The notes under the pieces: generated by a model | Database searches by the model: none | What the model saw: only the letters and a program-made list of their open reading frames with translations | What the model was told of the DNA's origin: nothing | IMG/VR virus record: IMGVR_UViG_3300049825_000745 | Location: 1 to 64,000 of that record | Length of the DNA stretch: 64,000 nt | Origin: a virus | Strand: one strand, 5' to 3' | Shown here: one piece after another, positions 1-64,000 of the stretch | How the letters are laid out: every line of letters starts with the position of its first letter | Position numbering within the stretch: position 1 is the stretch's first letter | Made by a program: the position numbers and the translations under genes

Positions 1-124
1 TTGGGAACCAGGACTCCTGCCCTTGGAGGGTATGTAAGACCAAACGGACTACGGAGTCTTGGCGGCAATGCCCGTTGAATTGGGAAGCCCACACTGTACC
101 GAAGGTCAGTGTGTGGTAGTTCAC
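1..124 (+). ncRNA. Solo IS605-type right-end RNA element, copy A (cut by window start)
   Basis: This is the 3' part of a repeat found complete at 37432-37679 and 55626-55873 and slightly shorter at 62283-62494. It matches those copies base for base as far as I can read, up to the shared terminus GTAGTTCAC (116-124), after which the copies diverge. The last hairpin (about 88-117) has arms CCACACTG and CAGTGTG around an inner ACC-GAA-GGT loop. It resembles right ends of cyanobacterial tnpB elements that encode the guide RNA scaffold. No long ORF explains its conservation. If it acts like an omega RNA, the guide would be the flank starting ACGCAGCAGGTTGAATAATG, which covers the start of the next ORF. 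Confidence 0.6.
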
Positions 125-141
125 ACGCAGCAGGTTGAATA

Positions 142-243
142 ATGGCTGAAACAATTGAAGAAAAGCAAGCAGATTTCATGACGTGGCCTAGGGCTATGCG
201 TCGGAATAAGGAATGGCAGGAAAGGCTAGATATGAAGCGTGAC
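142..243 (+). pseudogene. Small phage gene broken by IS insertion
   Basis: An ATG ORF begins 17 bases after RNA element A with an acidic, Trp/Arg-rich start (MAETIEEKQADFMTWPRAMR). After roughly 34 codons the frame runs into the right end of the IS200/IS605 element and then antisense through tnpB to a stop near 387. The native 3' end is therefore missing. I do not recognise the family. The continuation beyond the IS near 2100 is not evident, so a deletion may have accompanied the insertion. Confidence 0.4.
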
Positions 244-245
244 AT

Positions 246-275
246 ACTCCCGACGCTGATGCTACGCCTACAGCG
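246..275 (-). repeat. Right-end hairpin of the IS (presumed 3' part of its omega RNA)
   Basis: On the minus strand CCCGCGCTG and CAGCGTCGGG pair around a loop containing GCGTAGC. The hairpin overlaps the last tnpB codons and its stop. Right-end hairpins at this place are the 3' portion of the TnpB guide RNA, and the guide would be read from the flank after about 245. Confidence 0.55.
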
Positions 276-1482
276 CGGGCTTCTCAGTGACCCCTGGAAT
301 CCCATCGGGCGTTTCCTGAGCTTTAAGGGCGGGATGACCCACCGCCCTATTTCTGATATTGATAGCCGCGTTATGGTCGCGATCTAGTTCACATCCGCAA
401 TGATGGCAGGAGTGCCATCTATCTTGGATAGTCTTAGGAACCTTATGCCCACAACTTGAGCAGTTTTGAGTTGTACCGTTTGGATTCACTGCAATTGCCA
501 TCAGTCCAGCTCTTTCAGCCTTGACCGATAGGATTTTCAGGAATTGACCCCATCCAGCGTCATGGGTCGATTTTGCCATCCGAGTTCTGGCAATGCCCTT
601 GATATTGAGCGCCTCATGCCCAATATTCTTTCCTTTGTTTAAAAGCTTTTTAGCTGTCTTGTAGTGAAAGTCTTTGCGTTGATTGGCAACCTTGAGGTGC
701 AATTTAGCCAAACGCTTAATCGCCTTTTTGCGACGGTTTGACCCCTTCTTTTTACGAGACAGGGAACGTTGCACTCGTTTGAGACGTTTCTCGGCTTTGC
801 GGTAGGGTTGAGGGATGGACACCTCTTCACCCGTATCTGTCATCAAAAACACCTTCAGCCCCATATCAATCCCGATAGTGTTCTCCAGGATGGGCGTTTC
901 TGGAATCACATCAGGAACACTGGCATCCTCAAGACTCAGGCTGACATACCAACCATCAGCCTTGAGTGTTATAGTTGCCGTCTTAATTTTGAAGCCTACA
1001 GGCAATGGACGGTGTTGAATGAATTTGACATCGCCAAGCACTGGAAACGTAATGAATTTCCCCTCAACACAGTCCTGCTTCATCTGAGGAAATGTGAAAG
1101 ACCGATATCTTCCTTTCCCCTTAAAGCGTGGTTTACCTGACCTTTTGCCGCTGCTATCTCCTTCCAAAAAACGGTCGAACGCCTTTTTAACTCGTTCAAT
1201 ACAGTTTTGTAAAACTTGAGATTGAACCCTTTTATATTCAGGAAACAACGCTTTGGAGTTAACCAAATCCCGCTTCTGAGAGTAGAAATCAGGATTGTCT
1301 TTAAGGGCTGGCAAATAGCAAACCAAAGGACAAGCGTTAATAGGAGATCGGTTCTCCTCATACCAACGAAACCGCTCACCCAAGCGGTAATTGTACTGAC
1401 GACGCAACAATTCCAGCCAGTTATCCATCAAAGACTCCTGGACAGGTGTTGGGCGTAGTCGATACTGGTAGGCAATTCTCAT
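268..1482 (-). CDS. tnpB: TnpB RNA-guided nuclease of an IS200/IS605 element
   Basis: A 404-residue protein of normal TnpB length. The RuvC-like active site is complete: D206 in GIDMG, E290 in GHEALNIKG, and D369 in DRDHNAA. A zinc finger with C341/C344 and C359/C362 lies between the second and third acidic residues, and a basic helical segment (about 228-285) precedes E290. I chose the ATG at 1482 (MRIAYQYRLRPT), the usual TnpB start; the frame is open further upstream but would overlap tnpA. TnpB cleaves DNA guided by an RNA made from its own 3' end and favours retention of the element. The last codons overlap the right-end hairpin. Confidence 0.9.
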   Translation of the reverse strand: MRIAYQYRLRPTPVQESLMDNWLELLRRQYNYRLGERFRWYEENRSPINACPLVCYLPALKDNPDFYSQKRDLVNSKALFPEYKRVQSQVLQNCIERVKKAFDRFLEGDSSGKRSGKPRFKGKGRYRSFTFPQMKQDCVEGKFITFPVLGDVKFIQHRPLPVGFKIKTATITLKADGWYVSLSLEDASVPDVIPETPILENTIGIDMGLKVFLMTDTGEEVSIPQPYRKAEKRLKRVQRSLSRKKKGSNRRKKAIKRLAKLHLKVANQRKDFHYKTAKKLLNKGKNIGHEALNIKGIARTRMAKSTHDAGWGQFLKILSVKAERAGLMAIAVNPNGTTQNCSSCGHKVPKTIQDRWHSCHHCGCELDRDHNAAINIRNRAVGHPALKAQETPDGIPGVTEKPAL

Positions 1483-1548
1483 GTCTCTATTATACTCACT
1501 GTAGCTTAAAATAGATACACTGATAAGAGAAATCATTGTAAACTGTTG

Positions 1549-1959
1549 ATGAAAGACGATTTTGTATCCAGTGGTAGATCCGTGTCTGACATGAAAGCTC
1601 ATTTGGTGCTGACAACCAAGTATCGCCGCAAGGTGCTCACGGGCGAGATGATTCAACGGCTAGGTGAAGTGATGGGCGATTTATGTCAGAAATGGAACTG
1701 CAAAATCGTCGAATTTAATGGCGAAGATAATCACATCCATTTGCTATTTCAGTATTTGCCTCAGATGGAGTTACCCAAATTCATCGGAAATTTGAAGTCT
1801 GTCTCCAGTCGAAGGCTCAGAGAAGAGTTTCCCGCTGAAGTTGATAAAGTCTATTGGAAAAAGGTTCTGTGGAACGAGTCTTACTTCATCGCCTCCTGTG
1901 GCGGGGTCACAATCTCGGTTCTGAAGAAATACATTGAGGAGCAAAACACCCCTGAATAG
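1549..1959 (+). CDS. tnpA: TnpA Y1 HUH transposase (IS200/IS605 family)
   Basis: A 136-residue single-strand transposase. The HUH metal-binding pair is H62-I-H64 in DNHIHLLF. The catalytic tyrosine is Y128 in the C-terminal helix (KKYIEEQ). W109 and the SYF segment match the family. I chose the ATG at 1549; a TTG lies directly before it. It is divergent from tnpB with about 66 bases between the starts. It could mobilise other IS605-like ends in trans if they match its end recognition; those of the TTCAC-type repeats in this window look different. Confidence 0.9.
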   Translation: MKDDFVSSGRSVSDMKAHLVLTTKYRRKVLTGEMIQRLGEVMGDLCQKWNCKIVEFNGEDNHIHLLFQYLPQMELPKFIGNLKSVSSRRLREEFPAEVDKVYWKKVLWNESYFIASCGGVTISVLKKYIEEQNTPE

Positions 1960-1989
1960 GGGCATAGATTATTTGTTCGTTTCGGCACT

Positions 1990-2025
1990 GTTGCCTTTCC
2001 TCGCCTCCGGCATTGGTCAGGCAAC
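1990..2025. repeat. Left-end palindrome of the IS
   Basis: GTTGCCT (1990-1996) pairs with AGGCAAC (2019-2025) across a 22-base loop. It sits 31 bases past the tnpA stop, where IS200/IS605 elements carry the TnpA-binding left-end hairpin. Confidence 0.55.
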
Positions 2026-2047
2026 GTACCTCAACTCACGCGCCTTT

Positions 2048-2094
2048 CATCCCGACGCTGACCTGAGTACAGGTACAGCGCGGGGCTTCCCGTC
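2048..2094 (-). repeat. Second IS605-type right-end hairpin, next to the IS left end
   Basis: Read on the minus strand it contains GGGAAGCCCCGCGCTG, a loop TACCTGTACTCAGGT, then CAGCGTCGGGATGAA. The central hairpin (35 bases) is also found at 44764-44798. It carries no transposase or tnpB of its own. Its 3' side runs straight into the left end of the intact IS, so two IS ends are stacked here. Confidence 0.5.
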
Positions 2095-2186
2095 TAAAAG
2101 CTAAAAAGCGCAACCCATTACAGGAGATAAAAGAGTCGGGATCGCCTGAGTAGAGTAGAATATCTATAGTTTTAGGCGATCGCCCC

Positions 2187-3539
2187 ATGACCGCAGAATT
2201 TAATACAGACGGCCACTTGCAAAACGTAATGCTTGGCTTTAGCCAGTATGGTGGCGCAAACAAAACCGCACAGTTCACCCCCGCATCACAAGGGGTAATA
2301 CTCACCCGTCAAGAGCGCCAAAATCTGTATGGTTATTGTCCAGCGATCGCCAATGCAATCGATCTAGTGGTGGACGATAGCCTACAAAAATACTGTGCCT
2401 ACTCCAATAAATCCGGTGGGGATAGCGCAAAGGTTCAGGGCATTTTAGATGGGGCAAAGGATGCGATCGCAGAAGCCTGGAAAATGGCACGGATCCACGG
2501 ATGGGCCGGGGTGCTGCTATTCGTGGATGACGAGATTGATTTGGCGCTGCCCATCAACAAAAAACCGCGCTCTATTCGTGGCTACAGAGCCTATGGCGGC
2601 GGCATTGACGGGCTGTTGACCGTTGCGGAGTGGGATACTGATCCAACTAGCCTAGAGTATGGGCAACCTCTATTATTCAGCCTTGGGAGCGGTTCTCAGA
2701 AGATTCACCGCGATCGCATTTTGCTGTTCTATGGCGTGAAAAAGTTAGGCGGCAATGAGGAGATCACAGCTAATCCACTGGAGCAACTAGGGATATCGTT
2801 AATCGACCGGGTTTATCGAGACTTCCAAAATTTCGATGTCGCCTGCCAGTCCATCGCCGCATCATTGCCCACTTGGGCGCAGGACATCTTAGGGATACCC
2901 GACCTAGCGACGTTAGCTAAGAATCCAAAATCCTTGCAACTATACGTTGACGGCTTGAACATGTTCCGGTCGGTTTTAAACATGATGGCGATCGACACCA
3001 AAAACGGCGGTGAGTACAAGACCGTCAATCGCGACTATTCTGCAATGCCCGAGGTTGTCAAACTGTTTGCCCAGTACTTCGCTGGAGCCTGCAATGTCCC
3101 TGACACGATGTTGTTCAATCAATCGCCATCGGGCCAAACCTCAGGGCGATACCAGTCTGAGAGTTGGGCACAGTGGATTACTCAACAGCAGCAACTGAAC
3201 CTATGCAAACCTGTAGAGCGGTTGGTGGCGATCGCCCACTCAATCTACGGTGAACCGGAGGATTGGGAGATGCATTACCCCTCAATCCTCACTCTGTCAG
3301 CGGTTGATCTGGCGAACCTCGACAAAACCAAGGCCGATACGATCAAATCCTTGGGGGCTGCCATCACGCCTGAAGAGGCCCGCAAATCGCTTGAAGATGA
3401 CGTGCCCATTGGCAAAGTCTTAGATAACGACGCTTGGGAGAGCCTAGACGATGCCATTAGAGAACAGCCCACAGAACCTGCCCCCGCCATCCCAGCACCT
3501 ACAAAGGGGAGGGGATTTGGTAAGCCCCGCGCAAATTGA
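2187..3539 (+). CDS. Phage portal protein (DUF1073 type)
   Basis: A 450-residue protein whose middle part (ATYGCPAIA-like start, KIHRDRILLFYGVK, ISLIDRVYRDFQNFD, then VPDTMLFNQSPSGQTSG) matches the DUF1073 portal family. Portals form the dodecameric ring at the capsid vertex through which DNA is packaged. Residues 375-400 (SAVDLANLDKTKADTIKSL) form the typical C-terminal helix. The tail is Pro-rich and basic. It starts the head module but lies some 44 kb from the terminase, so packaging and head genes are split in this genome unless it is circular. The start ATG follows a HIP1 site. Confidence 0.85.
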   Translation: MTAEFNTDGHLQNVMLGFSQYGGANKTAQFTPASQGVILTRQERQNLYGYCPAIANAIDLVVDDSLQKYCAYSNKSGGDSAKVQGILDGAKDAIAEAWKMARIHGWAGVLLFVDDEIDLALPINKKPRSIRGYRAYGGGIDGLLTVAEWDTDPTSLEYGQPLLFSLGSGSQKIHRDRILLFYGVKKLGGNEEITANPLEQLGISLIDRVYRDFQNFDVACQSIAASLPTWAQDILGIPDLATLAKNPKSLQLYVDGLNMFRSVLNMMAIDTKNGGEYKTVNRDYSAMPEVVKLFAQYFAGACNVPDTMLFNQSPSGQTSGRYQSESWAQWITQQQQLNLCKPVERLVAIAHSIYGEPEDWEMHYPSILTLSAVDLANLDKTKADTIKSLGAAITPEEARKSLEDDVPIGKVLDNDAWESLDDAIREQPTEPAPAIPAPTKGRGFGKPRAN

Positions 3540-3549
3540 GCAGGAAGCT

Positions 3550-3636
3550 ATGATTTTGCAGAGTGATATCGATAAGATCGGGCAGTCATGGGATAGGACG
3601 ATGCCGCCCAAGTTTAAGGGGTTGTTGGATGTTTGA
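3550..3636 (+). CDS. Possible very short ORF after the portal gene
   Basis: Twenty-eight codons follow the portal stop in another frame (MILQSDIDKIGQSWDRTMP then PKFKGLLDV). The WDRTMPPKFKGLL motif looks protein-like and recalls tails of phage head proteins, but this is from memory only. It could be a separate small gene or the displaced 3' end of the portal. The frame is open upstream into the portal gene. Confidence 0.3.
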   Translation: MILQSDIDKIGQSWDRTMPPKFKGLLDV

Positions 3637-3775
3637 TTTTAATCTTAGGCCCAGGCTTTTTAGGCTCTGGCACCCATTTATGCCTGCAATCCATGCATTG
3701 TTTGCGATCGCTTCCTGATGGGAGGCGATCGCAATTTGTTATTCGCTCAGACTTACAGACAGGGCACTTATGCAC
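3614..3775 (-). CDS. Small zinc-ribbon protein
   Basis: A 53-residue protein with two CxxC pairs (CPVC near residue 4 and CMDC near residue 29) and a basic, proline-rich tail (KKPGPKIKIKH). The likely start is a GTG at 3775 that overlaps the stop of the upstream DUF6745-like gene by 8 bases, suggesting translational coupling. The spacing of cysteines resembles DNA-binding zinc ribbons of transposases and small phage regulators. Function is unknown. It contains HIP1 octamers inside the coding sequence. Confidence 0.5.
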   Translation of the reverse strand: MHKCPVCKSERITNCDRLPSGSDRKQCMDCRHKWVPEPKKPGPKIKIKHPTTP

Positions 3776-4997
3776 GGATCAACGGGTAAGTTTCAATTTT
3801 ACTGACATCTACACCATGCCTTCCGAATGAAACTTCCGGGGCAAGCAAATACCGTTGAGCTAGCTCACAGGTTTTTAGCCTAGACGGTACCTCAAGAGAG
3901 TATGGGCGACCTGTAGATGGATCGTAGGTGCATAGGACTGTGCCCATACTCGTTTTGATCAGCGATTCCATCCCACCATAGCGGGGCATAGAAATATCTA
4001 ATACCTCACCGTGAGATTCAGAAATATATCGACTCCATCCAAATCGATTAATTCGAATACGACGAATTTCTTCATTCTCCTCATTGTGAATATCTTCAAG
4101 GGTTTGAGTTTCAGGACTCATTACAACTTGTTCGGGAACAAGATACCCTTCCAGTGCCCAAAGGCAATATCCATCTGCATACTCAACGGCTGGCCCATCT
4201 TCACAATGAATACCCCCTGCATCATGCCAGCCTATTTTTGTGGGGCGATCGCAGACTATGCAAGTATTTTCGAATGGGAAAATCCAGTCTAGATTTTTAA
4301 CTATTAATTTATATTGTTCAAATTTGTGGTTATCTAATTTTGCTCCAGCAATCTTTCCCCCAAGAATATAACCTAGAAAAGCTTTTGCGTAATAAAAATT
4401 AAAGCTGTCGCTGAGATTGTCGTGGAGATTGTCGTGGAGATTGTCGCTGAGATTGGCGATGAGATTGGCGATGAGATTGGTGCGGAGATTGTCGTGGAGA
4501 TTGGCGATGAGATTGTCGCCGAGATTGGCGATGAGATTGTCGCGGAGATTGTCGTGGAGATTGGCGATGAGATTGGCGCGGAGATTGGCGCGGAGATTGT
4601 CGCGGAGATTGGCGCGGAGATTGTCGCTGAGATTGTCGTGGAGATTGGTGCGGAGATTGTCGCGGAGATTGGCGCTGAGATTGTCGCTGAGATTGTCGCT
4701 GAGATTGTCGTGGAGATTGGCGCGGAGATTGTCGCTGAGATTGTCGCTGAGATTGGCGATGAGATTGGTGCGGAGATTGGGTTGCTTTAATGTTGTCAAC
4801 AGTAACATTCCTTCTAATGGACTTTTGCAAAACAAGACCTTTGGGGGTTGTTTGTTCACATTAGTATACAAAGCATTGACCGCTTGTTCGGCTAATGCAT
4901 GATCTGTCGGGCTAGCGCACAAATCATAGATTGATTGTCGCATTTTGTAGATATCAGCCCATTGAGAAGATGAGATTGTTTCTATTTTTTTAGGCAT
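3768..4997 (-). CDS. DUF6745-like protein with a long NLxx tetrapeptide repeat
   Basis: A 409-residue protein. Residues about 1-72 form a helical N-terminus, about 73-198 consist of tandem four-residue units NLxx (NLSD, NLRA, NLHD, NLIA and others), and the C-terminal part has the conserved core GGIHCEDGPAVEYADGY, VPEQVV and NEEIRRIRINRFGWSRYI typical of DUF6745 proteins in cyanobacteria and actinobacteria. DUF6745 has no established function. It sits in a leftward cluster with 4990-5202 (8-base overlap) and 5246-5662, a pairing I recall from other genomes. The repeat lies where DUF6745 proteins usually have ordinary helical sequence. Confidence 0.65.
   Translation of the reverse strand: MPKKIETISSSQWADIYKMRQSIYDLCASPTDHALAEQAVNALYTNVNKQPPKVLFCKSPLEGMLLLTTLKQPNLRTNLIANLSDNLSDNLRANLHDNLSDNLSDNLSANLRDNLRTNLHDNLSDNLRANLRDNLRANLRANLIANLHDNLRDNLIANLGDNLIANLHDNLRTNLIANLIANLSDNLHDNLHDNLSDSFNFYYAKAFLGYILGGKIAGAKLDNHKFEQYKLIVKNLDWIFPFENTCIVCDRPTKIGWHDAGGIHCEDGPAVEYADGYCLWALEGYLVPEQVVMSPETQTLEDIHNEENEEIRRIRINRFGWSRYISESHGEVLDISMPRYGGMESLIKTSMGTVLCTYDPSTGRPYSLEVPSRLKTCELAQRYLLAPEVSFGRHGVDVSKIETYPLIRA
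4403..4780 (-). repeat. About 31 tandem 12-base repeats inside the DUF6745-like gene
   Basis: The minus-strand unit is AATCTC followed by two variable codons. The third codon is mostly AGC, CAC, CGC or ATC and the fourth is GAC, GCC or ACC. The unit is a multiple of three, so copy-number change keeps the frame. The array keeps all frames open on both strands, which creates several spurious ORFs. Confidence 0.9.
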
Positions 4998-5202
4998 CTA
5001 ACATTCCCCAGTCAGATTGCTCCAATTCACAAGAAATTTTGCTCAAGGCAAGAGATTTAAGCCACAGTCGTTCGTTATCCCAGACAGATTCTGATAATCT
5101 TTCTCTAAGTTCTAAAGTCGTATTGCTGTATTGCTCCCATAACGTAGCTTTTAAGTTGTCATACAGCGATTCATTGAATAAGTCAAAATTTGTCATTGTC
5201 AT
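4990..5202 (-). CDS. Small protein upstream of the repeat protein
   Basis: Seventy residues, acidic and Leu/Trp-rich, with the segment LYDNLKATLWEQYSNTTLEL that echoes the DNLxxxL rhythm of the repeat in the following gene. Its stop overlaps the next start by 8 bases. It may be a diverged N-terminal module of the same system or a partner protein. I do not recognise a named family. Confidence 0.55.
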   Translation of the reverse strand: MTMTNFDLFNESLYDNLKATLWEQYSNTTLELRERLSESVWDNERLWLKSLALSKISCELEQSDWGMLDA

Positions 5203-5245
5203 TTTGTTTTACCTTAAAATATGTCCAAAAAAAGCAAAATTTCTA

Positions 5246-5662
5246 TTAGTCTTGACTTTTCCGAATTTCATCGGCTAATCGTCGTTGATATCCAACCGCT
5301 ACAATGCTCGGAGGCCAAACATAATCACGATGCTCTGGATGCTCAATCGTCGTGGACTTATCCATGACGATTGTTGGCCCTTCTAAAGGGTTGGCGTCCA
5401 AAAAGGCATAGAAAGTGCAGTGCTTTAGATCCTCAGCCTTAATGCAGTGACGAGACCCACGGCTAGTTCCTGGCGCTAGCTGAGCCTGTTTTTCGACTTG
5501 CACCATGCCTTCTGGTACTGCGGGAAGCCGCAAAATGTTAATATCGCCCTGGGGCAAATATTGCCCTACAGGAAAATCGTGCGGGACGATAAAAGTATCA
5601 TCACAGGCATTCTGCTGCCCATGCGCATGAACCTTTTGGATTACTTCGGTGGCTGATTGCAT
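5246..5662 (-). CDS. Hypothetical protein of the type often next to DUF6745 genes
   Basis: A 138-residue soluble protein. The middle part has YLPQGDINILRLPAVPEGM, followed by SRGSRHCI, a pattern I recognise from proteins (QGDVLL..VxxLPEG...GHxH) encoded beside DUF6745 genes. The function of that family is not known to me. It heads the leftward cluster ending at 3614 and diverges from the minor head gene at 5711, with the shared control region at 5663-5710. Confidence 0.55.
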   Translation of the reverse strand: MQSATEVIQKVHAHGQQNACDDTFIVPHDFPVGQYLPQGDINILRLPAVPEGMVQVEKQAQLAPGTSRGSRHCIKAEDLKHCTFYAFLDANPLEGPTIVMDKSTTIEHPEHRDYVWPPSIVAVGYQRRLADEIRKSQD

Positions 5663-5710
5663 GACTATTCTCTAAACAACTATATTCAGTATACCCCATG
5701 AATAGATAAA

Positions 5711-6400
5711 ATGATCACCACTGACGCGATCGCCGCCACGCTCTGGCAATGGGACAAGAAAACCGCCCGGTATCGAGATTCGAGCACAGGGCGGTTTATC
5801 AATGCCAATCAGCTCAAGTCCCTACAAGAGCGCAATATCGAACTGATCGGCAACAACATTCAGCAGTTGGGCGATCTCCTCATCCAAGACCAAATCAGCC
5901 TAAAGTCCTGGCAAGAATCCACCATGCAGGCGCTCAAGACGTTACGCCTGCATCAATTGGTATTAGCCAAAGGTGGGCTTGCCCAAACCTTTGCGGTTGA
6001 CTATCTGGCGGTAGGACGTGACCTAAAATCTGACTACACTTATCTCAGACAATTCGCTGAGGATATCCAGCGCGGGTACACCATCGGCAAGGATGGGCAG
6101 CAGCGACCCATGACGATCGCACGGTTTCAACAACGCCTCAATCTGTATGTCAAGAAAGGCCGGACTTCCTTCGAGCAGGGCGTACAAGCTAGGCAATTGG
6201 AACAGGGCGACCGCTACATGTACCGCATTCTAGGCTTTACGGATCGCCATTGTGCAGACTGTGTGAGGTATCAGTCCGCTGGCGTTGTGTCTATTGGGGC
6301 GTTGCCTTTGCCTGGGGAGAATTGCCAGTGCGGGGGAAACTGTCGGTGTAGTGTGGTCTATGTGCGATCGCTCGAAGATTTGATCGTGGCCAAAAATTGA
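5711..6400 (+). CDS. Minor head protein (SPP1 gp7 / Mu gpF-like)
   Basis: A 229-residue protein with an N-terminal helical region containing YRDSSTGRFI, and a C-terminal cysteine-rich module (HCADC near 180, then ENCQCGGNCRC). The spacing and the arginine-cysteine ending fit the C-terminal domain of phage head morphogenesis proteins, which sit beside the portal and help start head assembly or DNA ejection. Position between portal and protease supports this. The homology is by motif only. Confidence 0.65.
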   Translation: MITTDAIAATLWQWDKKTARYRDSSTGRFINANQLKSLQERNIELIGNNIQQLGDLLIQDQISLKSWQESTMQALKTLRLHQLVLAKGGLAQTFAVDYLAVGRDLKSDYTYLRQFAEDIQRGYTIGKDGQQRPMTIARFQQRLNLYVKKGRTSFEQGVQARQLEQGDRYMYRILGFTDRHCADCVRYQSAGVVSIGALPLPGENCQCGGNCRCSVVYVRSLEDLIVAKN

Positions 6401-6403
6401 AGC

Positions 6404-6433
6404 ACAGAATCTTTGTTTTTTAACAGATTCTGT
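6404..6433 (+). terminator. Hairpin after the minor head gene
   Basis: ACAGAATCT (6404-6412) pairs with AGATTCTGT (6425-6433); the loop is T-rich. It lies just after the stop at 6400. Confidence 0.5.
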
Positions 6434-6450
6434 AAAAGTGGCATTCTCAA

Positions 6451-6543
6451 CTATGCAGTAAGTTTTATCTGTCCTAATGATCTTGCACCTTTAAATGAAG
6501 TGCTACCCCATCTCTGAATATGATGATTCCATGCTTCAGGCAT
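6451..6543 (-). CDS. Possible small ORF or remnant downstream of the XRE gene
   Basis: About 30 codons (starting MPEAWNHHIQRWGS) are open in the +1 frame relative to the XRE gene and extend upstream in frame as EIWDE. It looks like a C-terminal extension of cyanobacterial small helix-turn-helix proteins (EMPExW...), so it may be a frameshifted tail of the neighbouring regulator. Confidence 0.25.
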   Translation of the reverse strand: MPEAWNHHIQRWGSTSFKGARSLGQIKLTA

Positions 6544-6556
6544 TTCATCCCAAATC

Positions 6557-6790
6557 TCAGTACAGGAAGGTTATCGGTTGACCCAACACATCAGCGATCG
6601 CTCTGGCATCGTCCAGTGTTGGGCAAAGCGTCCCCAACTCCCAGCGATGAACCGTATCTTTCGACCGATGCAGCTTTGTCGCTAGTTCCCTAACGGTCAG
6701 TCCCGCCGCTCTGCGAGCCAGCATGATTGATACTCCCCTACGCCGAGAGATGGGCACCTCGGGCGGCACATAAATCTCGATTACTGCCAT
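6557..6790 (-). CDS. XRE-family helix-turn-helix regulator
   Basis: A 77-residue protein made up almost wholly of an HTH_3 domain: IMLARRAAGLTVRELATKL then HRSKDTVHRWELGTLCPT and DDARAIADVLGQPITFLY. Such short Cro/C1-like proteins bind operator DNA as dimers. It is transcribed away from the protease-scaffold gene, so it may regulate the shared upstream region 6791-6875. It lies inside the head gene block, unlike a classical immunity region. Confidence 0.8.
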   Translation of the reverse strand: MAVIEIYVPPEVPISRRRGVSIMLARRAAGLTVRELATKLHRSKDTVHRWELGTLCPTLDDARAIADVLGQPITFLY

Positions 6791-6875
6791 TTGTCGCTAT
6801 TCTTTGCCTTTTAGGTAGTCGCATTAAATTATAGCAGAGAACTCAGAGTAAATTGAGGTATCGAATTGAGTTGAT

Positions 6876-8057
6876 ATGGCCGTATTCCGCTGCGATCGAG
6901 GATTAATTGTTAAGCCGGAAAAGACCGACGAAGGTTTTTTGCGGTGCATGTTCCGCTTTCGGAAAGTGGGCGAGTTGCCATACCTGAATGCAGACGGCAC
7001 GCGGCATATAGAAGTAGTCACCCGTGAAAATCTGCTCAATACTGACTCGCTCAAAACGGCTAGAAACAAACCCATTACACAGTTGCACCCCCCTGGTAAA
7101 ATTGTAAACCGTGACAATTCGCATCTATATATGCGTGGGATGTCAGGCGAAGCAATGCTGACCGACGGCGACTACGCGATGATCAGCGGCTGCATTACGC
7201 ATGGTGAGCTGATTGACAAAATCCTATCAGGGGAATTCTCGGATGTTTCCTCTGGCTATTGGTCTGACAAAGTTCCCCGCAACGATGGCAAGTTTGATCA
7301 AGTAAACGCCTATTACAACCATTATTCAGGCGTCCCCTATGGTCGCGCTGGCCCTGACGTGAACTGGTTTAGCGCGGACGAGGCCGATCCGCTGCCTGAG
7401 GGATTCGCGGTGCAGGATATCGACACCGCAGACCTCAGGCTCAATAAACCACAGCTTTTTGTCCTTACTCCTGTAAAGAGGAAATCTATGATCAATTCAT
7501 TAAAGCTCGACGACGTTACAACCCTTGCGGTTGGCGACTCGGAAGGCGAACAAACCCTTGCAAAGCACCTTCGAGACTTGCTCAAAATCACGGCAGATTC
7601 AGCCGTGATTGAAACTGAATTGAGCGAAGAAAAAGCAAAGGCGATCGCACTCCAAACCGAACGCGATCAACATCAGGCCCGTGCCGATGTTGCAGAAGCC
7701 AAAATCAAGGAACTTGAAGCCGCTAAAGTGGACGCCGCTGAGATTGATAAAGCATTTCAAGCGGGCAAAGCTCGGGCAGCGCTTGAAACTCGGATTGCTG
7801 AAATCACGGGAGCTGAAGTCAAAACCGACGCATCAGATCGCGAGTTAAAGATTGATGCGATCGCCAAACGCCTCAACACTGACGCTGCCACCTACGCCGA
7901 AAAGCCCGACGCTTATATCGATGCAGCGTATGAGATTGCGATCGCCACCGATGCAGCCGATGCGACAAAGGAGCAGATGCGATCCGTAAATACTGATGCT
8001 GCGTCCATGGTTGAAGCCAAGAAGCGTGTCAGACCTCAAGATCGCCCCATTAAATAG
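6876..8057 (+). CDS. Head maturation protease fused to scaffold (DUF2213)
   Basis: A 393-residue protein. The first about 190 residues match the DUF2213 phage domain (RNKPITQLHPPGKI, MISGCITHGELIDKI, VSSGYWSDKV), placed between portal and capsid genes where the prohead protease normally lies. Residues about 235-300 form a charged coiled coil (EEKAKAIALQTERDQ) typical of a scaffold, and the tail is Ala/Asp-rich. I infer one polypeptide that both scaffolds the procapsid and processes it. I cannot assign catalytic residues with confidence. It is followed after 12 bases by the cement gene. Confidence 0.75.
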   Translation: MAVFRCDRGLIVKPEKTDEGFLRCMFRFRKVGELPYLNADGTRHIEVVTRENLLNTDSLKTARNKPITQLHPPGKIVNRDNSHLYMRGMSGEAMLTDGDYAMISGCITHGELIDKILSGEFSDVSSGYWSDKVPRNDGKFDQVNAYYNHYSGVPYGRAGPDVNWFSADEADPLPEGFAVQDIDTADLRLNKPQLFVLTPVKRKSMINSLKLDDVTTLAVGDSEGEQTLAKHLRDLLKITADSAVIETELSEEKAKAIALQTERDQHQARADVAEAKIKELEAAKVDAAEIDKAFQAGKARAALETRIAEITGAEVKTDASDRELKIDAIAKRLNTDAATYAEKPDAYIDAAYEIAIATDAADATKEQMRSVNTDAASMVEAKKRVRPQDRPIK

Positions 8058-8069
8058 GACTAGAAACAA

Positions 8070-8867
8070 ATGGCAATTACTGGACTACAAACCTCGTTTA
8101 CCCCCACCCAAGCGACTGGGATGATTGGGACGATCATCAATGGCGTGATCGTCGAATCCTATCGAAATCTGGGTGGACTAACTGCCCAATCGGTACAGGT
8201 GGACATCGGCACTATCGCTGTCTCCACCGCATATACAATCAACGTTGACGGGACAGCAGTTACGGTTACTAGCTCAGCGGCTGAAACGGTTGCAACGTTA
8301 CAGCCAAAACTATTAACGGCACTACGAAATAGTTTTGCAGGCTCCAATTTTACCTTTGCCGCTGTTGCCACCACTGGGATTACTATTTTGTCTCGGCTGG
8401 CTGGTATTGCCACCCCTGTTACGGTTAGCGGTGGTGGCGCTGGATTCACGGTAAATACAGGCGCGGGGGTGGCATCGGCCCAGCCCACCAAAATCCCATT
8501 TGGTCTAGTGGTAGCTCGAAAAACTGGGGATGACGTTCGCGGTTGTCGCCTACCTACCGCAGTCGCAGATATCATCTTGGGCTTTTCCGTTGCAAGTCAT
8601 GCTCGGGAATTATCCGACGGTATTTTACCAGGGGCAGCAGTAGGTGTCGTCCGATCCGGTAGCCTCTATGCCTGGGCAGAAGAGCCAATTACCGAAGATT
8701 CCCCGCTGTTGTATCGCCGTGCGGTTAATGGCAACCTCACGCAACTTGGCACAGTTGCCGTCACCGCTGGAACTGGCTTAACTGCGCTCACCGGATGCGC
8801 TGCGAAGGGTAGTTCGTTCGTCTTTGATGGACGTCACGGTGTCGAAGTTTCTGTTAATTTAGCCTAG
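8070..8867 (+). CDS. Capsid cement/decoration protein with inserted domain
   Basis: A 265-residue protein whose ends (GMIGTIINGVIVESYRN and PFGLVVARKTGDDVRGCRLP ... GILPGAAVGVVRSGSLYAW) match the family of small structural cement proteins found before DUF2184 capsid genes. Between them, about residues 44-140 form a Thr/Val-rich segment resembling an inserted beta-sandwich domain. The usual family length is shorter, so this copy is decorated. It precedes the capsid gene by 15 bases. Confidence 0.65.
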   Translation: MAITGLQTSFTPTQATGMIGTIINGVIVESYRNLGGLTAQSVQVDIGTIAVSTAYTINVDGTAVTVTSSAAETVATLQPKLLTALRNSFAGSNFTFAAVATTGITILSRLAGIATPVTVSGGGAGFTVNTGAGVASAQPTKIPFGLVVARKTGDDVRGCRLPTAVADIILGFSVASHARELSDGILPGAAVGVVRSGSLYAWAEEPITEDSPLLYRRAVNGNLTQLGTVAVTAGTGLTALTGCAAKGSSFVFDGRHGVEVSVNLA

Positions 8868-8882
8868 TAGGTAAAGAAAGAA

Positions 8883-9797
8883 ATGCCCGTAACAATTGGA
8901 CAGATTGATAATGCCTTGCGGGTAGTAATGCCCAAGGTGCTAGAAACCGAATACGGTACTCTAGATTTCCTGAATTTATTCGTGCCAGAGGACTCCATAC
9001 GAATGCCTGGGGTCGGCACTATCGACTACTACCGTGCTACTGGGGCCGGAACTTTTCGCGTGATGGCGGATTACGCCACGACCGCGCCCAAGGTGGACGT
9101 ATGGATGACAAAAATCACCTACGACACCGAGTATTTCAATTCAGGGTTCGACATTACCCTGAAGGAAACGGACTCGCAGGCATTCGCCGCCTCCAATAAT
9201 CAACCTATTGTTGAGAACTTGGTAGAGCGAAAAACCAGGGCGATTGATCGGGCATACCAAGAGCTACAAAACAGAATCCTTTCCGATGGACTCAAGGGCA
9301 AACGGTTATATGGGATGCTTACTCATCCCGACGTGCCCCGCGCTGTGATGCCCTATCGCTTTGGGCTATTGACCTCTGTAGGCGACAACATTGGCTTGGC
9401 ATCCTATATCTCAATGCTTGCTCCTGATCGCACGTTGGGCAATGAGCGTCCAGGCACTTTGATTCTACCTCCAAGCATGGATAACGAATTGGGTCAACAG
9501 ATCGCGGGATCTGCCGGAGGCACTAGTACTAAGCTATTCATCAGGGAAAACAATACACACATCAAAGAAATCACCAACTCCTACAACCTTGTGGGCAAAG
9601 GGCCAAACGGCGGGGACTTGGGGATTCTTTATAGCCGTAATGAGGATTCTTTGATCAGCATCGTACCCAAGGGCTTAACCCGTGGACTACCTCAAGAACG
9701 CGGTCATAATACCGAGGTATTATTCCACTGTCAGCTAGGTGGTGTCCACTTCCACCGTCCTCTCTCTGCAACAATTCTAGAGTTCCCAGCAGCTTAA
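8883..9797 (+). CDS. Major capsid protein (DUF2184)
   Basis: A 304-residue protein. The start (MPVTIGQIDNALRVVMPKVL), the segment DTEYFNSGFDITLKETD, AIDRAYQELQNRI, and the C-terminal LPQERGHNTEVLFHCQLGGV match the DUF2184 major capsid family (HK97-type fold). It sits directly after the protease-scaffold and cement genes. No long N-terminal delta domain is present, consistent with a separate scaffold. Confidence 0.8.
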   Translation: MPVTIGQIDNALRVVMPKVLETEYGTLDFLNLFVPEDSIRMPGVGTIDYYRATGAGTFRVMADYATTAPKVDVWMTKITYDTEYFNSGFDITLKETDSQAFAASNNQPIVENLVERKTRAIDRAYQELQNRILSDGLKGKRLYGMLTHPDVPRAVMPYRFGLLTSVGDNIGLASYISMLAPDRTLGNERPGTLILPPSMDNELGQQIAGSAGGTSTKLFIRENNTHIKEITNSYNLVGKGPNGGDLGILYSRNEDSLISIVPKGLTRGLPQERGHNTEVLFHCQLGGVHFHRPLSATILEFPAA

Positions 9798-9801
9798 AAA
9801 T

Positions 9802-10320
9802 ATGCCTACTGAAACACCTACCAAACCAGTCGAAGCCGCCGTAAAGTCCGACAAAATCGGGCTGATTTACTACCCTGAGAAAGAATCGCACATCGGAACT
9901 GCATCTGTCGGATCTGTTGATCCCGTGCGAATGCTTGAAATCCCCATTAAAACGGGATCCTCATCTCAATTAACGGGCGTAAACGGTGGGACTCAACAGT
10001 TTGTTGATATTCCACTTTTTAAGACCTTGCGTTTGATGGTCGGATCTCAGATTGTGGATGCCGCCGATTGGGAAGTTGCCAAACAAGACCCGTTCGTGAA
10101 ACAGCGGATTTATTGGAAAGCGATCGTCGAAATGGTGCCCACTAGGGCCACTGGTATTGGTGGCTTGTCGGTCTTTGAGGAAGAGGATGCGATCCAATTT
10201 ATTGCGTCCTGCTACGACGAAGAACGAATGAAGGGATGGCTTTTGGATGAGTCGCGCCCTGGTGTGCGATCGCAGATTACCGAACGGCTCAAGGATTTAA
10301 GAGGGGATAGACCCGAATGA
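9802..10320 (+). CDS. Head protein, unknown function
   Basis: A 172-residue protein beginning 5 bases after the capsid stop. It has no motif I can name. The middle part (VDIPLFKTLRLMVGSQIVDAAD) and the acidic C-terminus look globular. Its position between capsid and DUF4054 adaptor suggests a head vertex or auxiliary capsid role. It overlaps the next gene by 4 bases (ATGA). Confidence 0.6.
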   Translation: MPTETPTKPVEAAVKSDKIGLIYYPEKESHIGTASVGSVDPVRMLEIPIKTGSSSQLTGVNGGTQQFVDIPLFKTLRLMVGSQIVDAADWEVAKQDPFVKQRIYWKAIVEMVPTRATGIGGLSVFEEEDAIQFIASCYDEERMKGWLLDESRPGVRSQITERLKDLRGDRPE

Positions 10321-10742
10321 TAAGTCTCGAATTATTCCTACGATCCTACCCAGAATTTGCAGCTTTAGACGCTGAATATTATGGGTTGATTGATAGTGTA
10401 ATTCGAGAGACGGCCATAGAGGCCGATTCTTACAACTACCTCTCAGGCGACCCTGATCTACAGGACTTGGCGCTGTCTTTACACGTTGCCCATAATTGCC
10501 TATCGCGATCGCGTGAAATAGCGGCTTCCAATGGTGAGGTGGCTAGCGGGCTGATTAAGCGGCAAAAAGATGATTTGTATGGCGAGGTTGAGTACGACAC
10601 CTCCGCAGCGGTCTCTGTGTCTCAAAAGTACCGAAACAGTCCGTATTGGGAGAGGTTACAGCAACTACTCTCACAGAGATCTATGATCTCTGTGGGATTC
10701 CTTGCCTTTGGCCCTAGTCCCTATATTCCTCGGAGGTTGTAA
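10317..10742 (+). CDS. Head-tail connector (DUF4054-like)
   Basis: A 141-residue protein starting SLELFLRSYPEFAALDAEYY, with helices ETAIEADSYNYL and LALSLHVAHNCL and a C-terminal SQKYRNSPYWERLQQL segment. This matches the DUF4054 / gp6-type adaptor that docks under the portal. Its stop overlaps the start of the next gene by one base. Confidence 0.7.
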   Translation: MISLELFLRSYPEFAALDAEYYGLIDSVIRETAIEADSYNYLSGDPDLQDLALSLHVAHNCLSRSREIAASNGEVASGLIKRQKDDLYGEVEYDTSAAVSVSQKYRNSPYWERLQQLLSQRSMISVGFLAFGPSPYIPRRL

Positions 10743-11113
10743 TGGGGTCATCAAACGCAACTTTGTCATTCACAATTCAAGGGGCGAAGACTGGCGTCGA
10801 CGCAACGACTCGTCAACCAATTTACGGCAAAACAGTCGTAGACTATCGGGTCTTTGTTCGCCAGGATCGCCGTCCTACCGCTCAGGTATTCCCCGGCGCT
10901 GACGAGACATTACAGGTACTCAAAGGCGCGTTTGTGAAGCCGTTACAGCCCGCAGAGAACGCCATTCGAGAATCTGTTTGTGTGATCAAAATGGACAATC
11001 GCCCTGCAATAACCTGTCAGTTCAAACCATTGGGAGACCAGTGGGGAAGTACTCAAAAGGTATACGGGCGAAGGATTGAGGGTCATCGGTTTCACTTATT
11101 GCTAAAGCTATGA
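10742..11113 (+). CDS. Putative head closure (stopper) protein
   Basis: A 123-residue beta-rich protein (VDYRVFVRQDRRPTAQV, AITCQFKPLGDQWG, HRFHLLLKL). Position after the adaptor and before the tail completion gene corresponds to the stopper in siphophage gene order. Sequence similarity to a named family is not visible. It overlaps the next start by 4 bases. Confidence 0.5.
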   Translation: MGSSNATLSFTIQGAKTGVDATTRQPIYGKTVVDYRVFVRQDRRPTAQVFPGADETLQVLKGAFVKPLQPAENAIRESVCVIKMDNRPAITCQFKPLGDQWGSTQKVYGRRIEGHRFHLLLKL

Positions 11114-11511
11114 GACGAATGTCTAACAGGGCAGAATGCGATCGGAAATTTCTTGCGGCGTTTAAGCACACCGCAGAATCTTACTCCGATCAAATGCAGA
11201 AAGTGTTCAGAGAAAAACGTCAATGGCCCGTAGGGTTTGGCACAACGTTTAGGGCAAACGGCGAGGTCGTCTCAGGTAGTTACCGGAATATTTACGACCT
11301 TGGCGCTCTGGCAAACTCTCAGTCTCTCAGAGTGCAAGGCGCAACGGCTTACTATCTCTGGGATGGGCAAGGCGTAACGCCTCCAGTGATTGTCCACGAG
11401 GGGGCAACACTCACCAATGGGCGGCGTATCCCTGCACGGCGTTGGACATGGGTCGCTGCTAGAGAATTAGATTTTGCTCAAGTCTTTCGCGCTGGGTGGT
11501 TAGCGGCATGA
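11110..11511 (+). CDS. Neck / tail completion protein
   Basis: A 133-residue protein (YRNIYDLGALANSQSLRV, then ATAYYLWDGQGVTPPVIVHEG, ending RRIPARRWTWVAAREL). The order 'R-x-I-x-D-x-G-x-L-x-x-S' followed by an aromatic, Gly-rich strand and a late PARRW is typical of phage neck or tail completion proteins. The stop overlaps the next ATG. Confidence 0.55.
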   Translation: MRRMSNRAECDRKFLAAFKHTAESYSDQMQKVFREKRQWPVGFGTTFRANGEVVSGSYRNIYDLGALANSQSLRVQGATAYYLWDGQGVTPPVIVHEGATLTNGRRIPARRWTWVAARELDFAQVFRAGWLAA

Positions 11512-11990
11512 GCGATCCAAGGTTCACAGGGCGTTATTTAAGCGAGGTGATTGAAACGATTTTGACTGACCCAAACAACAAGATCGGCGGAAACCTATTG
11601 GGCACCTATGACGATGGAATGGGCCATACTCGGACTGCGATATCAATTGGTAATCCTGGCACAATCAAGACGGTGACAGGGCTTGAGGTTATTACGCCAT
11701 TGCTGCCAAATACGGAATCAGCGGGGGTGGATAGCTTCTCTCTTAATACCTCCCGCTGGGATATTTTGCTTATCCAGCGAGATCCCCCACCGCTGCGATC
11801 GCCCACGTTGCCCGATGCCGTGGAGCGGTTAACAGGGTTGTTTATTCAACTGTTTAACGGGGTTGCTAATGCAATTTTTGTGGACGCAGATACATTGTTG
11901 GGGTCTTACCCACAATGCACGTTCACATTTTCCAGCGTCGAATATATCGACTTTCTAAAGTTTCAGACCATTTACGCGCAAGGATTATAA
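11508..11990 (+). CDS. Putative tail terminator protein
   Basis: A 160-residue protein starting at the ATG that overlaps the previous stop (ATGA at 11508-11511). No family is named with certainty. The position between the neck protein and the tail tube, and the length, match tail terminators that cap the tail and contact the neck. The C-terminus (YPQCTFTFSSVEYIDFLKFQ) is beta-rich. Confidence 0.5.
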   Translation: MSDPRFTGRYLSEVIETILTDPNNKIGGNLLGTYDDGMGHTRTAISIGNPGTIKTVTGLEVITPLLPNTESAGVDSFSLNTSRWDILLIQRDPPPLRSPTLPDAVERLTGLFIQLFNGVANAIFVDADTLLGSYPQCTFTFSSVEYIDFLKFQTIYAQGL

Positions 11991-11993
11991 CTC

Positions 11994-12812
11994 ATGGCTG
12001 TCCCAGCAATTTCTAATTTGTACACCGCCAGCGCTGTTGATATCACTCAGTACGCCTGTCGGACAATCCCCAACCAAGGTAGTAAAATCGGCGTAATCCC
12101 CCTGGATAAGTGCGACAAACAAGCGCCTGCATTAAGCATTTCAACCACCGCAGTTGCGCTCAACGGGACAACGATGACCCTCACCCTAGCGTCCATTGGT
12201 GGCGTTACGGCAACGGCAACGGATAAGCGAACCATCACTAAAGGCACTAACCTGTATTTCGGGGCCGCTGGCGCACCGACGACCAAGGTTAAGGTCAACC
12301 AGGACGTAACCCTAGTGGGGGCGTCTGGTGTAGCGGTCACGATTGATCCGGCCCCTGCCGCGATCGCAGTGACAGATATCGCCCTCACCTACGGGCTATT
12401 GCGTCTCTACTCCTGGGAAGACCTGAGTTTCAACGTCACGGATACAACCGTTGACACGACTGACGGTGAAAGCCAATTTGAGTCGATGTCTGCTGTGTCT
12501 CGCTCCCTAGTGATTCCGCTGGCTTACCGCGTAACGGACGACAACATTGCCCATCAGCGGGGTATGCACGCAGCGGGACGGAGGGGCCAAAATCTGTTTG
12601 TGGCGATCGCCCGAAACGGGTTTCCCCCTATTGGTGGTGAGTTTGCATTCTTCTCTCCTCAGGCGTCTGGAGCGATTAAGACTAATGCAAAAATTTCAGG
12701 TACCCTTCAGAGCCAAGGGGAATTCTACTACCCTCCCTACCGATCTGAAATGGTGGCTGCATCTGCTGAGATCCAAGCATATGACAAGTTCCTTCAATAC
12801 TGCGGGTTTTAA
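11994..12812 (+). CDS. Major tail (tube) protein with inserted domain
   Basis: A 272-residue protein. The core (RLYSWEDLSFNVTDTTVD, then ESMSAVSRSLVIPLAYRV and GQNLFVAIARNGFPPIGGEF) is beta-rich, as in tail tube proteins. Residues about 45-135 are a Thr/Val/Ala-rich segment like the one in the cement protein, probably a surface domain. Position before the assembly chaperones and tape measure supports the tube role. Confidence 0.6.
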   Translation: MAVPAISNLYTASAVDITQYACRTIPNQGSKIGVIPLDKCDKQAPALSISTTAVALNGTTMTLTLASIGGVTATATDKRTITKGTNLYFGAAGAPTTKVKVNQDVTLVGASGVAVTIDPAPAAIAVTDIALTYGLLRLYSWEDLSFNVTDTTVDTTDGESQFESMSAVSRSLVIPLAYRVTDDNIAHQRGMHAAGRRGQNLFVAIARNGFPPIGGEFAFFSPQASGAIKTNAKISGTLQSQGEFYYPPYRSEMVAASAEIQAYDKFLQYCGF

Positions 12813-13034
12813 TTGGTTGTCAACGAACATCAGCGTATAATCCTATTTAATGCAGCCCTAGCCCTTGACGGAATCAGGGCCGGGGCGGCATTCTTAGGAG
12901 AGGATCTTCCTTCTAAGGTCAAGATTGCTCTACCTAATGGCGATCGCTGGGTGGAAATTCCAGAGGATTTTAGGGGGCAAGAATACCCGATTCCGTTAGA
13001 GTACACCGTCAACCTATTTTTGAAATTTGTATGA
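12813..13034 (+). CDS. Small tail-module protein
   Basis: Seventy-three residues if translation starts at the TTG at 12813, directly after the tail tube stop. It contains IPEDFRGQEYPIPLEYTVNL. The stop overlaps the start of the chaperone gene (ATGA at 13031). No known family. Confidence 0.5.
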   Translation: MVVNEHQRIILFNAALALDGIRAGAAFLGEDLPSKVKIALPNGDRWVEIPEDFRGQEYPIPLEYTVNLFLKFV

Positions 13035-13768
13035 AATCAATCGCTCAATTTGTTACTCAACTTGCTCTAGAAAGTAACTTGCCTTTCGAGGTTGATATTT
13101 CCCCTGACCCTGACTGTGTGCCGATTCGGACAGAACAGGTAAGTAAGTATGCATTCCCAATGTACGGAGAATATACCGCTGGCGAACAATTTTTTGTAGA
13201 GGGAATTAACGGTAAGAACAGCATTCGTAATCTTGAATTACAGGTTGTGATGCGGTCGATCTCTAAGCAAATGCGTGAGTTTTTTGGCATTAAGCAAGGG
13301 GACACTCAACAACTTCAATCCGTTTACCTCCAAGTAATTGGAGCGGATGCGGACGCAGAACCCGCGCCTAAAGAAAACGCCAAATCAACGGCATTGGCGG
13401 CGGTAATCCCTAAAAAGAAAATTGAGCAATTTCAAGAGGATAACGAAGATTTGCTCTCTAAATTACTTGCCTTATCCATGCAAACTTCAGGGAATACGGT
13501 TGCGACTATTTTCTTGGTGACGTATTTTATGCGATCGCGAGTAAGTGGCGAATGGGATTTCTCCAATACTCAACGACTCAAAAGATCCGAGCTTAATCGC
13601 CTTGCTGAATTGATCCAGGAAGACGGAATGGGAGTACAGCCGGAAGCCGCTACAGATAGCCCTTCTGAGCTAATCACAGCAGGCAAGGAGGGGAAGCAGC
13701 CCCTCCCCAAGCCGGAAGACGCGGTACCGACTGGACTGGAGTCTACACCGATCTTTGCGGCGGCTTAG
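13031..13768 (+). CDS. Tail assembly chaperone (G-like)
   Basis: A 245-residue protein immediately upstream of the tape measure region, the place of lambda G-like chaperones. It is acidic with a Pro/Glu-rich tail (PLPKPEDAVPTGLE). The overlapping -1 frame is open from 13666 to 14115 and encodes a plausible T-like extension, so a minority product is probably made by -1 frameshifting near 13690-13709 (GGGG or CCCC runs). Chaperones of this type coat the tape measure before tube polymerisation. Confidence 0.65.
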   Translation: MKSIAQFVTQLALESNLPFEVDISPDPDCVPIRTEQVSKYAFPMYGEYTAGEQFFVEGINGKNSIRNLELQVVMRSISKQMREFFGIKQGDTQQLQSVYLQVIGADADAEPAPKENAKSTALAAVIPKKKIEQFQEDNEDLLSKLLALSMQTSGNTVATIFLVTYFMRSRVSGEWDFSNTQRLKRSELNRLAELIQEDGMGVQPEAATDSPSELITAGKEGKQPLPKPEDAVPTGLESTPIFAAA

Positions 13769-13812
13769 CCCATGACACACGTTTTCACTACCGCAATTTT
13801 GGCAAGCAGAGA

Positions 13813-14115
13813 ATGTCAGTCATTCGCCAAGCGCGGCGGATGGTTCGACAAAATCGCAATCATACAGCAATGGCAACGGCTCAAATGCACCGGACGTATG
13901 TTTCTGCGCATCTTGAGAAAGGGGCCAAACCGCCAGACCTTGCTGAATTTTTGCCCTGTCCCGCTGAGTGGCAGCTATTCAAGGCAGAGCGCACCTTGCA
14001 GATATCGCGGTTGACTGCATTGGACATTCTTAGTAATTACGAATACCTCGACTTTGACGTGAAACAGTTCCTTGAGCCTTACCTATCTGAGATTGAGGCA
14101 ACATTGCAGGCGTAA
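13813..14115 (+). CDS. T-like frameshift extension of the tail assembly chaperone
   Basis: The ATG at 13813 gives 100 residues (helical, ending DVKQFLEPYLSEIEATLQA), but the same frame is open without stop back to 13666 and encodes GTDWTGVYTDLCGGLAHDTR, which looks like real protein and overlaps the G-like gene. I infer that the main product is a G-T fusion made by -1 slippage, with the ATG probably not the main start. As a separate gene it would be unusual in having no clear ribosome binding site. Confidence 0.65.
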   Translation: MSVIRQARRMVRQNRNHTAMATAQMHRTYVSAHLEKGAKPPDLAEFLPCPAEWQLFKAERTLQISRLTALDILSNYEYLDFDVKQFLEPYLSEIEATLQA

Positions 14116-14153
14116 AGCAAAGCCCCTAGCCGGAATGGGCTAGGGGCTTTGCT
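14116..14153 (+). terminator. Strong hairpin after the chaperone genes
   Basis: A perfect 16-base-pair stem (14116-14131 with 14138-14153, arm CAAAGCCCCTAGCC) with a 6-base loop begins at the stop codon. It is not followed by a long T run. It would end or attenuate the head/neck transcript before the tape measure. Confidence 0.7.
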
Positions 14154-14213
14154 ATTATGTAGAGAGCCTAGGCAGTAACCTAGGGCTAACCAACTATCGA
14201 GGAAACTTCGACA

Positions 14214-14432
14214 ATGGCTTCATCTAACAGTTTATCTATTTTTGCTTCAGTATCCAAAGAATTCCGCTGTGACGAGAGCGGGAATGGGTTTATTTCACTC
14301 CGTGGCTTGGCTAGACTGTGCGGCGTTCGGCATAATTCTTGGGGGCAGAGTGGTAGTATTTTTACCGCCAAAATTGACGAAACCGTTGTAGCGACGAAAT
14401 GCCATTGTTCAAAACTCAAACTGTTTTTATAG
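14214..14432 (+). CDS. Small ORF before the tape measure
   Basis: Seventy-two residues with FISLRGLARLCGVRHNSWG, which resembles the helix-turn-helix start of phage antirepressor-like or cyanobacterial small proteins. It lies after a terminator and before the tape measure, so it may be a late-module insertion. Function unknown. Confidence 0.4.
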   Translation: MASSNSLSIFASVSKEFRCDESGNGFISLRGLARLCGVRHNSWGQSGSIFTAKIDETVVATKCHCSKLKLFL

Positions 14433-14450
14433 TTCAGGCTTCTTAACCCC

Positions 14451-17400
14451 ATGCCCGTAACCCTAGACACTCTCCTGCTCGAATTTGCCGCTGATTTTAG
14501 TCAATATGACGCGGCGGTCAATGATGCCGAACGTCGCCACATGGCGGCGGCAAAACGCTTAGAGAGTGCCTATAGTGCGGTCAAGCCGCCCAATTTTAGC
14601 GATCTAAAGGTCAATGTTGATCTGTCTCAGTTGCATGAGCTGAATCGCCTTTACAACGTGGTTAAACCCAACGACCATAAGGCATTTCAACGGTTTTTAG
14701 ACGCTAATCCGCTAAAGGTCAAAACCGATACGTCACAGCTTGTCAATGCGATCGCCCTCATTAAAGACTTGCGGGGCGAATTGACAAGCCTTAAGAGTGA
14801 GGCAAGCATTCAGGCAAAGTTGACCGTCACTCATCAGATTGATGGGCGGCAAGTTGGCGATCAAATTCGATCCGCTTCTAAGGATGGTGCGGAGGAATAC
14901 GAGAAGGCTATTGGAAAAGCCTTTAGGGATAACAGGCCAAGCGGCGGGGGTGTCCTGGGTAGCCTGTTTTCAATCCCTAACGCAGTGATTCAAGGCATTG
15001 GGATTCAGGTAGGCGATCGCATCTCTAGAGGATTCGGCAAAGCGACCGATTCAAGCCTAGAAGCTTTTGGGCGTGGTCTGGATAAGCAGATTAACCGGGC
15101 TGTCCAAACCATGACCATTGGGCTAGCGAAGGCGGGCGGGTATGGATCGGCAAAGGATTTTAGGAAAGATGCCGATCAAACCATTGACAACCTGACAAAC
15201 TTTAGTCCTCAACGGGTTAACCGAGCAATCCGAAAGCTTGAAGATAATTTAGTCGATGTGCTTGAATCTGCGGTGGTCGATGGCGATCAGGCCGCTGTTT
15301 CCGCAAAGCTCAAAAAGCTCCAGACGGAAATGCTAGAGCGGCCTATTGAGGCTGCAATGAATACCGCTGGCGCTGCCTTAAGGATTGGGGCGCAGCCGTT
15401 TAGGATTCGTAAGCGAGTTGAACTATCCCGAACGGTCAAGGAAGCCGAGGGCATGGTTGATGAAATTCTTCAGGATATGTCTGAGGAGTTAAAAGACCAA
15501 ATCAGAAAAGCTAAAGGCGTCACGATAGCGACCGGAGGAATTGACTATCAGAAAGGTGGTGAGAATACCTATTTCAGTGCAAATCTAGTACGGAAGCTGA
15601 CACCTGGAAACGTAACCATTCCATCTCCTAATACCTATAGCAACGATCCTTCTACGTTAGGAACATTATATAAAGCGCGTCAGGCAGTATTCCCAGGTGC
15701 TCCAATGCCTGTTGATAGGCTATTGCGGACGGCTGTAGAAACAGGTAGAAACCCTGATGCGGCTAAGATGTTAGCTCAGGTGATGGCAGTTCGCAAGATT
15801 GCACCAGATACACCTATCACGCTAACCGGATCGTCCGGTGGCGCTGCATTGGTTGAAGAGGTTGTGGGGGCAGTAGAACGAGCAGCGATCGCAAAGGTCA
15901 AAGGTGTAGGTCTAACGTTGCCAGGGTTTGACCTGACCCGTACTGCATCAAAAAATAACTACAAAGCATTGGTAGGGTCTTACGATCCAATTGCAGTTTC
16001 AGCTTTTGGCAATTTATTTAATGATGGAAGTGAAAACTTTCTTGAAACTCAGAAAAAGAGCATTGTTCCATTCCCTTTGACGGGGCTTTTGACACCAGGA
16101 GTTGCAACCTCAGTCATTCCAAAAGCAGGGCTACTACACAACCTAGCTAAATTTTTGGGGAGAGAAGCTGTTCAGACTCAATTTACTGAATTTACTGGGA
16201 CAGGGCAGATTGATCCTGGCTATACAAAAGGAGAGAGGTCTTTTTCTTTTGCAAATAAGCTTTATGATGAGTCGCAAAGCATTCCTCGCACTATTGGCGT
16301 AATACTTGGCGACCTCAAAGCGCTGTCTGAAGTTGCTAAAGGTGAATATAGCTTTATAGATCCTGGCAATCCTAGTTACAGACGAGACAATGATTTTGCA
16401 GCAATGTCAGGCAACTTTGAAAAACTCAATGTATCAGGTGCCGATGTTCCTGAACATGAAAAATTCCTGGCTTGGCTCAAAACCTTTAAGCGTGAGCTGA
16501 CAGCCTTTTACGAAATGGCGGGAACCCATGAAGGCATGATGCCCAAGGGGTTGACCGATGCAGCAAAGCAGGGACAAGATTTTTTCAAGTTTAGATCAGG
16601 CGTATTTCAGCCTGAGTACAATGCACCATTAAACATTCCCAATGCTCCCGAAAAGGTCTATGAACTGGCTACCAACGGCGCGAACGCAGTCAGCAGCGCC
16701 CTAGAGAAACTTTCCCCCGTAGGCGATGCCGCTGCATCTGTATTAAGTAACGTGGCCCAAGGACTGGGAAACATTGCAGGCGATCGCCTACAGAAGAGAG
16801 TAGATAATCTGAGAGGCGAACAGACCGGGCAAAGAGGCACGGCGGGCGAATTGGGCAAGATTGCCGCCCAAGATATTGCAACGGTCAAGCAAGTTGGGTT
16901 ACAGGCTACCGAGCAAGTTGTAAAATTTGCAGACGGCACGATCAAAGCGGGTAAGGCAGCGCGTGATTTTGTCCAGGGGATGATCTCTCAGGGTCGCACC
17001 ATCCAAGATTTAGGGGATGCAGTTGTCGAAGTATCGGCTGAGCTGGTCAGTGAGTTCGAGGGCTTGGGCGGTATGGGGGCGGCTGATATCAAGCTGCTCA
17101 CGGGGGCAATGGCGGCACTCAAGGGTGAGATTAATAGTTTGCCGCCATTACTACCATCAGCAGACATCAGTAAGTCAGAGAAAGAAATCCAAGCGCTGGT
17201 ACAGACGGCGGATAGGCTCTATGAAGTATGGGATCGATTATCTAAGGAATCAAGCACAGTATCACTAGCCCAAGGCGGCGTTTTTGATATTAATAGCCTT
17301 GAAAAAACGTTATCAATAATTGGTCAAATTGAGCATGAGTTAAATCAAGCTCGAAAACTTACTAACGTCAAATATACGCCGGAATATGAAGGTTTAATTT

Positions 17401-20400
17401 CTCAGGTTCGATCCGTACAGGCTCCTCTCGGTAGGCTAAAAGCTGGTGCCTACAGTGGCCTAAGAAAAAACCTGTCACAGGTCAAAGAAGCGGCAGACGC
17501 TGGCGATGATACGGCTCAAGGCTTTATTGATGGATTTGGGCTAAAGGCTGATGTGATTGCCTCAGTTGCCAATAAGGCAGGCAAAGATTTTATTGCTGAA
17601 ATGAAATCTGTATTAGGAATTGCGTCGCCAGCAAAGGTCACGATTGAGATTGGGAAACAGACGGTTGACGGTTGGGAGATTGGTCTTGAAGATCTTGATG
17701 ATGTTTGGATGAGATCGCTTCGGTCACTTAATAAAGCGATGAAGACAGGCAAAATTGAAGACTTTAGTTTTACTGATGTTGACCGATTATCCAACTCAAT
17801 TAAATCTCAAGTTCAGGCTGGCAATCAAAATATTAAGGTTGACCTTGGTCTTGAAGATCTTGATGATGTTTGGATAAGATCGCTTCGGTCACTTAATAAA
17901 GCGATTAAGACAGGCAAAATTGAAGACTTTAGTTTTACTGATGTTGACCGATTATCCAACTCAATTAAATCTCAAGTTCAGGCTGGCAATCAAAATATTA
18001 AGGTTGACCAATTCGGCACAGTATTAGAAGACGAAAAGCCTAAAGTTCAGAGAACTTATCGTGAAATTGGGTTTGAGATTGGATCTAAGACAAAAGAAGG
18101 CATTGACCAAGCAGCCCCCGTCGTCAAAAAGGCGATCACTTCTCTATCAGATGGCATCATCAATCAACTTCGCATCGTTGCTCCTGGTATCACCGGATTT
18201 ATCGAAGGGATTGGCCTAGACCTTGACAAGTTGAAATCCCTCGGAGCGGCGGGGCTAACCTTGACGGCTGGAGCCGTTGGGGTGGGATTATTTGGCGGGA
18301 AAATCCTTGAGGTTGCCAACAATACCGCCGATGCGGCCACAGAGCAAAATCGATATAAACGGATTCTAGACCAAACCGTTGCGGGGGGCGGAGCTAGTTA
18401 CTACCAAAAACTGGTTAAGCAATCTAATGATTTAGGGAACAACCTTCAAAATGCTGTTAAATCTGCGACGGCAATAGAAACAAGTATTCAGAACACCGCG
18501 CTGGCTGGGACTGGCGTTGAAATCCTAAGCGGGTTTCAATCTCAATTTGCAGCTCAAGGCACACCTGATCAGGACCAAGCGCGCGCGCTTGTGGGGATAG
18601 GTCAGGCATTGCGAAAAAACAAGTTGCAGGCTGAAGAATTATATCAAGTCATTGAGCCACTACCAGGCGCAATGGAAGCATTGCAGGCCGCAACAGGGAA
18701 AACAGGCGCTGAACTATTTAGAGCTACAGCGGCGGGGGAAGTCTTTACGGAAGACGTGATCCAGTCGTGGTCAGACCAACTCAAAATTGTCTCTGGACTA
18801 TCAGGATCGTCGAATACCGCAGAAGCAAGTATGGGGCGGTTGAATAATCAAACTTATCTACTTGCTGCAAACGTGGGGCAGATGACCAACGTTGTCCGCA
18901 AGGTAGGTACTGATTTATTCGGTGGCGCTCTTTCTGTTGCCAACAACAATGCACTATTGCTTGACGCTATGATCGCCACGCTTACCGTATCCTTTGGAGT
19001 GGGATTTGTCGCCGCATTAATAAAGGCTGGAGCAACGCTATTTGCACTTACTGCGACCTCTGCCGTAACTCAGTCTGCTCTAGCGGGGGTGGCCACTGGA
19101 CTAGGCACTATTGCTACTATTGCGGCCCCGGTGACCGCTGCCGCCCTTGCGATCGCCGGAGGTTTTGCGCTGTGGGAGCTGACAAAGCCTAGTGACGATG
19201 TGGAGAAGCTTGCTAACAATGTTAAAAGGCTTACTGACAGACTGAAGGAACTTGAAGCACAGCGGCGCAAAGTAGATAATCCAACAATCGTAAAACCCAC
19301 TGTTCAGAATCTTTCCCTGCCGCTATCCGGCACAGTGGACCCAGCCGCAGGATACAGGGACGCATTCAACGACCTTGCGTCTGGCAAAGTAAAAGAAGAT
19401 GCAAGCAAAGCCAAGCTTGACGAAACGTTGCAGCGGTTTTCTAATGGAATTAGCGAGTCATCTTCTTTTCTATCTGATCTAAAATCTAACGAGAAAGATT
19501 TATTAAACATTAAAAAACTTTCTTTAGAAATTATTGAGCTTCAGGGCAAATCAAACGTTTCCAAATACGAAGGAGACACCAATAAAACAACTAAGTACAA
19601 TGACCAGATCACTGTCCTGACAAAACAACTTGGGACAATTAAAAATTCAAGCCAGTTAACTGAGCAAAAAACGATCTTGCAAGGCTTGATCGCTGAATCT
19701 GATAAATATATCGCCACACAGCAATCAAGTTCCGACCCATCATCAAAATTTAATATCGCAAAGGCAACAGAGTACAAAGATAAACTTAAGAGTATTTATG
19801 AAGAGTTAAATAAAATTGATGGGCTAAGTAATACCTCACTGCAAAAAATCAATGTGGGTATTGAGAATAAAGTATTGCAGGCTGACCGACTGCTGAAGTT
19901 AAAGCAAGACACTGAGCTAAGAATTGAAGCGGAGAATATCAAGCAGTTTGGCGGAAGTGGAACTCAGGACCAGGTTCAACTTGGGGTCTTGAAAGCAAAA
20001 CAGCAGATCCGCAGACTAGATGACACCGCCCAACAGTTCCGTAGCTATTTAGAGGCTTACAATAAAGCTCTGAAAGCTATCACACCTAAGGATAAATCCG
20101 ACCTTGCAAGTGCATTGGCAAGTAAAGGCGTCACACTAGAATCCGCAACAAAAAGCGACTTAGAGGCAGCCATCAAGGTTTTAGAAGCGGGCGATCGCAA
20201 GCCATCCGAATCACTCAAAACCTTTGTGAATAGTGCTGCTATAGCAAAGAAAACAGCAGAGGATAGCCTGTTACAGGGAGCGAAGGAACGCGCTCAAGCT
20301 GTACAGGATGAGGCTGCGTCACAGAAGGCATTGAATGACGCTCAAGTTGATTACGCCCGTACAATCCGTGATAGCAACTATGAGTTGACAAAGGCAATAT

Positions 20401-23400
20401 CTGACCACTCACGGGAACTTAAAAGGGCTTATGAAGATACGATCCTAGAAACTAAAAAACTACAGCTTGAAGCGCTGAACCTAAGCCGTAACAATAATAT
20501 CCGCAGTCGGATCCAGTCAACGGCGGGGGACTTTACGGATCAGTTGGTAGGGTCTATTCAGCAGTTCCTTGATCAAGTAAATGAAGCGATGTCCATCAAG
20601 CTTGAAGGCGCGGGAGCGCGTCAGGGGATTGACCGGAAGATTCAGGATTTGATCACAACCGAAGAAAAATGGGAACGAGACATTGCTAAGCAACAAGAAG
20701 GATTGAGTGATGCGGTGGCGACTCAGCAGGGAACTCCCAAAAACTTTGCAGATTTCAGTGCAAAGCTAGGGGCAATAACAATGCCGCACGATCATAACTA
20801 TGGGGTAGGGCGTGCTGGGGGTAGTAGACAGCACGCGGGGCAGGATTACGATATATCAGGCAATCAAGAAGTCTATGCCGGAGTTTCTGGCGTTGTAACA
20901 AAGGTTGGCACTGACCCCGGAGGGTACGGTAACTATATTGACATCTTCAATAATCAGCTAAAAGTAGTGGAGCGAATTGCAGAGGCGGCAACACTATTGG
21001 TAAAAGTTGGGGATAAAATTGTACCCGGTCAATTGGTCGGACGGGGGGAATCTGAAACGGGCGTTATCCATCGGGAAATCAGAACAGACTTCAACTCAGC
21101 GGGGCAGGGCGGATATGGCTTCAAGGGGACAGTAGACCCTAGAGAATTTTATAAAAAGCATCTTCCTGCTCTATTTGCGGAATCTCAAAACAAAGCTGAT
21201 TTCCGTTTCGCCCCAGGGGCCTTGAATGAAGAGATCCTTGCCAAGATCAATAAGTTCATTGAGCAATACGCTCCAAGCTCAAGACTTCGAGGGGGCGATT
21301 TTGCGGCGGCATCTAGCGCGTCAGGCGTATCTATTGATGCCCTTGTCACTCAAGCCCTGATTGAGAGCCATTTTGGCACTACGGGCCGAGCAGCCTATAC
21401 CAAAAACCCGCTTAACTATGGGAATGACGATGAAGGCAACGATAAATATTTTGATTCCTTCCGTGATGGGCTGATTCATGCCGCCAAGGCACTCAAAAAG
21501 GACTTCTTTGTTAGTACTCCTGAGTCGTTTATGGGACGTGGATTTAAGGGGCGTTACGGCATCTATGCGACCGATCCGCAATACCTATCCAAGTACAAGT
21601 CAGCGCTAGGGTTGGTTCGATCTGCAATTGGAACGCCTTCCTCTGGGGCTGGCGGCGGGGCCGGATACACTGACTCAGGAGTTGTTTATCAGCCAGACAA
21701 TAGCACCGTCATTGGAGCTACCGCCAACCAGCTTGAAGCGCAGAAGACTGCACAGTCACAGCTTGCACGACTTAAAGCGCAAAAATCGACCTTAGACGCG
21801 GACGCAACCGGACGCGGCATTATCCGCACCCTCAAAGACCAAATTACCGCTGAACTACAGGCCAGCAACACCGCTCAATCTTCCGCGCAACAGCGTAGAG
21901 ATAGCATTCTCGTTCAAACGCCAGTAACACAAGTTTATGGACAGCTCTCACAAAAAACCTTTGCTGATGACTCCGAACTGATTCAGAAACAGCGCGATCT
22001 TCAGAAGAAGCAAGAAGATCTTGCCGCAAATAACCGACTTGTTACGTTGCTTCAGGGCAAGTTGAACGCGCCAAATGTTCCTGCTAACTTCAAAACTTCT
22101 TACACCGAGATTATTAAACTCACCGGAGAGCGTAACGCCAAGCTCAAAGAACTCATCCCCACGCTCCAGGAAGAAATTGAGACAATTAAAGATACCAGCC
22201 CACTAAGAACATTTACCCGTGAGCTTCGGATCGCTGCGGACTCTCAAATCTCCTCGGCTGAATCGGTAATGTCCCAACTGAGTCAATTTAACGATCAGTT
22301 GAGATTACCAGGGGCTATCGATTTGGCCCAAACGACACGAGCGCTATCCTCTCAATATCGCAGCTTGAAAGAATCCACTCTGCAACAAAATGAGGCATAC
22401 ACCGCCAGTATTCAGAAAACACTAGAACTAGAGGCGGCACAACGCAAGTTAGGCAATCTAGACGCTGCTGCCGCGCTAAAACAGCAGGCTGAGAGGTTGG
22501 CTGAATCAGCGCTAGAGTTTCAGTCGGCGGCTAATGCGCTCACACCTGCCGCCGAACAAGTGGCGATCGCCAATGCCAAGCTCGACGCACTCTATAAAAT
22601 GCGGCTGGACGCTCGTAAATTTGTAGATGCGCTGGGCGCTCAAGACTCAACAAACCTAGGGCTACAGGCCCAAATTTATGAAGGGGCGGGCGATACCTAT
22701 AGCGCCAATGCCATCAAGAGACAAGTTGAACTAATGAGCAAGCAAAAAGAGATCAGCGATCGGCTCCTAGAAAATGAGAACGAAATTGCCAAGCTCAGAA
22801 ACAAGGACAGCCTGACAGGAGATATAAATTCTCCACTAGATGCCTTTGGAGCGCTTGGGGCAGGCTCTCAGATTGAGGCGCTAGAGGCCACCAATCAGAA
22901 GTTGCGTGAAATGATGAGCCTAACCGAGGAACTTGCAGCGCAATCGTTCCCAACTTTTGAGGAAACAATGGAGCGCACGTTTGCGGAGAGCGGGGGAGGT
23001 GCTGTCAAGGAATTTTTCAACAGCCTGAATTCTGGCAAGGGTATCCTCGAATCTTTGGGCGGTGCGTTTAGCAGCATGGCAAACACGATCATCCAAAAAG
23101 TGCTCGAAATGGTGTCACAGATTGTTCAGTCGAAGCTACTGGATTTAATCAAAGGGCTGTTTGGCGGCGGGGGACTAGGCAACCTTGGCGGATTCAGCGG
23201 CGTGACAGGCGTTAGTTTTACCTCAATTCCTGGGTTTTATTCCGGTGGCCCTGTAGTTGGCAATCTTGCGGGTGGTGGCCCTGTCGATTTGGGTCTTTCA
23301 GCGATCAAGGCACTCGACAAGGAGCGTCAGCGTAATGGTGGGCAACGGGTTGGGCTATTTGCTCTAACGCATGGGGAGGAAGTCCTAGACCCAAAGAATG

Positions 23401-23705
23401 CGGCGTTCTATCGAGCGATTGAGGCGAACGGTATCTGGGACGATCTCAAAGCCAATGCAGGCTATGACAGCCCAATCGGAAATCGCGCCAATGGCGGTCC
23501 GGTTGGTGACTACGCTTCGGTGGTCAACAATCGCAGCTCTGCCAATAACCAATCTTCTATCAGTATCCCCATGAGTTTTTCTGTGGAGAGCAAGACGGAT
23601 GAGGACGCGGCGAAGGCGATCGCTCCTGAGCTTCAAAAGCGCATGGAATATACCTTTAATGAGTTATGGCTGCAACAGCAGAGACAGAGAGGGGCGATCG
23701 CTTAG
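14451..23705 (+). CDS. Tape measure protein with lytic and hydrolase-like domains
   Basis: A 3084-residue tail length ruler; gene length implies a long tail. An alpha/beta-hydrolase-like region lies near residues 350-570: nucleophile motif GSSGG (460-464), possible D512 and H563. A 55-residue tandem duplication follows (1078-1187), then a tape-measure domain (about 1300-1450) and hydrophobic segments (1500-1580). A lysostaphin-type M23 region (2111-2210) has HAGQD, but the usual HxH is reduced to VIHRE, so the catalytic His may be missing. A glucosaminidase-like region (2265-2395) contains ALIESHFG. The C-terminus has a Gly-rich stretch and HGEEVLDP, common in tape measures. Cell-wall domains would help DNA entry through peptidoglycan. 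Confidence 0.85.
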   Translation: MPVTLDTLLLEFAADFSQYDAAVNDAERRHMAAAKRLESAYSAVKPPNFSDLKVNVDLSQLHELNRLYNVVKPNDHKAFQRFLDANPLKVKTDTSQLVNAIALIKDLRGELTSLKSEASIQAKLTVTHQIDGRQVGDQIRSASKDGAEEYEKAIGKAFRDNRPSGGGVLGSLFSIPNAVIQGIGIQVGDRISRGFGKATDSSLEAFGRGLDKQINRAVQTMTIGLAKAGGYGSAKDFRKDADQTIDNLTNFSPQRVNRAIRKLEDNLVDVLESAVVDGDQAAVSAKLKKLQTEMLERPIEAAMNTAGAALRIGAQPFRIRKRVELSRTVKEAEGMVDEILQDMSEELKDQIRKAKGVTIATGGIDYQKGGENTYFSANLVRKLTPGNVTIPSPNTYSNDPSTLGTLYKARQAVFPGAPMPVDRLLRTAVETGRNPDAAKMLAQVMAVRKIAPDTPITLTGSSGGAALVEEVVGAVERAAIAKVKGVGLTLPGFDLTRTASKNNYKALVGSYDPIAVSAFGNLFNDGSENFLETQKKSIVPFPLTGLLTPGVATSVIPKAGLLHNLAKFLGREAVQTQFTEFTGTGQIDPGYTKGERSFSFANKLYDESQSIPRTIGVILGDLKALSEVAKGEYSFIDPGNPSYRRDNDFAAMSGNFEKLNVSGADVPEHEKFLAWLKTFKRELTAFYEMAGTHEGMMPKGLTDAAKQGQDFFKFRSGVFQPEYNAPLNIPNAPEKVYELATNGANAVSSALEKLSPVGDAAASVLSNVAQGLGNIAGDRLQKRVDNLRGEQTGQRGTAGELGKIAAQDIATVKQVGLQATEQVVKFADGTIKAGKAARDFVQGMISQGRTIQDLGDAVVEVSAELVSEFEGLGGMGAADIKLLTGAMAALKGEINSLPPLLPSADISKSEKEIQALVQTADRLYEVWDRLSKESSTVSLAQGGVFDINSLEKTLSIIGQIEHELNQARKLTNVKYTPEYEGLISQVRSVQAPLGRLKAGAYSGLRKNLSQVKEAADAGDDTAQGFIDGFGLKADVIASVANKAGKDFIAEMKSVLGIASPAKVTIEIGKQTVDGWEIGLEDLDDVWMRSLRSLNKAMKTGKIEDFSFTDVDRLSNSIKSQVQAGNQNIKVDLGLEDLDDVWIRSLRSLNKAIKTGKIEDFSFTDVDRLSNSIKSQVQAGNQNIKVDQFGTVLEDEKPKVQRTYREIGFEIGSKTKEGIDQAAPVVKKAITSLSDGIINQLRIVAPGITGFIEGIGLDLDKLKSLGAAGLTLTAGAVGVGLFGGKILEVANNTADAATEQNRYKRILDQTVAGGGASYYQKLVKQSNDLGNNLQNAVKSATAIETSIQNTALAGTGVEILSGFQSQFAAQGTPDQDQARALVGIGQALRKNKLQAEELYQVIEPLPGAMEALQAATGKTGAELFRATAAGEVFTEDVIQSWSDQLKIVSGLSGSSNTAEASMGRLNNQTYLLAANVGQMTNVVRKVGTDLFGGALSVANNNALLLDAMIATLTVSFGVGFVAALIKAGATLFALTATSAVTQSALAGVATGLGTIATIAAPVTAAALAIAGGFALWELTKPSDDVEKLANNVKRLTDRLKELEAQRRKVDNPTIVKPTVQNLSLPLSGTVDPAAGYRDAFNDLASGKVKEDASKAKLDETLQRFSNGISESSSFLSDLKSNEKDLLNIKKLSLEIIELQGKSNVSKYEGDTNKTTKYNDQITVLTKQLGTIKNSSQLTEQKTILQGLIAESDKYIATQQSSSDPSSKFNIAKATEYKDKLKSIYEELNKIDGLSNTSLQKINVGIENKVLQADRLLKLKQDTELRIEAENIKQFGGSGTQDQVQLGVLKAKQQIRRLDDTAQQFRSYLEAYNKALKAITPKDKSDLASALASKGVTLESATKSDLEAAIKVLEAGDRKPSESLKTFVNSAAIAKKTAEDSLLQGAKERAQAVQDEAASQKALNDAQVDYARTIRDSNYELTKAISDHSRELKRAYEDTILETKKLQLEALNLSRNNNIRSRIQSTAGDFTDQLVGSIQQFLDQVNEAMSIKLEGAGARQGIDRKIQDLITTEEKWERDIAKQQEGLSDAVATQQGTPKNFADFSAKLGAITMPHDHNYGVGRAGGSRQHAGQDYDISGNQEVYAGVSGVVTKVGTDPGGYGNYIDIFNNQLKVVERIAEAATLLVKVGDKIVPGQLVGRGESETGVIHREIRTDFNSAGQGGYGFKGTVDPREFYKKHLPALFAESQNKADFRFAPGALNEEILAKINKFIEQYAPSSRLRGGDFAAASSASGVSIDALVTQALIESHFGTTGRAAYTKNPLNYGNDDEGNDKYFDSFRDGLIHAAKALKKDFFVSTPESFMGRGFKGRYGIYATDPQYLSKYKSALGLVRSAIGTPSSGAGGGAGYTDSGVVYQPDNSTVIGATANQLEAQKTAQSQLARLKAQKSTLDADATGRGIIRTLKDQITAELQASNTAQSSAQQRRDSILVQTPVTQVYGQLSQKTFADDSELIQKQRDLQKKQEDLAANNRLVTLLQGKLNAPNVPANFKTSYTEIIKLTGERNAKLKELIPTLQEEIETIKDTSPLRTFTRELRIAADSQISSAESVMSQLSQFNDQLRLPGAIDLAQTTRALSSQYRSLKESTLQQNEAYTASIQKTLELEAAQRKLGNLDAAAALKQQAERLAESALEFQSAANALTPAAEQVAIANAKLDALYKMRLDARKFVDALGAQDSTNLGLQAQIYEGAGDTYSANAIKRQVELMSKQKEISDRLLENENEIAKLRNKDSLTGDINSPLDAFGALGAGSQIEALEATNQKLREMMSLTEELAAQSFPTFEETMERTFAESGGGAVKEFFNSLNSGKGILESLGGAFSSMANTIIQKVLEMVSQIVQSKLLDLIKGLFGGGGLGNLGGFSGVTGVSFTSIPGFYSGGPVVGNLAGGGPVDLGLSAIKALDKERQRNGGQRVGLFALTHGEEVLDPKNAAFYRAIEANGIWDDLKANAGYDSPIGNRANGGPVGDYASVVNNRSSANNQSSISIPMSFSVESKTDEDAAKAIAPELQKRMEYTFNELWLQQQRQRGAIA
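17682..18011 (+). repeat. 165-base tandem duplication inside the tape measure gene
   Basis: Two direct copies (17682-17846 and 17847-18011) encode GLEDLDDVW through NQNIKVD. The second is nearly identical to the first; I see only G to A and G to T changes (M to I at two sites) before the last codons. The period is exactly 55 codons. This indicates a recent in-frame duplication. Confidence 0.9.
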
Positions 23706-23713
23706 ACAAAAAA

Positions 23714-23737
23714 CACCGCCTTAATATTAAGGCGGTG
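23714..23737. terminator. Bidirectional terminator between convergent genes
   Basis: A perfect palindrome with arms CACCGCCTTAAT and ATTAAGGCGGTG lies 8 bases after the tape measure stop, between it and the leftward gene ending at 23769. A-rich sequence precedes it, which would give a T run for leftward transcripts. Confidence 0.7.
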
Positions 23738-23768
23738 GCAGAGAGATAAAACGTCAAGCACTCCTGAA

Positions 23769-24041
23769 CTATACAGGATCCACAGTCGCGGGGTCTACGG
23801 TGGGCACTGACTCAACAGCGCTGCCACTAACAAAAATCCCCATGATGTCATTCTTCGATGCAATTAATTCATCCAAAATTGGTTGCAGGTCGGGAGCCGC
23901 TGGAGATGCCGCGATCGCCGCTTCCAATTCAGCCACTTTATTCTCAAGGGTGACAAATGCCGCCCTAACTTCGGCTTTTTCTTGGATTGCAGCGTTACGA
24001 ACCGCCGCGACTTCCGCCAAAACATCCTGAATATTAGTCAT
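23769..24041 (-). CDS. Small coiled-coil protein
   Basis: Ninety residues from the ATG at 24041 (MTNIQDVLAEVAAVRNAAIQ), preceded by AAGGAAAA as ribosome binding site. Residues 5-50 form a coiled coil (EKAEVRAAFVTLENKVAELE), and the tail is rich in Val, Pro and Asp. It is leftward, opposite to the tail genes. Similar small coiled-coil proteins occur near phage tail and lysis genes; no function is assigned. Confidence 0.6.
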   Translation of the reverse strand: MTNIQDVLAEVAAVRNAAIQEKAEVRAAFVTLENKVAELEAAIAASPAAPDLQPILDELIASKNDIMGIFVSGSAVESVPTVDPATVDPV

Positions 24042-24158
24042 TGTTTTTTCCTTGAATTGGGATAAATCTTCATACAGCGCTTGAATCTGGAGCTTTGTCG
24101 TCCAGCATCCAAACGATAACCAGTTGGCCATGAATCGCCTCAACGCACAGTCTTCAGT

Positions 24159-24482
24159 CTACCGTTCTTTAGCAAAAGAAGGGACTCCGGCTTCTGCGTT
24201 GATGCGACTCATTTGCATTGTTTTCTCTGTTACTGACCGCAAAATTTCCCAACTGTCATCGTTTGCCTGCCCTCGGGTATCGCGCAACACCTTGAGCGCC
24301 CTCTGTTCTTCCTGTAGCAGTTTTTCGGTTAATTTTATGTTTGATCGGCGACCCAAGCTGATGTCCACCTCCTCGGGCGTAATTGGACGCAACTGCTCGT
24401 AGGCGATCACGTAGACGATTGCGGAGCTAAGCACCGCCGCAATACCCAGCCCTAAGCAAATATTTTTCTTCGTTAATGGCAT
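24159..24482 (-). CDS. Membrane-anchored coiled-coil protein (spanin-like candidate)
   Basis: A 107-residue protein with an N-terminal membrane segment (ICLGLGIAAVLSSAIVYVIA) and a helical, charged outer part (LTEKLLQEEQRALKVLRD). The layout of one N-terminal TM plus a periplasmic helix fits an inner-membrane spanin or another envelope protein. It is upstream of the coiled-coil gene on the same strand and diverges from the tail-tip gene at 24523. The spanin idea is inference only. Confidence 0.5.
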   Translation of the reverse strand: MPLTKKNICLGLGIAAVLSSAIVYVIAYEQLRPITPEEVDISLGRRSNIKLTEKLLQEEQRALKVLRDTRGQANDDSWEILRSVTEKTMQMSRINAEAGVPSFAKER

Positions 24483-24522
24483 AATGTTTTCAGCTCTCTA
24501 CAATCTTAGATTACCCAAAAAC

Positions 24523-24732
24523 ATGGCAATCTTTCCCGCTGACGTAATTAAATCTCTTGACGATCATAATTACCCTAAAGACACTGACCTATATAAGGCA
24601 ATTCAGTCGCTGCCAGAAATTGGCGTAGGCGAAGATTATCCCCAAGCCTGCATGATTGAGCTGCTGAAGGCTTTTCCTCTGCCTGAAGTAAAGCCCGAGG
24701 CAAAATCTTCTAAATCTGCGCAAAATGGATGA
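24523..24732 (+). CDS. Small tail-tip module protein
   Basis: Sixty-nine residues from the ATG at 24523 (MAIFPADVIKSLDDHNYPKD); an upstream in-frame ATG at 24484 would add 13 residues but begins 2 bases from the divergent gene. It overlaps the gpK-like gene by 8 bases. No known family. Its place between tape measure and gpK is where lambda-like phages carry minor tail proteins. Confidence 0.55.
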   Translation: MAIFPADVIKSLDDHNYPKDTDLYKAIQSLPEIGVGEDYPQACMIELLKAFPLPEVKPEAKSSKSAQNG

Positions 24733-25501
24733 TTTACTGAGGGTCCAGTTTATTGAGCAAGCGATCACCGCTCATCCAGAAGAGGCGATCGCCGTTTGGG
24801 TGCGCTCAATCGACGGGACAGAGCAGCTAAAGCCCATTGAGAGCCTAATCAAAAATGGCGGGGAAGATTTAGCTATCAGCACCTCTGATATTGCCGAGGC
24901 AGTCGGAGACGGCGAACTATTGGCATTGGTGCATAGCCACACTAATGGGCAACCTGAGGCCAGCATGGTGGACAAGTTGAGCTGTGAGCGCATGGGAGTA
25001 CCGTGGCATATTCTATGCTTGCCTCAGCAGACATGGGAGGTCTACTCCCCTAGTGGGTATATCCCCCCGTTGGATGGACGAGACTGGAGCTATCCAGTGA
25101 TGGACTGTTACGCGCTCATCCGTGATGCCTATCGCCAGTTGGGGATAATCCTTAAGGATTATCCAAGGGATCCGCTGTATTATAAGAACGAAGCGGGAAA
25201 ACAGCGATACTGCTGGCACCAAGCAGGATGGCGAAAGTTTGAGGAATATTTTGAGGATGCAGGGTTTGTAGAAGTCAATGACCCACGGCCTTACGATCTG
25301 CTAATAATGCAGATGCGCTGTGTCAATCGCAACCATGCAGGGCTACTGCTAAGAGGCGGGGAAGTATTGCACCATGTTCTAGGTCAAAAGAGTAGGAAGC
25401 AACTATGGGACGGCGATCTAAGGCAAAGCACCACGCTAATACTGCGACACTCCCTGTTATCCGAGACGGTCGCGTTGACGAGAGATTTGCAGCTTTATTA
25501 A
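24725..25501 (+). CDS. Tail-tip peptidase, lambda gpK-like (JAB + NlpC/P60)
   Basis: A 258-residue protein with two peptidase domains, as in lambda gpK. The N-terminal JAB/Mov34 domain has VHSHTNGQPEASMVDK near residues 68-83 (HxH...S..D). The C-terminal NlpC/P60 domain has Cys in VMDCYALIRDAY (about C128) and His in RNHAGLLLRGG (about 203). The protein would process tail tip parts and cut peptidoglycan during entry. It overlaps the gpI-like gene by 97 bases. Confidence 0.8.
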   Translation: MDDLLRVQFIEQAITAHPEEAIAVWVRSIDGTEQLKPIESLIKNGGEDLAISTSDIAEAVGDGELLALVHSHTNGQPEASMVDKLSCERMGVPWHILCLPQQTWEVYSPSGYIPPLDGRDWSYPVMDCYALIRDAYRQLGIILKDYPRDPLYYKNEAGKQRYCWHQAGWRKFEEYFEDAGFVEVNDPRPYDLLIMQMRCVNRNHAGLLLRGGEVLHHVLGQKSRKQLWDGDLRQSTTLILRHSLLSETVALTRDLQLY

Positions 25502-26136
25502 GTGGCGATCGCATCTCTGCGCCACGACCAATCACCCTCAAAGTTTCTGGATCACTTGCGATTTTCATGGGTGGGAGTGAGTTTGTTTTTTATGGTCGCA
25601 CCTGTGGAGATGCGGTTAAATTTATTGAGGCGAATTTTGCGCACTTTGCCACCTGGGTACGCCATGAAGAAGAGTTTGGACGAATCCATGTCTACAAAGT
25701 GGATGGGCGTTATGTTTCGCTGGCAGGGCTGAATCACGGCGTTGCACGTGAGATTGAGATTGTAGAGGCAATCCCAGGCTCTGGAGGGCTGGGAAAGATT
25801 TTGATCGGAGCGGCATTAATTGGGAGTGCTTTTATCCCTGGCTTACCTGTCCTCACCGTTGGGGCGTCATCGATCGCGCTTAGTTCAGTGGCGCTCAGTA
25901 TAGGGCTATCGTTACTATTGGGCGGCATTGCTTCATTGCTCACGCCTAAGAAAGGTGGCAGCACGTCCAGCACAAGCCTAGGGGGATCTCTTAGTACCAC
26001 GCCGCAAGGTCGAGCGATTCCTGTGGCATTTGGTGAGTGCTATATTAATCTAAAAGCAACTGGGATTGTGCTGTCTGCGGGCGTTGATGTCCAAGATATT
26101 GCAGCGGGGGGTGGTAAAGGTGGTAAAGGTAAATAA
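25405..26136 (+). CDS. Tail assembly protein, lambda gpI-like
   Basis: A 243-residue protein with ITLKVSGSLAIFMGG and CGDAVKFIEANF near residues 43-75, matching the N-terminal domain of gpI, then a Gly/Ala/Leu-rich hydrophobic segment (about 130-180) and RAIPVAFGECYINLKATG near the end. The start at 25405 overlaps gpK by 97 bases; no later start codon lies before the conserved domain, so the long overlap looks real. The last base overlaps the next start. Confidence 0.7.
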   Translation: MGRRSKAKHHANTATLPVIRDGRVDERFAALLSGDRISAPRPITLKVSGSLAIFMGGSEFVFYGRTCGDAVKFIEANFAHFATWVRHEEEFGRIHVYKVDGRYVSLAGLNHGVAREIEIVEAIPGSGGLGKILIGAALIGSAFIPGLPVLTVGASSIALSSVALSIGLSLLLGGIASLLTPKKGGSTSSTSLGGSLSTTPQGRAIPVAFGECYINLKATGIVLSAGVDVQDIAAGGGKGGKGK

Positions 26137-28622
26137 TGCCCATTCCAACGCTTGAAGAACAATTTATCCGCGTAGCAGGGGGCGGCGGTGGCAAGTTTGG
26201 CAAAGGCGGAGAGGCCCCCGATACACTACGATCTGAAGCAACTCTGACCGCAGATATTGCTATCTCCGAAGGGCCTCTTTTGGGGTATAGCAGCACAGAA
26301 GAATTAGAAAAGTCGGTCTACCTCAACAAAACGCCGCTACGAAATCAAGACGGCACCCGAAATTTCAAGAATTGTCAGGCATTTTTTGCCCCAGGCACTC
26401 AAGACCAAGATGAGATACCAGGGTTTGCAGGAAAAAATGAAAGTGATTTTGACGTGGCGCAGTCGATTCGCAAAGACCAAGGTCCAGTCGTCCGCTATAT
26501 CAATGATGAGTCAGCGAATGCCATGCGGATAACGCTGGCGTTACCAGGATTAGTTGAGCAGAAAAGTTCGAAAGTTGGCGGATCAACTATTGACCTTGAT
26601 GTCAAAATTACTGATGGGTTGGGAGCTGTCCTAACAAAGGATCCTAACGACGATCCAGGTTTTTACCGTTGGACGATTAGCGGCAAAAGTACCAGTCAAT
26701 ACGAACAAGATCGGCTATTCCAACTTAGTGGAAATGTCCCTTATAAAGTCGAAATTGTTCGCATTACCGCAGATTCTACCGACTCCAAAGTACGGAACGA
26801 TTGCACTTGGTCGCGTTATACCCTGATCAATTTTGACCGATTCAGGCACCCCTACCTTGGGCGATTGGGCCTAATAATTTCATCCAAAGACTTTACGGGA
26901 ATCCCTGAAATTGGGATTCGTGGCAAGTGGCTAATGTGCTCGCTGCCACACAACTACAATCCAACCACGCGAACCTATTCAGGTATTTTTGACGGGCGAT
27001 TTAGCGGGTATGGATGGACAAATAACCCAGCCTATATCCTTCGGGAATTTATGACCAATTCTCGTTTTGGGGTAGGCGATCAAATTGATCCGACAATCCA
27101 TGACAATTTCAGCCTTTACAAAATTGGGAAGTACTGCGACGAAACGGTTAAAGGCGCGTTTGGAGAAGACGACCCGCGATTTGTGCTGAATGGCGTAATG
27201 ACCGACAAAGACGACGCGGACAAGCACCTTACTAAGCTTTTCGAGCATATTCAAGCGCTTTGGTTTTACGCTGAGGGGTCAATCCACTACCTACAGGATA
27301 CGCCCAGAGAAATCAGCCGGATTTATACAGAAGCAAATACCCTACAAGATAGGGACGCACAGGGCCGCATCACGCGACCCTGCTTTGAGTACGAAGGGAC
27401 GTCTCGGAAGGCTCGCCATAACGCCGTTACAATCCGGTTCCGCAATAAACAGAACTATCATCAAACAGATACTGCCTATTATGCCGATGAGGGGCTGATT
27501 GTCCGCAACAAAAAAGTCAGTAAAGAGGAAGATCGCCCTTACTGCGACTCTTTGGGACAGGCGCTGAGAGAGGCCAAGCACTTAGTTTTGACAGAAAAAT
27601 ACCAGACTCAAACCGTCAAATTCAGGGTAGGCTCTGAAGGCTTATTGACCAATCCTGGCGAGGTAGTGGCGATCGCAGACCCAGTAAAACAACAGGGTCG
27701 CTACGGGGGTCGGATTGCATCAGTTTCTGCGGATCTCAGAACAGTCCGTCTTGATGCACCTGTTGCCCTCAGGGCGGGCCGTAATTACTCACTGAGCGTT
27801 GATAGCTGTAAACAAACCATTACCTGTAATTTGTCACAGGTGGGGGCCTCAACACGCCTTGTTACTGGGACAGGGTTCACGTTTGCGCTGCTCAAAGCGC
27901 GGGTAGGAACTGCTACTGTTACGCAGGTTTTGTCCCTCACTGAACTGACGCTATCAGGAGATCCTGGGCTAGGAAGCGGAGCGGCGATCGCCGTAGACTT
28001 CTTGATCGACAACCTCCAAATGACTCGCGCCGTCATCACCCCATCTGGGACAATCGACACCCTGACTCTGGTTAGCCCACTGGCAGGAATGCCGCCAAAC
28101 CAAGGCGGGTGGGTGCTGTCTGACAACGTGCAGCCCTTGGCAACCTATCAGATTATCTCAATAAACAAGATTTCAGATAGCGAGTATGAGCTGTCAGGAG
28201 TTGAGTATTCCTTAAAGAAATTTGAAGAACTAGAATCGTTTGGAGATCCGCCTGAAGTCACCCGTCAGCTTGTTCCGCCCAGTATTGAGGCGATCAAGAC
28301 CTCAGTTTATAACGACGAGCTGATCGTCGGGTGGAATGCTGCCAAGATTGTTGAGAATAGCGCAACTATTGAGAACCCTAATAACACAGGGTACGTGGTG
28401 AGATACCGTACAGAGCGCGATAACTGGACCACAATGCCCCAAACCAATATTCCAAGCGCAATCATCTATCCGGTGCGAACGGACGAAGCCTACGAGGTGC
28501 AAGTTGCGGTGTTGGACGTTTACGGGGCACCGCACTATAGCGATATTATAGATTCTGGCACGGTGAGTTCGCCAGATAACTTTGCGATCGCCCATAACGA
28601 ATATACTTTGATGGAGTTCTAG
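26136..28622 (+). CDS. Central tail tip / host specificity protein, gpJ-like
   Basis: An 828-residue protein. The N-terminal LTADIAISEGPLLGYSS, the middle segments NPAYILREFMTNSRFGVG and YCDETVKG, and a later FRVGSEGLLTNPGEVVAIAD fit the central tail tip (gpJ/TipJ) architecture. A fibronectin type III-like domain closes the protein (IVGWNAAK, TGYVVRYRT, YEVQVAVLD). It forms the tail tip and probably contacts the receptor. It is shorter than lambda J, and fibre genes downstream may carry the outer parts. Confidence 0.8.
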   Translation: MPIPTLEEQFIRVAGGGGGKFGKGGEAPDTLRSEATLTADIAISEGPLLGYSSTEELEKSVYLNKTPLRNQDGTRNFKNCQAFFAPGTQDQDEIPGFAGKNESDFDVAQSIRKDQGPVVRYINDESANAMRITLALPGLVEQKSSKVGGSTIDLDVKITDGLGAVLTKDPNDDPGFYRWTISGKSTSQYEQDRLFQLSGNVPYKVEIVRITADSTDSKVRNDCTWSRYTLINFDRFRHPYLGRLGLIISSKDFTGIPEIGIRGKWLMCSLPHNYNPTTRTYSGIFDGRFSGYGWTNNPAYILREFMTNSRFGVGDQIDPTIHDNFSLYKIGKYCDETVKGAFGEDDPRFVLNGVMTDKDDADKHLTKLFEHIQALWFYAEGSIHYLQDTPREISRIYTEANTLQDRDAQGRITRPCFEYEGTSRKARHNAVTIRFRNKQNYHQTDTAYYADEGLIVRNKKVSKEEDRPYCDSLGQALREAKHLVLTEKYQTQTVKFRVGSEGLLTNPGEVVAIADPVKQQGRYGGRIASVSADLRTVRLDAPVALRAGRNYSLSVDSCKQTITCNLSQVGASTRLVTGTGFTFALLKARVGTATVTQVLSLTELTLSGDPGLGSGAAIAVDFLIDNLQMTRAVITPSGTIDTLTLVSPLAGMPPNQGGWVLSDNVQPLATYQIISINKISDSEYELSGVEYSLKKFEELESFGDPPEVTRQLVPPSIEAIKTSVYNDELIVGWNAAKIVENSATIENPNNTGYVVRYRTERDNWTTMPQTNIPSAIIYPVRTDEAYEVQVAVLDVYGAPHYSDIIDSGTVSSPDNFAIAHNEYTLMEF

Positions 28623-28625
28623 ATA

Positions 28626-29033
28626 ATGGCCTTTCAGACAATTTCAGGCAGCGATCGCAGCAACAACCCCGTTAATGTTGCGGCATCGGTCAACGCAGCA
28701 GGGCAAGTTTTTCGGGGCGTGGACGTATTCTCCCCTGATCTGAAGGTGCTGCACAAACAATTAACCGCGTCAGGCGCTGTTATTCCCGCAGTCGCAGGCC
28801 AAATTATTTATGTGGAAGGGATTATCCTTTCCAGTCCCACAGCCGGGACAGTGCAGTTTAGTTCGATTGGACCCAGCACAACGCTTGCACCCGCGATCGT
28901 CCACCTACAATCACAAACGCCGCTTGTCTTGAGCGTAGCCCCGCTGTTTATTGCGCCAGTCGGAGAGGCTTTTGGCATAAGCCTCTCTGGGATTGCTAGT
29001 CTAGGGGTTATTGTTCAGTATCGGATGCTTTAA
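28626..29033 (+). CDS. Small structural protein after gpJ
   Basis: A 135-residue, Val/Ala/Ser-rich beta-type protein (VYVEGIILSSPTAGTVQFSS-like pattern, ending IASLGVIVQYRML). It follows gpJ by 3 bases and converges with the gpM-like gene, overlapping by 4 bases. A tail-fibre or tip accessory role is likely by position only. Confidence 0.5.
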   Translation: MAFQTISGSDRSNNPVNVAASVNAAGQVFRGVDVFSPDLKVLHKQLTASGAVIPAVAGQIIYVEGIILSSPTAGTVQFSSIGPSTTLAPAIVHLQSQTPLVLSVAPLFIAPVGEAFGISLSGIASLGVIVQYRML

Positions 29034-29380
29034 TCAATAATGCCCTTATAGCTCTCAATCGTCATGCTCAGACTGGCATGAGAACTTTTAGGCTGCCATT
29101 GAATTTTCTGGGGCCGAATCCAATAATAATCAGCCCGCGCACCATTGGGCTTATTGCGCCAAGCAAACCCGCTGCCATAGGTGGACTCAAGTAAATCCAA
29201 TAATTTACGAGCGTCCTTTGCAGGCAAAGGTTTTGTGGTGATCTGCCAAACCTCCATGTCAGGGTTAATGCCAGCGGGCGCACTGGCGATATAACCATCT
29301 CCGTACTGCGCTTCGCTGACCGTGCGGGTTAGATCGCCTGTATTGGAGTTGCGAAGGTAGGGAATTTTAAGGATTAGCAT
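29030..29380 (-). CDS. Minor tail protein gpM-like, inverted
   Basis: A 116-residue protein with GDLTRTVSEAQYGDGYIA, VWQITTKPLPAKDARKL, TYGSGFAWRNKP and ADYYWIRPQKIQWQPK, the core of phage minor tail protein M. It is coded on the minus strand inside an otherwise rightward tail operon between J-like and L-like genes. It therefore needs its own promoter, which would lie in 29381-29414. In lambda the order is M-L-K-I-J, all in the same direction. Confidence 0.75.
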   Translation of the reverse strand: MLILKIPYLRNSNTGDLTRTVSEAQYGDGYIASAPAGINPDMEVWQITTKPLPAKDARKLLDLLESTYGSGFAWRNKPNGARADYYWIRPQKIQWQPKSSHASLSMTIESYKGIID

Positions 29381-29414
29381 TAGAATTAGTCTTAGTACTC
29401 AAATATTAGCATTT

Positions 29415-31103
29415 GTGCCCTTAAACACAGGCGAATTAGCAGGCTTAAATAGAAACGCAGAGGTTTATCTCTACGTCCTAAACCTATCTCTGTTTGGCGA
29501 GGATGAGCCGATCCGGTTCACCCGTGAGCTATATCCAGACGGCTCCTTGGTTTCGTTTGGGGGCCACCCTTATACGGCGATCGCCATTAAGCTCGAAGGC
29601 CAAAAAACTGACGCTCGCAATCAACTTGCAACACCGACCCTAACCATTGGCGAAGTTTTTGATGAGAGCCATCAACTTTTGATCGGTTCGTTTGTGGCTC
29701 GCTATGACGATCTAGTTGGGGCCACACTCAGAGAAACCGTCACCTTTGCGCGGCATCTAGACGCGGGGGGCGAACCGGATCCATTGGCGGTAATCCGTAG
29801 CGAAATCTACACGATTGAGCGCAAAAAGTCAGGCTCTCGAATTGCTTACGTTTTTGAGTTGTCTACGGGCAACAACCTCCAAGGGGCAAAGCTTCCGCAG
29901 CGGGAAGTGACAAATAACTGTTCTTGGAAACGGTACCGAGGGGACGGGTGCGCCTATAACGGCTCTCCCATCGAGGATATTGACGGAAGCCCGCTCATCC
30001 CAGTGCGCCTTACAAGCTGCACTTTGAACGGACGGACCATCAGCCAACCCAGTATTGGGATTAGCGATATTCGATCCGGTGATGCCGTTGTAGGGGCAGG
30101 CATCCCGAGCGGGACAGTGGTAACAAATGTCGCCCCAGACGGCCTATCGTTGCGGGTTAGTAATGATTTGGCACCTGGGGTTACTATTTGCTGGTTTGCT
30201 CACGAGTTTTGCCCAAGACTGCGAATTAACTGTAAGCGGCGGTTTGGCGTTGAGCGCAGAGCCGTCGTGACTCCTGGGCTAAATATCCTGACTTCTCCCA
30301 CCACTAAGCGCGGGCAATGGGCTGGGATGGTTGGGCATTTTCTTCATTGCAACAACTTAGCTGCGGGTCTGCCCGTGGCGCGCAGAATTGATGCAGTGTT
30401 GCCATCGTTGCCCGTAACAATCTCCGCTTTCTCCTTTCAGCTTTCTGGGGCCGAAAAGCGCTGGATTTTCACCTGTACCGCAGTCCCCAGCGCTGGGTCT
30501 ACGGTTGAAATCACGGGGGTGCATCTATTGGTGGACGGCACCTATACGCTGGCCTCAGATAGTTTCGCGGGGGTTGGGGCCAATCAGTTTGCCGTATTAG
30601 CCAAGGCCCAAGATCTTTTGCAAATCACGGGGTCAACGCTATCGACTGAAATCAAAACCGAAAAACCCCATCAATTGGTGACGGGGGATGCAATTTATAT
30701 TGCCGGGACCAACGTTGCAAACAGCTTTGATATTAACGGAAACAGGTCGGTCGCATCTGTTCTTTCCCCTGATAGATTTTCTTTGGGGTATGGCGGCGCG
30801 ACACCGTATTCCTATCGCGATCGCCCTAAATATTCTGATCCAGAATACATGACCCGTTATAAGCTGGGGAGCACTGTCCTAAATACCGTGAAAGCGGTGA
30901 ACGCTGAAGGGGTGCTGTATTTTGCTCAGTCGTTAACCCCAAGCGCGGCAACCTATACCGTTCTGAATGATCGTGTTCAACTTGATCAACCTATCGACGC
31001 TAGTGCGATCGCGGGGGAATATGCGGTAATCGTAGGGGGCAAAAAACACAGTGGATTGCTCAATTTTGGCGGACAGCCAGGGGCAAGCGTCGTTAATTTC
31101 TAG
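29415..31103 (+). CDS. Minor tail protein gpL-like with C-terminal extension
   Basis: A 562-residue protein. Residues 1-270 match gpL: LYVLNLSLFG, TPTLTIGEV, NNCSWKRYRGDGCAYNG, and FCPRLRINCKRRFG, giving the four-cysteine site that in gpL-type proteins holds an iron-sulfur cluster. The C-terminal half adds sandwich domains with HQLVTGDAIYIAG, a motif of phage tail beta domains. The extra part is unusual in length. It sits directly after the divergent gpM gene. Confidence 0.75.
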   Translation: MPLNTGELAGLNRNAEVYLYVLNLSLFGEDEPIRFTRELYPDGSLVSFGGHPYTAIAIKLEGQKTDARNQLATPTLTIGEVFDESHQLLIGSFVARYDDLVGATLRETVTFARHLDAGGEPDPLAVIRSEIYTIERKKSGSRIAYVFELSTGNNLQGAKLPQREVTNNCSWKRYRGDGCAYNGSPIEDIDGSPLIPVRLTSCTLNGRTISQPSIGISDIRSGDAVVGAGIPSGTVVTNVAPDGLSLRVSNDLAPGVTICWFAHEFCPRLRINCKRRFGVERRAVVTPGLNILTSPTTKRGQWAGMVGHFLHCNNLAAGLPVARRIDAVLPSLPVTISAFSFQLSGAEKRWIFTCTAVPSAGSTVEITGVHLLVDGTYTLASDSFAGVGANQFAVLAKAQDLLQITGSTLSTEIKTEKPHQLVTGDAIYIAGTNVANSFDINGNRSVASVLSPDRFSLGYGGATPYSYRDRPKYSDPEYMTRYKLGSTVLNTVKAVNAEGVLYFAQSLTPSAATYTVLNDRVQLDQPIDASAIAGEYAVIVGGKKHSGLLNFGGQPGASVVNF

Positions 31104-31160
31104 CGGGTTTGTAGTTTAATATAAACGGCGGGTTGATTTTAAAATACCGGGAAAAGATCG

Positions 31161-31988
31161 ATGCTTTTAATTGACAAACCGTTAACAGGTGTTGCAGAGC
31201 TGGTCCAGGGGGAGACGGAGGAGGGATCCTTCCGGTTCTTGTCGCGGACGTTTCGATATGCGATCGCGTCCGTTACAACTGCGAACCCGGCAGTTGTAAC
31301 AACGACTACGCCCAATTGCCTCAAAACGGGAGACAAGGTATGGATCTGGTCTACAGGTTGTTACGAAGCAAAGGGGGGATGGCCCATCACCGTTCTGTCA
31401 ACTACGACATTTACAATTCCGACACAAGTACCCAACCCATTGACGGGCGGGAACTGTGCTAAAACGATAGATCTAAGCGGGTTTGTCTTTTATGGGAGGA
31501 TTTACAAAAAGGGGGAGAAGCGAAACATTTTCCCCGGAGTTTGCGAGGGGAAATTAAATTCGGAATGGTTAACTGTTTGGTCAGACTCCCTTTCTGAAAT
31601 TTCAAGCTTAAATCCAAAGGACGTAACAATTCAGCTGACGATAGAAAGGACCCCAGTCCTTGACGTTTCTGACGTAATTGATACGTGTTGTGGAGAACAA
31701 AATTATGTTACTTCTTTGGCCCAAAAGCCTAGATATCGCAAAGATTTGTTATTACAAGTCCCGCTATATATTGATGTTAATGACAAACATTTCTCATACG
31801 TTTCTGAAACAGATAAAAAAGGAAATTTGGTTTTAGTACCGGATATTTTCGTTGACCTTGATTATGGCGGATTGAATTTTACGATTAGAAGTTCATTGTT
31901 AGAAAAAGATAATTATTTTTGGGAGCTATTCGCTCAGTCGGGGAATAAAGTTGAGTGTTTAGTTGATGGGAGATTACAAATTAAATGA
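31161..31988 (+). CDS. Tail protein with LKTGDxVxI beta domain
   Basis: A 275-residue protein. Residues about 35-90 (CLKTGDKVWIWSTGC then GGWPITVLSTTTFTI) repeat the phage beta domain also present in the gpL-like protein upstream. The second half (KDVTIQLTIERTPVLD, LLLQVPLYIDVNDKHF) is markedly A/T-richer than its neighbours, which may mark a separate origin. Its end overlaps the tailspike start by 4 bases. Confidence 0.55.
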   Translation: MLLIDKPLTGVAELVQGETEEGSFRFLSRTFRYAIASVTTANPAVVTTTTPNCLKTGDKVWIWSTGCYEAKGGWPITVLSTTTFTIPTQVPNPLTGGNCAKTIDLSGFVFYGRIYKKGEKRNIFPGVCEGKLNSEWLTVWSDSLSEISSLNPKDVTIQLTIERTPVLDVSDVIDTCCGEQNYVTSLAQKPRYRKDLLLQVPLYIDVNDKHFSYVSETDKKGNLVLVPDIFVDLDYGGLNFTIRSSLLEKDNYFWELFAQSGNKVECLVDGRLQIK

Positions 31989-33967
31989 CCATTCTTTACT
32001 CGGAGATTGACAAAGAGCCGCTTGGATCCTCGACTGTTTTGATCGAAGTTGCCGAGCAGGGACCACCGGGGCCTGTAGCGCAAAGCGGGCAGAGCTACGC
32101 AATAATAACGGCATTCACGGGCAACGCGATTCCCGCTGCGACTGGATTTACAAATTGCACGGTTTCCCCAGATTTCTATCTTCCGGCTGGGGGGTCAGGC
32201 ATCTATTCCGCCGAGGGCGTTGAAGGCACTCTACGCCGCGTTGGGACGCAATATTCGTTCTCGCGAACCACCGCAGGAACCGCCGTCACGATCACCCCAA
32301 ATACGAGTGTTTTTATCCCAGGTCGCGCAAAGGGGCTTCCGACGACAATTGGCACGGTTGACGAAATGGTGTCGATCGCATTACTTCCCCCAGATGGTTC
32401 AATCATGCAGCCATTGGGGCGCGAGGCGGTGGGAGATAGCAATCCTCCCCCGTATCGATGGAATTCCGCGAGCGTCAACAATACCCCCTTAGCAATTCGT
32501 CCCACCTTGGTTGCAACCATTAGCCCTGGTCGGTTTGAAGCCAAGCCGACATTGGGCTACGACTATTTTGGGATTGTGGCTGATATTGCTACGACTAACA
32601 CTGCTGCCATTACTCGCAATACACAACGATTCCAGGCTGCTGTAGAGTATTGCATGGCAACCCCTGCTTTGCTGCAATTACCACCGGGAATTATCAGGAT
32701 TAATGATTCGATTAAATTCAATCAACAATCGGGAGGCAGCAAATTTAGAGGCGTGTCGATGCGCGGCACAATCATCGAGCAACGAACTGATAATAAGCCG
32801 TGCTTCGATATCACTGCGAACTTATTTAATGCAGCCGAAATTTCAAATCTTCAATTTCAGTGGGCAAACAATCAACCAGCAACAAATAAGGATGCCATTG
32901 CCATTCGGTTCTCCGGGCAAGACTCCTGTTTTGAGTGCCTATTCACAAAGTTATTCTTTAATAACGGATTCAGAGGCATAGAGTCCGGCTCGGTTTCTCC
33001 TAGCGCACTAGGCGGAGGAAGCTTATGGGGGAATGAGTATTCGCATATTTGGTCTGCCGGGCTGTCTGGCGCTACGATTTACCTAGGCTCACAGGTAGGC
33101 AGTCCCCAAAACGATATTCGCAACGTTTATATTTTGGGAGGAAGTGCGACCGAAAGATTTATTTATATTAATGCTGGACTGGAAACCACCATTAGTACCG
33201 TGGAATTAAATATTAATCCAAGTTCCCAAACCTTTATTGAGTGCGTGGGGGGAACTTATGCAGAGATCCGAGGGGTTCGGACGGAGACAAATACCAGTCC
33301 AAACCTGGTAACAACAAACCCCGTTTTTCTGTTATCCAACTCGCACGTTGTCATGACCCAGGTTGAGCTAACACAAACGATCGCAGTGGGGGCAAATAAC
33401 GTTTATAATATTTTTCGATCTGGCGGGAATGCCAGATTAATTCTGGGGCAACTTCTGCATGGATTCACCGTAAACAGCGGGAAAATCTGCCTATTTAGCA
33501 ACGGATTAGTGGTTCACGCAACCGACATTGTAGACGTGGCTTATGACTCGCACGGGGGGAATAAAATCCTTCATCCGCAAATGACCCTATTTGATAATCT
33601 GTTGGCCGGGACCGCTAACGATGCGTTTATCCACCAACAGAATAGAAAACGGACTACCGATGTGGGGGATGGCGACATTACGCTTGATGAGTGGAGCGCA
33701 TACGATCACTACAGATTCACTACCGCATTGACTGCAACAAGAACCGTAACTTTTCCTTCCGCCTTCTCAGAAAATTGTCAGGTTGGGCGACGATTCAAAA
33801 TATCAAAGTTACTCAATACGGCCCAAGCGCCTACCGCTATTGGCGATCTGCGGTGCATAGGCGTCGATGGATCGGCATTTGTAATTCCTGCCGCAGCAAG
33901 GGGCTGGGTGGAGTTTGAGTACTATCGACTTGGCTGGAGTATTGTTGGGTCAGGAACTTTTTTGTAA
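31985..33967 (+). CDS. Tailspike / fibre with beta-helix (pectate-lyase-like)
   Basis: A 660-residue protein. Residues about 205-440 start with TRNTQRFQAAVEYCMATPAL and LQLPPGIIRINDSIKFNQ, the entrance typical of right-handed beta-helix tailspikes, followed by repeated Asn/Ile/Val strands. Residues 1-110 probably attach to the virion. Such spikes bind or degrade surface polysaccharides. A strong terminator follows, so it ends the tail operon. Confidence 0.7.
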   Translation: MTILYSEIDKEPLGSSTVLIEVAEQGPPGPVAQSGQSYAIITAFTGNAIPAATGFTNCTVSPDFYLPAGGSGIYSAEGVEGTLRRVGTQYSFSRTTAGTAVTITPNTSVFIPGRAKGLPTTIGTVDEMVSIALLPPDGSIMQPLGREAVGDSNPPPYRWNSASVNNTPLAIRPTLVATISPGRFEAKPTLGYDYFGIVADIATTNTAAITRNTQRFQAAVEYCMATPALLQLPPGIIRINDSIKFNQQSGGSKFRGVSMRGTIIEQRTDNKPCFDITANLFNAAEISNLQFQWANNQPATNKDAIAIRFSGQDSCFECLFTKLFFNNGFRGIESGSVSPSALGGGSLWGNEYSHIWSAGLSGATIYLGSQVGSPQNDIRNVYILGGSATERFIYINAGLETTISTVELNINPSSQTFIECVGGTYAEIRGVRTETNTSPNLVTTNPVFLLSNSHVVMTQVELTQTIAVGANNVYNIFRSGGNARLILGQLLHGFTVNSGKICLFSNGLVVHATDIVDVAYDSHGGNKILHPQMTLFDNLLAGTANDAFIHQQNRKRTTDVGDGDITLDEWSAYDHYRFTTALTATRTVTFPSAFSENCQVGRRFKISKLLNTAQAPTAIGDLRCIGVDGSAFVIPAAARGWVEFEYYRLGWSIVGSGTFL

Positions 33968-33983
33968 AAATTAGATGCGATCC

Positions 33984-34011
33984 AAAGACGGGAGCCCCGT
34001 CTTTGTTTTTT
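33984..34011 (+). terminator. Intrinsic terminator after the tailspike gene
   Basis: AAAGACGGG (33984-33992) pairs with CCCGTCTTT (33996-34004), followed by GTTTTTT. Classic rho-independent form, 17 bases after the stop. Confidence 0.85.
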
Positions 34012-34038
34012 GCCGTCATGGGGGTTAGGCAAAGAAAA

Positions 34039-34080
34039 TTTTCCGCAAAGTGTTTCTTTTTTCCGCAAAGTGTGTATAAT
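34039..34080 (+). promoter_or_regulatory. Promoter with two 15-base direct repeats
   Basis: TTTTCCGCAAAGTGT occurs at 34039-34053 and again at 34059-34073, exactly 20 bases apart (about two helix turns). TATAAT follows at 34075-34080 and the next ATG is at 34087. The repeats look like paired operator sites covering the -35 region. With the -10 box six bases before the ATG, the transcript should be leaderless. Confidence 0.65.
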
Positions 34081-34086
34081 AAAAAC

Positions 34087-34350
34087 ATGAGACCAAGATG
34101 CTTGACGTGCAAAGAGTTCCTTCAGCGGGCTGGATTTACCTCAGCAGGAACCCAGCGCTACAAATGCAGATTCGGCCATCCGCAGAAAAAAGCGCCAAAA
34201 TATCCTTGCCCACTTTGCGGGCAAAGACTTCGGCGAACTATTAAAAAGAACAAGGAGTATTATTCAAAATGTCACAACCCGAAATGCCTCCAAAAGAAAT
34301 GCGGCCATGTGTCAAAAGGAACGGAGAATTTATCAGGCTTCAAGACATGA
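34087..34350 (+). CDS. Multi-zinc-ribbon small protein
   Basis: Eighty-seven residues from the ATG at 34087 (MRPRCLTCKEFLQRAGF). It has CLTC, a single C with H, CPLC and later CHNPKC/C pairs, so two or more zinc ribbons, and is very basic. It is the first gene of the rightward early block. It probably binds nucleic acid. Its stop overlaps the next start (ATGA). A longer frame upstream lies across the terminator and promoter and is unlikely to be used. Confidence 0.6.
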   Translation: MRPRCLTCKEFLQRAGFTSAGTQRYKCRFGHPQKKAPKYPCPLCGQRLRRTIKKNKEYYSKCHNPKCLQKKCGHVSKGTENLSGFKT

Positions 34351-34448
34351 CTCCTGAGGCGTCTCGGGGCGATCGCTGGGCAGACCGAGACTTGATGGTT
34401 GCGCCGCAGCCCAAGCCACACACCATTAAGGGGGTGTGCATTGATTAA
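34347..34448 (+). CDS. Very small ORF in the early operon
   Basis: Thirty-three codons from the ATG overlapping the previous stop (MTPEASRGDRWADRDLMVAP), ending at a TAA overlapping the next start region. The tight overlaps on both sides support translation. No known family. Confidence 0.4.
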   Translation: MTPEASRGDRWADRDLMVAPQPKPHTIKGVCID

Positions 34449-34803
34449 TAATATTACGACATTCAGAACGGGAGAAACCTGTGTCCTCTCTGAGCCAGGA
34501 CGTACCGTTACTCTTGGCCCCAAAGGCAAAACAGTCATACTCAATCGACGTATGACTATTCTTGAGGAGGTGACACCCAAGAACCTTGTGCTAGTCTCTA
34601 GGAAGCAAACACCAACCCAAGCTAAGGTGTTTTTCAAATCAATATTCATCGGAGCAATCCTTAAAGAAGGGCTCCTCTGGCGGCTCCCAAAAGAGTATGG
34701 GGCTTACTTAAATCCCGATCCATGGGTTGTTGCGATCGCCCTAACAAAGGCGCTGGTCTGCAAAGACTGGGAAATCCTTGAGCCAATCCTATGCAGCGAC
34801 TAG
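34441..34803 (+). CDS. Early protein, unknown
   Basis: A 120-residue protein from a TTG at 34441, which overlaps the end of the previous small ORF. It begins with a beta-rich part (VTLGPKGKTVILNRRMTILE) and continues with PTQAKVFFKSIFIGAILKEG. It overlaps the next gene by 13 bases. No family recognised. Confidence 0.5.
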   Translation: MINNITTFRTGETCVLSEPGRTVTLGPKGKTVILNRRMTILEEVTPKNLVLVSRKQTPTQAKVFFKSIFIGAILKEGLLWRLPKEYGAYLNPDPWVVAIALTKALVCKDWEILEPILCSD

Positions 34804-35015
34804 AAGAAAATGAATACTGCTACTGTGAAAGCACTCAAACGCTTACAGGGTACGCAGTAGGGGCTAAAGTAGGAAGTGTATTTTCGCTTCCTACTGGGGA
34901 AGTATTGAAAGTAGTGGAGATTGACTACTACAGTAATTATACAATTTTTATTGCGAAGGCAAAACGGGTCGCTCATGGTGGGCATTCAGACCCTTTAAGC
35001 GACTCCCCCACCTGA
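34791..35015 (+). CDS. Small early protein, unknown
   Basis: Seventy-four residues (EENEYCYCESTQTLTGYAVG, VFSLPTGEVLKVVEID), beta-type, perhaps an SH3-like small fold. Overlaps the previous gene by 13 bases. Function unknown. Confidence 0.5.
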   Translation: MQRLEENEYCYCESTQTLTGYAVGAKVGSVFSLPTGEVLKVVEIDYYSNYTIFIAKAKRVAHGGHSDPLSDSPT

Positions 35016-35047
35016 CAGCCGGAAATGACGGCACTTCACAAAATACC

Positions 35048-35079
35048 GCCATTGCGCCAACTCCCTCCGGTGCAATGGC
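35048..35079 (+). terminator. Hairpin between early genes
   Basis: GCCATTGCGCC (35048-35058) pairs with GGTGCAATGGC (35069-35079) with one G-T pair. The T run is weak, so it may attenuate or protect RNA ends. Confidence 0.4.
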
Positions 35080-35100
35080 ATTCATAAAAAGTAAGAAAAA

Positions 35101-35277
35101 ATGGAATACGACGACGAAGATCAACGGAAAATTTACTGGGAGTGTGTCGAGGAAGACCGCCCAGAGGATGATGAAGATGACGAATCGTCAATAGAAATGC
35201 AAGAATTTCACCCCTCGGAGCGCTGCCACTCCTTAACGAGCAATCACACATACTCAAAGGATAATTATGGACTTTAA
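35101..35277 (+). CDS. Very acidic small protein
   Basis: Fifty-eight residues, strongly acidic in the first half (DDEDQ, EEDRPEDDEDDE), then a more neutral tail. The stop lies 8 bases inside the next gene, so the two are coupled. Acidic small phage proteins often mimic DNA, but no evidence beyond charge is visible. Confidence 0.5.
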   Translation: MEYDDEDQRKIYWECVEEDRPEDDEDDESSIEMQEFHPSERCHSLTSNHTYSKDNYGL

Positions 35278-36019
35278 AGAATTTACTGAAAACTCAGAGT
35301 ACAAAACCGAGCGTGAAACACTGCCATGGATTCAGTCTCTCAACAAATCGGATGCAATTGAACGCGCTGGCTGGTTTATCTCCGAAGAAAATGCTCAGAA
35401 GCTGGGGCTGACCCCCGATGAAAATTGGGAAGCATTTAAGCAGCGGTTTGGAACTGACGACTTAACTCTAGGCTTCCGAACAATCACGCCAAACTTTAGC
35501 GTGATTCATACCAGCCCATTGTTTATGCGGTTGCGCCAAGGCGAAGATTTAACGTTGCGCCCATTTGTAAAGGCCGAGTACGATTCAACAAAATTCACCT
35601 GTGTGACCCGTTATTTGTTGCTGTTCTTAGACAAAGCAAACAAACCCTTGCACCATACTCCCGTCCAGTTTACAGCTAAAGGCTCAGTCTGTGGCTCAAT
35701 GGCTGGGGAGCTGCGGAAAATCCGCGAGGAAATTAATAAACTCGTTGGTAGTCAAATGGGCGCGCGGTTTTTTGCGCTCTGGCGACACGCACTGTCTCTT
35801 GACACCGTTCTGAAGGGCACCAAGACCTCCTCGTCATGGGTAACAAGCATTGCCGCCCATGAGCCAATTCAGGGCAAAAGTCATTTCTTCGGACAGAACA
35901 AAGAAAATCGGCTGCTGGTTGAGACTTTGTTTGACCAGTACAAGGATTTCTCGAAATTGGAGAAAAAAGATCCTGAACCGATTGAAGCTGATCCAACTTA
36001 CGACGATATTGCGTTTTAG
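35267..36019 (+). CDS. DUF5895-like cyanobacterial protein
   Basis: A 250-residue protein with ETLPWIQSLNKSDAIERAGW, ISEENAQKLGL, YLLLFLDKANKPLHHTPVQF and later FFALWRHAL. I recall this arrangement (short aromatic start, L-x-F-D-K...P-x-x-x-T) from the cyanobacterial DUF5895 family, often with plasmid and phage replication genes; a single-strand DNA-binding role would fit the context but is inference. Followed by a terminator. Confidence 0.5.
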   Translation: MDFKEFTENSEYKTERETLPWIQSLNKSDAIERAGWFISEENAQKLGLTPDENWEAFKQRFGTDDLTLGFRTITPNFSVIHTSPLFMRLRQGEDLTLRPFVKAEYDSTKFTCVTRYLLLFLDKANKPLHHTPVQFTAKGSVCGSMAGELRKIREEINKLVGSQMGARFFALWRHALSLDTVLKGTKTSSSWVTSIAAHEPIQGKSHFFGQNKENRLLVETLFDQYKDFSKLEKKDPEPIEADPTYDDIAF

Positions 36020-36078
36020 CCTGGCCTAACCGCAACCGAAGGGAGCCGCGCATCCTCAAAAACGCGGGACACACCACA

Positions 36079-36114
36079 GCGATCGCCGTTGTCTATGGCG
36101 GCGATCGCATTTTT
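36079..36114 (+). terminator. HIP1-based terminator hairpin
   Basis: GCGATCGCCG (36079-36088) pairs with CGGCGATCGC (36099-36108), followed by ATTTTT. Both arms are HIP1 octamers plus two bases. Confidence 0.75.
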
Positions 36115-36135
36115 GCCCACTTACCGAGAAAAAAT

Positions 36136-36699
36136 ATGGCAATTCAAACCCTTGAACGACCTTCAGAAGTCGCAACAGTTTCCCAAAACTTCCGAATCAC
36201 CTTTATTTCCTTTAGCACAGAAATCTTTGGCCTCAAGTATGAATTAAACGAGGGCGAAGAATGGAGCAAAGCCAAAACCTTTGAAGTCAGTGCATTCGTT
36301 TGTCAGACGGGGGCTGTAGACAGCCTAAAGGACGCAGTTCGGCGCGTCTTTGCCTCTGAACATTGGACGGATGCCACCATTGAAATCAATAGCCTGAAGC
36401 TCACCTATGCGGGGATTGACGATAAGCCCAAGAAAGGCGTAGAGCCAAGAACTCCAGGAGATTTGGTCAAAGTGGCGATCGCTTCATCATTTGAGAGTCA
36501 ATTCTTGTTCTCATCAAAAAGCCTAACCTTAGGAACATTTGACCAAGTTGTTGACGCCGAAATGGCTGGGCACCCTGGATATTTAGACAAAGCTGAATTA
36601 CAGGCACTGCAAGACATTCTGGACGAGATTGGGCGTGAATTGGCGCGTCAGCTCAACAAAAATACGGTGTTCAAGCCACAGCAAATGAAGTTGTTTTGA
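36136..36699 (+). CDS. Early protein next to the DUF5895-like gene
   Basis: A 187-residue protein, beta-rich N-terminus (FRITFISFSTEIFGLKYEL, TFEVSAFVCQTGAVDSLKDA) and a helical C-terminal part (AELQALQDILDEIGRELARQ). No family recognised. It follows the DUF5895-like gene after a terminator, so the two may form separately controlled partners. Confidence 0.55.
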   Translation: MAIQTLERPSEVATVSQNFRITFISFSTEIFGLKYELNEGEEWSKAKTFEVSAFVCQTGAVDSLKDAVRRVFASEHWTDATIEINSLKLTYAGIDDKPKKGVEPRTPGDLVKVAIASSFESQFLFSSKSLTLGTFDQVVDAEMAGHPGYLDKAELQALQDILDEIGRELARQLNKNTVFKPQQMKLF

Positions 36700-36711
36700 G
36701 GATGTGGCGGC

Positions 36712-36915
36712 ATGAAAATTAAAACTAAAAAGTACAAGCAAAACAATCATCGCTCTTGCCTACAAGTGTTTGTGGACGGACAAGTTCTTGGACAAATCTG
36801 TATTGGTCAAAACTGCTATTTGATTGATAGATTTCAAGGAATTGACGCAATGTGCAGAATCTGCGCTTCTGCGGTAGAACGATTAATACAAACTCGTCTT
36901 CAATCCAAATCATGA
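36712..36915 (+). CDS. Small early protein, unknown
   Basis: Sixty-seven residues, basic, starting MKIKTKKYKQNNHRSCLQVF, with four cysteines in the second half (C..CRIC). Follows the preceding gene by 12 bases with GAGGATG before the start. Function unknown. Confidence 0.45.
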   Translation: MKIKTKKYKQNNHRSCLQVFVDGQVLGQICIGQNCYLIDRFQGIDAMCRICASAVERLIQTRLQSKS

Positions 36916-36966
36916 AATCACAAAGCCCATTTCTGTATGACGCATTTAGTGAAAGGGAAAAGCAAA

Positions 36967-37350
36967 ATGTGCCTGATTGATGACGCTGAACCGCTAGATT
37001 TCTGTACAGAAAAGATTCGTACAGCGCGAAAAACCCATACTTGCTCTGAATGCGATCGCACCATTGCGCCAGGAGAACAGTACGCCTACGTCAGTTACGG
37101 CAAAGACGGAGAGATGGGCAGTAACAAAACCTGCCACCACTGCAAGATAGCTGCTCAATGGCTTTACAAACACTGCGGGGGATATTGCTTTGGGAGCATA
37201 AAGGAAGAGCTAGCAGAGCACTACAACGAAGGCTATCAAGAGGAAGATCTGCAATGGCTTTTGATCGGTATTTCTCGGGGGTGGAAAACGTTAAGGGGAG
37301 ATGAGCTGTTGGCTGTCCCCCAGCCCGAGGAAAAGGCGATCTCTTTTTGA
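36967..37350 (+). CDS. Zinc-binding early protein
   Basis: About 127 residues from the ATG at 36967 (MCLIDDAEPLDFCTEKIRTA); an in-frame ATG at 36937 is an alternative. The core KTHTCSECDRTIAPGEQYAYV followed by KTCHHCK is a known phage pattern in which a CxxC...CxxC zinc knuckle is followed by a GxxY strand. Function in these phages is not established. Confidence 0.6.
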   Translation: MCLIDDAEPLDFCTEKIRTARKTHTCSECDRTIAPGEQYAYVSYGKDGEMGSNKTCHHCKIAAQWLYKHCGGYCFGSIKEELAEHYNEGYQEEDLQWLLIGISRGWKTLRGDELLAVPQPEEKAISF

Positions 37351-37431
37351 AACCCCACCACCACAAAACAAAATCTTTTGGCAAGTCAAAATTTATCAAA
37401 AAAAACAATGAAATTTCACATTTTAGTTGAC

Positions 37432-37679
37432 AATTGCCCACCCGACGAGACGAACAATGAGTGCAAGATTTTTGATATAATCTATATGTGTTGTACACCA
37501 ATGCCATAAGCGAAAACCAAGCTAACAGGTATGTGTCCAAGCAAAGATTTGAGTCTTGGGAACCAGGACTCCTGCCCTTGGAGGGTATGTAAGACCAAAC
37601 GGACTACGGAGTCTTGGCGGCAATGCCCGTTGAATTGGGAAGCCCACACTGTACCGAAGGTCAGTGTGTGGTAGTTCAC
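37432..37679 (+). ncRNA. Solo IS605-type right-end RNA element, copy B
   Basis: A 248-base element following TTGAC (37427-37431) and ending GTAGTTCAC. It is identical by eye to copy C over its length. An extended -10 promoter TGATATAAT lies at 37473-37481 (TATAAT 37476-37481), so an RNA of about 190 bases would run to the end. Stem-loops: GAGTCTTGG-GAA-CCAGGACTC near 37551, and CCACACTGTACC-GAA-GGTCAGTG at about 37645. No tnpB. If used as a guide RNA, the guide would be ACGTACTCTCAATTACAACT. The element sits just before the gene at 37724. Confidence 0.65.
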
Positions 37680-37723
37680 ACGTACTCTCAATTACAACTA
37701 GCAGACTCGTCTCTTTGCGCCAC

Positions 37724-37960
37724 ATGGAGGGTTTTTATGATGTTTTGAACTTTTTGACAGGGGAGGATTTATTCACTCATCAATTAATCCGAGCGTCGCA
37801 GACTTGTACGTCATATTTATTTAAGACTTATCCCGTTTTATCTGACCCGCAAATCAATTTACAGCATTTTTGGCGCATCAAAAACCTTCAAAAATCTATA
37901 ACCTCCAAGGCTTCGCCCTCGGGGAACGGTTTGCCTCCTTCGGTTACGAAATTAACCTGA
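37724..37960 (+). CDS. Phage protein of the DVLNFLTG...LFTHQL type
   Basis: Seventy-eight residues. FYDVLNFLTGEDLFTHQLIR is a motif I recognise from small conserved phage proteins (DUF7736-like), where the continuation is usually -RECxPWLLR-; here it reads ASQTCTSYLFKTYPVL. The 3' end overlaps the convergent VRR-NUC gene by 73 bases, so its tail may be altered. It is the first gene after RNA element B and may be read from that element's promoter. Confidence 0.55.
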   Translation: MEGFYDVLNFLTGEDLFTHQLIRASQTCTSYLFKTYPVLSDPQINLQHFWRIKNLQKSITSKASPSGNGLPPSVTKLT

Positions 37961-38178
37961 CACCCAAAAGCTCTGAGTTCACGCGCTCGGAGCTTTTGCA
38001 TGGGCGATATCTCCCCGTTAGGGGCTTTTACTTCCACCCATGACGCTATGCAAGTTTTCTTGTCAATTAAAAGTAAATCTGGCGTTCCCGATTTGTTGCA
38101 ACGAATAATATTGGTTACGTCATAGCCTTGGCTTTCGTATAGCTTGGTGAGTTTTTCCTGAATTGTTGATTCAAGCAC
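37888..38178 (-). CDS. VRR-NUC domain nuclease
   Basis: Ninety-six residues, a stand-alone VRR-NUC domain: KLTKLYESQGYDVTNI, then GTPDLLLIDKK and WVEVKAPNGEISPMQ (catalytic D and E-x-K), and Q near RARELRAFGCQV. Phage VRR-NUC proteins act as structure-specific nucleases, usually next to a SNF2-type helicase as here. Its start overlaps the helicase end by 64 bases. Confidence 0.85.
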   Translation of the reverse strand: MLESTIQEKLTKLYESQGYDVTNIIRCNKSGTPDLLLIDKKTCIASWVEVKAPNGEISPMQKLRARELRAFGCQVNFVTEGGKPFPEGEALEVIDF

Positions 38179-39431
38179 GGATAATCTCTCTTGAAGTGTG
38201 CAGCAGTGTAAGTCTTTTTACCTTGGACAACTTTATATATTTTCTCCTCAATACCTCCAGATGAAAACAACCAATAGATATGAGACTCACGGCGAGTATT
38301 AGTAGTAAGGCGATCGCGTGCCTGAAAATACGAGGTTGCTGAGTGTTGTATATTGTAAAAAATAATTAATTCCCCAGCCGAAAGATTGAGTCCTTCGCGT
38401 CCCGAAACTACCTGTAGGACAATGCTTTTGTCGGTCGTTTGAAACGTTTCTAGGTCAGTTGTGACGCGATCGCCCAACACTGATTTAATTGCTTGCAGCT
38501 CGTGCTTAAACACATAAAAGATCACTAACTTCTCTGTAGGCCAATTATCCGCAATATACCGCGCCTTAGCATCGCTCAACATTACGGACTGGCGCGGTTC
38601 TCCCTCAACCTCATCTAAGATGATGCTGCCACTATGGATCTGATGGACTTTTTGGAGTAACGCCGCTGGGTTCTCCGCGCTGATGGTGCCTGTTTTGCCC
38701 TGAACTACGCCATCGGTCATTAGGCGATCGGCTATGGTTTTGCAGATTGGGGCCATTGGAACTTCGCAGAAATGCTCGTGGAGCTGGACTAAAAAATTTG
38801 CGTCTTTTTGGGTGTAACGAACCATGTATGGCTCAATTACAGGTAGTATTTTTTCTTTAATGCCGTCGCTGTAGTCGTTGCAGACACCGTGAGCAAATGT
38901 CCTTTGCTTGACATTAACGTAATTGGGCTTCTGTGCATTCCCCGCCCATTTGTAAAAAGTAGGCTCGGTGAATGGCGATTTTTTTGATATCCAGAATTGA
39001 AAAAATATAGCCGAAAATCCCTCCGGCGTTGGCGTTCCCGACAGAAGAATTATAGGTAGATGACTAAACCGCTCTCGAAGGTCTTTTGCTCCTTTGCTGG
39101 GCTTTGGGAACGCGCCGCCCAGTCGATGCGCTTCATCCATTACCAATAGGTCAAACTCACCTTCAACTTTGTGCAAGCTTTCGTTGTTTGCAACGGTCAG
39201 CTCATACCCTGGATTCAGTAGAGCATAGTCGCCCTCAATACTGGCGATCGCCTTTTTCTTTGTCAAAAACAGCACGCGCTTAGCCCCATATAACCGAGCG
39301 CATTCTAAAGCTGTTAGAGACTTGCCAGTACGAACTTCCATCGCAAGATAGACTATTCCCAACTCTTGCAATTTTTTACAAGCTACCTTGGACAATTCAA
39401 TCTGATATGGGCGAAGCTCAAACTCACTCAT
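38115..39431 (-). CDS. SNF2/SF2-type DNA helicase
   Basis: A 438-residue helicase of the compact phage SNF2 type: Q-like motif LRPYQIE, Walker A MEVRTGKSLTAL (residues about 31-42), MDEAH (about 99-103), LLSGTPTPE, and motif VI-like SYFQARDRLTTNTR. It unwinds or remodels DNA in replication or repair together with VRR-NUC. It overlaps the HicA-like gene by 4 bases (ATGA) in a five-gene leftward operon from 40097. Confidence 0.85.
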   Translation of the reverse strand: MSEFELRPYQIELSKVACKKLQELGIVYLAMEVRTGKSLTALECARLYGAKRVLFLTKKKAIASIEGDYALLNPGYELTVANNESLHKVEGEFDLLVMDEAHRLGGAFPKPSKGAKDLRERFSHLPIILLSGTPTPEGFSAIFFQFWISKKSPFTEPTFYKWAGNAQKPNYVNVKQRTFAHGVCNDYSDGIKEKILPVIEPYMVRYTQKDANFLVQLHEHFCEVPMAPICKTIADRLMTDGVVQGKTGTISAENPAALLQKVHQIHSGSIILDEVEGEPRQSVMLSDAKARYIADNWPTEKLVIFYVFKHELQAIKSVLGDRVTTDLETFQTTDKSIVLQVVSGREGLNLSAGELIIFYNIQHSATSYFQARDRLTTNTRRESHIYWLFSSGGIEEKIYKVVQGKKTYTAAHFKRDYPCLNQQFRKNSPSYTKAKAMT

Positions 39432-39628
39432 CGCTTCACCACCACCCCACAGATCCGCTCAATCTTCGGCCAATACCCTTTAGGCACCTTTTCATGTCCT
39501 GCCCTATCCTTCAGCGTTAATATCTCTTTCACCCCATCTTTGCGAAACGTCATGTGGGTTCCCGTCCGAGCGCGGCGCAACACCCAGCCAGAGGCTTCAA
39601 GGTGTCGCAGCAGTTCTTTATGGGCCAT
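39428..39628 (-). CDS. HicA-like mRNA interferase fold protein
   Basis: Sixty-six residues: LLRHLEASGWVLRRARTGTH then MTFRKDGV, matching the HicA double-stranded RNA-binding-like fold with the conserved GSHxxF-type motif (here GTHMTF). No HicB antitoxin follows. It sits inside the helicase operon, overlapping neighbours on both sides, so it is likely a phage accessory rather than a classical addiction pair. Confidence 0.65.
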   Translation of the reverse strand: MAHKELLRHLEASGWVLRRARTGTHMTFRKDGVKEILTLKDRAGHEKVPKGYWPKIERICGVVVKR

Positions 39629-39915
39629 ATCTCCAAAGCCCTCTTAATCGCCGCCTTTCCTAGCCCAACAGCTTCACAGCCCGCTTTGGTTGCATAAAAA
39701 AACTGCATATCACCATTGAGCCTTCGGCCTTTAACAACAAACCCCGCAACTTCCATCTGAAGCATCGAAATGTGATCTTCGCTGCCAAGGCTTGCACAAA
39801 ACTGATTTCTACACCCGTGCTGTTCCTCGGGAATATGGGATCCAGCGCCAAGCATATGGATTAGGTTTTCTCTCCAAAGCGGCTTAAGCTCTATCAGTAG
39901 TTCTTTGTGCGTCAT
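39550..39915 (-). CDS. Phage accessory protein, unknown
   Basis: A 121-residue protein with LIHMLGAGSHIPEEQHGCRN-type loop, RNQFCAS, MEVAGFVVKGRRLNGDMQFF and YATKAGCEAVGL. The pattern of Gly-rich start, R-N-x-F and a late YxATxxG is shared with small conserved phage proteins of unknown role. The 3' 79 bases overlap the HicA-like gene and its start overlaps the upstream stop by 4 bases. Confidence 0.55.
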   Translation of the reverse strand: MTHKELLIELKPLWRENLIHMLGAGSHIPEEQHGCRNQFCASLGSEDHISMLQMEVAGFVVKGRRLNGDMQFFYATKAGCEAVGLGKAAIKRALEIWPIKNCCDTLKPLAGCCAALGREPT

Positions 39916-40097
39916 TTGGTCGTTTCAACCCCATCAATATAAACCCTCACTTTCCCAGTTTTGGTCGAATAAATTTGCACGCTAGCCCTAGGAGTGATCA
40001 CCCCCAACAAACCCCAGCCTTTGCGATCGTCGCTGGCGCTTCGTTGAACCCTAAGACTGCCCCATTCGAAACCGTAATCCGTATTTTTGAAATGCAT
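39912..40097 (-). CDS. Small phage protein, first gene of the leftward operon
   Basis: Sixty-one residues: YGFEWGSLRVQRSASDDRKG, then GVITPRASVQIYSTKTGKVR. The W-G...V-R motif and 'KGW..' region occur in many small cyanophage and phage proteins of unknown function. It diverges from the CopG-like gene at 40140; the shared control region is 40098-40139. Confidence 0.55.
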   Translation of the reverse strand: MHFKNTDYGFEWGSLRVQRSASDDRKGWGLLGVITPRASVQIYSTKTGKVRVYIDGVETTK

Positions 40098-40139
40098 TGG
40101 GTATGGTATAGTGTAAATCTGATGTTAATTGTAACACAT

Positions 40140-40298
40140 ATGCCGCAGATTGAAAGTAGTATTGAGCGCAGTCCGTTACAGGTTGCCATTGACCCTGGAT
40201 TGAAGAAGAAAATTATTGAAGTAGCAAAGCGTGAGGGCATTTCTCAGGCTGAGGTGATGCGCCGCGCATTTGTTTTTTACTACGCTAGCCAGAATTAA
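40140..40298 (+). CDS. Ribbon-helix-helix (CopG-like) small protein
   Basis: Fifty-two residues from the ATG at 40140. The segment LQVAIDPGLKKKIIEVAKRE followed by GISQAEVMRRAFVFYYAS has the beta-strand plus two-helix layout of RHH regulators. The stop abuts the primase start at 40299. It probably regulates the divergent helicase operon or its own replication operon. Confidence 0.6.
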   Translation: MPQIESSIERSPLQVAIDPGLKKKIIEVAKREGISQAEVMRRAFVFYYASQN

Positions 40299-40817
40299 AT
40301 GCCGTACAGCAGGCGGTTCATAGACGATATTCGAGCAACTGCCAATATCGCCCAAATTGTCAGCGAGGTTATTGAGTTAAAAGCCTATCCAGGCGATCGC
40401 CATAAGGGGCTATGTCCGTTCCATAACGAGAGCAGCCCTAGTTTTTCTGTGAGCAAAAATTTATATTACTGTTTTGGATGCGGTGAAGGTGGGGACGTGA
40501 TCCGGTTTGTGGAGCGCACCCAGGACGTATCCTTTGGCGCTGCCGTTAGGTTATTGGGCGATCGCTACAACCTCACGGATGATGATTCTACCCCCGTGAG
40601 GCCACGACCGCCCGTAAAGCGAGCCTTGCCGCCCATGCAGCAGCCTAAGGGGTACGTTGCGCCGATTGACCCTATTGTGGCGGCATACGATCCGTATGCC
40701 GCTCAACTCTTTGATGATTTGTATCAGCCCGATTTTGACCTTTTATTAACGCTGGGGATTGTCCCTAGCTCTTTAGCTCTGGAGCTTTTGAACGATGTCA
40801 GTTTGTCCCATTTGTAA
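40299..40817 (+). CDS. DnaG-type primase zinc-binding domain protein
   Basis: A 172-residue protein with only the CHC2 zinc domain of DnaG: FIDDIRATANIAQIVSEVIE, then GLCPFHNESSPSFSVSK and YYCFGCGEGGDVIRFVE. The toprim catalytic domain is absent; the rest is Pro-rich and low in motifs. In P4-like primases the zinc domain is fused to a helicase; here it is a separate gene overlapping the helicase gene by 23 bases. Confidence 0.85.
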   Translation: MPYSRRFIDDIRATANIAQIVSEVIELKAYPGDRHKGLCPFHNESSPSFSVSKNLYYCFGCGEGGDVIRFVERTQDVSFGAAVRLLGDRYNLTDDDSTPVRPRPPVKRALPPMQQPKGYVAPIDPIVAAYDPYAAQLFDDLYQPDFDLLLTLGIVPSSLALELLNDVSLSHL

Positions 40818-42618
40818 CGGATCGGATACGTGTCAGGTTGACGAAGTTTTAGTGATTTGTCGAGCAGCCAAGAAAAGTAAGCCAGTGTCGGGATATCGAG
40901 CAGTACATGAGGCTGTTCGCGGTGGGGGCTGGGTTTGGGAGCCTGTGAAGGTTTTGGCTGAGGTAGTGACTAACGGCAATGGCAATGGGCATAAGCCTGC
41001 AGATGCGGTGGGGTTTGAGCCTTTGGTGGACGGGGATGAACCGCAGGCCAAAGAGTCTACTAATTCTAAAGGCATTGGCGATGACGATGGGAGAACGTTT
41101 AACCAGAAAGCTCATGAAAAGCTTTACAGCCAAAACAAATGGGTTTGCTTTTCTAACGATCTTTATATCTGGGAGGGAAATTATTATAGGTTAGTGACTG
41201 ACGATGAAGAGATCCCTAGAATACAAGTTTTTTGTGACTCCTATACCGAAGACAAAGCTATAGGAAGAGGAGCGAAGCAGCAGGTCATAACAACATATCC
41301 ATACGCTAATCCTCGTTCAGTTTTGGACGTTTTGAAGTGGGTAAAGATGAAGTACACAAAGGATATGTGTTTTGTTAATCCACCTGGGATTAATTGCAGC
41401 AATGGAGTGGTCAACCTTCTTTGGGTTGGGAAAACATTGACTGTAGAACTTGTAAATCACGACCATTCAGTTCATTACTATATTTCAAAACCAAGCGTAA
41501 AATACGATCCAAAAGCAAGCCCAAAATGTTACGAAAAAATGATGGAGTGCTTAGACGATGGCGCTAGGCAAATTTGGGAAAGAACCATAGCTGCATCCAT
41601 TGATATGCCTACAATCCGAAAATATGGTAGTAGAACAGTAAAGGCTTTATTCTTAAAAGGCGATGGGTCTAACGGGAAGGATTCATTAAAGCGAATCACT
41701 CAAATATTGTTTGGGCGTGGCGCTATGTCTGCATGTTCATGCACAGATTGGCAGCAATACGATGAGGGCAGATATTTTACTATTTACCCATTGCAAGGAA
41801 AGAGAATTAATTGGCCTTCAGAAAACGCTGATGCTGGCAGAATAGACAGGCTTCAAGGGCTTAAGGCTGCTATCACTGGAGATGAAATTATTTTCGAGAG
41901 GAAGGGCAGAGACCCTCAGTCGGGAGAGCCTCAAGCCGTGTTTCTTTTTAATATCAATGAGAACCCTAATTTATTGGCACAGCTAAAGGCCAATGCTAGC
42001 CGTTGGGCGATCATTCCTTTTGATAAAACGTACTCAGACAACCCAGGAGTAGGGGAACTTAAGGCTGATTCAAGATTTAAGGATGACCTTGAATTCTTGA
42101 ATCAGAATGTAGTCCCAGCTTTTTTGAACAAGATTTTGGAGCAACTTCAGAACGTTGTTAGAGACGGCATTGACTACAGCCCAGTGCAAGAAACGATGGA
42201 CTCATTGCAAAAAGACTCATGCCATCTTCTGCGGTTCGCAGAAGACGAAGGACTAAGGTATATCCCAAATAACACTATTACCCCTAGCGAAATCTGGGAT
42301 CGTCTCAAGGCTTGGTACATCAGTGAGGGGATTCTTACGATTGATCATGCATACAACAAGCTTGAGTCAGCGGAAAAAAACGTATGGGTGTCTCAGGCCA
42401 ATCCCCTTGACCATAACGTCAAGGGGGCTAATCAGGTCATGACTCGCTTTCTTGAGCTTTTCCCAAAAGCAAAGCAAGGATCAGGCTTAGATAAAAACAA
42501 AAACAAAAAGCTACACATCATAGGGCTAGGGTTTGAGCCAAAACAGACTCCAGTAATCCCAGTCCCAGAGACAGGCCCGACCCTTCCCGGCCCTGATGAC
42601 TATGTTTATGAAGGGTAG
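40795..42618 (+). CDS. P4-type SF3 replicative helicase
   Basis: A 607-residue protein. The N-terminus has a zinc motif (CPIC...C). The central part (YDPKASPKCYEKMMECLDDG, ALFLKGDGSNGKDSLKRI with Walker A near 290, then QGKRINWPSE and FNINENPNL) matches D5/P4 primase C-terminal SF3 helicases. A separate AEP primase domain is not visible. SF3 helicases of this type bind iterons at their origin, and such repeats start right at this gene's stop codon. Confidence 0.85.
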   Translation: MSVCPICNGSDTCQVDEVLVICRAAKKSKPVSGYRAVHEAVRGGGWVWEPVKVLAEVVTNGNGNGHKPADAVGFEPLVDGDEPQAKESTNSKGIGDDDGRTFNQKAHEKLYSQNKWVCFSNDLYIWEGNYYRLVTDDEEIPRIQVFCDSYTEDKAIGRGAKQQVITTYPYANPRSVLDVLKWVKMKYTKDMCFVNPPGINCSNGVVNLLWVGKTLTVELVNHDHSVHYYISKPSVKYDPKASPKCYEKMMECLDDGARQIWERTIAASIDMPTIRKYGSRTVKALFLKGDGSNGKDSLKRITQILFGRGAMSACSCTDWQQYDEGRYFTIYPLQGKRINWPSENADAGRIDRLQGLKAAITGDEIIFERKGRDPQSGEPQAVFLFNINENPNLLAQLKANASRWAIIPFDKTYSDNPGVGELKADSRFKDDLEFLNQNVVPAFLNKILEQLQNVVRDGIDYSPVQETMDSLQKDSCHLLRFAEDEGLRYIPNNTITPSEIWDRLKAWYISEGILTIDHAYNKLESAEKNVWVSQANPLDHNVKGANQVMTRFLELFPKAKQGSGLDKNKNKKLHIIGLGFEPKQTPVIPVPETGPTLPGPDDYVYEG

Positions 42619-43007
42619 TACCCAGTTGTACCCAGGTAGTACCCACTTACGTACCCACCTAAAAACGTGTGATCTATAGCCTGAAGGGGTTCCGTATCTA
42701 GTAGTACCCAGATCGCCTATTTTACCCTATACACGCGAGAGAGTTAAAAAAAAAGATGTACTACATAAAAAGATTAAAAAAGCAAAAAATAACTAAAACC
42801 TCCAGCGATAGGGGGCATTTTTGGCGATCTGGGTATGTGTGGGTACGGAACCTTTACGGGGCAAAGGTTCCAGAAAAAAAAGTGGGTACACCGATGGGTA
42901 CTACCTGGGAACACCTGGGTACTACTATTTGTTACATAGCTTGATACAAAAAAAATGACTTAAAAAATATTTAGCGTACTACATTCAAAAAAGATTGCGT
43001 ACTACAT
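42618..43007. other. Iteron-rich probable replication origin
   Basis: A gene-free stretch of about 400 bases after the helicase. GTACCCA occurs five times (42618, 42628, 42639, 42651, 42704) and its reverse complement TGGGTAC four times (42840, 42883, 42895, 42916), facing each other around an A-rich core (42740-42800). GTACTACAT occurs at 42758, 42976 and 42999. Inverted iteron blocks next to an A/T-rich segment and a P4-type helicase fit a replication origin. The small ORF inside it is not likely to be coding. Confidence 0.7.
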
Positions 43008-43025
43008 TGGGCAAGTCTGCGGCCT

Positions 43026-43331
43026 TTGCCCATCCGTAAAACAGGCACCTACACCGCCACAGCCACAGACCAGCAGCATTTTGCCCCGTTCGGCATTACG
43101 TTGAAGCTCAAGATTGTTGAATGCGATCGCGCCATAGAAGGGGCTACTGTGGGCACAGGAAAAGTCAGGGCTATCCTGGCAGACCGTAAGGCATTAGAAC
43201 AGGCGTACAAGGCGCATCCAACGGCTGATGAAGACCTGCTAGCTAAGTTCATAGAGGCTTTTCTCTGCACCTATGGAGCGGGGAAACCGCTCAAACCCCT
43301 AGGTTGGGGTGCTTTTTGTTTGTTATACTAA
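43026..43331 (+). pseudogene. Fragment related to a BRO-N protein
   Basis: The start LPIRKTGTYTATATDQQHF matches the end of the intact BRO-N protein at 43419-43781 (LPTIRKTGSYTATAADQQ). It lacks the BRO-N domain itself and continues as a short region (KVRAILADRKALEQAYKAHP) not found in that protein. It appears to be the 3' part of another, largely lost BRO gene. The frame runs through a terminator at its end. Confidence 0.55.
43276..43317 (+). terminator. Terminator after the BRO fragment
   Basis: GAGCGG...CCGCTC (43276-43292) is followed by ACCCC (43295-43299) pairing with GGGGT (43306-43310) and then GCTTTTT. This would separate replication genes from the BRO gene. Confidence 0.6.
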
Positions 43332-43346
43332 GTATACTATTCAAGT

Positions 43347-43401
43347 TTGACGTAGCTTGATGGTGCAATAACATATCATCTGTTATGATAATTATGTTAT
43401 T
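43347..43401 (+). promoter_or_regulatory. Promoter with nested palindromic operator before the BRO gene
   Basis: TTGACG (43347-43352), 16 bases, then TAACAT (43369-43374) is a candidate promoter. It overlaps the inverted repeat AATAACATA (43367-43375) / TATGTTATT (43393-43401), inside which TATCAT/ATGATA form a second dyad. This is the look of a dimeric repressor site over a -10 box. Confidence 0.5.
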
Positions 43402-43418
43402 CACTTTGGGGTTGCTTG

Positions 43419-43781
43419 ATGGCTCTCACTATTGCATCTAGTCTTGAATTTTCATCTCAATCGTTTACCGTTTACCTTGATCCTGATAATGAGACTTGGT
43501 TCCAGGGGCTTGAATCGTGCAATCAGTTGGAATTAACTAACCCTACCTTGACTCTTCAGCGTCATGTTTCACCACAGTATCGGTGTCAAATCGCAGATGG
43601 ACGCGGAAAGCCAGCATGGTTTATCAAAGAACCAGGACTTTATCAGTTGATTTTTGCTTCTAAGTCTGAACGCGCTGAAAAATTCAGAGAATGGGTATTC
43701 AAAGATGTCCTCCCCACCATCCGCAAAACAGGCTCATACACCGCCACAGCAGCCGACCAGCAGCTTTTCTTTGGAGCTTAG
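43419..43781 (+). CDS. BRO-N domain protein (antirepressor-like)
   Basis: A 120-residue protein made only of a BRO N-terminal domain: SLEFSSQSFTVYLDPDNETW, KEPGLYQLIFASKSERAEKF and WVFKDVLPTIRKTGSYTA. BRO-N proteins in phages often act as DNA-binding antirepressors, normally with a second C-terminal domain that is missing here. The C-terminal signature is duplicated in the fragment at 43026. The ATG at 43419 follows a TTG. Confidence 0.75.
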   Translation: MALTIASSLEFSSQSFTVYLDPDNETWFQGLESCNQLELTNPTLTLQRHVSPQYRCQIADGRGKPAWFIKEPGLYQLIFASKSERAEKFREWVFKDVLPTIRKTGSYTATAADQQLFFGA

Positions 43782-43783
43782 TC

Positions 43784-44218
43784 ATGAAAGCCATCCTTAA
43801 ATTAAACGGGAAAGCCGCCAAAGCCCTCTCCTACAACACCTCATCTGTCACCCTAGCCACCAAGTCCGGCAAGCCCGACATTATCACCTGGGCGGACGTA
43901 GACTACCTCGTCGGCGATGACGGCCTAGAGCGTCACCGAGAGGTCGTAGAGGGCACGCCCAAAATCATCGTCCAGGCACCCAAAGATCCTCGATGGGGAT
44001 CCATGGCGATCGCCCCAACCCAACCAAACCTATTCGCACCCCCGCTAAAATGCCCTCAGGATGATTTTGAGGATGCGATCACCTTGATAGATGCCATCGA
44101 CAATGACGATGTGCGTGAGGCTGTGCGGGGGGTGCTAACGGCAACGTTTGAGGGGGAGGAGAAGCGGAAGCTTTGGGGGATGTTGAGTTTTGATCAGAAA
44201 GCGAGGTTGAAACATTGA
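43784..44218 (+). CDS. Early protein, unknown, next to BRO gene
   Basis: A 144-residue protein from the ATG at 43784 (MKAILKLNGKAAKALSYNTS), 2 bases after the BRO stop. It has a beta-rich first half (VTLATKSGKPDIITWADVDY) and an acidic helical second half (DDFEDAITLIDAIDNDDVRE). I do not recognise it. Probably co-transcribed with the BRO gene. Confidence 0.5.
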   Translation: MKAILKLNGKAAKALSYNTSSVTLATKSGKPDIITWADVDYLVGDDGLERHREVVEGTPKIIVQAPKDPRWGSMAIAPTQPNLFAPPLKCPQDDFEDAITLIDAIDNDDVREAVRGVLTATFEGEEKRKLWGMLSFDQKARLKH

Positions 44219-44222
44219 TTTC

Positions 44223-44252
44223 TTGCCAAACCCCCAATCTTGTGTGTACAAT
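44223..44252 (+). promoter_or_regulatory. Candidate sigma-70-like promoter
   Basis: TTGCCA (44223-44228), 18-base spacer, TACAAT (44247-44252), lying 30 bases before the ATG at 44283. Confidence 0.4.
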
Positions 44253-44282
44253 GGACGCATACTATAGAGAGTTGAATCTGTT

Positions 44283-44558
44283 ATGTCTCAGGCCCAAGTT
44301 CTTGATAAGCCGTGCACCGAAATCAGCCCATCCTTGGGGCAGGTCATCTGCATTCATCCCCATGCAGATAAGGCAAGCCACGTCTATTATTTTGATGCGT
44401 TGGTTTCCCACAAAGATCACCTCGAACGCCGTCAAGTTTTGGTTGTTTCTCCAAGCGACTCGCTTGCCGCCGTCAACAGAGCGGTTTGGGCTGAGTTAGG
44501 CGATCGCTGGTTCTGCGTTCAATTTCGAGTCAGGAGAAAAAACAATGCCACGCGGTAA
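44283..44558 (+). CDS. Small early protein, unknown
   Basis: Ninety-one residues (LGQVICIHPHADKASHVYYF, VLVVSPSDSLAAVNRAVWAE), mixed alpha/beta. A HIP1 site lies inside. It overlaps the next small gene by 14 bases. No family recognised. Confidence 0.5.
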   Translation: MSQAQVLDKPCTEISPSLGQVICIHPHADKASHVYYFDALVSHKDHLERRQVLVVSPSDSLAAVNRAVWAELGDRWFCVQFRVRRKNNATR

Positions 44559-44685
44559 ACGATTTGTGATGTGGTTAGTTGGCCATGACGAAGCAATTTT
44601 TGCTGCATTGAAACTAAAATTTCCGAGTCTTAAAAAAGCTCAGATTGTCAGGATAGCACTGCAAACATTATTGGACTCGGAATAA
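44545..44685 (+). CDS. Very small RHH-like protein
   Basis: Forty-six codons with a good ribosome binding site (AGGAGAAA): MPRGKRFVMWLVGHDEAIFA and FPSLKKAQIVRIALQTLL. The strand plus two helices resembles a ribbon-helix-helix regulator. Its TAA overlaps the next ATG. Confidence 0.45.
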   Translation: MPRGKRFVMWLVGHDEAIFAALKLKFPSLKKAQIVRIALQTLLDSE

Positions 44686-44750
44686 TGGCCACACGAATTA
44701 ATCTAGAAGGCCAGCGGCAAAAAGACGGTCGCCTGACCGCTATCAAATAG
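44685..44750 (+). pseudogene. Gene start truncated at an IS605-type hairpin
   Basis: Twenty-one codons (MATRINLEGQRQKDGRLTAI) that stop where the hairpin repeat at 44752-44803 begins. The start overlaps the upstream stop as in other intact gene pairs here, so the original gene was probably longer and was cut by the insertion. Confidence 0.4.
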
Positions 44751-44751
44751 A

Positions 44752-44803
44752 CCTCCAGGAGTCCCGCGCTGTACCTGTACTCAGGTCAGCGTCGGGAGGA
44801 ATG
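44752..44803 (+). repeat. IS605-type right-end hairpin, isolated
   Basis: The 35-base core CCCGCGCTG-TACCTGTACTCAGGT-CAGCGTCGGGA (44764-44798) is the same as the reverse complement of the hairpin at 2048-2094. Outer arms extend as ACCTCC...GGAGGA. No transposase is near. It breaks the small gene at 44685. Confidence 0.55.
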
Positions 44804-44865
44804 GAGATCTATTTGAGAAAGATGATTTTTACAAAGCAAAAAAGTATCAGAGCTGGAATTTTCAC

Positions 44866-45066
44866 ATGACACAACTTAGGCCGTTTGCCAAATACGCCAA
44901 GCAATTTCAATGGTTCACAACTGTTGTGACGCGGCTCCAGCCCGACTATGTTGGGGTTGCGTGGAGCATCGCCCATCGAGAGGGACTGGAACATGCGATC
45001 GCATTTTGCGAGACCAAGATCCAAGACTCTCAACTGATGCAGGCGTATCGAGACTCTGAATTTTGA
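44866..45066 (+). CDS. Small protein, unknown
   Basis: Sixty-six residues: LRPFAKYAKQFQWFTTVVTR and GVAWSIAHREGLEHAIAFCE. It lies after the isolated hairpin and may be the displaced 3' part of the gene cut at 44750, but reading frames do not join directly. No family recognised. Confidence 0.4.
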   Translation: MTQLRPFAKYAKQFQWFTTVVTRLQPDYVGVAWSIAHREGLEHAIAFCETKIQDSQLMQAYRDSEF

Positions 45067-45165
45067 TCAATTTCCTCCTCCAGTGGGCACAGTAAACGTA
45101 TACCCACTGGAGACAACCCATGAACTTAAATCAAAGCATCTTGCGCATTCGAGAAGCTGGCAGCA

Positions 45166-45267
45166 ATGCAAAACGCTCGATACTCTGAGGTTGAAGCACT
45201 TTTCTCGCAGCCTGCCACCCATGTTGAGGCAGCGGCGATCGCCCAACTAAAAAATATTTTTGGATAG
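45166..45267 (+). CDS. Very small ORF with EAAAIAQLxxxFG tail
   Basis: Thirty-three codons (MQNARYSEVEALFSQPATHV...) ending in EAAAIAQLKNIFG. The same ending pattern (DAAVIAQLESVFGT) closes the partial minus-strand gene at 63917, which argues that both are coding and related. Function unknown. Confidence 0.4.
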   Translation: MQNARYSEVEALFSQPATHVEAAAIAQLKNIFG

Positions 45268-45271
45268 GGGC

Positions 45272-45300
45272 TTGACAATGCCTAGAAAATACTAGATACT
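45272..45300 (+). promoter_or_regulatory. Conserved promoter TTGACA-17-GATACT
   Basis: TTGACA (45272-45277), 17 bases, GATACT (45295-45300). The spacer contains CCTAGAAAATACTAG, shared with the minus-strand promoter at 49181-49209. It precedes a paralogue of the gene that the other copy precedes. Confidence 0.6.
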
Positions 45301-45338
45301 GAAAGAGTACCAGCTTGACAAACAAAGGGAAACGACCA

Positions 45339-45482
45339 ATGGCTAAAACTGACGAAGAACTCAAGACAATCCACAGTCGGCTAACTTGTTGGATCAAGGC
45401 TGAGCCTAGGCAGTGGAAAGATTTGGAGGCTTTCCTTGGGGCCATGGGGTATCAGATGAAGATTTTCAAAAAAGCCGAATAG
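45339..45482 (+). CDS. Small protein, paralogue of the gene at 48647
   Basis: Forty-seven residues: MAKTDEELKTIHSRLTCWIK, PRQWKDLEAFLGAMGY, MKIFKK. It matches the C-terminal two thirds of the 69-residue protein at 48647-48856 at most positions, so one is a duplicate. It has only the helical core. It is driven by the promoter at 45272. Function unknown; could be a small regulatory or inhibitor protein. Confidence 0.55.
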   Translation: MAKTDEELKTIHSRLTCWIKAEPRQWKDLEAFLGAMGYQMKIFKKAE

Positions 45483-45518
45483 AGCCCTTGACAAACTCGA
45501 TTTAAGGAAGCTTTGCAA

Positions 45519-45623
45519 ATGAAAAAAGTCCTAGTGGCAAGCGCAATTATCGCCAGTTTGATTTGGTTGGCGATCGCATGGAATCTCAAACAGCAGGATG
45601 AGGATTACCCCAATGGATTTTAA
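45519..45623 (+). CDS. Single-span membrane micropeptide
   Basis: Thirty-four residues (MKKVLVASAIIASLIWLAIA...) with one membrane segment or signal sequence and an acidic tail. It overlaps the next gene by 11 bases. Too short for family assignment. Confidence 0.4.
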   Translation: MKKVLVASAIIASLIWLAIAWNLKQQDEDYPNGF

Positions 45624-45810
45624 TTCGGTGAATATAGTCACCACCGGAAAAACCGGAAATTGCGGCACGTACCTAAAGCACAAGCATGGCGGTCGCCCCT
45701 TACTTATTCGCTTGGTATCCTTTGAGGGTCCTTTCCTCCATGGACAAAATCGAGGCCGCAATTACGTTGTCCTCGCAGAAGATTACGAACCATATCGCTC
45801 AACGAGATAG
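45613..45810 (+). CDS. Small protein, unknown
   Basis: Sixty-five residues from the ATG at 45613 (MDFNSVNIVTTGKTGNCGTY, RPLLIRLVSFEGPFLHGQN). Beta-rich. An in-frame ATG at 45598 would add five residues. Last gene before the terminase operon. Confidence 0.45.
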   Translation: MDFNSVNIVTTGKTGNCGTYLKHKHGGRPLLIRLVSFEGPFLHGQNRGRNYVVLAEDYEPYRSTR

Positions 45811-45827
45811 CAGAGTTGACATAATCC

Positions 45828-45854
45828 CCCGCGTCGCTTAACTGCGAACGCGGG
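45828..45854 (+). terminator. Hairpin before the terminase operon (repeated near 48884)
   Basis: CCCGCGTCGC and GCGAACGCGGG pair around TTAACT. A related hairpin (ACGCCCGCG...CGCGGGCGT) lies at 48884-48916. It may end transcription of the small-gene block; no T run. Confidence 0.4.
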
Positions 45855-45924
45855 CGTTAACCATAGACGCTCAGCCACTCTGTACTACGATAAAATCAAG
45901 TCACTGTAGCCAAGAGAAAATTTA

Positions 45925-46470
45925 ATGGGTCTCGGTTCTATCCCTTTTGAGCGCTCGATCGTTCGCAAAAAATCGACTCAGTTTCGGTTTGATATAGATC
46001 CGGTTGTCTATCAAAAGTTTATGGCCGCCATTTATAGCGGTGTCTCTGTAGATGATTCGGCTTGGTCCGCTGGTGTTCAACCTCGCACCGTTTACTATTG
46101 GCTCCAAAAAGGCGAGATACTTTATGAGTCTGATGCAGACCTTCCCCCCAGTTCCACGGCGTGGCAATATGCCCGCTTTTTTCACGACTACAAAATAGCG
46201 GCGTCCCAAGCGGTTGTTAAACACTCCATAAACATTGATAGTGCTAGTATTAAATCTACACCAACAAACTGGACAGCAAGCGCGTGGAAGCTCGAAAGAC
46301 TGCGCCCTGAGACTTATTCTCAAAAATATATAATCGAGAAAATAACGGATAAAAAAGTTCTCGAAGTGGTCAAATTTTTGTTCGAACAATCCCCCGATGA
46401 CGACTTTAGAGAGAAATTAGCGGGTATTGTGGGCATGATCCCAACACTAAAATTGAGCGATGCAGCTTAG
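45925..46470 (+). CDS. Terminase small subunit
   Basis: A 181-residue protein. Residues 25-65 (VYQKFMAAIYSGVSVDDSAW then AGVQPRTVYYWLQKGE) form the N-terminal helix-turn-helix that binds packaging sites, and the middle part is helical (AASQAVVKHSINID). It overlaps the large subunit by 11 bases, as is usual. The packaging site may lie upstream, near 45850-45920. Confidence 0.75.
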   Translation: MGLGSIPFERSIVRKKSTQFRFDIDPVVYQKFMAAIYSGVSVDDSAWSAGVQPRTVYYWLQKGEILYESDADLPPSSTAWQYARFFHDYKIAASQAVVKHSINIDSASIKSTPTNWTASAWKLERLRPETYSQKYIIEKITDKKVLEVVKFLFEQSPDDDFREKLAGIVGMIPTLKLSDAA

Positions 46471-48190
46471 TAGTCAGTTGCAATATGCACGGTTAACGGC
46501 TCCCAAAGCTGACCCTAATCAGAACCTAGAATGGCGCGTACCCTTTCCTGAATACGCTCACAATCCGGCTGGGTTTATTGTTGAGGTGATGGGCAAAACG
46601 CTAACTCCAGATCAGCTCACAATTCTGGCGTCAATCGCCAACAACCGCGAAACCAATGTCCAGGCGTCTCATGGGCTTGGCAAAACCCAGGTCGCTGCGT
46701 GGTTAACCTACTGGGGAGTCTTGGCATGGGATGGGATTATCGTTACAACTGCCCCAACGTTTGAGCAAGTTGAGAAATTGCTGTGGCGATATATTGCAAA
46801 AGAAGAAGGCATAATTAAGGCTGCGATTAGGTCAAAGGGCCGTGAGTGGGAAGCGATCGCGCGGAACTTTAGACTACTCACGGTCGAAATAAAATACGGC
46901 AAAATGCAACGAGCGTGGGGATTTAGCCCGTCCAACTATAAACCCGACTCGTTTCAGGGATTGCACGATGTGCGGATTGGTATTCTGATGGACGAAGCCT
47001 CAGGCATCCCTACGCTAATTGATGAGGGAGCTTCTACCTGCGTCCAGGGGGAAGATAACTGGATCTGTCGCCAGGGCAACCCAGTTAGCAACAACACCGC
47101 GTTTCAAAAAGCCTGCGGGCGATCGCATATCAGGATTGCAGTCTGGAGTCACCCTAATGTCAAATGGGCGTATCGCTTGGTTGTCACCGACCAACATCCT
47201 GAGGGCATCCACCGACTAAAACCAGAGGTGGCTGAGGCGATTGGTTTAACGTCCAAGGGTGAGGTATTGCCCCAAAAGCAATGGCCTGATTGGTGTCAGC
47301 GCGATCTATACCCAGGGGCTGTCTCGATCGCATGGATCGAGACGGTGCGATATGAGCATGGCGAAAATTCGGTGTACTGGGAGACTCGTGTAGAGGGTAG
47401 GTTTTCAACTGACAGCGGATCGTCAATTGTCCCTAGCACGTTTTTTGCTGCGGCCCGTGCGCGGTGGGACGCGGATCCTGATAAATGGCTACGCATTGCT
47501 GAGCAGCACCCGTACAAGATTGGGGTTGATGTGGGGGATGGTGGCGACCCTCATGCGATCGCCGTCAGTCGTGGGCCTGTGTTGCTGTATTGTGCTGAGA
47601 TTCCCTCTACCAGTGCAATTGATACTCAAATTAATCTGGCTCAACGTGTGGCGCGCATTGCGATCGCCTTATTTTTTAACGAATGGGTTTGGGATGAGCG
47701 CGAGGTAATTGACAAGGCGATTCCAGCGTGCGACGATGCCACATGGAGAAAACAGATTCTCTATGAGTACGATCGCAGCAAGCTAGAAAATAAAATTATT
47801 GCACAGGTGGATTGCGTTGGGGTTGGCTCAACCGTCGCTGGATTGATTGCGGGGCTGGACGTGCCATCGGCTGAGGTTCGTTGGGGCGATGGAGCCACGC
47901 TTAAAGACAAATTTATGAACCGGAAGGCTGAAGATTTCTGGAGCTATCGTCAGGCGTTGCAAAGCCAGGATACGGCGATCGCCCCATTCTCGCGATACGA
48001 AGATCAGGCTATGTCTGAGTTTTCCCAGATTTATTATATGGAGCAGCCCTCTACGGGCAAACTTAAGATTGAGGACAAAGACATCAGCAAAGCTCGGATT
48101 GGGCATTCTCCGAACCTTGCTGATTCCATTATTTATAGCCAGTGTGAGGCTGAGTCGGCGGTCAGTGACTGGCTTAGCGTCTATGGTTGA
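46460..48190 (+). CDS. Terminase large subunit
   Basis: A 576-residue packaging motor. Walker A-like ASHGLGKTQVAAWL (about residues 69-82), Walker B IGILMDEASGIP (about 173-184), and a C-terminal RNase H-like nuclease with GVDVGDGGDPHAIA (about 355-368) and acidic residues near WDEREVIDKA. It cuts and translocates DNA through the portal. It is followed by IS remnants rather than by portal. Confidence 0.85.
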   Translation: MQLSSQLQYARLTAPKADPNQNLEWRVPFPEYAHNPAGFIVEVMGKTLTPDQLTILASIANNRETNVQASHGLGKTQVAAWLTYWGVLAWDGIIVTTAPTFEQVEKLLWRYIAKEEGIIKAAIRSKGREWEAIARNFRLLTVEIKYGKMQRAWGFSPSNYKPDSFQGLHDVRIGILMDEASGIPTLIDEGASTCVQGEDNWICRQGNPVSNNTAFQKACGRSHIRIAVWSHPNVKWAYRLVVTDQHPEGIHRLKPEVAEAIGLTSKGEVLPQKQWPDWCQRDLYPGAVSIAWIETVRYEHGENSVYWETRVEGRFSTDSGSSIVPSTFFAAARARWDADPDKWLRIAEQHPYKIGVDVGDGGDPHAIAVSRGPVLLYCAEIPSTSAIDTQINLAQRVARIAIALFFNEWVWDEREVIDKAIPACDDATWRKQILYEYDRSKLENKIIAQVDCVGVGSTVAGLIAGLDVPSAEVRWGDGATLKDKFMNRKAEDFWSYRQALQSQDTAIAPFSRYEDQAMSEFSQIYYMEQPSTGKLKIEDKDISKARIGHSPNLADSIIYSQCEAESAVSDWLSVYG

Positions 48191-48322
48191 CACTCCCTCG
48201 GCTTTAGCCGAGGGATTCTCATTCTTGCTCACAATTCCCCGCGTTAGCAGGGGAATTGCTCACTTACTGAGTTAGCTCCTAGACGGGAAGCCCCGCGCTC
48301 TATCCGCTTCGGATGAGCGTCG
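48187..48322 (+). mobile_element. Minimal IS605-type element (no transposase)
   Basis: TTGAC at the terminase stop (48187-48191) is followed by a left hairpin CCCTCGGCT-TT-AGCCGAGGG, a second palindrome CAATTCCCC...GGGGAATTG, and then a right-end hairpin GACGGGAAGCCCCGCGCT...GAGCGTCGGGATGAA. The order TTGAC, left hairpin, right hairpin fits a transposase-less derivative of about 130 bases. The left hairpin could serve as terminator for the terminase operon. Confidence 0.5.
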
Positions 48323-48645
48323 GGATGAAAGGCGCGGCGGTAAGGAGTCCAACCCCCGAACGATTTTGACCAACGCTCAAACAGTGTGCGGGGTTGGCGA
48401 TGAGCCGCCAAAAGTGTAAGATAGATGCGGTGTAGTCGCCCACCAAAATGTCTGTAACCATCAGAACCAGCATAGTTTGGGAATGACATGCAATGTCTAG
48501 CTCGACCGTGGGTCATCAGGTCGAGGGGAAATAAAGCTCGTGGAGGAGTGAGGGTTGCCTCGTCCTGTGAAGCGAGAAGCCAAGGATTCCGAAGCCCGCG
48601 CTGTATGCTACGCATCAGCGGCGGGTAAGGGAAAGACTAGGATAT
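48323..48645 (+). mobile_element. Decayed IS605/tnpB 3' end
   Basis: A gene-free region. Near 48500-48600 a frame reads GNKARGGVRVASSCEARSQG, resembling the variable C-terminus of cyanobacterial TnpB, and the hairpin GAAGCCCGCGCTG...CAGCGGCGGG (about 48580-48625) is a right end close to that of the intact IS; its loop GCTACGC is the reverse complement of the IS loop GCGTAGC. No complete tnpB remains. Confidence 0.45.
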
Positions 48646-48646
48646 G

Positions 48647-48856
48647 TCACGAGAGTTTTTTGAAAATCTCGATTTGGTACCCCATAGCGTTCAGGAACGC
48701 CTCTAAATCCGTCCACTGGCGTGGTTCTGCCCTAATCCAGCAGGTTAACCGCCTGTGGATGGTTTTGAGTTCCTCATCGGTCTCAGCGGCTAGGGTTTTA
48801 CTAGCCGCGTAGATGGTGAGGTTTTCGTTGTCTAGGATGGTTTGGATGTTGATCAT
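48647..48856 (-). CDS. Small protein, paralogue of the gene at 45339
   Basis: Sixty-nine residues from the ATG at 48856: MINIQTILDNENLTIYAASK, then AETDEELKTIHRRLTCWIRA and LEAFLNAMGYQIEIFKKL. The second part is the same as the 45339 protein with few changes. The extra N-terminal part (residues 1-33) is absent from that copy. It is downstream of the gene at 48921 on the same strand, under the promoter at 49181. Function unknown. Confidence 0.6.
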   Translation of the reverse strand: MINIQTILDNENLTIYAASKTLAAETDEELKTIHRRLTCWIRAEPRQWTDLEAFLNAMGYQIEIFKKLS

Positions 48857-48883
48857 TGGTTTTTGATAATGAACAATAAGGCA

Positions 48884-48916
48884 ACGCCCGCGTTCACCGT
48901 TAAGCGGCGCGGGCGT
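48884..48916. repeat. GC-rich hairpin between leftward small genes
   Basis: ACGCCCGCG (48884-48892) pairs with CGCGGGCGT (48908-48916). The loop shares TTAAGC with the hairpin at 45828-45854 read on the other strand, so the hairpin was duplicated together with the small gene. Confidence 0.5.
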
Positions 48917-48920
48917 TAAT

Positions 48921-49151
48921 TTACACCGAAGCCGATTGTCGGTAGTGCGCTCTAGCCTCATTTGTCGAACAAACAATATGTCGATGAATCGACATAAATT
49001 CGTATTGATCGTAAGCCCAAGAATGAATGGCGGCATTGTCGCCAGAAATGTAATATGTTGTTCTAGATTGATATGTAGGAATGGACTTTCCGTTGATTGA
49101 AAAAACTTTATTAGATCGCTTAGCGTCAGAAATAATAGCTGCAACACTCAT
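48921..49151 (-). CDS. Small protein, unknown
   Basis: Seventy-six residues from the ATG at 49151 (MSVAAIISDAKRSNKVFSIN, YYISGDNAAIHSWAYDQYEF, RHIVCSTNEARAHYRQSA). First gene behind the promoter at 49181-49209. No family recognised. Confidence 0.5.
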   Translation of the reverse strand: MSVAAIISDAKRSNKVFSINGKSIPTYQSRTTYYISGDNAAIHSWAYDQYEFMSIHRHIVCSTNEARAHYRQSASV

Positions 49152-49180
49152 TTGTTTATCTCTCACTCAGGTATATCACC

Positions 49181-49209
49181 ATTATCTAGTATTGCCTAGA
49201 TAATGTCAA
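49181..49209 (-). promoter_or_regulatory. Conserved promoter TTGACA-17-GATAAT
   Basis: On the minus strand TTGACA (49209-49204), 17 bases, GATAAT (49186-49181). The spacer contains CTAGGCAATACTAG, an interrupted palindrome also present in the promoter at 45272. The two copies precede paralogous small-gene groups. Confidence 0.65.
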
Positions 49210-49321
49210 GGGGGTGGGGAAATTTTTTTTGGGCGATCGCAATGAAGCGCCAATACCGCACAACCATTTTGTCGCCAACCGCTCTAGACTAAGCCCCGAC
49301 TATACAGCTACACTCTAGGAC

Positions 49322-49984
49322 ATGGGCAAAGTCACAATTTACGGCAAGGGCAAAGTGGGCGATCGCATCGAATCGACCTACTACAAAGAGGGCGACCAAA
49401 CCCTCTGGAGTACGACGGTAGACGCATCTGAATCGTGGTCTGGAATTTTCGAGACGAACGACCCAGGCGATTTTGAATCGTATTACCTGTTCCGATTCCC
49501 AGGCGAACCGCCTCGTCGGGTATTTTTGCCTAGCAGCTCATTGCCCCTTCTTATGTTTGAGCCAGTAGGTAGTGTGCCCAATTTCAGCCCTCAACCTACT
49601 GGGCCAGCCGTTGGGGGTGCGGTGGACGATCGCCGAGAGATTTTCCAGGCCAATACGTTCACGGCTCCCTGTATCCTCAAAAATGTTGGGGGTGTCTGGG
49701 ATTTTGCCCGCGCTGACAGTATTGCAAACTCAGATATCTGGCTGTGCGTTGAGGCAACTCCAACGTCGTTCAAAAAAGCGAATTCGTTCCGGGAGTATTA
49801 CCTACCCAATCACGGAATTGCTGGAGCAGACAATTCGCTGCTACTCCTATCTGCTACGTCTTTGAGAGGCGAGCTGACGACTGTTGCGCCAACCACTGGG
49901 CAGGTTCTCTCAATTTTGGGAGTACGGATAGATGCCAATTATATTTACTGGGCACCTAGTTTTAGAGTTGAGGTTGTTGCCTGA
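49322..49984 (+). CDS. Fibre-module protein with N-terminal beta domain
   Basis: A 220-residue protein. The first about 85 residues (GDQTLWSTTVDASESWSGIF, DFESYYLFRFPGEPPRRVFL) are a beta domain with the same plan as the start of the protein at 57405 (PDGTWQYYAW, SSFYTFKFPD). The C-terminal part (NSLLLLSATSLRGELTTV) is beta-rich. It opens the second fibre module and overlaps the next gene by one base. Likely virion part; function inferred from position. Confidence 0.55.
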   Translation: MGKVTIYGKGKVGDRIESTYYKEGDQTLWSTTVDASESWSGIFETNDPGDFESYYLFRFPGEPPRRVFLPSSSLPLLMFEPVGSVPNFSPQPTGPAVGGAVDDRREIFQANTFTAPCILKNVGGVWDFARADSIANSDIWLCVEATPTSFKKANSFREYYLPNHGIAGADNSLLLLSATSLRGELTTVAPTTGQVLSILGVRIDANYIYWAPSFRVEVVA

Positions 49985-52557
49985 TGGCCGTTTTAGACGT
50001 TACGATTCGCGTCGGAATAAAACCCCCAGTTGCGGTAATCTCGACCACAATTTTGCCAGTCTCAGGCAACGCCTATGTGACTCAAAATGGGATTTCGGGG
50101 AAATTCACTTGGGAGGGGATTGAGTATACCTGGGTTGAGCGCAAAAAATACACATTCAATGCGGGAAAAGCTCCAGTCGTCTCGGATTGCAGCATTGGCG
50201 AAACGTTCACAATCTACAACTCAACGCTTAAATACCGAGTGGACGCGCTACAGATCACCCTGATCGAAGGAGCTGATCTGTTTGTCAATGAAATTATTGA
50301 TGGAATCGGCGCTACGCCTCCAAAAGAGCTTCCAGAAGGCCATGCTTGGATCAAATCGATTATTGCGGGCGGTGCGTTCTCGTTGATCAAAAACGTCAAC
50401 GGGACACGGATCGAGTATCCCCTAATCGCTGGGTCCACAATGGTGATCGACGGGCGGATCAATTTTTACAATGGGGTCTCGATTGAGCTAGTTGATCGCC
50501 CCTATGAGGTGCGAGCCTGTGCGATCAAAAATATTGATATTCAGAATTTCGCCACAGCGACAGTGGCGGGGACGCTCCCCCTAATCGATAGAGTGTTTAA
50601 TGATCCTATCCAATTCACCGCCAATCAATTAATTCTTACGTTAGCGTTAGTCGCTCAGATAGACGAGAGGGAAAACGGGATTTATCGTCTATCAATCCGG
50701 GTGGGTCAAGTTCCCCAAATTGTCCGGGTATCTCAGTACTCGAGCGGGAGACAGTTCCGCGAGGGGGTTGAGACATTTTTTGTAGCTTTAGGCGATATCT
50801 GGGGTGGGCGAATTTTTGCGTTCGTGAAAAAAACCCACGTGCCGGGAAACATCGTCATGACGATCGGCACGGATCCAATTGTGCCGATCGTGATGGTCCC
50901 CAATCAAGCGGATCTAATGGCGGCAACAAGAACGCTTCAAGACGCGATCGCACTTAAAGCCGATAACGCCGACCTGACCGCTGCTGTCACTCAAATTGAG
51001 TCAGCGTTTAATGACCTAGACCTAACAAAAGCAGACAAAGCCGACTTGACAGCGGCGAATAAAGCCATCTCGGATCTGACCGCAGCTTTAGCCAGTAACA
51101 CCGCCACAGACGCAGAGATTAACGCGGCGATGACGGCTGCCAATGATGCGATCGCCGCGTTGCAGGTAAAAACAGACGGACTGAAACCCGAAGTCACCGA
51201 GGTTTTAGCGCGCTCAGTTGCTGACCTATCGGGACGGGTGACAGCGGCTGAAACGGCAATCACAGAAATTAGAACAATTGCATCGTCTGCGATCGCTGAA
51301 TGGTCTCCAGACATCCCCTACAAAACGGGGAATAAAGTTCTTTGGAAAGATGCCTTTTTTAAGGCATTAAAAGACAACTTAAAAATAGACCCATCCACAG
51401 ATAAAGCTTCAAACTGGGTTCAATTTATTCCTGGTCAAGTTAATGATATTTTTGCCAATCGTTCGCCCATTGCTACCGATAATCAGCCTGCTGGAATTCG
51501 TTGGCATGACACCAGCTTTGGCCCCAATACCCTAGATTTCGTAAGCCTTGGCGGTGGCGTCTGGCAATTTCTAAACGCAATCACCCTGACTAAAATTCGA
51601 TTTCATGTTAGTGGGTATGGTACGACATTTAGATCAAAGGTAACTAATTTAGCCTTTCTAAAGCCGGATGGTACCGCAATCCCTAACGGTCATTTTGTGT
51701 GGGGTGCTAGCTCCGGTGTGACCGTGCCCCTTGCAGGGACTGCCTACGCTCTTCAGCAAATCAATTGCAGTGGGAACCGTTCGGGATGGGCGGATATAGA
51801 GCCTAATGCAAGTTTCGACACAACCGTAAGCATTTCCAAAATTACAGGCGGCGGTGAGTATAGCTCACTCGTCAAGATCGAGTTTCATTTCTCGAACGGG
51901 GGAATCAAAACCTACACAGGAGGGGCGAATCCAAACTACGGGACAATGGATCCGCCTCAGCCCGCTCGATATGGCGATAGTGTTGCAGCGCTGCAAGGCG
52001 AGGTACTGACCGCAATCAAACTAGCCGATCCAGCAAACCTCGATCCAGGCCGCATTACCGGAAAGGCATTTAATCAGGCATGGCTCGCTACCTACCGTCA
52101 GTACAGCCAGTTAATCACTCAGCACGATTTCGGTGTAACAACGCCTGAGCCATTGTTTGCACCGTTCGCCCATCTTGAGGGCGGCGCAGGCTACACGATG
52201 GACGCGGCAGACTTTACATCTGACTTTACAAGTCTCATCACCAACACGACCGACGCGGCAATCTCCGGACTGACTTTCACAGGGTTCGATGGGGTGTTCT
52301 TGGTTGATGGTGGCGATCGGACTGATTTCGTAGGGCCGCTCACGGTACCAGCCAACAAATGGACTCAGGTGACGGTGACGGTGACGGTTAACGGGCCTAC
52401 CAAGTGGGTTAATCTCTACCCATCCCCAGTGCAGCAAATCGGGGTTGGTAGCGCGCTGCCATTAGATAGCAGCGTGTACAAACTGTTTTTGCTAGAAGGT
52501 CACGCCACGCTCCCTAATGGGCTATGGCGCTGGGATGGGGTTTGGATTCACGGATGA
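49984..52557 (+). CDS. Long tail fibre protein
   Basis: An 857-residue protein with beta-rich ends and a central trimeric coiled coil (about residues 310-430: LMAATRTLQDAIALKADNAD, NAAMTAANDAIAALQVKTDG). Residues about 470-500 hold KTGNKVLWKDAFFKALKDN, a carbohydrate-binding-like fibre motif. The C-terminal 250 residues may be the receptor-binding head. It overlaps the convergent methyltransferase gene by 10 bases. Confidence 0.65.
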   Translation: MAVLDVTIRVGIKPPVAVISTTILPVSGNAYVTQNGISGKFTWEGIEYTWVERKKYTFNAGKAPVVSDCSIGETFTIYNSTLKYRVDALQITLIEGADLFVNEIIDGIGATPPKELPEGHAWIKSIIAGGAFSLIKNVNGTRIEYPLIAGSTMVIDGRINFYNGVSIELVDRPYEVRACAIKNIDIQNFATATVAGTLPLIDRVFNDPIQFTANQLILTLALVAQIDERENGIYRLSIRVGQVPQIVRVSQYSSGRQFREGVETFFVALGDIWGGRIFAFVKKTHVPGNIVMTIGTDPIVPIVMVPNQADLMAATRTLQDAIALKADNADLTAAVTQIESAFNDLDLTKADKADLTAANKAISDLTAALASNTATDAEINAAMTAANDAIAALQVKTDGLKPEVTEVLARSVADLSGRVTAAETAITEIRTIASSAIAEWSPDIPYKTGNKVLWKDAFFKALKDNLKIDPSTDKASNWVQFIPGQVNDIFANRSPIATDNQPAGIRWHDTSFGPNTLDFVSLGGGVWQFLNAITLTKIRFHVSGYGTTFRSKVTNLAFLKPDGTAIPNGHFVWGASSGVTVPLAGTAYALQQINCSGNRSGWADIEPNASFDTTVSISKITGGGEYSSLVKIEFHFSNGGIKTYTGGANPNYGTMDPPQPARYGDSVAALQGEVLTAIKLADPANLDPGRITGKAFNQAWLATYRQYSQLITQHDFGVTTPEPLFAPFAHLEGGAGYTMDAADFTSDFTSLITNTTDAAISGLTFTGFDGVFLVDGGDRTDFVGPLTVPANKWTQVTVTVTVNGPTKWVNLYPSPVQQIGVGSALPLDSSVYKLFLLEGHATLPNGLWRWDGVWIHG

Positions 52558-53738
52558 ACAATTGATTCAATAATCCTTTGTGCAAAAAGAACAGGAACCG
52601 CATTGCCAATAGCCCTACAGTTCTTCCCCGCAGACTTCCCCCACGCATAACTATCAGGGAACGACTGCAAACGCGCCAAGCAGCGATAGTCCAATGCCCT
52701 GACATCAGCAGACTCTAGGAGCGCCGTGATAGGGCTACGGAAGCCCCCGCGCTCATCACAACCTACTGAAGCGCGAATTGTTTGCGATGGTTCATCGCTT
52801 TGGCGCGTGATTGGATCGCGATCGCCATAGCCTGTACGTTCGATGATGACGGCACGGGCAACTTGGCGATCAGTACTTGCCGTAATTGTATTGGATGGTT
52901 CATGTGGGTTGAGTAAAGTGCAATAACGACTGGGCGAGCCTTTCCCCTCAACCAGCACAGCCGCAGGCTTGCTCTGAGTTGTTATTATTCCTATGGGTAA
53001 TTCATCTGCTCGTCCAATCGCACCATTTGACCCCATATATTCACTGCTAACAGCCAACCCTTTCAAAATATCTCCGTACCAACCTTTATTCTCCAGCGCC
53101 TGTATTTGACGTTCTGTGAGATGCGATGGTTTGCAGGATGGTAAAAGGTCGAAGATTGCGTTGTACCAGCCATTCCATGGCTTCCACCATAGCCCACCTG
53201 TCTTTGAATGTGTTTGAGATAGGTTTCCAAGTGGATCACGGCTAGCTCGAAGGATTAAGCGATGACGGTTCTGAGGAAGTCCCCAATCAGCGGCATCATA
53301 TACGTCAGAGTGGATGTTGTAGCCCAAGCTTTGAAGTTCTAAAAAAATCCTTTCAAATGATTCAGAGCCCACATACCCGCGCACATTCTCTAGTGCAAAA
53401 TAGCGCGGTTTTTTGGCATAAATAATATCAGCGATTTTCTTCGCTTGTGCAATATCTTCGAGCGTTTCAACCCCATCAGTTTTAGCGCTGCTAAAGCTTG
53501 GGCAAGGAGGAGACCCCCACAAAAAATCAAAATCAGGCAGTTGCTCAATAGGCGTATCTAAAATTGACTCATGCCGAATGCCATCGCCAAAGTTTTTTCG
53601 ATGAAGATCGACACAATAACCATCGATTTCAATGCCGCCCACCGACTCAAGTCCTTCGGCTTCAGCGCCCAAGCAGGCACCTCCCGCACCAGAATGCGTT
53701 GAAAAAAAAGAAAATTTGGGCATAAGGTTAACTGACAT
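52548..53738 (-). CDS. DNA cytosine-5 methyltransferase
   Basis: A 396-residue C5 methyltransferase with complete motifs: FSTHSGAGGACLGAEAEGLE (I), GSPPCPSFSSA with catalytic Cys near 78 (IV), ENVRG (VI), QNRHRLILRA (VIII), and AIGNAVPVLFAQ (X). No matching endonuclease of the same specificity is identified. In HIP1-rich hosts a CGATCG-type methylase would protect many sites, but target specificity cannot be read here. Leftward, inside the fibre module. Confidence 0.9.
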   Translation of the reverse strand: MSVNLMPKFSFFSTHSGAGGACLGAEAEGLESVGGIEIDGYCVDLHRKNFGDGIRHESILDTPIEQLPDFDFLWGSPPCPSFSSAKTDGVETLEDIAQAKKIADIIYAKKPRYFALENVRGYVGSESFERIFLELQSLGYNIHSDVYDAADWGLPQNRHRLILRASRDPLGNLSQTHSKTGGLWWKPWNGWYNAIFDLLPSCKPSHLTERQIQALENKGWYGDILKGLAVSSEYMGSNGAIGRADELPIGIITTQSKPAAVLVEGKGSPSRYCTLLNPHEPSNTITASTDRQVARAVIIERTGYGDRDPITRQSDEPSQTIRASVGCDERGGFRSPITALLESADVRALDYRCLARLQSFPDSYAWGKSAGKNCRAIGNAVPVLFAQRIIESIVHP

Positions 53739-53773
53739 TTTGACTACTACCTATAGGAATTACACGGATTTTT

Positions 53774-54346
53774 TCAGGTGTAAGAAGCTCGACGCTTCCG
53801 CATGTATTCGCGCTGATACGCTGTCTTGTCAAACGTTTTAGGCTTTGCACAAATCCGCACATCGCCTAGATCTTTCCAATACCGCTTAAACCAGTCTTGG
53901 CGATCGCCAAAGTAAAATACAACCGAGGGAAACGGCGCTGAGTCTTGAGGGATCCGATTGGCATCCGCGAATTTAATGCGCTGCGACAAATAGACCCGTG
54001 AGTACCCGTCTAAAGATCGCGTCCATTTAGTATCAGTCCGACTAGGCACCAAAAATAATCCTTCGGAAAAATGGCTTTGTTCATACTCGGTTTTGATTTT
54101 GTCTGCCCATTTGAGCAAACCATTACCGTAAGGTGGATTACAAAACACCTTGCCAAACCATGGCAGGCTAAGACCGTCCATTGCTTGGGTATAGTGGCAG
54201 TCAGCAAAGACCGTAGGGTTTTCCAAAGTGCTTGAGCACGGGTCGAGGTTGACCGTGCCCAAGAAGGCGTAAACATGCGCCAAGAATTCAAGCGGCGTAT
54301 AATGCTCGTTGGTCTTAGAGGTGAGGCAAGCATCAATATTAGGCAT
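53774..54346 (-). CDS. Phage N6-adenine DNA methyltransferase (Dam-like)
   Basis: A 190-residue protein of the phage Dam family: TPLEFLAHVYAFLG with VNLDPCSS, catalytic VFCNPPYGNG (about residues 67-76), FLVPSRTDTKW, and a SAPFPSVVFYFG segment. It ends with a basic tail (YQREYMRKRRA). It overlaps the PD-(D/E)XK-like gene by 8 bases, so the two are co-expressed. Confidence 0.85.
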   Translation of the reverse strand: MPNIDACLTSKTNEHYTPLEFLAHVYAFLGTVNLDPCSSTLENPTVFADCHYTQAMDGLSLPWFGKVFCNPPYGNGLLKWADKIKTEYEQSHFSEGLFLVPSRTDTKWTRSLDGYSRVYLSQRIKFADANRIPQDSAPFPSVVFYFGDRQDWFKRYWKDLGDVRICAKPKTFDKTAYQREYMRKRRASYT

Positions 54347-54701
54347 TGTTCAACCACCGCAAAAAACGATTCATGTCCATCGCGCCTAGAAAGATTTCGT
54401 CAGGAGACTGGGCAAACAGCCATTTTAGAGCCCCAATACTCCACCCTCCGCCAGCTACAATCAAGTAAGTGGGCATTTTATGGCATCGCTTGATCTGTTC
54501 AACTGCATAAACCAGCTTTTGGTCAACAGAACCAGGTACATCCTGGTACTTAACCTCAAAGCAAAACTTTTCAGGTACAACGAAATCAGGGATGATTTTT
54601 TGCCCGTAAAGACCAACCCAGCTCAATTCCTTTTGCTGAGGCTGGACAGACTCAAACTTAATCATCAAAAGCGATTCAATGACTTTTTCGAAATGATGCA
54701 T
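54339..54701 (-). CDS. PD-(D/E)XK-like nuclease candidate
   Basis: A 120-residue protein with IIPDFVVPEKFCFEVKYQDV near residues 35-54: D followed by ExK as in PD-(D/E)XK nucleases, then GSVDQKLVYAVEQIKRCHKM and PTYLIVAGGGW. It is first in the leftward cassette with two methyltransferases, which suggests a modification or restriction function. Nuclease activity is inferred only from this motif. Confidence 0.6.
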   Translation of the reverse strand: MHHFEKVIESLLMIKFESVQPQQKELSWVGLYGQKIIPDFVVPEKFCFEVKYQDVPGSVDQKLVYAVEQIKRCHKMPTYLIVAGGGWSIGALKWLFAQSPDEIFLGAMDMNRFLRWLNNA

Positions 54702-54723
54702 ACTTAGTTAGCGTTGTTAGTGT

Positions 54724-54744
54724 GTTAGACAAGCTTAGTCTAAC
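54724..54744. promoter_or_regulatory. Palindrome between divergent genes
   Basis: GTTAGAC (54724-54730) and GTCTAAC (54738-54744) form an inverted repeat with a 7-base spacer between the leftward modification cassette and the rightward fibre gene. Likely a dimeric operator. Confidence 0.45.
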
Positions 54745-54786
54745 AATCCCGTAGTTGTCAATCTTAGCCCTCTTGGAGGTCAACCC

Positions 54787-55557
54787 ATGCCCATTGCCGC
54801 CCCCACCGCAACAGGCCAAAAGCAGAAGATCGGAGTGCAGGACTATATCAGTGCTGCTGACGGCGCTCGGTTTGTGCTGCTTCGGACTGACCCCGATCCG
54901 GTGGACACCAAGCCGCTAGAGGATGCGATCGCCCTCCTTGCCACGAACGAAGCCGCAGACGATAAAACGGTAGAAGCCCTCGACAAATTAGTCAAAGCCA
55001 TTGACCTAAAACCATTGGGCGATCGCGTTACAGCTCTTGAATCCAAACCCGTAGTCACTACGGATACGGTTATCTCGGACGACGACCCGACTGACGGAGA
55101 CTGGAAGCACTGGTTTAAGCGACTTTACGACCGAACCGCATGGAAGATGGCGGTGATCCACTACGTGCAGATCCTCAAGGGGGAAGCGTGGGCCATGAAC
55201 GCGGCGGACTGGCGAGATATGGCACCTCCGACGCATGAGATTGCCGCTGAGTTGAGTCCGGGTCGATTTCAGATTACGCTACCAGGTGGTGCTGTTTTTA
55301 GCTACGAGACAGGACGAGGCCAAATCCTTGATGGGCTAGAGTTTCCAGCGGACGTTTATATAGGTGCTCAAACAGAGTACCGTGATGCAGCGGGGGATCT
55401 AATCAACCGCACAGCTCGATACCAATCAATTGCACCTGGAAGTGTTGCGTTAGGAATGGGGCGGTTGGATGCCCCTGCCAATGCTGTAACGGTTGCGGTT
55501 ATTTTGATCAAACCGGACAATAGTCAAGTTCGGTATCGGTACCCGTTGCAACCTTAG
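54787..55557 (+). CDS. Fibre-module protein with coiled coil
   Basis: A 256-residue protein. Residues 35-95 form a helical segment (LEDAIALLATNEAADDKTVE, DKLVKAIDLKPLGDRVTALE), like the stalk of trimeric fibres. The C-terminal part is beta-rich (RFQITLPGGAVFSYETGRG, ANAVTVAVILIKPDNSQV). It begins with a Shine-Dalgarno-like GGAGG before the ATG. Probably virion-associated. Confidence 0.55.
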   Translation: MPIAAPTATGQKQKIGVQDYISAADGARFVLLRTDPDPVDTKPLEDAIALLATNEAADDKTVEALDKLVKAIDLKPLGDRVTALESKPVVTTDTVISDDDPTDGDWKHWFKRLYDRTAWKMAVIHYVQILKGEAWAMNAADWRDMAPPTHEIAAELSPGRFQITLPGGAVFSYETGRGQILDGLEFPADVYIGAQTEYRDAAGDLINRTARYQSIAPGSVALGMGRLDAPANAVTVAVILIKPDNSQVRYRYPLQP

Positions 55558-55565
55558 CTTGAATA

Positions 55566-55612
55566 GCAGAAGCCCCGCACCCTACCCACCGGATGGGTGT
55601 CGGGATGAATGA
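55566..55612 (+). repeat. IS605-type right-end hairpin just before RNA element C
   Basis: AGAAGCCCCGCACCC, a loop TACCCACCGGAT, then GGGTGTCGGGATGAA. Stem bases differ in compensatory fashion from the copies at 2048 and 48281 (CGCTG/CAGCG replaced by CACCC/GGGTG), so folding is conserved. It ends 13 bases before the TTGAC that flanks element C. Confidence 0.5.
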
Positions 55613-55625
55613 TAAGTGAGTTGAC

Positions 55626-55873
55626 AATTGCCCACCCGACGAGACGAACAATGAGTGCAAGATTTTTGATATAATCTATATGTGTTGTACACCAATGCCA
55701 TAAGCGAAAACCAAGCTAACAGGTATGTGTCCAAGCAAAGATTTGAGTCTTGGGAACCAGGACTCCTGCCCTTGGAGGGTATGTAAGACCAAACGGACTA
55801 CGGAGTCTTGGCGGCAATGCCCGTTGAATTGGGAAGCCCACACTGTACCGAAGGTCAGTGTGTGGTAGTTCAC
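55626..55873 (+). ncRNA. Solo IS605-type right-end RNA element, copy C
   Basis: A 248-base copy following TTGAC (55621-55625) and ending GTAGTTCAC (55865-55873), identical by eye to copy B. TATAAT lies at 55670-55675 in the extended form TGATATAAT. Its putative guide (AGGAGATCGCATCATGAACA) contains the ribosome binding site and start codon of the gene at 55887, which means the element also sits exactly where a promoter for that gene would be. Confidence 0.65.
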
Positions 55874-55886
55874 AGGAGATCGCATC

Positions 55887-56186
55887 ATGAACAACCCCAT
55901 AGTCGGAACCACGTACAGGCACTGGAAAGGCGACTTATATAGGGCAATTGGCTTTATCCTTATCAAGAACAACTTTCGCGAAGGCATGGCGATCAAAACT
56001 GAGTTTGGTTATGCCATTTGCAGTACGCCATTAGCGCCAGGAGACGAGGCATTTGTCTATCAGTCCGAGGATGGAGAAAAGTTTGTCCGCACGCGCGAGA
56101 GTTTTGCCGAGGTACTTGGGGACAAGGATGAGGGGACAATGTACTATCAATTTCAACGAATTATGGAAGAGGCGATCGCCCCATGA
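55887..56186 (+). CDS. DUF1653-like small protein
   Basis: Ninety-nine residues: VGTTYRHWKGDLYRAIGFIL, then SEDGEKFVRTRESFAEVLGD. The start 'G-x-Y-R-H-x-K-G-x-x-Y' matches DUF1653, a small beta-barrel-like family common in bacteria and phages, function unknown. AGGAG stands 9 bases before the ATG, directly after RNA element C. It overlaps the next fibre gene by 4 bases. Confidence 0.6.
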   Translation: MNNPIVGTTYRHWKGDLYRAIGFILIKNNFREGMAIKTEFGYAICSTPLAPGDEAFVYQSEDGEKFVRTRESFAEVLGDKDEGTMYYQFQRIMEEAIAP

Positions 56187-57139
56187 GAATTACTCCTTAC
56201 CTCCCTCCAACAGTTGCGCCTGCAACCCCGGCAGACCTCACAGATATCAACGCCAAGATTGCGGCGCTGGAAGCAGGTGAAGCCGATGACGCAACTATTG
56301 CAGCACTGGAAGCAGTGCGTGATGCAATTCCCAATATTTCGCCACTACTGGACAAACTGGCAACCCCCCGCGATTGGGTGCCTGGAGAGGACGTAAAGGC
56401 AGGCTATCAGCGATATCACTATATCCACGATACGGGTTTGATGGTTGCCCCCTACACCAACTTTACCCGTGTGCAGGTACTGGTTGAGTCAATCTCAGAT
56501 CGCAAGACTAGCACTACTTTCGACGGGCCGGAGGCTGCCCAGTGGAAGTACTTAAGCCAAAATCGTGTTGGCGCTTACCTGGGCGGGGAGGTTGTAGTAA
56601 AAAGCTACCGCCACCGGGCACCGGATGGGAAAATTTACGAAGCTGTGGACAATGGCGGCATTAGATCTACTTTTCTAGCTAGCGAGTGGAAGGAAGTTTC
56701 TGCGCAGCCTGAAACAACGCCTTGGGCGCTATCTGCTGACATCCCATCAGTTAATCTTGCCGATTGGACAAACACGGGCCGCAACACAGTTTTGAATATT
56801 CTTGTCCCTAATCGGGCATGCGCAAAACTTGATACGCTATCTTTCCGCCTATTTGATAGACGTGGCGGCAATCTTGCAACTCGAACTAAAAATATTACGG
56901 TTGTTGCTACTGACTTCTCCTACACGCCTAGCAATGGCTGGGCTGCATGGGTTGATAATTCATTCCCTGCTGCAATCTGGAAAGATTTTACAATGTCCGA
57001 TGGGTCTGTCTATCGGATTCACTTGCATTTCATGGCTGTTCCAAATGGGCTGGCTATCTCGTTCCGTGACTCCCACGGCGGTCAAGAAAATACTTATGGC
57101 GCAGTGGATACAATTAAGGCCACTTTTGTGAAAGCTTGA
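56183..57139 (+). CDS. Tail fibre-type protein
   Basis: A 318-residue protein. Residues 10-60 are a helical stalk (LTDINAKIAALEAGEADDAT, IAALEAVRDAIPNISP). Residues 70-165 resemble the beta module with YRHRAPDGKIYEAVDNGGIR, and the C-terminal part is a beta domain (NTVLNILVPNRACAKLDTLS, AVPNGLAISFRDSHGG). Compare the fibre genes at 49984 and 54787, which have the same stalk type. Likely a receptor-binding or attachment part. Confidence 0.55.
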   Translation: MRITPYLPPTVAPATPADLTDINAKIAALEAGEADDATIAALEAVRDAIPNISPLLDKLATPRDWVPGEDVKAGYQRYHYIHDTGLMVAPYTNFTRVQVLVESISDRKTSTTFDGPEAAQWKYLSQNRVGAYLGGEVVVKSYRHRAPDGKIYEAVDNGGIRSTFLASEWKEVSAQPETTPWALSADIPSVNLADWTNTGRNTVLNILVPNRACAKLDTLSFRLFDRRGGNLATRTKNITVVATDFSYTPSNGWAAWVDNSFPAAIWKDFTMSDGSVYRIHLHFMAVPNGLAISFRDSHGGQENTYGAVDTIKATFVKA

Positions 57140-57404
57140 CCAAAGACCTCGGATGCAAACCCCGCACTTCAGGGCGGCTTTTTATTTGGGTTTGTGCTGC
57201 AAAGGTTTTGAGCTTAGCGATCACCCCAGGTGTCCCCACCTGTCAGGGCGATCGCTATCACAGTAATGAAAACTGGACAATATTGCTCTTATTGGCCCAC
57301 TATGCTGTGGACGGCTTTATCGTGTAAACTTAAATCGGACATGCTTTTGTACCACCATACAAGAGTGTGTCCACCCATTATAACCACTCATTGCGCGGCA
57401 TCAG
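57140..57404 (+). other. Gene-free stretch between fibre genes
   Basis: No supported ORF. A weak terminator-like hairpin CCGC...GCGG followed by CTTTTTATTT lies near 57162-57187, and CAGGTG/CACCTG form a small palindrome near 57227. A HIP1 site is at about 57248. The 3' part probably holds the promoter of the next gene, but I see no clear boxes. Confidence 0.35.
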
Positions 57405-58088
57405 ATGACGCAGGTTAAGATTGTCGGGAAACTAAAACATAGTCATGGTGTCCCGCTAGAGGGGAATAGCTGGCCCTCTGCAACCATCCTCGTTAATTTC
57501 CACGGCTACAGCCAAACCGCCACAGAGCAACGCCCGTCTGACCGCGCACCCATCACTACAAACCCAGACGGGACTTGGCAGTATTACGCGTGGCGTAACT
57601 CGGATGGGGATTACTCCTCGTTTTATACCTTCAAATTCCCGGACATTGACCCAAGAGATCCAAGCCCACCCATCAAGATAGTCGTAAAAGCTACCACGCC
57701 GGATACAGTTGAATTTAGCCAGTTGGCATTAGACTCTACACCGCCAGACGCGCCAAGCTATCCCTCGCTGATTGCAATTATTAATGATCGCCTTGCGGCA
57801 AGCGGGGTGGCGTTTCCGGCGGGGGGAACGGTGGGGCAAACGTTGGTTGTGACGCAAGAGACGCCGCGATTGGTGGGATGGGGGAATGTTGCAAATAACG
57901 CCCCTCTCAAGTTTGACCAAGCCACCAACTCCGCTGAATGGCTATGGAATCACAACCTAGGCTACAGGCCCAAGCCGCAAGTCTATAATTTGGCATGGCA
58001 AGAAATCGACGCTGAGGTTGTCCATAATTCGGACAACCAGCTTAGAGTTCGCGTGAATCCACCTGGGCAAGGTTACATATTAATTTAG
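57405..58088 (+). CDS. Fibre-module protein with C-terminal fibre-tip motif
   Basis: A 227-residue protein. The N-terminal 100 residues share the beta domain of the protein at 49322. The C-terminal part (AEWLWNHNLGYRPKPQVYNL, NSDNQLRVRVNPPGQGYILI) is a common ending of phage fibre and baseplate proteins that forms a small beta tip. It precedes the QDYDFQG-type fibre genes by 10 bases. Confidence 0.6.
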   Translation: MTQVKIVGKLKHSHGVPLEGNSWPSATILVNFHGYSQTATEQRPSDRAPITTNPDGTWQYYAWRNSDGDYSSFYTFKFPDIDPRDPSPPIKIVVKATTPDTVEFSQLALDSTPPDAPSYPSLIAIINDRLAASGVAFPAGGTVGQTLVVTQETPRLVGWGNVANNAPLKFDQATNSAEWLWNHNLGYRPKPQVYNLAWQEIDAEVVHNSDNQLRVRVNPPGQGYILI

Positions 58089-58098
58089 GAGATTTTTA

Positions 58099-58917
58099 AT
58101 GTCCAAGCCAATTTCTCAGGATTATGATTTTCAGGGCGTCAATCGTCTTCTCAATGTTCCCGCCTCGACTGCGGCTGGTCAGGTTGTTATCCACGAACAG
58201 TTGCTAGCTGCTATCGAGGGGCTAGGGTTTAAGGACAACGTTCGCGTTCGCACAGCAAATAATATTAACCTTGCTGCGCCTGGGGCTACCCTTGACGGCA
58301 TTGCAATGAATCCAGGAGATCGCTGGATTCCCGCTGGTCAAACCTTGCAAACTGAGAACGGGATTTATGTTTGGACAGGGGCCGCAACGCCAGCAACACG
58401 CGCCACAGACGCAAGCACCGCCGATGAACTAGAGTCTGCGATTGTTACCGTAGACGAAGGCACCAGCGCTGGGACTACATGGCGACAAAGTACGGTTGAT
58501 TTTGTCCTTGGGACTGGAAACGTTGTTTGGACGCCGTTTGGGACGGGCACACCAGCCGCTTCAGAAACAATTGCAGGCGCTATTGAAATTGCAGATCAAA
58601 CCACCGAAGCGGATGGTGGCACAGACGATACCCGCGCAATGACGCCTAAGAAAGTCAGAAATCTTTCTTACCTAACCATTACCAAGAAATTTACAATAGG
58701 TGATGCAACAGCTACAAGCCACACGATCGCCCATAACTTTGGGACCAAAGATGTTGGCGTCTTAGTCCGCGAAGCCACGGGGTTAGAACGAGATATGGAC
58801 TGCGAAATAAACCGAAACACTGCCAGCCCATTCAACACGGTAATAGTTAAGGCAACCCCCGCGATCGCCCTTAATGGAGCAATTGTTTACGTCACTCGCT
58901 TAGGGATTGTGACTTAA
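58099..58917 (+). CDS. Tail fibre protein with QDYDFQG start
   Basis: A 272-residue protein. It begins ISQDYDFQGVNRLLNVPAST then VIHEQLLAAIEGLGF, a pattern common in phage fibre proteins for attachment. Residues 60-150 form a repeated beta module with DGIAMNPGDRWIPAGQT and GTSAGTTWRQST, and the C-terminus (KKFTIGDATATSHTIAHNFG then VGVLVREATG) is the common fibre tip domain. The stop overlaps the next ATG. Confidence 0.65.
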   Translation: MSKPISQDYDFQGVNRLLNVPASTAAGQVVIHEQLLAAIEGLGFKDNVRVRTANNINLAAPGATLDGIAMNPGDRWIPAGQTLQTENGIYVWTGAATPATRATDASTADELESAIVTVDEGTSAGTTWRQSTVDFVLGTGNVVWTPFGTGTPAASETIAGAIEIADQTTEADGGTDDTRAMTPKKVRNLSYLTITKKFTIGDATATSHTIAHNFGTKDVGVLVREATGLERDMDCEINRNTASPFNTVIVKATPAIALNGAIVYVTRLGIVT

Positions 58918-59285
58918 TGCCCAAGCGGATTAATCAAGACTATGATTTTCAGGGGAATCGAATTGGGGGATTACCTCAAGCGATCGCCCCTGGGCAAGCC
59001 TTAACTTATGAGCAATTAGGTGGTGGGGTAGCAACCGAATCGGCAACTTTGACCTTGCTCACTCAATCCCAATCTCATGAGCAGGTATTTGCTCGACCAG
59101 GGACGCTGGCGACTCAATCGATTCGGGTATGGCTTGCCCCAACATTGCCCACCGACGATAATGATTTATGGCAGCTTGAAGGAGTGACGCTTTCCGCTCA
59201 GTGTAATGTTGATCAAATTACAGTTTTCTTTTCAAGTCAATTCAAAGAATTTGGCAATATCAAGATAAATTATCAGGTGCAGTAA
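58917..59285 (+). CDS. Short fibre protein with the same start
   Basis: A 122-residue protein beginning INQDYDFQGNRIGGLPQAIA and LTYEQL, the same attachment segment as the preceding gene, followed by a different C-terminal beta domain (QSHEQVFARPGTLATQSIRV). The pair looks like fibre modules that share a base and vary in tips. Its last base overlaps the next start. Confidence 0.6.
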   Translation: MPKRINQDYDFQGNRIGGLPQAIAPGQALTYEQLGGGVATESATLTLLTQSQSHEQVFARPGTLATQSIRVWLAPTLPTDDNDLWQLEGVTLSAQCNVDQITVFFSSQFKEFGNIKINYQVQ

Positions 59286-60040
59286 TGGGCAATCTTACAA
59301 CAACTCAGCTTGGCGGTTTTGGGAACCAACATCCTAGAGAAAATTTTAGGGCGACGGGTGTATTAGCAGCGCAAAATGCTGAAGTTGTACTATTCTGTGA
59401 TGGTTGTTCAAGCTTTGCGATTGATCTGAGGGATACCTTTAACGCAACCTTTGAGGTGTCGGGAACGGTTGACGGGGCAAACTGGACACCTATCCCTGTG
59501 CTACCAGTCAACCAAGCTTCTAGGCTTTACGTTTTGAGCATCACAGGCTCGACACAAGGCGTCTGGGAGGGCAAGTGTTCCCTGTTCTGGAAAATCAGGG
59601 TTCGGTGTACGGCATATACTAGCGGGACGGCAATTGCTACCATTAGTGCCAGTAATGGGATACTTGATGATTTGGCTAGATCCACCACTCCAGCTCTTGC
59701 TACCACTACGGGGGCGGCGGGGGCCGCTGTCACCCTCACGATTCCCAATCCTGGGGCTGGGCTGAGAAATTACCTCACATTTTTATCCATTAATAGATTC
59801 GCTGCGGCATTACTAACAGCCGCAGCAACGCCTGTACTGGTAACAACGACCAACCTCCCTGGAGCTTTAGTTTTCAGCTTACCCGCAGAGGCAGCGGCAC
59901 AAGGCACTTCTTTTCCAAATAGGGAAGATTTTGTACTGCCGCTTGCAAGCTCAGCTCAAAACACTGCAACGACAATTGTGGCCCCCGCAACCCCAAACGT
60001 AATTTGGCGTATGACCGCAGGGTATTTTGTTCAGAGTTGA
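59285..60040 (+). CDS. Structural protein, end of fibre operon
   Basis: A 251-residue protein, Thr/Ala/Val-rich and beta-type throughout (NFRATGVLAAQNAEVVLFCD, FEVSGTVDGANWTPIPVLPV, AAGAAVTLTIPNPGAGLRNY). Similar proteins lie late in fibre operons of phages and are virion parts. It converges with the FecR-like gene; 5 bases separate the two stops. Confidence 0.55.
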   Translation: MGNLTTTQLGGFGNQHPRENFRATGVLAAQNAEVVLFCDGCSSFAIDLRDTFNATFEVSGTVDGANWTPIPVLPVNQASRLYVLSITGSTQGVWEGKCSLFWKIRVRCTAYTSGTAIATISASNGILDDLARSTTPALATTTGAAGAAVTLTIPNPGAGLRNYLTFLSINRFAAALLTAAATPVLVTTTNLPGALVFSLPAEAAAQGTSFPNREDFVLPLASSAQNTATTIVAPATPNVIWRMTAGYFVQS

Positions 60041-60045
60041 TCTTG

Positions 60046-60708
60046 CTATTGTCGAAGCCAAGTCCCCGACCAGTAGCGAACAGAATACTGTTCAACCTGA
60101 CCACTAAGTGATAAGACCTCAACGGTTGCCTCAGTCGGGGGCAACCATCGTGCTTCAATTCCATTAATCAAGACTTGATTGCTGGGATGCGTTGAAATCC
60201 GGTTGCCCACAACCTGAGATTTAACAGATGGAGTGCTTGATACGATAATTCCAGAAGGTGAGGCGATCGCCTGTTGACCGCCAGAGATTTGCGCTTTTTG
60301 CCCCCTAACATTCTCAATTTCCGCGCTGCCCTCAGATAGAGCGAACACAGTTGTACCTTTGTTTACGCCACGGAAACCGCCTGTTGTGCCTGTCAGGCGA
60401 ATAATATTCCCCGCGTTATTGAACACATACACCGTGTTTAGATTGGTTCTGGGCTTTACCCTAAAGCGTGTCTCAAACGGCTTGAAACACAGCCATTTTT
60501 GTGATGCTTTAATGGCAAGTTGCACCCCACCTCCGCGACTACTAATTTGCTCAATATCAAAAACAGTACAGCTTAGCCCAAATAGCTCACCAGCGCTAAA
60601 TGGGAAAAATAAAGAAATAAATCCCCCATTTTCAACTTCTGCCTTACTTCCCTGGAGAAGGAGGCTTCCTATTGCTGGGCGGGCTTTCTTGGATTGGCTG
60701 ACCTTCAA
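60046..60708 (-). CDS. FecR-like beta protein (start uncertain)
   Basis: The frame is open from 60924, but the upstream part overlaps the PAS gene in another frame and looks like a shadow of its membrane segment. I give a TTG at 60708 as the earliest likely start. The body (KPRTNLNTVYVFNNAGNIIR, GTTVFALSEGSAEIENVRGQ, KAQISGGQQAIASPSG) resembles a FecR-type repeat domain, usually periplasmic. There is no clear signal peptide. It follows the PAS-membrane gene and may be its partner. Confidence 0.45.
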   Translation of the reverse strand: MKVSQSKKARPAIGSLLLQGSKAEVENGGFISLFFPFSAGELFGLSCTVFDIEQISSRGGGVQLAIKASQKWLCFKPFETRFRVKPRTNLNTVYVFNNAGNIIRLTGTTGGFRGVNKGTTVFALSEGSAEIENVRGQKAQISGGQQAIASPSGIIVSSTPSVKSQVVGNRISTHPSNQVLINGIEARWLPPTEATVEVLSLSGQVEQYSVRYWSGTWLRQ

Positions 60709-61441
60709 CCCCAGTGGGCTCGCCGATATTATATTGTTGATAACTGGGTTTAGTGCCAAAGCGGGAATCCCAAAGGAGAAAGGCAAGCCCAAAGATACCC
60801 CCAAAAGTGAAGATGGTTGCAAACCCACTAACGATGCGGCCCAGACGTGATTGCCCAAAGACCTGATTGACATAAAATCCAAAAACCCCAGTAAATTTTT
60901 TGCCTGCCATATCCGTTGCAACATCTACGATCTGTAATCGCGCGTTGCGGATAACTAGATCCGCTTCCCCCCGCACTGATTGAGATAAGTTCACATCTTC
61001 TGTTGCCTCTGGCGACTGGATAAACGCCACTGCATAAAGCTGGCCTTGATGCACCAATGGGCCAAACTCTAGCTTGAATTCAATTGGACGATGCCCTTGC
61101 GCATAGCCTTTTACTGATCGCGCCTGCCCGTTCTCGCTGCGGCCCATTGATTTAAGGCCAATGGCTGCATTATTTGTTTTTAGGGCTTCTTTGAAACCTT
61201 GAAAAACGCCAGCCACAAGACGATCATGGATCGCCCCCTGCATATTTTCAGGCAAGAATAAATTGATAGTATTGCCTATAATCTCATTGGCGGTATACCC
61301 AAAAATTCGGGTACAAACTACGTCAAACCAAACGATTAGCCCATCTTCATTAATTACAAGATGGGCGATTCCTTCCTGTCGGAGTGGGGTGGGGTACGCT
61401 TTGCGAACCTCCATTGCAATATCGATCGCTTCAACGGGCAT
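60644..61441 (-). CDS. PAS-domain membrane protein
   Basis: A 265-residue protein. Residues 25-120 form a PAS domain: LVINEDGLIVWFDVVCTRIF, GYTANEIIGNTINLFLP, and RPIEFKLEFGPLVHQGQLYA. A membrane segment follows near 200-225 (IVSGFATIFTFGGIFGLAFL) and the tail is Pro-rich. It has no kinase, cyclase or effector domain. It lies in the lysis block under an extended -10 promoter. A sensor for lysis timing is one idea, purely by position. Confidence 0.65.
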   Translation of the reverse strand: MPVEAIDIAMEVRKAYPTPLRQEGIAHLVINEDGLIVWFDVVCTRIFGYTANEIIGNTINLFLPENMQGAIHDRLVAGVFQGFKEALKTNNAAIGLKSMGRSENGQARSVKGYAQGHRPIEFKLEFGPLVHQGQLYAVAFIQSPEATEDVNLSQSVRGEADLVIRNARLQIVDVATDMAGKKFTGVFGFYVNQVFGQSRLGRIVSGFATIFTFGGIFGLAFLLWDSRFGTKPSYQQYNIGEPTGVEGQPIQESPPSNRKPPSPGK

Positions 61442-61468
61442 AATGGGTAGGGGTCAGTGACCAATTTG

Positions 61469-61474
61469 ATTATA
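61469..61474 (-). promoter_or_regulatory. Extended -10 promoter before the PAS gene
   Basis: On the minus strand TTTGGTATAATC gives TGn-TATAAT, 28 bases before the ATG at 61441. A weak TTAGAT stands 17 bases upstream. Confidence 0.5.
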
Positions 61475-61505
61475 CCAAAAATGAACATTGAATCTAATAG
61501 GGCTG

Positions 61506-62282
61506 TTAGAAGTCGCGGCGTGACAGTGAGCAGCCCCAGAGTTCTCCTTCAGCTTTTCTTCGTCTGCGTAAGCCCGACTCAGTGGAGGTGCCAGGGTTAA
61601 CGTAAAGGGAGATTGCCGCAGGGACAGCATCCCAGCTTTGTTTTTCAATGCATTTATTCAGCGTATTGAACCCATCGGCTCCAAAAGTCCACCCAGTGTT
61701 AAACGAAAAACTTAGCAATGCCCCTCGCTGCCCATCGGTAATTTCTGCCCATCTAGGCGTTGTTTTGGCTAGATGGTTCCAGAATGCTTTGAGATGAAAG
61801 CGCAATAAATCCTCAGCTTCTTGCTGAGTTATGCGATCCCCTATCTGAACCTTTCGCCCATCCTGATAGAAGGTTGCGCCATATCCAATGGTGCAAACGC
61901 CTACACCGTCGTCATAGGCATCTAATTCGCATCCTTCAAACTCTTTGATTAGATTGATGGCCTGTTGTGGGATTTTCTTTTCAGCCTGTGCTTCCGTGAT
62001 GTGTAAAGCCCCTACCGCTGGACTTGATACGGTAGGGGTTAGGCTTTTTTTGGAAGAATCCAGTAGCCACACGGCGGTTGTGGGGCCAATATTATTCCCT
62101 CCAGAAAGAGAATATTTTTGCTTGAATTGAACCAATGCATTTTGTGTTGCGGAGTTGTAAACTCCATCTGCAATAATGGAAAACCCATGCGCTACAAGGA
62201 CTTGCTGAACTTCTTTGCAAAGCACAGGATCGTTTGATAGCTCAGAGAAGGGGATTGAAGTCTTGAGATCTTTTAGTTGCAT
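61506..62282 (-). CDS. Endolysin: peptidoglycan-binding plus GH24 lysozyme
   Basis: A 258-residue protein. Residues about 18-75 are a PG_binding_1 domain (VQQVLVAHGFSIIADGVYNS, ALVQFKQKYSLSG). Residues 105-258 are T4-type lysozyme with the catalytic set E116, D125 and T131 in the E-8x-D-5x-T spacing (EFEGCELDAY, GVCTIGYG). No signal peptide, so a holin is needed for export; a holin-like gene is at 63261. RNA element D begins right at its ATG. Confidence 0.9.
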   Translation of the reverse strand: MQLKDLKTSIPFSELSNDPVLCKEVQQVLVAHGFSIIADGVYNSATQNALVQFKQKYSLSGGNNIGPTTAVWLLDSSKKSLTPTVSSPAVGALHITEAQAEKKIPQQAINLIKEFEGCELDAYDDGVGVCTIGYGATFYQDGRKVQIGDRITQQEAEDLLRFHLKAFWNHLAKTTPRWAEITDGQRGALLSFSFNTGWTFGADGFNTLNKCIEKQSWDAVPAAISLYVNPGTSTESGLRRRRKAEGELWGCSLSRRDF

Positions 62283-62494
62283 ATTTTTGATATAATCTAT
62301 ATGTGTTGTACACCAATGCCATAAGCGAAAACCAAGCTAACAGGTATGTGTCCAAGCAAAGATTTGAGTCTTGGGAACCAGGACTCCTGCCCTTGGAGGG
62401 TATGTAAGACCAAACGGACTACGGAGTCTTGGCGGCAATGCCCGTTGAATTGGGAAGCCCACACTGTACCGAAGGTCAGTGTGTGGTAGTTCAC
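62283..62494 (+). ncRNA. Solo IS605-type right-end RNA element, copy D (short left end)
   Basis: Identical by eye to copies B and C from ATTTTTGATATAATC onward, but lacks their 50 left-end bases and the TTGAC. The extended -10 (TATAAT 62291-62296) and all hairpins are kept. It fills the whole gap between the C39-like gene stop and the endolysin start, in the opposite direction to both. Its RNA would run towards the 3' end of the C39-like gene; the putative guide is TTCACTTATTCCACTTTAAC, which covers that gene's stop. Confidence 0.6.
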
Positions 62495-62499
62495 TTCAC

Positions 62500-63261
62500 T
62501 TATTCCACTTTAACGCGATGCACCCAAGCGCCTTTACGCATTGAGTCAAGTTCGCGCTTTTGATAGATGGCGATCGCGTCTGAAACTGATTGTCCCGCAA
62601 CAATGGCAGCATATAACCCGTGGGCACTGTAATCGCCATCGTATCGATCAACGCTGGGATTATTGTAAGCCCATGCCCCAAAACTGAACTCTGACCACGG
62701 ATCCTTAACGCTGATTTTGTAACTCATGTTTGACGGGTCTATCGTTACACCATCTAAGCAAATCACATGGCCCGACCCGGTGAACCAGCCGTGAGTGATT
62801 AAAAACTCTCCTGCTTTTAGCCACTCTCTAATTTCAGAAAGACAGGCATTGTCATCGAAGATATAACGATCACCTAAAGCTTTTTTGAGCAGGACTCCCA
62901 TCACTCCAGGGTTTCCAGGCTCTCCGATGTCTTCTAGCTCTGCCCGAATCTGCATGATGTCCGTGCGTCCCGTAGCCATTGCGATGCAGGTTGATTGACA
63001 GGTGTAGGCGTTGGGCTGAGATAACAAGCCCTTTGCTTCTAAAACCTGTTCGGCAAACGTGCCAGACACGCCCTGAGGCTTCGTCTTGACTGGCATCGGT
63101 AACGGGACAGGCGCGTTACCGTCTAGATCAAGCGCAATAGTATGCGGACGGCTGGGAAGCAAAGGATCTCCAGTAGGAGATTTTTTTACAGTAACTTTAG
63201 ACGTGAAAAACCCGTCCACCATGTAATACAAAATGCCGTCTTTATACAGTCCCCAAGCCAT
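62500..63261 (-). CDS. C39-like cysteine peptidase
   Basis: A 253-residue protein with C92 in YTCQSTCIAMATG, H165 in GSGHVICLDGV, and D187 in VKDPW, the order of C39-type peptidases, and a helper Q89. The N-terminal 80 residues are a beta region. In a lysis cluster beside GH24 lysozyme and a holin-like gene, it is probably a second wall hydrolase, cutting peptide bridges. Start at 63261 overlaps the holin-like stop by one base. Confidence 0.7.
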   Translation of the reverse strand: MAWGLYKDGILYYMVDGFFTSKVTVKKSPTGDPLLPSRPHTIALDLDGNAPVPLPMPVKTKPQGVSGTFAEQVLEAKGLLSQPNAYTCQSTCIAMATGRTDIMQIRAELEDIGEPGNPGVMGVLLKKALGDRYIFDDNACLSEIREWLKAGEFLITHGWFTGSGHVICLDGVTIDPSNMSYKISVKDPWSEFSFGAWAYNNPSVDRYDGDYSAHGLYAAIVAGQSVSDAIAIYQKRELDSMRKGAWVHRVKVE

Positions 63262-63839
63262 TAGTTTTGCTCCTGTGCGATCGCCGCCAAATCTAACAGA
63301 CTAATTTTACTACCTCTAGTCAATCCCTCTAGTTCAGGGTTTGGCGTGGGGATAGGGTTAGGGGGAAGGTGTAACTTCGTCCCTATTTCAACGGGGGCCA
63401 GGGCTACACTTTCAGGCCCATTATCAGCGGGAAACTGTTCCTGCTTTTGAACTGTATCAGGCGTAACTAGCTGCCCAGTCGTGGCCTTTTCTGCCAAAAG
63501 AACTTCTGCCCCCGTCATAAACACTTGATACAGCGCGTCTTTTTTATTTCGCCCTGGTTTGCCGTCTGGGGTGTAGTTGTAGGGGCGGCAAGCGTGGTCA
63601 GCGTATAGCGCCGCTCCTACTTTTTTGTTGCCCGTATAAAACGCTGTGAGCGCAATTACAGCAACGCCAGGTGTAACATATTTCTGGATTTGGGGAGGCA
63701 GCAATGCCCCTACTCCAATCTGGTCGAGGAAGGCAACGCCCCCCGCAATCCCCGCGACTAAATTGCTAAATCTTCTCAACCACTTAACCTGGGAAATCGT
63801 AAATGATTCATCAATTAACTTGGGCGGCCTGACGTCCAT
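63261..63839 (-). CDS. Holin-like membrane protein
   Basis: A 192-residue protein with two membrane segments near residues 25-45 (FSNLVAGIAGGVAFLDQIGV) and 53-69 (YVTPGVAVIALTAFYTG), then a long polar, Pro-rich tail with no known domain. It is upstream of the peptidase and endolysin on the same strand, so a holin role is plausible. It is larger than usual holins. Confidence 0.5.
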   Translation of the reverse strand: MDVRPPKLIDESFTISQVKWLRRFSNLVAGIAGGVAFLDQIGVGALLPPQIQKYVTPGVAVIALTAFYTGNKKVGAALYADHACRPYNYTPDGKPGRNKKDALYQVFMTGAEVLLAEKATTGQLVTPDTVQKQEQFPADNGPESVALAPVEIGTKLHLPPNPIPTPNPELEGLTRGSKISLLDLAAIAQEQN

Positions 63840-63873
63840 AAAAATCCTCGTTTTATCTAATATTATCCTTTAG

Positions 63874-63916
63874 AGTCCCGATATGCTTGCATCAGGTAAG
63901 TATATCGGGACTTTAT
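63874..63916. terminator. Hairpin between the holin-like gene and the next gene
   Basis: AGTCCCGATAT (63874-63884) pairs with ATATCGGGACT (63902-63912) with a 17-base loop. T-rich stretches flank both sides. It separates two leftward genes. Confidence 0.6.
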
Positions 63917-64000
63917 TTACGTTCCAAATACGCTTTCTAGTTGGGCGATCACCGCTGCATCAATCGAAGCGGTTTTCTGCCCAAAGAAGTCGTCGAGCTT
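63917..64000 (-). CDS. Partial gene with DAAVIAQLESVFGT tail
   Basis: The last 27 codons and stop of a leftward gene entering from the window's right edge (LDDFFGQKTASIDAAVIAQL and ESVFGT). The tail matches the small ORF at 45166 (EAAAIAQLKNIFG). Family unknown. Confidence 0.45.
   Translation of the reverse strand, partial: KLDDFFGQKTASIDAAVIAQLESVFGT

Follow-up and report, generated by a model that had tools for sequence, protein, structure and literature searches.

A tnpB-less element with a predicted omega-RNA, repeated in a tailed-phage record and matched in cyanobacterial genomes

TnpB guide RNAs are usually viewed as part of the tnpB mRNA, serving the transposon from which they come. 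The locus described here raises the question of why a sequence resembling the omega-RNA end of a tnpB element should recur in a single phage record with no tnpA or tnpB inside it. Our preferred reading, to which we give a probability of about 0.7, is that it is an internally deleted, non-autonomous IS200/IS605 derivative of the IS1341 type that has kept a promoter and an omega-RNA and works in trans.

Copies and ends of the element in the phage record

The window, that is, the whole stretch of DNA analysed, comprises bases 1-64000 of a 64,538-base IMG/VR parent record (G000) from a phage of cyanobacterial type, with tailed-phage genes for the large and small terminase subunits, portal, major head protein, tape measure and lysozyme. 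As the preliminary description had claimed, four places in it (1-124, 37432-37679, 55626-55873 and 62283-62494; copies A to D) are 100% identical over their shared length, all end in GTAGTTCAC, and carry the extended -10 TGATATAAT in every complete copy (B, C and D). Exact repeats of 212-248 nt within 64 kb exclude a chance origin, and the 3′ flanks of the copies are all different. A fifth place (E) lies just past the window, at 64324-64535 of the parent record. The first 127 bases of the record are identical to its last 127, an exact overlap of place E with copy A, so that E and A are either a single copy of a circular record or the two sides of an assembly break inside a repeat.

The earlier limits of the element were those of the longest stretch common to the copies; we set the true left ends by comparison with relatives, which gives a size of 218-316 bp in the phage (Table 1). 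Relatives that carry tnpB (L009-L030) start mostly right after TTTAG, as CTTGAACAGCAAGAAGCC-hairpin-GATGAATTGCGCGTGAGTTGACGAC or close variants, and copy C reads CTTGAATAGCAGAAGCC-hairpin-GGGATGAATGATAAGTGAGTTGACAATT after CCTTAG. The likeness of these left ends (CTTGAACAGCAAGAAGCC...GAGTTGACGAC after TTTAG in the tnpB elements, CTTGAATAGCAGAAGCC...GAGTTGACAATT after TTAG in copy C) places copy C at 55558-55873. Copy B begins with TTGACAATT after TTTTAG, and copies D and E begin with TTGCATATTTTTG after TTTTAG and ATTTAG, respectively, one short, hairpin-less left end thus being found at two different sites. Subterminal hairpins are present at both ends of copy C and of many relatives; the left one, normally needed by TnpA, is absent from B, D and E. 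The TTGAC said to precede B and C is indeed there, as AGTTGAC directly before the shared stretch, but it is not the left boundary, as C begins further upstream, and we rejected it as a target motif because in longer relatives it falls inside the left end. Lacking tnpA and tnpB of its own, the element is a non-autonomous derivative, comparable to the tnpB-only IS1341 elements.

Copy C lies exactly between two gene signals, the TAG stop of the gene at 54787-55557 and the AGGAG that serves as ribosome site for the following gene (55887), and its excision in silico joins the stop codon to that ribosome site. GenBank phages gave no DNA match to the element. No related phage was found, the best lysozyme and helicase relatives (54% and 52% identical) being too distant for an empty-site test of the phage insertions. 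When the would-be guides were compared with the phage itself, no target adjacent to TAG, TAA or GAG was found except one site with 4 mismatches.

Table 1. Positions of the element copies, their predicted parts and the resident insertion sequence in the window
Feature	Position	Strand	Remarks
Resident IS605	239-2100	-	tnpB 268-1656, minus; tnpA 1546-1959, plus; target TTTAG
Copy A	1-124	+	3′ part of the element, truncated by the record start; continues at 64324-64535 if the record is circular
Copy B	37427-37679	+	Solo omega-RNA element (predicted); left end without LE hairpin; after TTTTAG
Copy C	55558-55873	+	Fullest element, 316 bp, with LE hairpin; after CCTTAG
Copy D	62277-62494	+	Short left end, preceded by TTTTAG; located where the lysozyme gene (61506-62282, minus) starts
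Extended -10 TGATATAAT, copy B	37473-37481	+	
Extended -10 TGATATAAT, copy C	55667-55675	+	
Extended -10 TGATATAAT, copy D	62288-62296	+	
Predicted omega-RNA scaffold, copy B	37489-37679	+	~190 nt; start inferred from the -10
3′ subterminal hairpin of scaffold, copy B	37643-37671	+	8 nt from the element end; arms co-vary
Would-be guide, copy B	37680-37699	+	3′ flank ACGTACTCTCAATTACAACT; placed by homology with TnpB omega-RNAs
Would-be guide, copy C	55874-55893	+	
Would-be guide, copy D	62495-62514	+	
Would-be guide, copy A/E	125-144	+	

Several other features of the record deserve mention. The lysozyme gene has its predicted start codon inside the left end of copy D (62277-62282), and the insertion may therefore have altered the start of the protein. 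A second, different tnpB-less element at 48276-48650, with a left end of CTCCTAGACGGGAAGCCCC-hairpin after TTAG and a right end in ...GGATATGTCAC, corresponds in type to the resident IS605 and is probably another solo right-end RNA. At 44749-44830 a long palindrome (AATAGACCTCC...GGAGATCTATT) surrounds an IS605-type hairpin in a gene-free stretch. Some 40 units of a 12-bp tandem repeat at 4346-4840 encode NLxDNLxxNL repeats within an ORF at 3768-4997, and the tape measure gene holds a near-perfect 165-bp tandem duplication (17680-18009).

Relatives, RNA structure and promoter

Judged by its sequence matches, the element is not peculiar to this phage and is widespread in cyanobacteria. Matches were found in 17 of the 18 cyanobacterial genomes or records searched, which had been reached through loci, and at E ≤ 1e-15 in 63 of 391 genomes of one order, the best among the 391 being 90% identical across all 212 bases. 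Plasmid records yielded a solo match (85%) in Nostoc sp. UHCC 0926 and matches of 88% at the extreme 3′ end of Trichormus variabilis tnpB. Scanning for the core as an exact pattern containing GAGTCTTGG gave no match because most relatives read GGGTCTTGG; the corrected core pattern led to two more viral contigs, each with a solo copy and without a TnpB of this kind.

The origin of the sequence is evident from intact tnpB genes (L129, L133, L135, L136 and L007), whose 3′ end is a more distant copy of the block: C-terminal code (e.g., VLGTRTAAEGGEVRPK) is followed by GAAGCC-hairpin-GTAGTTCAC. The proposal that the element corresponds to a tnpB right end encoding an omega-RNA is borne out by this homology to tnpB ends elsewhere and not by a tnpB attached to the element itself. 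Among 63 fetched loci, 8 have a tnpB frame or fragment that reads into the element, and the 52 loci of greater similarity have none. With no cognate tnpB in the phage record either, the claim of amplification without tnpB holds. The solo copies keep the TnpB C-terminal code as a decayed, interrupted relic (V-L-G-T-R-T), and for them we reject the idea that the element is part of a longer coding gene. A tnpB remnant adjacent to one copy (L121) was assigned to another IS, whose right end directly precedes the element.

The 3′ flanks of solo copies differ at nearly all loci. Several solo copies occur in single cyanobacteria such as Anabaena azotica FACHB-119 and Microseira wollei NIES-4236. In two species a solo element is found at one and the same position ahead of a gene resembling psbK (L119 2839-3201; L279), with terminal hairpins that differ in sequence. 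In some solo copies (L006 2880-3131, L120 and L266) the 5′ half of the scaffold is enlarged by an insert, which in L006 contains CTCTACGAGACGCTACGCGAACGCTC.

The strong stem-loops noted earlier are supported by covariation. RNAalifold applied to 37 solo sequences gave a model of 34 pairs in which 99.0% of cells are paired, against 26-52% when the partners are slid. Seven pairs have changed on both sides, with 18 double-change cells, and either number was reached in 0 of 500 shuffles, uncorrected for relatedness. The covarying helices reach to about 180 nt from the element end. For the hypervariable 3′ hairpin, tested separately, own arms outperformed swapped arms, and none of 10,000 permutations was as good. 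Folded singly, the copy sequence is mildly better than its shuffles (z -1.77). The 3′ hairpin lies within ~10 nt of the scaffold end, a position reported as the sole feature common to diverse TnpB omega-RNAs (PMC10278001). A search of Rfam, its HEARO and sotRNA families included, was negative both at the gathering score and with E values of up to 5, and we accordingly rejected an IscB/HEARO identity.

Of 53 solo copies examined, 40 have an extended -10 (TGNTANNNT) ahead of the scaffold; 39 of these matches are -29 to -31 from the scaffold block, and ~8% would be expected per 50-nt window. A promoter of the element's own, as proposed, is thus indicated by an extended -10 at fixed spacing.

Target sites, possible partner enzymes and competing explanations

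Past mobility was established in relatives by searching related genomes for the joined flanks of two cyanobacterial copies, L262 and L251. For L262, 11 relatives carry the empty site, GGATTTAA followed by TTCAC, with no duplication; these alleles read GGATTT(A/G)A and then at once the 3′ flank (TT(C/T/G)A..CATGAACCG), with a few mismatches. For L251, 21 empty alleles read TTAA (TGAA in one) followed by ATCGTTATACTAACTG, again with no duplication, and 16 nt of the 3′ flank are identical in nearly all of them. These clean empty sites show that insertion takes place after TTAA without target duplication, as in IS200/IS605 elements, which insert 3′ of a short motif; for copy C the gene context indicates the same. 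Since the 3′ flank is also the empty allele beside the motif, the arrangement has the TAM-plus-target geometry of TnpB, with a flank-derived guide that in L251 and L262 matches the empty site next to the TAM. The motif preceding the phage copies is TTAG, which is targeted both by the resident IS605 and by a TnpB clade that shares their right end.

That clade, which includes Trichormus variabilis WP_041457360 and targets TTTAG, is on sequence grounds the best candidate for the TnpB partner. At E ≤ 1e-100 the clade was detected in 229 of 391 genomes, among them 39 of the 48 with strong solo matches and 190 of the 343 others (odds ratio 3.5, p = 0.0005, phylogeny uncorrected). A near relative of the candidate is missing from the genomes holding the closest copies (G029 and G141), whose TnpBs are at ~40% identity or less. 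In G119, another of the genomes with the closest copies, the only near relative (L432 1498-2391) has lost ~120 residues in frame over RuvC-I and RuvC-II, with its ends intact; it has GTGTAGTTCAC as its right end and shares the left-end stretch GACGAGACGAACAA with the phage copies. This single gene in a fragmented assembly possibly encodes a nuclease-dead TnpB with a cognate right end. The phage record encodes one TnpB, which shares 36% identity with the likely cognate clade.

For TnpA, a candidate source is the resident phage IS605, which encodes a Y1 TnpA and has a left-end hairpin, GAAGCCCC, resembling that of copy C. This IS has split a phage gene that starts at 142 and has ~49 codons, and joining the flanks of the IS restores the frame. 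Given its TTTAG target and similar left-end hairpin, the earlier statement that no IS end in the window matches the element was too strong. The dependence on enzymes in trans proposed there is still predicted for TnpB, there being no cognate in the record, but an outside TnpA may not be needed, as the phage has a Y1 TnpA of its own.

For expression and movement we infer the following course. Deletion of the tnpB body would have fused the left-end promoter directly to the right-end omega-RNA scaffold. The promoter would then drive an RNA of ~190 nt through the scaffold, plus ~16-20 nt of flanking DNA as guide, while TnpA acting in trans, perhaps that of the phage IS605, would insert the element immediately 3′ of (T)TTAG, leaving the target unduplicated. 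TnpB, likewise supplied in trans, would load the RNA and cut element-free copies of the site, and repair after cleavage would restore the element there.

Could the repeats instead be an artefact of assembly, a single element copied into several contig joins? They exceed the likely k-mer (127-nt end overlap), so that false joins are possible, and the record terminates in a copy. However, the left ends are of three kinds and the right flanks of four, joining the flanks of copy C gives a plausible gene junction (a stop codon next to a ribosome site), copy D sits in a coherent lysis cassette, and related elements elsewhere have clean empty sites, so that we regard this explanation as very improbable. 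A more serious alternative, though still an unlikely one, is a passive MITE or PATE, in which the right end is kept only as a DNA hairpin for TnpA and the RNA is a non-functional residue of tnpB. The 3′ hairpin does double as a TnpA substrate, and a PATE of Halanaerobium with a tnpB 3′ end and RE is on record (PMC7290912). Yet ~180 nt are conserved with distant covarying helices, well beyond what TnpA requires of an end, and the extended -10 is retained at fixed spacing. The core is also better conserved than the flanks at fixed insertions: across six orthologous ones the 180-nt core differs at 46 of 1068 positions (4.3%) and the flanks at 84 of 959 (8.8%) and 224 of 1666 (13.4%), 95 of the 224 coming from one pair, L253/L257. 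This lower divergence suggests selection, with gene conversion or misaligned flanks as alternatives.

It is also conceivable, if improbable, that the solo RNAs are domesticated guides that regulate nearby genes together with a nuclease-dead, TldR-like TnpB or another host protein. Some old insertions have been kept in place across species, as at the psbK-like gene, and the TnpB of G119 combines a matching right end with the in-frame loss of its RuvC middle. Against this, insertions are scattered and their 3′ flanks differ almost everywhere; the neighbouring dead tnpB typical of TldR guides is missing, as no tnpB lies beside the solo copies, and the G119 gene is located elsewhere. We therefore retain the internally deleted IS200/IS605 derivative as the best explanation.

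Relation to known systems and significance

The predicted RNA resembles the omega-RNAs (reRNAs) of TnpB in ISDra2 and other IS200/IS605 elements (PMC8612924, PMC10278001) in its right-end origin, its 3′ hairpin <10 nt from the scaffold end, its guide from the 3′ flank and its insertion after a short motif that would be the TAM. It differs in that the element has no tnpB, has its own promoter directly upstream and would need the protein in trans. As short, ends-only sequences with no transposase that would rely on TnpA in trans, the copies resemble PATEs and IS200/IS605 MITEs (PMC7290912; Haloquadratum PATEs, PMC3119063); they are gene-less and share their left and right ends with tnpB elements (L009-L030), and the Halanaerobium PATE likewise retains the last part of tnpB and the right end (PMC7290912). 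Unlike PATEs, they belong to a large family that spans numerous genomes of cyanobacteria and phages and whose members have a covarying RNA and a promoter at constant spacing. The TldR system of nuclease-dead TnpB repressors with phage-encoded guides (PMC13418256) also places a TnpB-type guide RNA on a phage; the present RNA differs from it in having no adjacent dead TnpB and in occurring in several copies with different flanks.

The element is thus a PATE/MITE-type derivative combined with a standalone omega-RNA. Standalone omega-RNAs of IscB, reportedly described by Altae-Tran et al. in 2021, lie at loci away from that of the nuclease and are presumed to work in trans. The element shares this separation and presumed mode of action and differs in being of the TnpB type, with a 3′-side guide, and in being demonstrably inserted as a mobile element. 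In the open-access literature we found no description of a family of promoter-bearing elements consisting of a TnpB omega-RNA only. The 147 MITEs of Anabaena sp. 90 have been reported as unrelated to any IS (PMC3542288), and some of them might be solo omega-RNA elements.

TnpB-driven displacement of element-free plasmids has been demonstrated for a cis element (PMC11870625). We speculate, recognizing that the odds are against so extended a scheme, that solo omega-RNAs may be RNA-only selfish homing elements which hijack resident TnpB and TnpA and are repaired into empty alleles. They would then parasitize TnpB transposons at two levels, with phages as vehicles from host to host, and the guide set of this phage could steer the host TnpB against element-free phage relatives.

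The proposal can be tested directly, given a target rule (TTAA/TTAG), empty alleles and a candidate clade of TnpB. If true, a conserved family with its own promoter that has lost the nuclease gene and retained the guide RNA would make TnpB a common resource, usable by parasites in trans, and would offer a natural test of whether the benefit of TnpB to a transposon, be it retention or gene drive, works in trans.

Follow-up and report, generated by a model that had tools for sequence, protein, structure and literature searches.

What is the role of the facing repeats that begin at the very end of a helicase gene in this viral DNA, and which protein reads them? The stretch analysed, hereafter the window, covers 64,000 bases of a single IMG/VR virus record that is 64,538 bases long. 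Exact word matching located nine GTACCCA sites downstream of the helicase, five on the plus strand facing four on the minus strand (TGGGTAC), as the earlier note had described. Its observation that the first iteron overlaps the helicase stop codon is also correct, the G of the site at 42618 being common to the TAG at 42616-42618. The array thus begins immediately 3' of the putative initiator gene, the position expected of a PICI/SaPI-type origin. Its elements are as follows.

42618-42710, plus strand: left iteron arm, six GTACCCA sites starting at 42618, 42628, 42639, 42651, 42694 (GTATCTA) and 42704
42618, 42628, 42639, 42651 and 42704, plus strand: exact GTACCCA, by word match
42711-42829, no strand: AT-rich core separating the arms, where melting is proposed, by AT content
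42758-42766, plus strand: GTACTACAT box within the core, by word match
42830-42922, minus strand: right iteron arm, six sites at 42830 (one mismatch), 42840, 42883, 42895, 42906 (one mismatch) and 42916
42840, 42883, 42895 and 42916, minus strand: exact GTACCCA (read as TGGGTAC), by word match
42976-43007, plus strand: two GTACTACAT boxes outside the right arm (42976 and 42999), by word match

The word GTACCCA occurs 12 times in the whole window, where 4.6 copies are expected, and nine of the 12 belong to the facing arrays. Beyond these exact copies, three near-matches at mirror positions had been overlooked (42694 with two mismatches, 42830 and 42906 with one each), which brings the array to 12 sites, nine perfect, two with one mismatch and one with two. 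Each arm then contains six sites at offsets 0, 10, 21, 33, 76 and 86 from its outer end, around a centre at 42770, and the arms mirror each other exactly in spacing, in a six-per-side fit that takes in sites with one or two mismatches. A scan of the whole window for facing 7-mer arrays gave a score of 9 for the array at 42618-42922; the maximum in 100 random first-order (dinucleotide) sequences of the window's length was 5. Compared as inverted repeats, the arms are identical at 74 of 109 positions (68%). Since the core halves agree at only 15 of 49, this likeness is confined to the sites with their flanking bases rather than forming a single long palindrome.

The arms do face a core, which had been called A-rich and proves AT-rich: the region 42711-42839 contains 64% AT, and its stretch 42740-42799 reaches 82%, a level attained by only 0.013% of the record's 60-bp windows. 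With six sites mirrored on either side of a core of 64% AT, the array matches the layout of a PICI/SaPI origin. The boxes previously regarded as a second repeat are indeed present, with GTACTACAT found at 42758, 42976 and 42999, but a separate class is doubtful: since the copy at 42999 falls in a one-mismatch iteron (TGCGTAC, 42996), the boxes may be degenerate iterons, and the two outer ones possibly represent degenerate outer iterons. GC skew, suggested earlier as a check for an origin, does not change at the 42618-42922 site.

The array lies behind the following genes.

39975-40298, plus strand: CopG-type ribbon-helix-helix protein, encoded ahead of the module (RHH_1, 22.4 bits, cut-off 20.5)
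40299-40817, plus strand: CHC2 zinc-ribbon protein of 172 aa, overlapping the helicase start (PF01807, 95.3 bits)
40795-42618, plus strand: D5_N/DUF5906 superfamily 3 helicase of 607 aa, proposed self-loading initiator (domain, fold and sequence matches)

The helicase had been called P4-type, which holds at the level of the superfamily but not at that of the P4 family: TIGR01613 gives 73 bits (E 1.8e-20), below its cut-off of 108.7, with homology over residues 199-513, and the nearest protein is that of SaPI5. The top PDB sequence-profile match is the SaPI5 primase-helicase (7ola, E 2.2e-11). When an AlphaFold2 model (mean pLDDT 70.4; residues 1-96 disordered) was compared by VIA-align, SaPI5 PriRep1 was again the best match (Z 20.6, rmsd 4.8, 388 residues), and the alignment spans model residues 93-582 and so includes the C-terminal part. 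Foldseek placed African swine fever PrimPol and SaPI5 PriRep1 among the best matches of the model. Judged from these profile and fold comparisons, the protein is a homologue of the SaPI Rep helicases, nearer to SaPI5 Rep than to P4. The proposed reader of the iterons is its C-terminal domain, around residues 475-582.

The neighbouring gene, formerly read as a separate zinc-finger primase, does encode the CHC2 zinc ribbon of DnaG-type primases (PF01807). However, it is not a complete primase, since the protein holds the DnaG zinc domain only and neither Toprim_2 nor Toprim_3 was found in the whole record, in searches whose positive controls worked. The ribbon-helix-helix protein is a candidate for copy or expression control. 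Just past the putative origin, the ORF 43026-43331 repeats the end of the BRO-N antirepressor (43416-43781; RKTGTYTATATDQQHFA versus RKTGSYTATAADQQLF), so that a truncated antirepressor copy adjoins it.

A single-sequence search with the helicase recovered no virus relative and, from a Thermosynechococcus MAG, a single N-terminal fragment; the viral relatives this search had missed were recovered by an alignment-based profile search, which yielded 80 helicase loci on viral contigs. Separately, a search of viral contigs for a GTACCCA triplet pattern returned 63 stretches. The comparison set comprises 102 D5/DUF5906 helicase loci from cyanobacterial plasmids, tailed viruses and the studied virus, which are not independent and fall into about 25 groups after clustering at 95% AAA+ identity. 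At a threshold score of at least 6, a facing array was found in 87 of the 102 loci, in every case no more than 700 bp from the helicase stop, in a zone accounting for 13% of the sequence; no array was found elsewhere in the 102 loci. At the same threshold, 15 loci were without an array, including that of the closest viral relative by identity (L027). The iteron word varies between replicons, whereas the geometry, the helical phasing and the AT-rich core are kept: consecutive spacings follow a helical period of about 10.5 bp (mean resultant length 0.70 over 186 spacings, with a p-value that ignores relatedness), and in 80 of 81 loci the core exceeds its own locus in AT content, its median length being 98 bp. 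This recurrence of a facing array behind the helicase in 87 of the 102 loci, with the word changed and the geometry kept, lends strong support to the earlier proposal that the neighbouring helicase acts on an iteron origin. Three details need amending: the helicase is not of the P4 family, the zinc-ribbon gene is not a complete primase and GC skew does not mark the site.

Helicases of cyanobacterial plasmids, several of them encoded next to ParM genes, share 38-43% identity with that of the window. A scan without prior motif detected arrays at the 3' end of the plasmid helicases, with the words CGACCCA, CGCCCCA, CCGCACC, TTAACCC, GTGAAGC, ACTCATT, GACTCAC, TGGGTAT and others, and four Nostoc plasmids have a common geometry of 0, 21, 32, 44, 75 and 84 in both arms. 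In cyanobacterial plasmids the array lies within the helicase coding sequence. In one of them (L005) the sites span two reading frames and both strands, which points to selection on the DNA rather than on the peptide. In two Cyanobacterium aponinum plasmids of 4.4-4.6 kb, the helicase, with the array at its 3' end, is the only large gene and is accompanied by two small ones. Seven plasmid loci (L007, L012, L013, L015 and L021-L023) are without a strong exact-word array; several array-poor plasmid helicase genes look decayed, and those of L022 and L023 are split into many ORFs. In the open-access papers on iterons in cyanobacterial plasmids we found no account of the facing-array layout, which is weak evidence.

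Most of the 80 viral loci carry a facing array within about 200 bp past the stop, with words such as GGACGCA, GGCGGACGCAA, CGAAGGCAAA and GGAGGC, and one of them (L033) has a terminase, a portal and a polymerase-processivity gene nearby. In these other viruses the right arm is no exact mirror of the left. As positive controls, the streptococcal satellite Javan175 showed facing CTACAC arrays, and Listeria phage LP-P111 (L174, 4011-4360) a facing GTTACCG array, both directly behind the helicase; the latter extends the PICI-type origin layout to cultured, full-size phages. The scan found no facing arrays in Arthrobacter phage Iter, Mycobacterium phage Milly and a Ruminococcus phage, whose helicases are distant. 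In Paenibacillus phage Wanderer, GTAACAGA-like repeats are visible by eye after the helicase, below the reach of the scan.

The change of word was then compared with the change of protein within the related virus clade. Among pairs with an AAA+ identity of 0.90-0.97, the C-terminal domains are 0.73 identical when the word is the same and 0.45 when it differs, as compared with 0.72 and 0.65 for D5_N. This contrast between the C-terminal domain and D5_N (0.137, 33 non-redundant sequences) was reached by none of 5000 label shuffles, which ignore descent, the pairs themselves being non-independent. Among all replicons, the pairwise correlation with the iteron word is not specific to the C-terminal domain. 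Since the shuffles disregard ancestry and the all-replicon signal is not domain-specific, we take the co-variation as support, not proof, that the C-terminal domain reads the iterons.

Collectively, these data suggest that 42618-42922 is very probably a replication origin of the PICI/SaPI type, and that the D5/SaPI5-type helicase encoded upstream would bind GTACCCA via its C-terminal domain. Within this reading, origin function itself, binding, the two hexamers, melting, directionality and priming are all predictions. Helicase subunits would bind the six phased sites of each side through their C-terminal domains, giving one assembly per side and thus two facing rings. Binding at both sides could strain and melt the core, whereupon each ring would load on single-stranded DNA and move outwards as the replicative helicase, so that replication would start, probably in both directions. 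Primers would come from host DnaG or another enzyme; since the CHC2 gene holds a zinc ribbon only and the record contains no Toprim domain of the two types sought, host DnaG, perhaps recruited through the CHC2 protein, is the simplest guess.

It is rather improbable that the iterons are instead operators, or partition or copy-control sites, for another protein of the ribbon-helix-helix or BRO/antirepressor type that would regulate the replication operon. Ribbon-helix-helix proteins can bind short heptamer arrays, an RHH_1 protein is encoded two genes upstream, CopG-type genes occur near the helicase in some plasmids and the BRO-N antirepressor follows at 43416. However, it is the 3' end of the helicase gene that the array accompanies, not the RHH or BRO promoters, and in plasmids it even lies inside the helicase coding sequence; furthermore, its word co-varies with the helicase C-terminal domain in related viruses, and an AT-rich core between facing arrays is a feature of origins. 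We consider it very unlikely that the origin is read mainly by host or unrelated initiators, with the helicase recruited later without reading the iterons. Such a scheme would accommodate the related loci that have no array, and helicase-iteron binding is a prediction; on the other hand, words differ among helicases of one clade with the geometry kept, as expected of a self-encoded reader, and in both SaPI Rep and SCCmec Cch2 it is the C-terminal domain that recognises the element's own iterons (PMC7581432). Finally, a mobile element remnant, or a cruciform or terminator without a role in replication, is hardly credible: the 68% identity of the arms could suggest it, but it belongs mainly to the iterons and disappears in the core halves, other replicons show the layout at the corresponding position with unrelated words, and an Rfam search of 40000-46000 gave no match.

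The carrier of this putative origin can be specified further. Since the record encodes a terminase, a portal, a lambda-like tail, head-decoration proteins and an endolysin, it belongs to a tailed virus. A PICI is a small satellite without virion genes of its own, whereas terminase, portal, tail and head proteins are all encoded here, and the carrier is therefore a phage, not a PICI. Its host is likely a hot-spring cyanobacterium, since the closest gene neighbourhood is that of a Thermosynechococcus MAG contig (L004), with the order ribbon-helix-helix protein, CHC2 protein and helicase start, and the nearest helicase by tree, at 49% identity, comes from a genome of the same order. On the MAG contig (5001-5333), the helicase N-terminus is 67% identical over 110 residues and is followed by a coiled-coil-like tail to the contig end, and this gene may have been rearranged.

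Elsewhere in the window, a transposase ORF of 462 aa (268-1656; phrog_506, E 7e-108) lies at the left end of the record. A 12-bp unit (TGTCGCGGAGAT) is repeated 31 times at 4406-4779, with a higher-order period of 60 bp, inside the minus-strand ORF 3768-4997. A nearly perfect 165-bp tandem duplication (98%) at 17680-18009, inside an ORF of 3084 aa (14451-23705), is either a recent duplication or an assembly effect.

A cyanobacterial genome (G018, contig 2) contains an 11.6-kb element (L178, 5041-16676) next to tRNA-Ser, bounded by 35-bp direct repeats. It encodes an integrase, the helicase nearest to that of the window, a TerS-like HTH protein (weak match) and RusA, and its helicase carries a facing CAAGATG array at the 3' end. 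Virion genes were absent among the ten ORFs scanned. From its gene content, this element looks like a PICI-type satellite in cyanobacteria.

We file the putative origin of the phage under the known PICI/SaPI kind, with a carrier range much wider than described. The layout occurs on a probable cyanophage, some fifteen loci of cyanobacterial plasmids, two of them 4.4-4.6 kb in size, and roughly seventy viral contigs, which suggests a common replicon type. There is about an even chance that the facing-array origin, rather than being peculiar to PICIs, generally accompanies D5/DUF5906 helicases, whether on plasmids, phages or satellites, and that a fixed six-plus-six mirror geometry docks two hexamers while the words change with the C-terminal domain. 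If so, replication specificity could be read and predicted from sequence. In uncultivated viruses the layout offers a direct means of locating origins and reading their specificity. It also suggests minimal rep-ori cassettes for cyanobacterial vectors, and the fixed geometry makes the two-hexamer melting model testable.

Compared with known systems, phage P4 alpha shares the related superfamily 3 helicase family, as seen from the TIGR01613 match, and P4 has an iteron-based origin, a cis region in two parts (ori and crr) with type I iterons. On the other hand, P4 alpha is a primase fused to a helicase, and the P4 ori/crr region is probably laid out differently. CyRepA1 and CyRepA2 (PMC9978351, PMC10079941, PMC10899382) likewise initiate replication of cyanobacterial plasmids and combine primase-like with helicase parts, but they have a DUF3854/DEXDc architecture and the pSYSA origin was placed upstream of the rep gene; these papers mention neither DUF5906 nor iterons. 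SCCmec Cch2 (PMC7581432) is also a D5-type helicase, and its C-terminal domain binds iterons that follow its operon, though the putative SCCmec origin in that report has three direct iterons only (AAGTG), and facing arrays are not reported. SaPI5 PriRep1 (PDB 7OLA, 7OM0, 7PDS) is the closest match in both VIA-align structure and PDB sequence comparison, at about 16% identity; unlike it, the virus protein has no fused N-terminal primase, and a separate CHC2 zinc protein is present instead. The closest resemblance of layout is to the PICI/SaPI origins (SaPIbov1, EcCICFT073 and others; PMC6092414, PMC7581432). PICI origins lie immediately 3' of rep, the gene of the initiator helicase, and invariably contain an AT-rich region with a set of iterons on each side (PMC6092414); shared as well are a D5-like helicase, a C-terminal reader (here proposed) and an element-specific iteron word. 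What sets the present locus apart is its six mirror sites per side, its plasmid relatives with the array inside the rep coding sequence, and its carriers, namely cyanobacterial plasmids and a full-size tailed virus that encodes terminase, portal and tail proteins.
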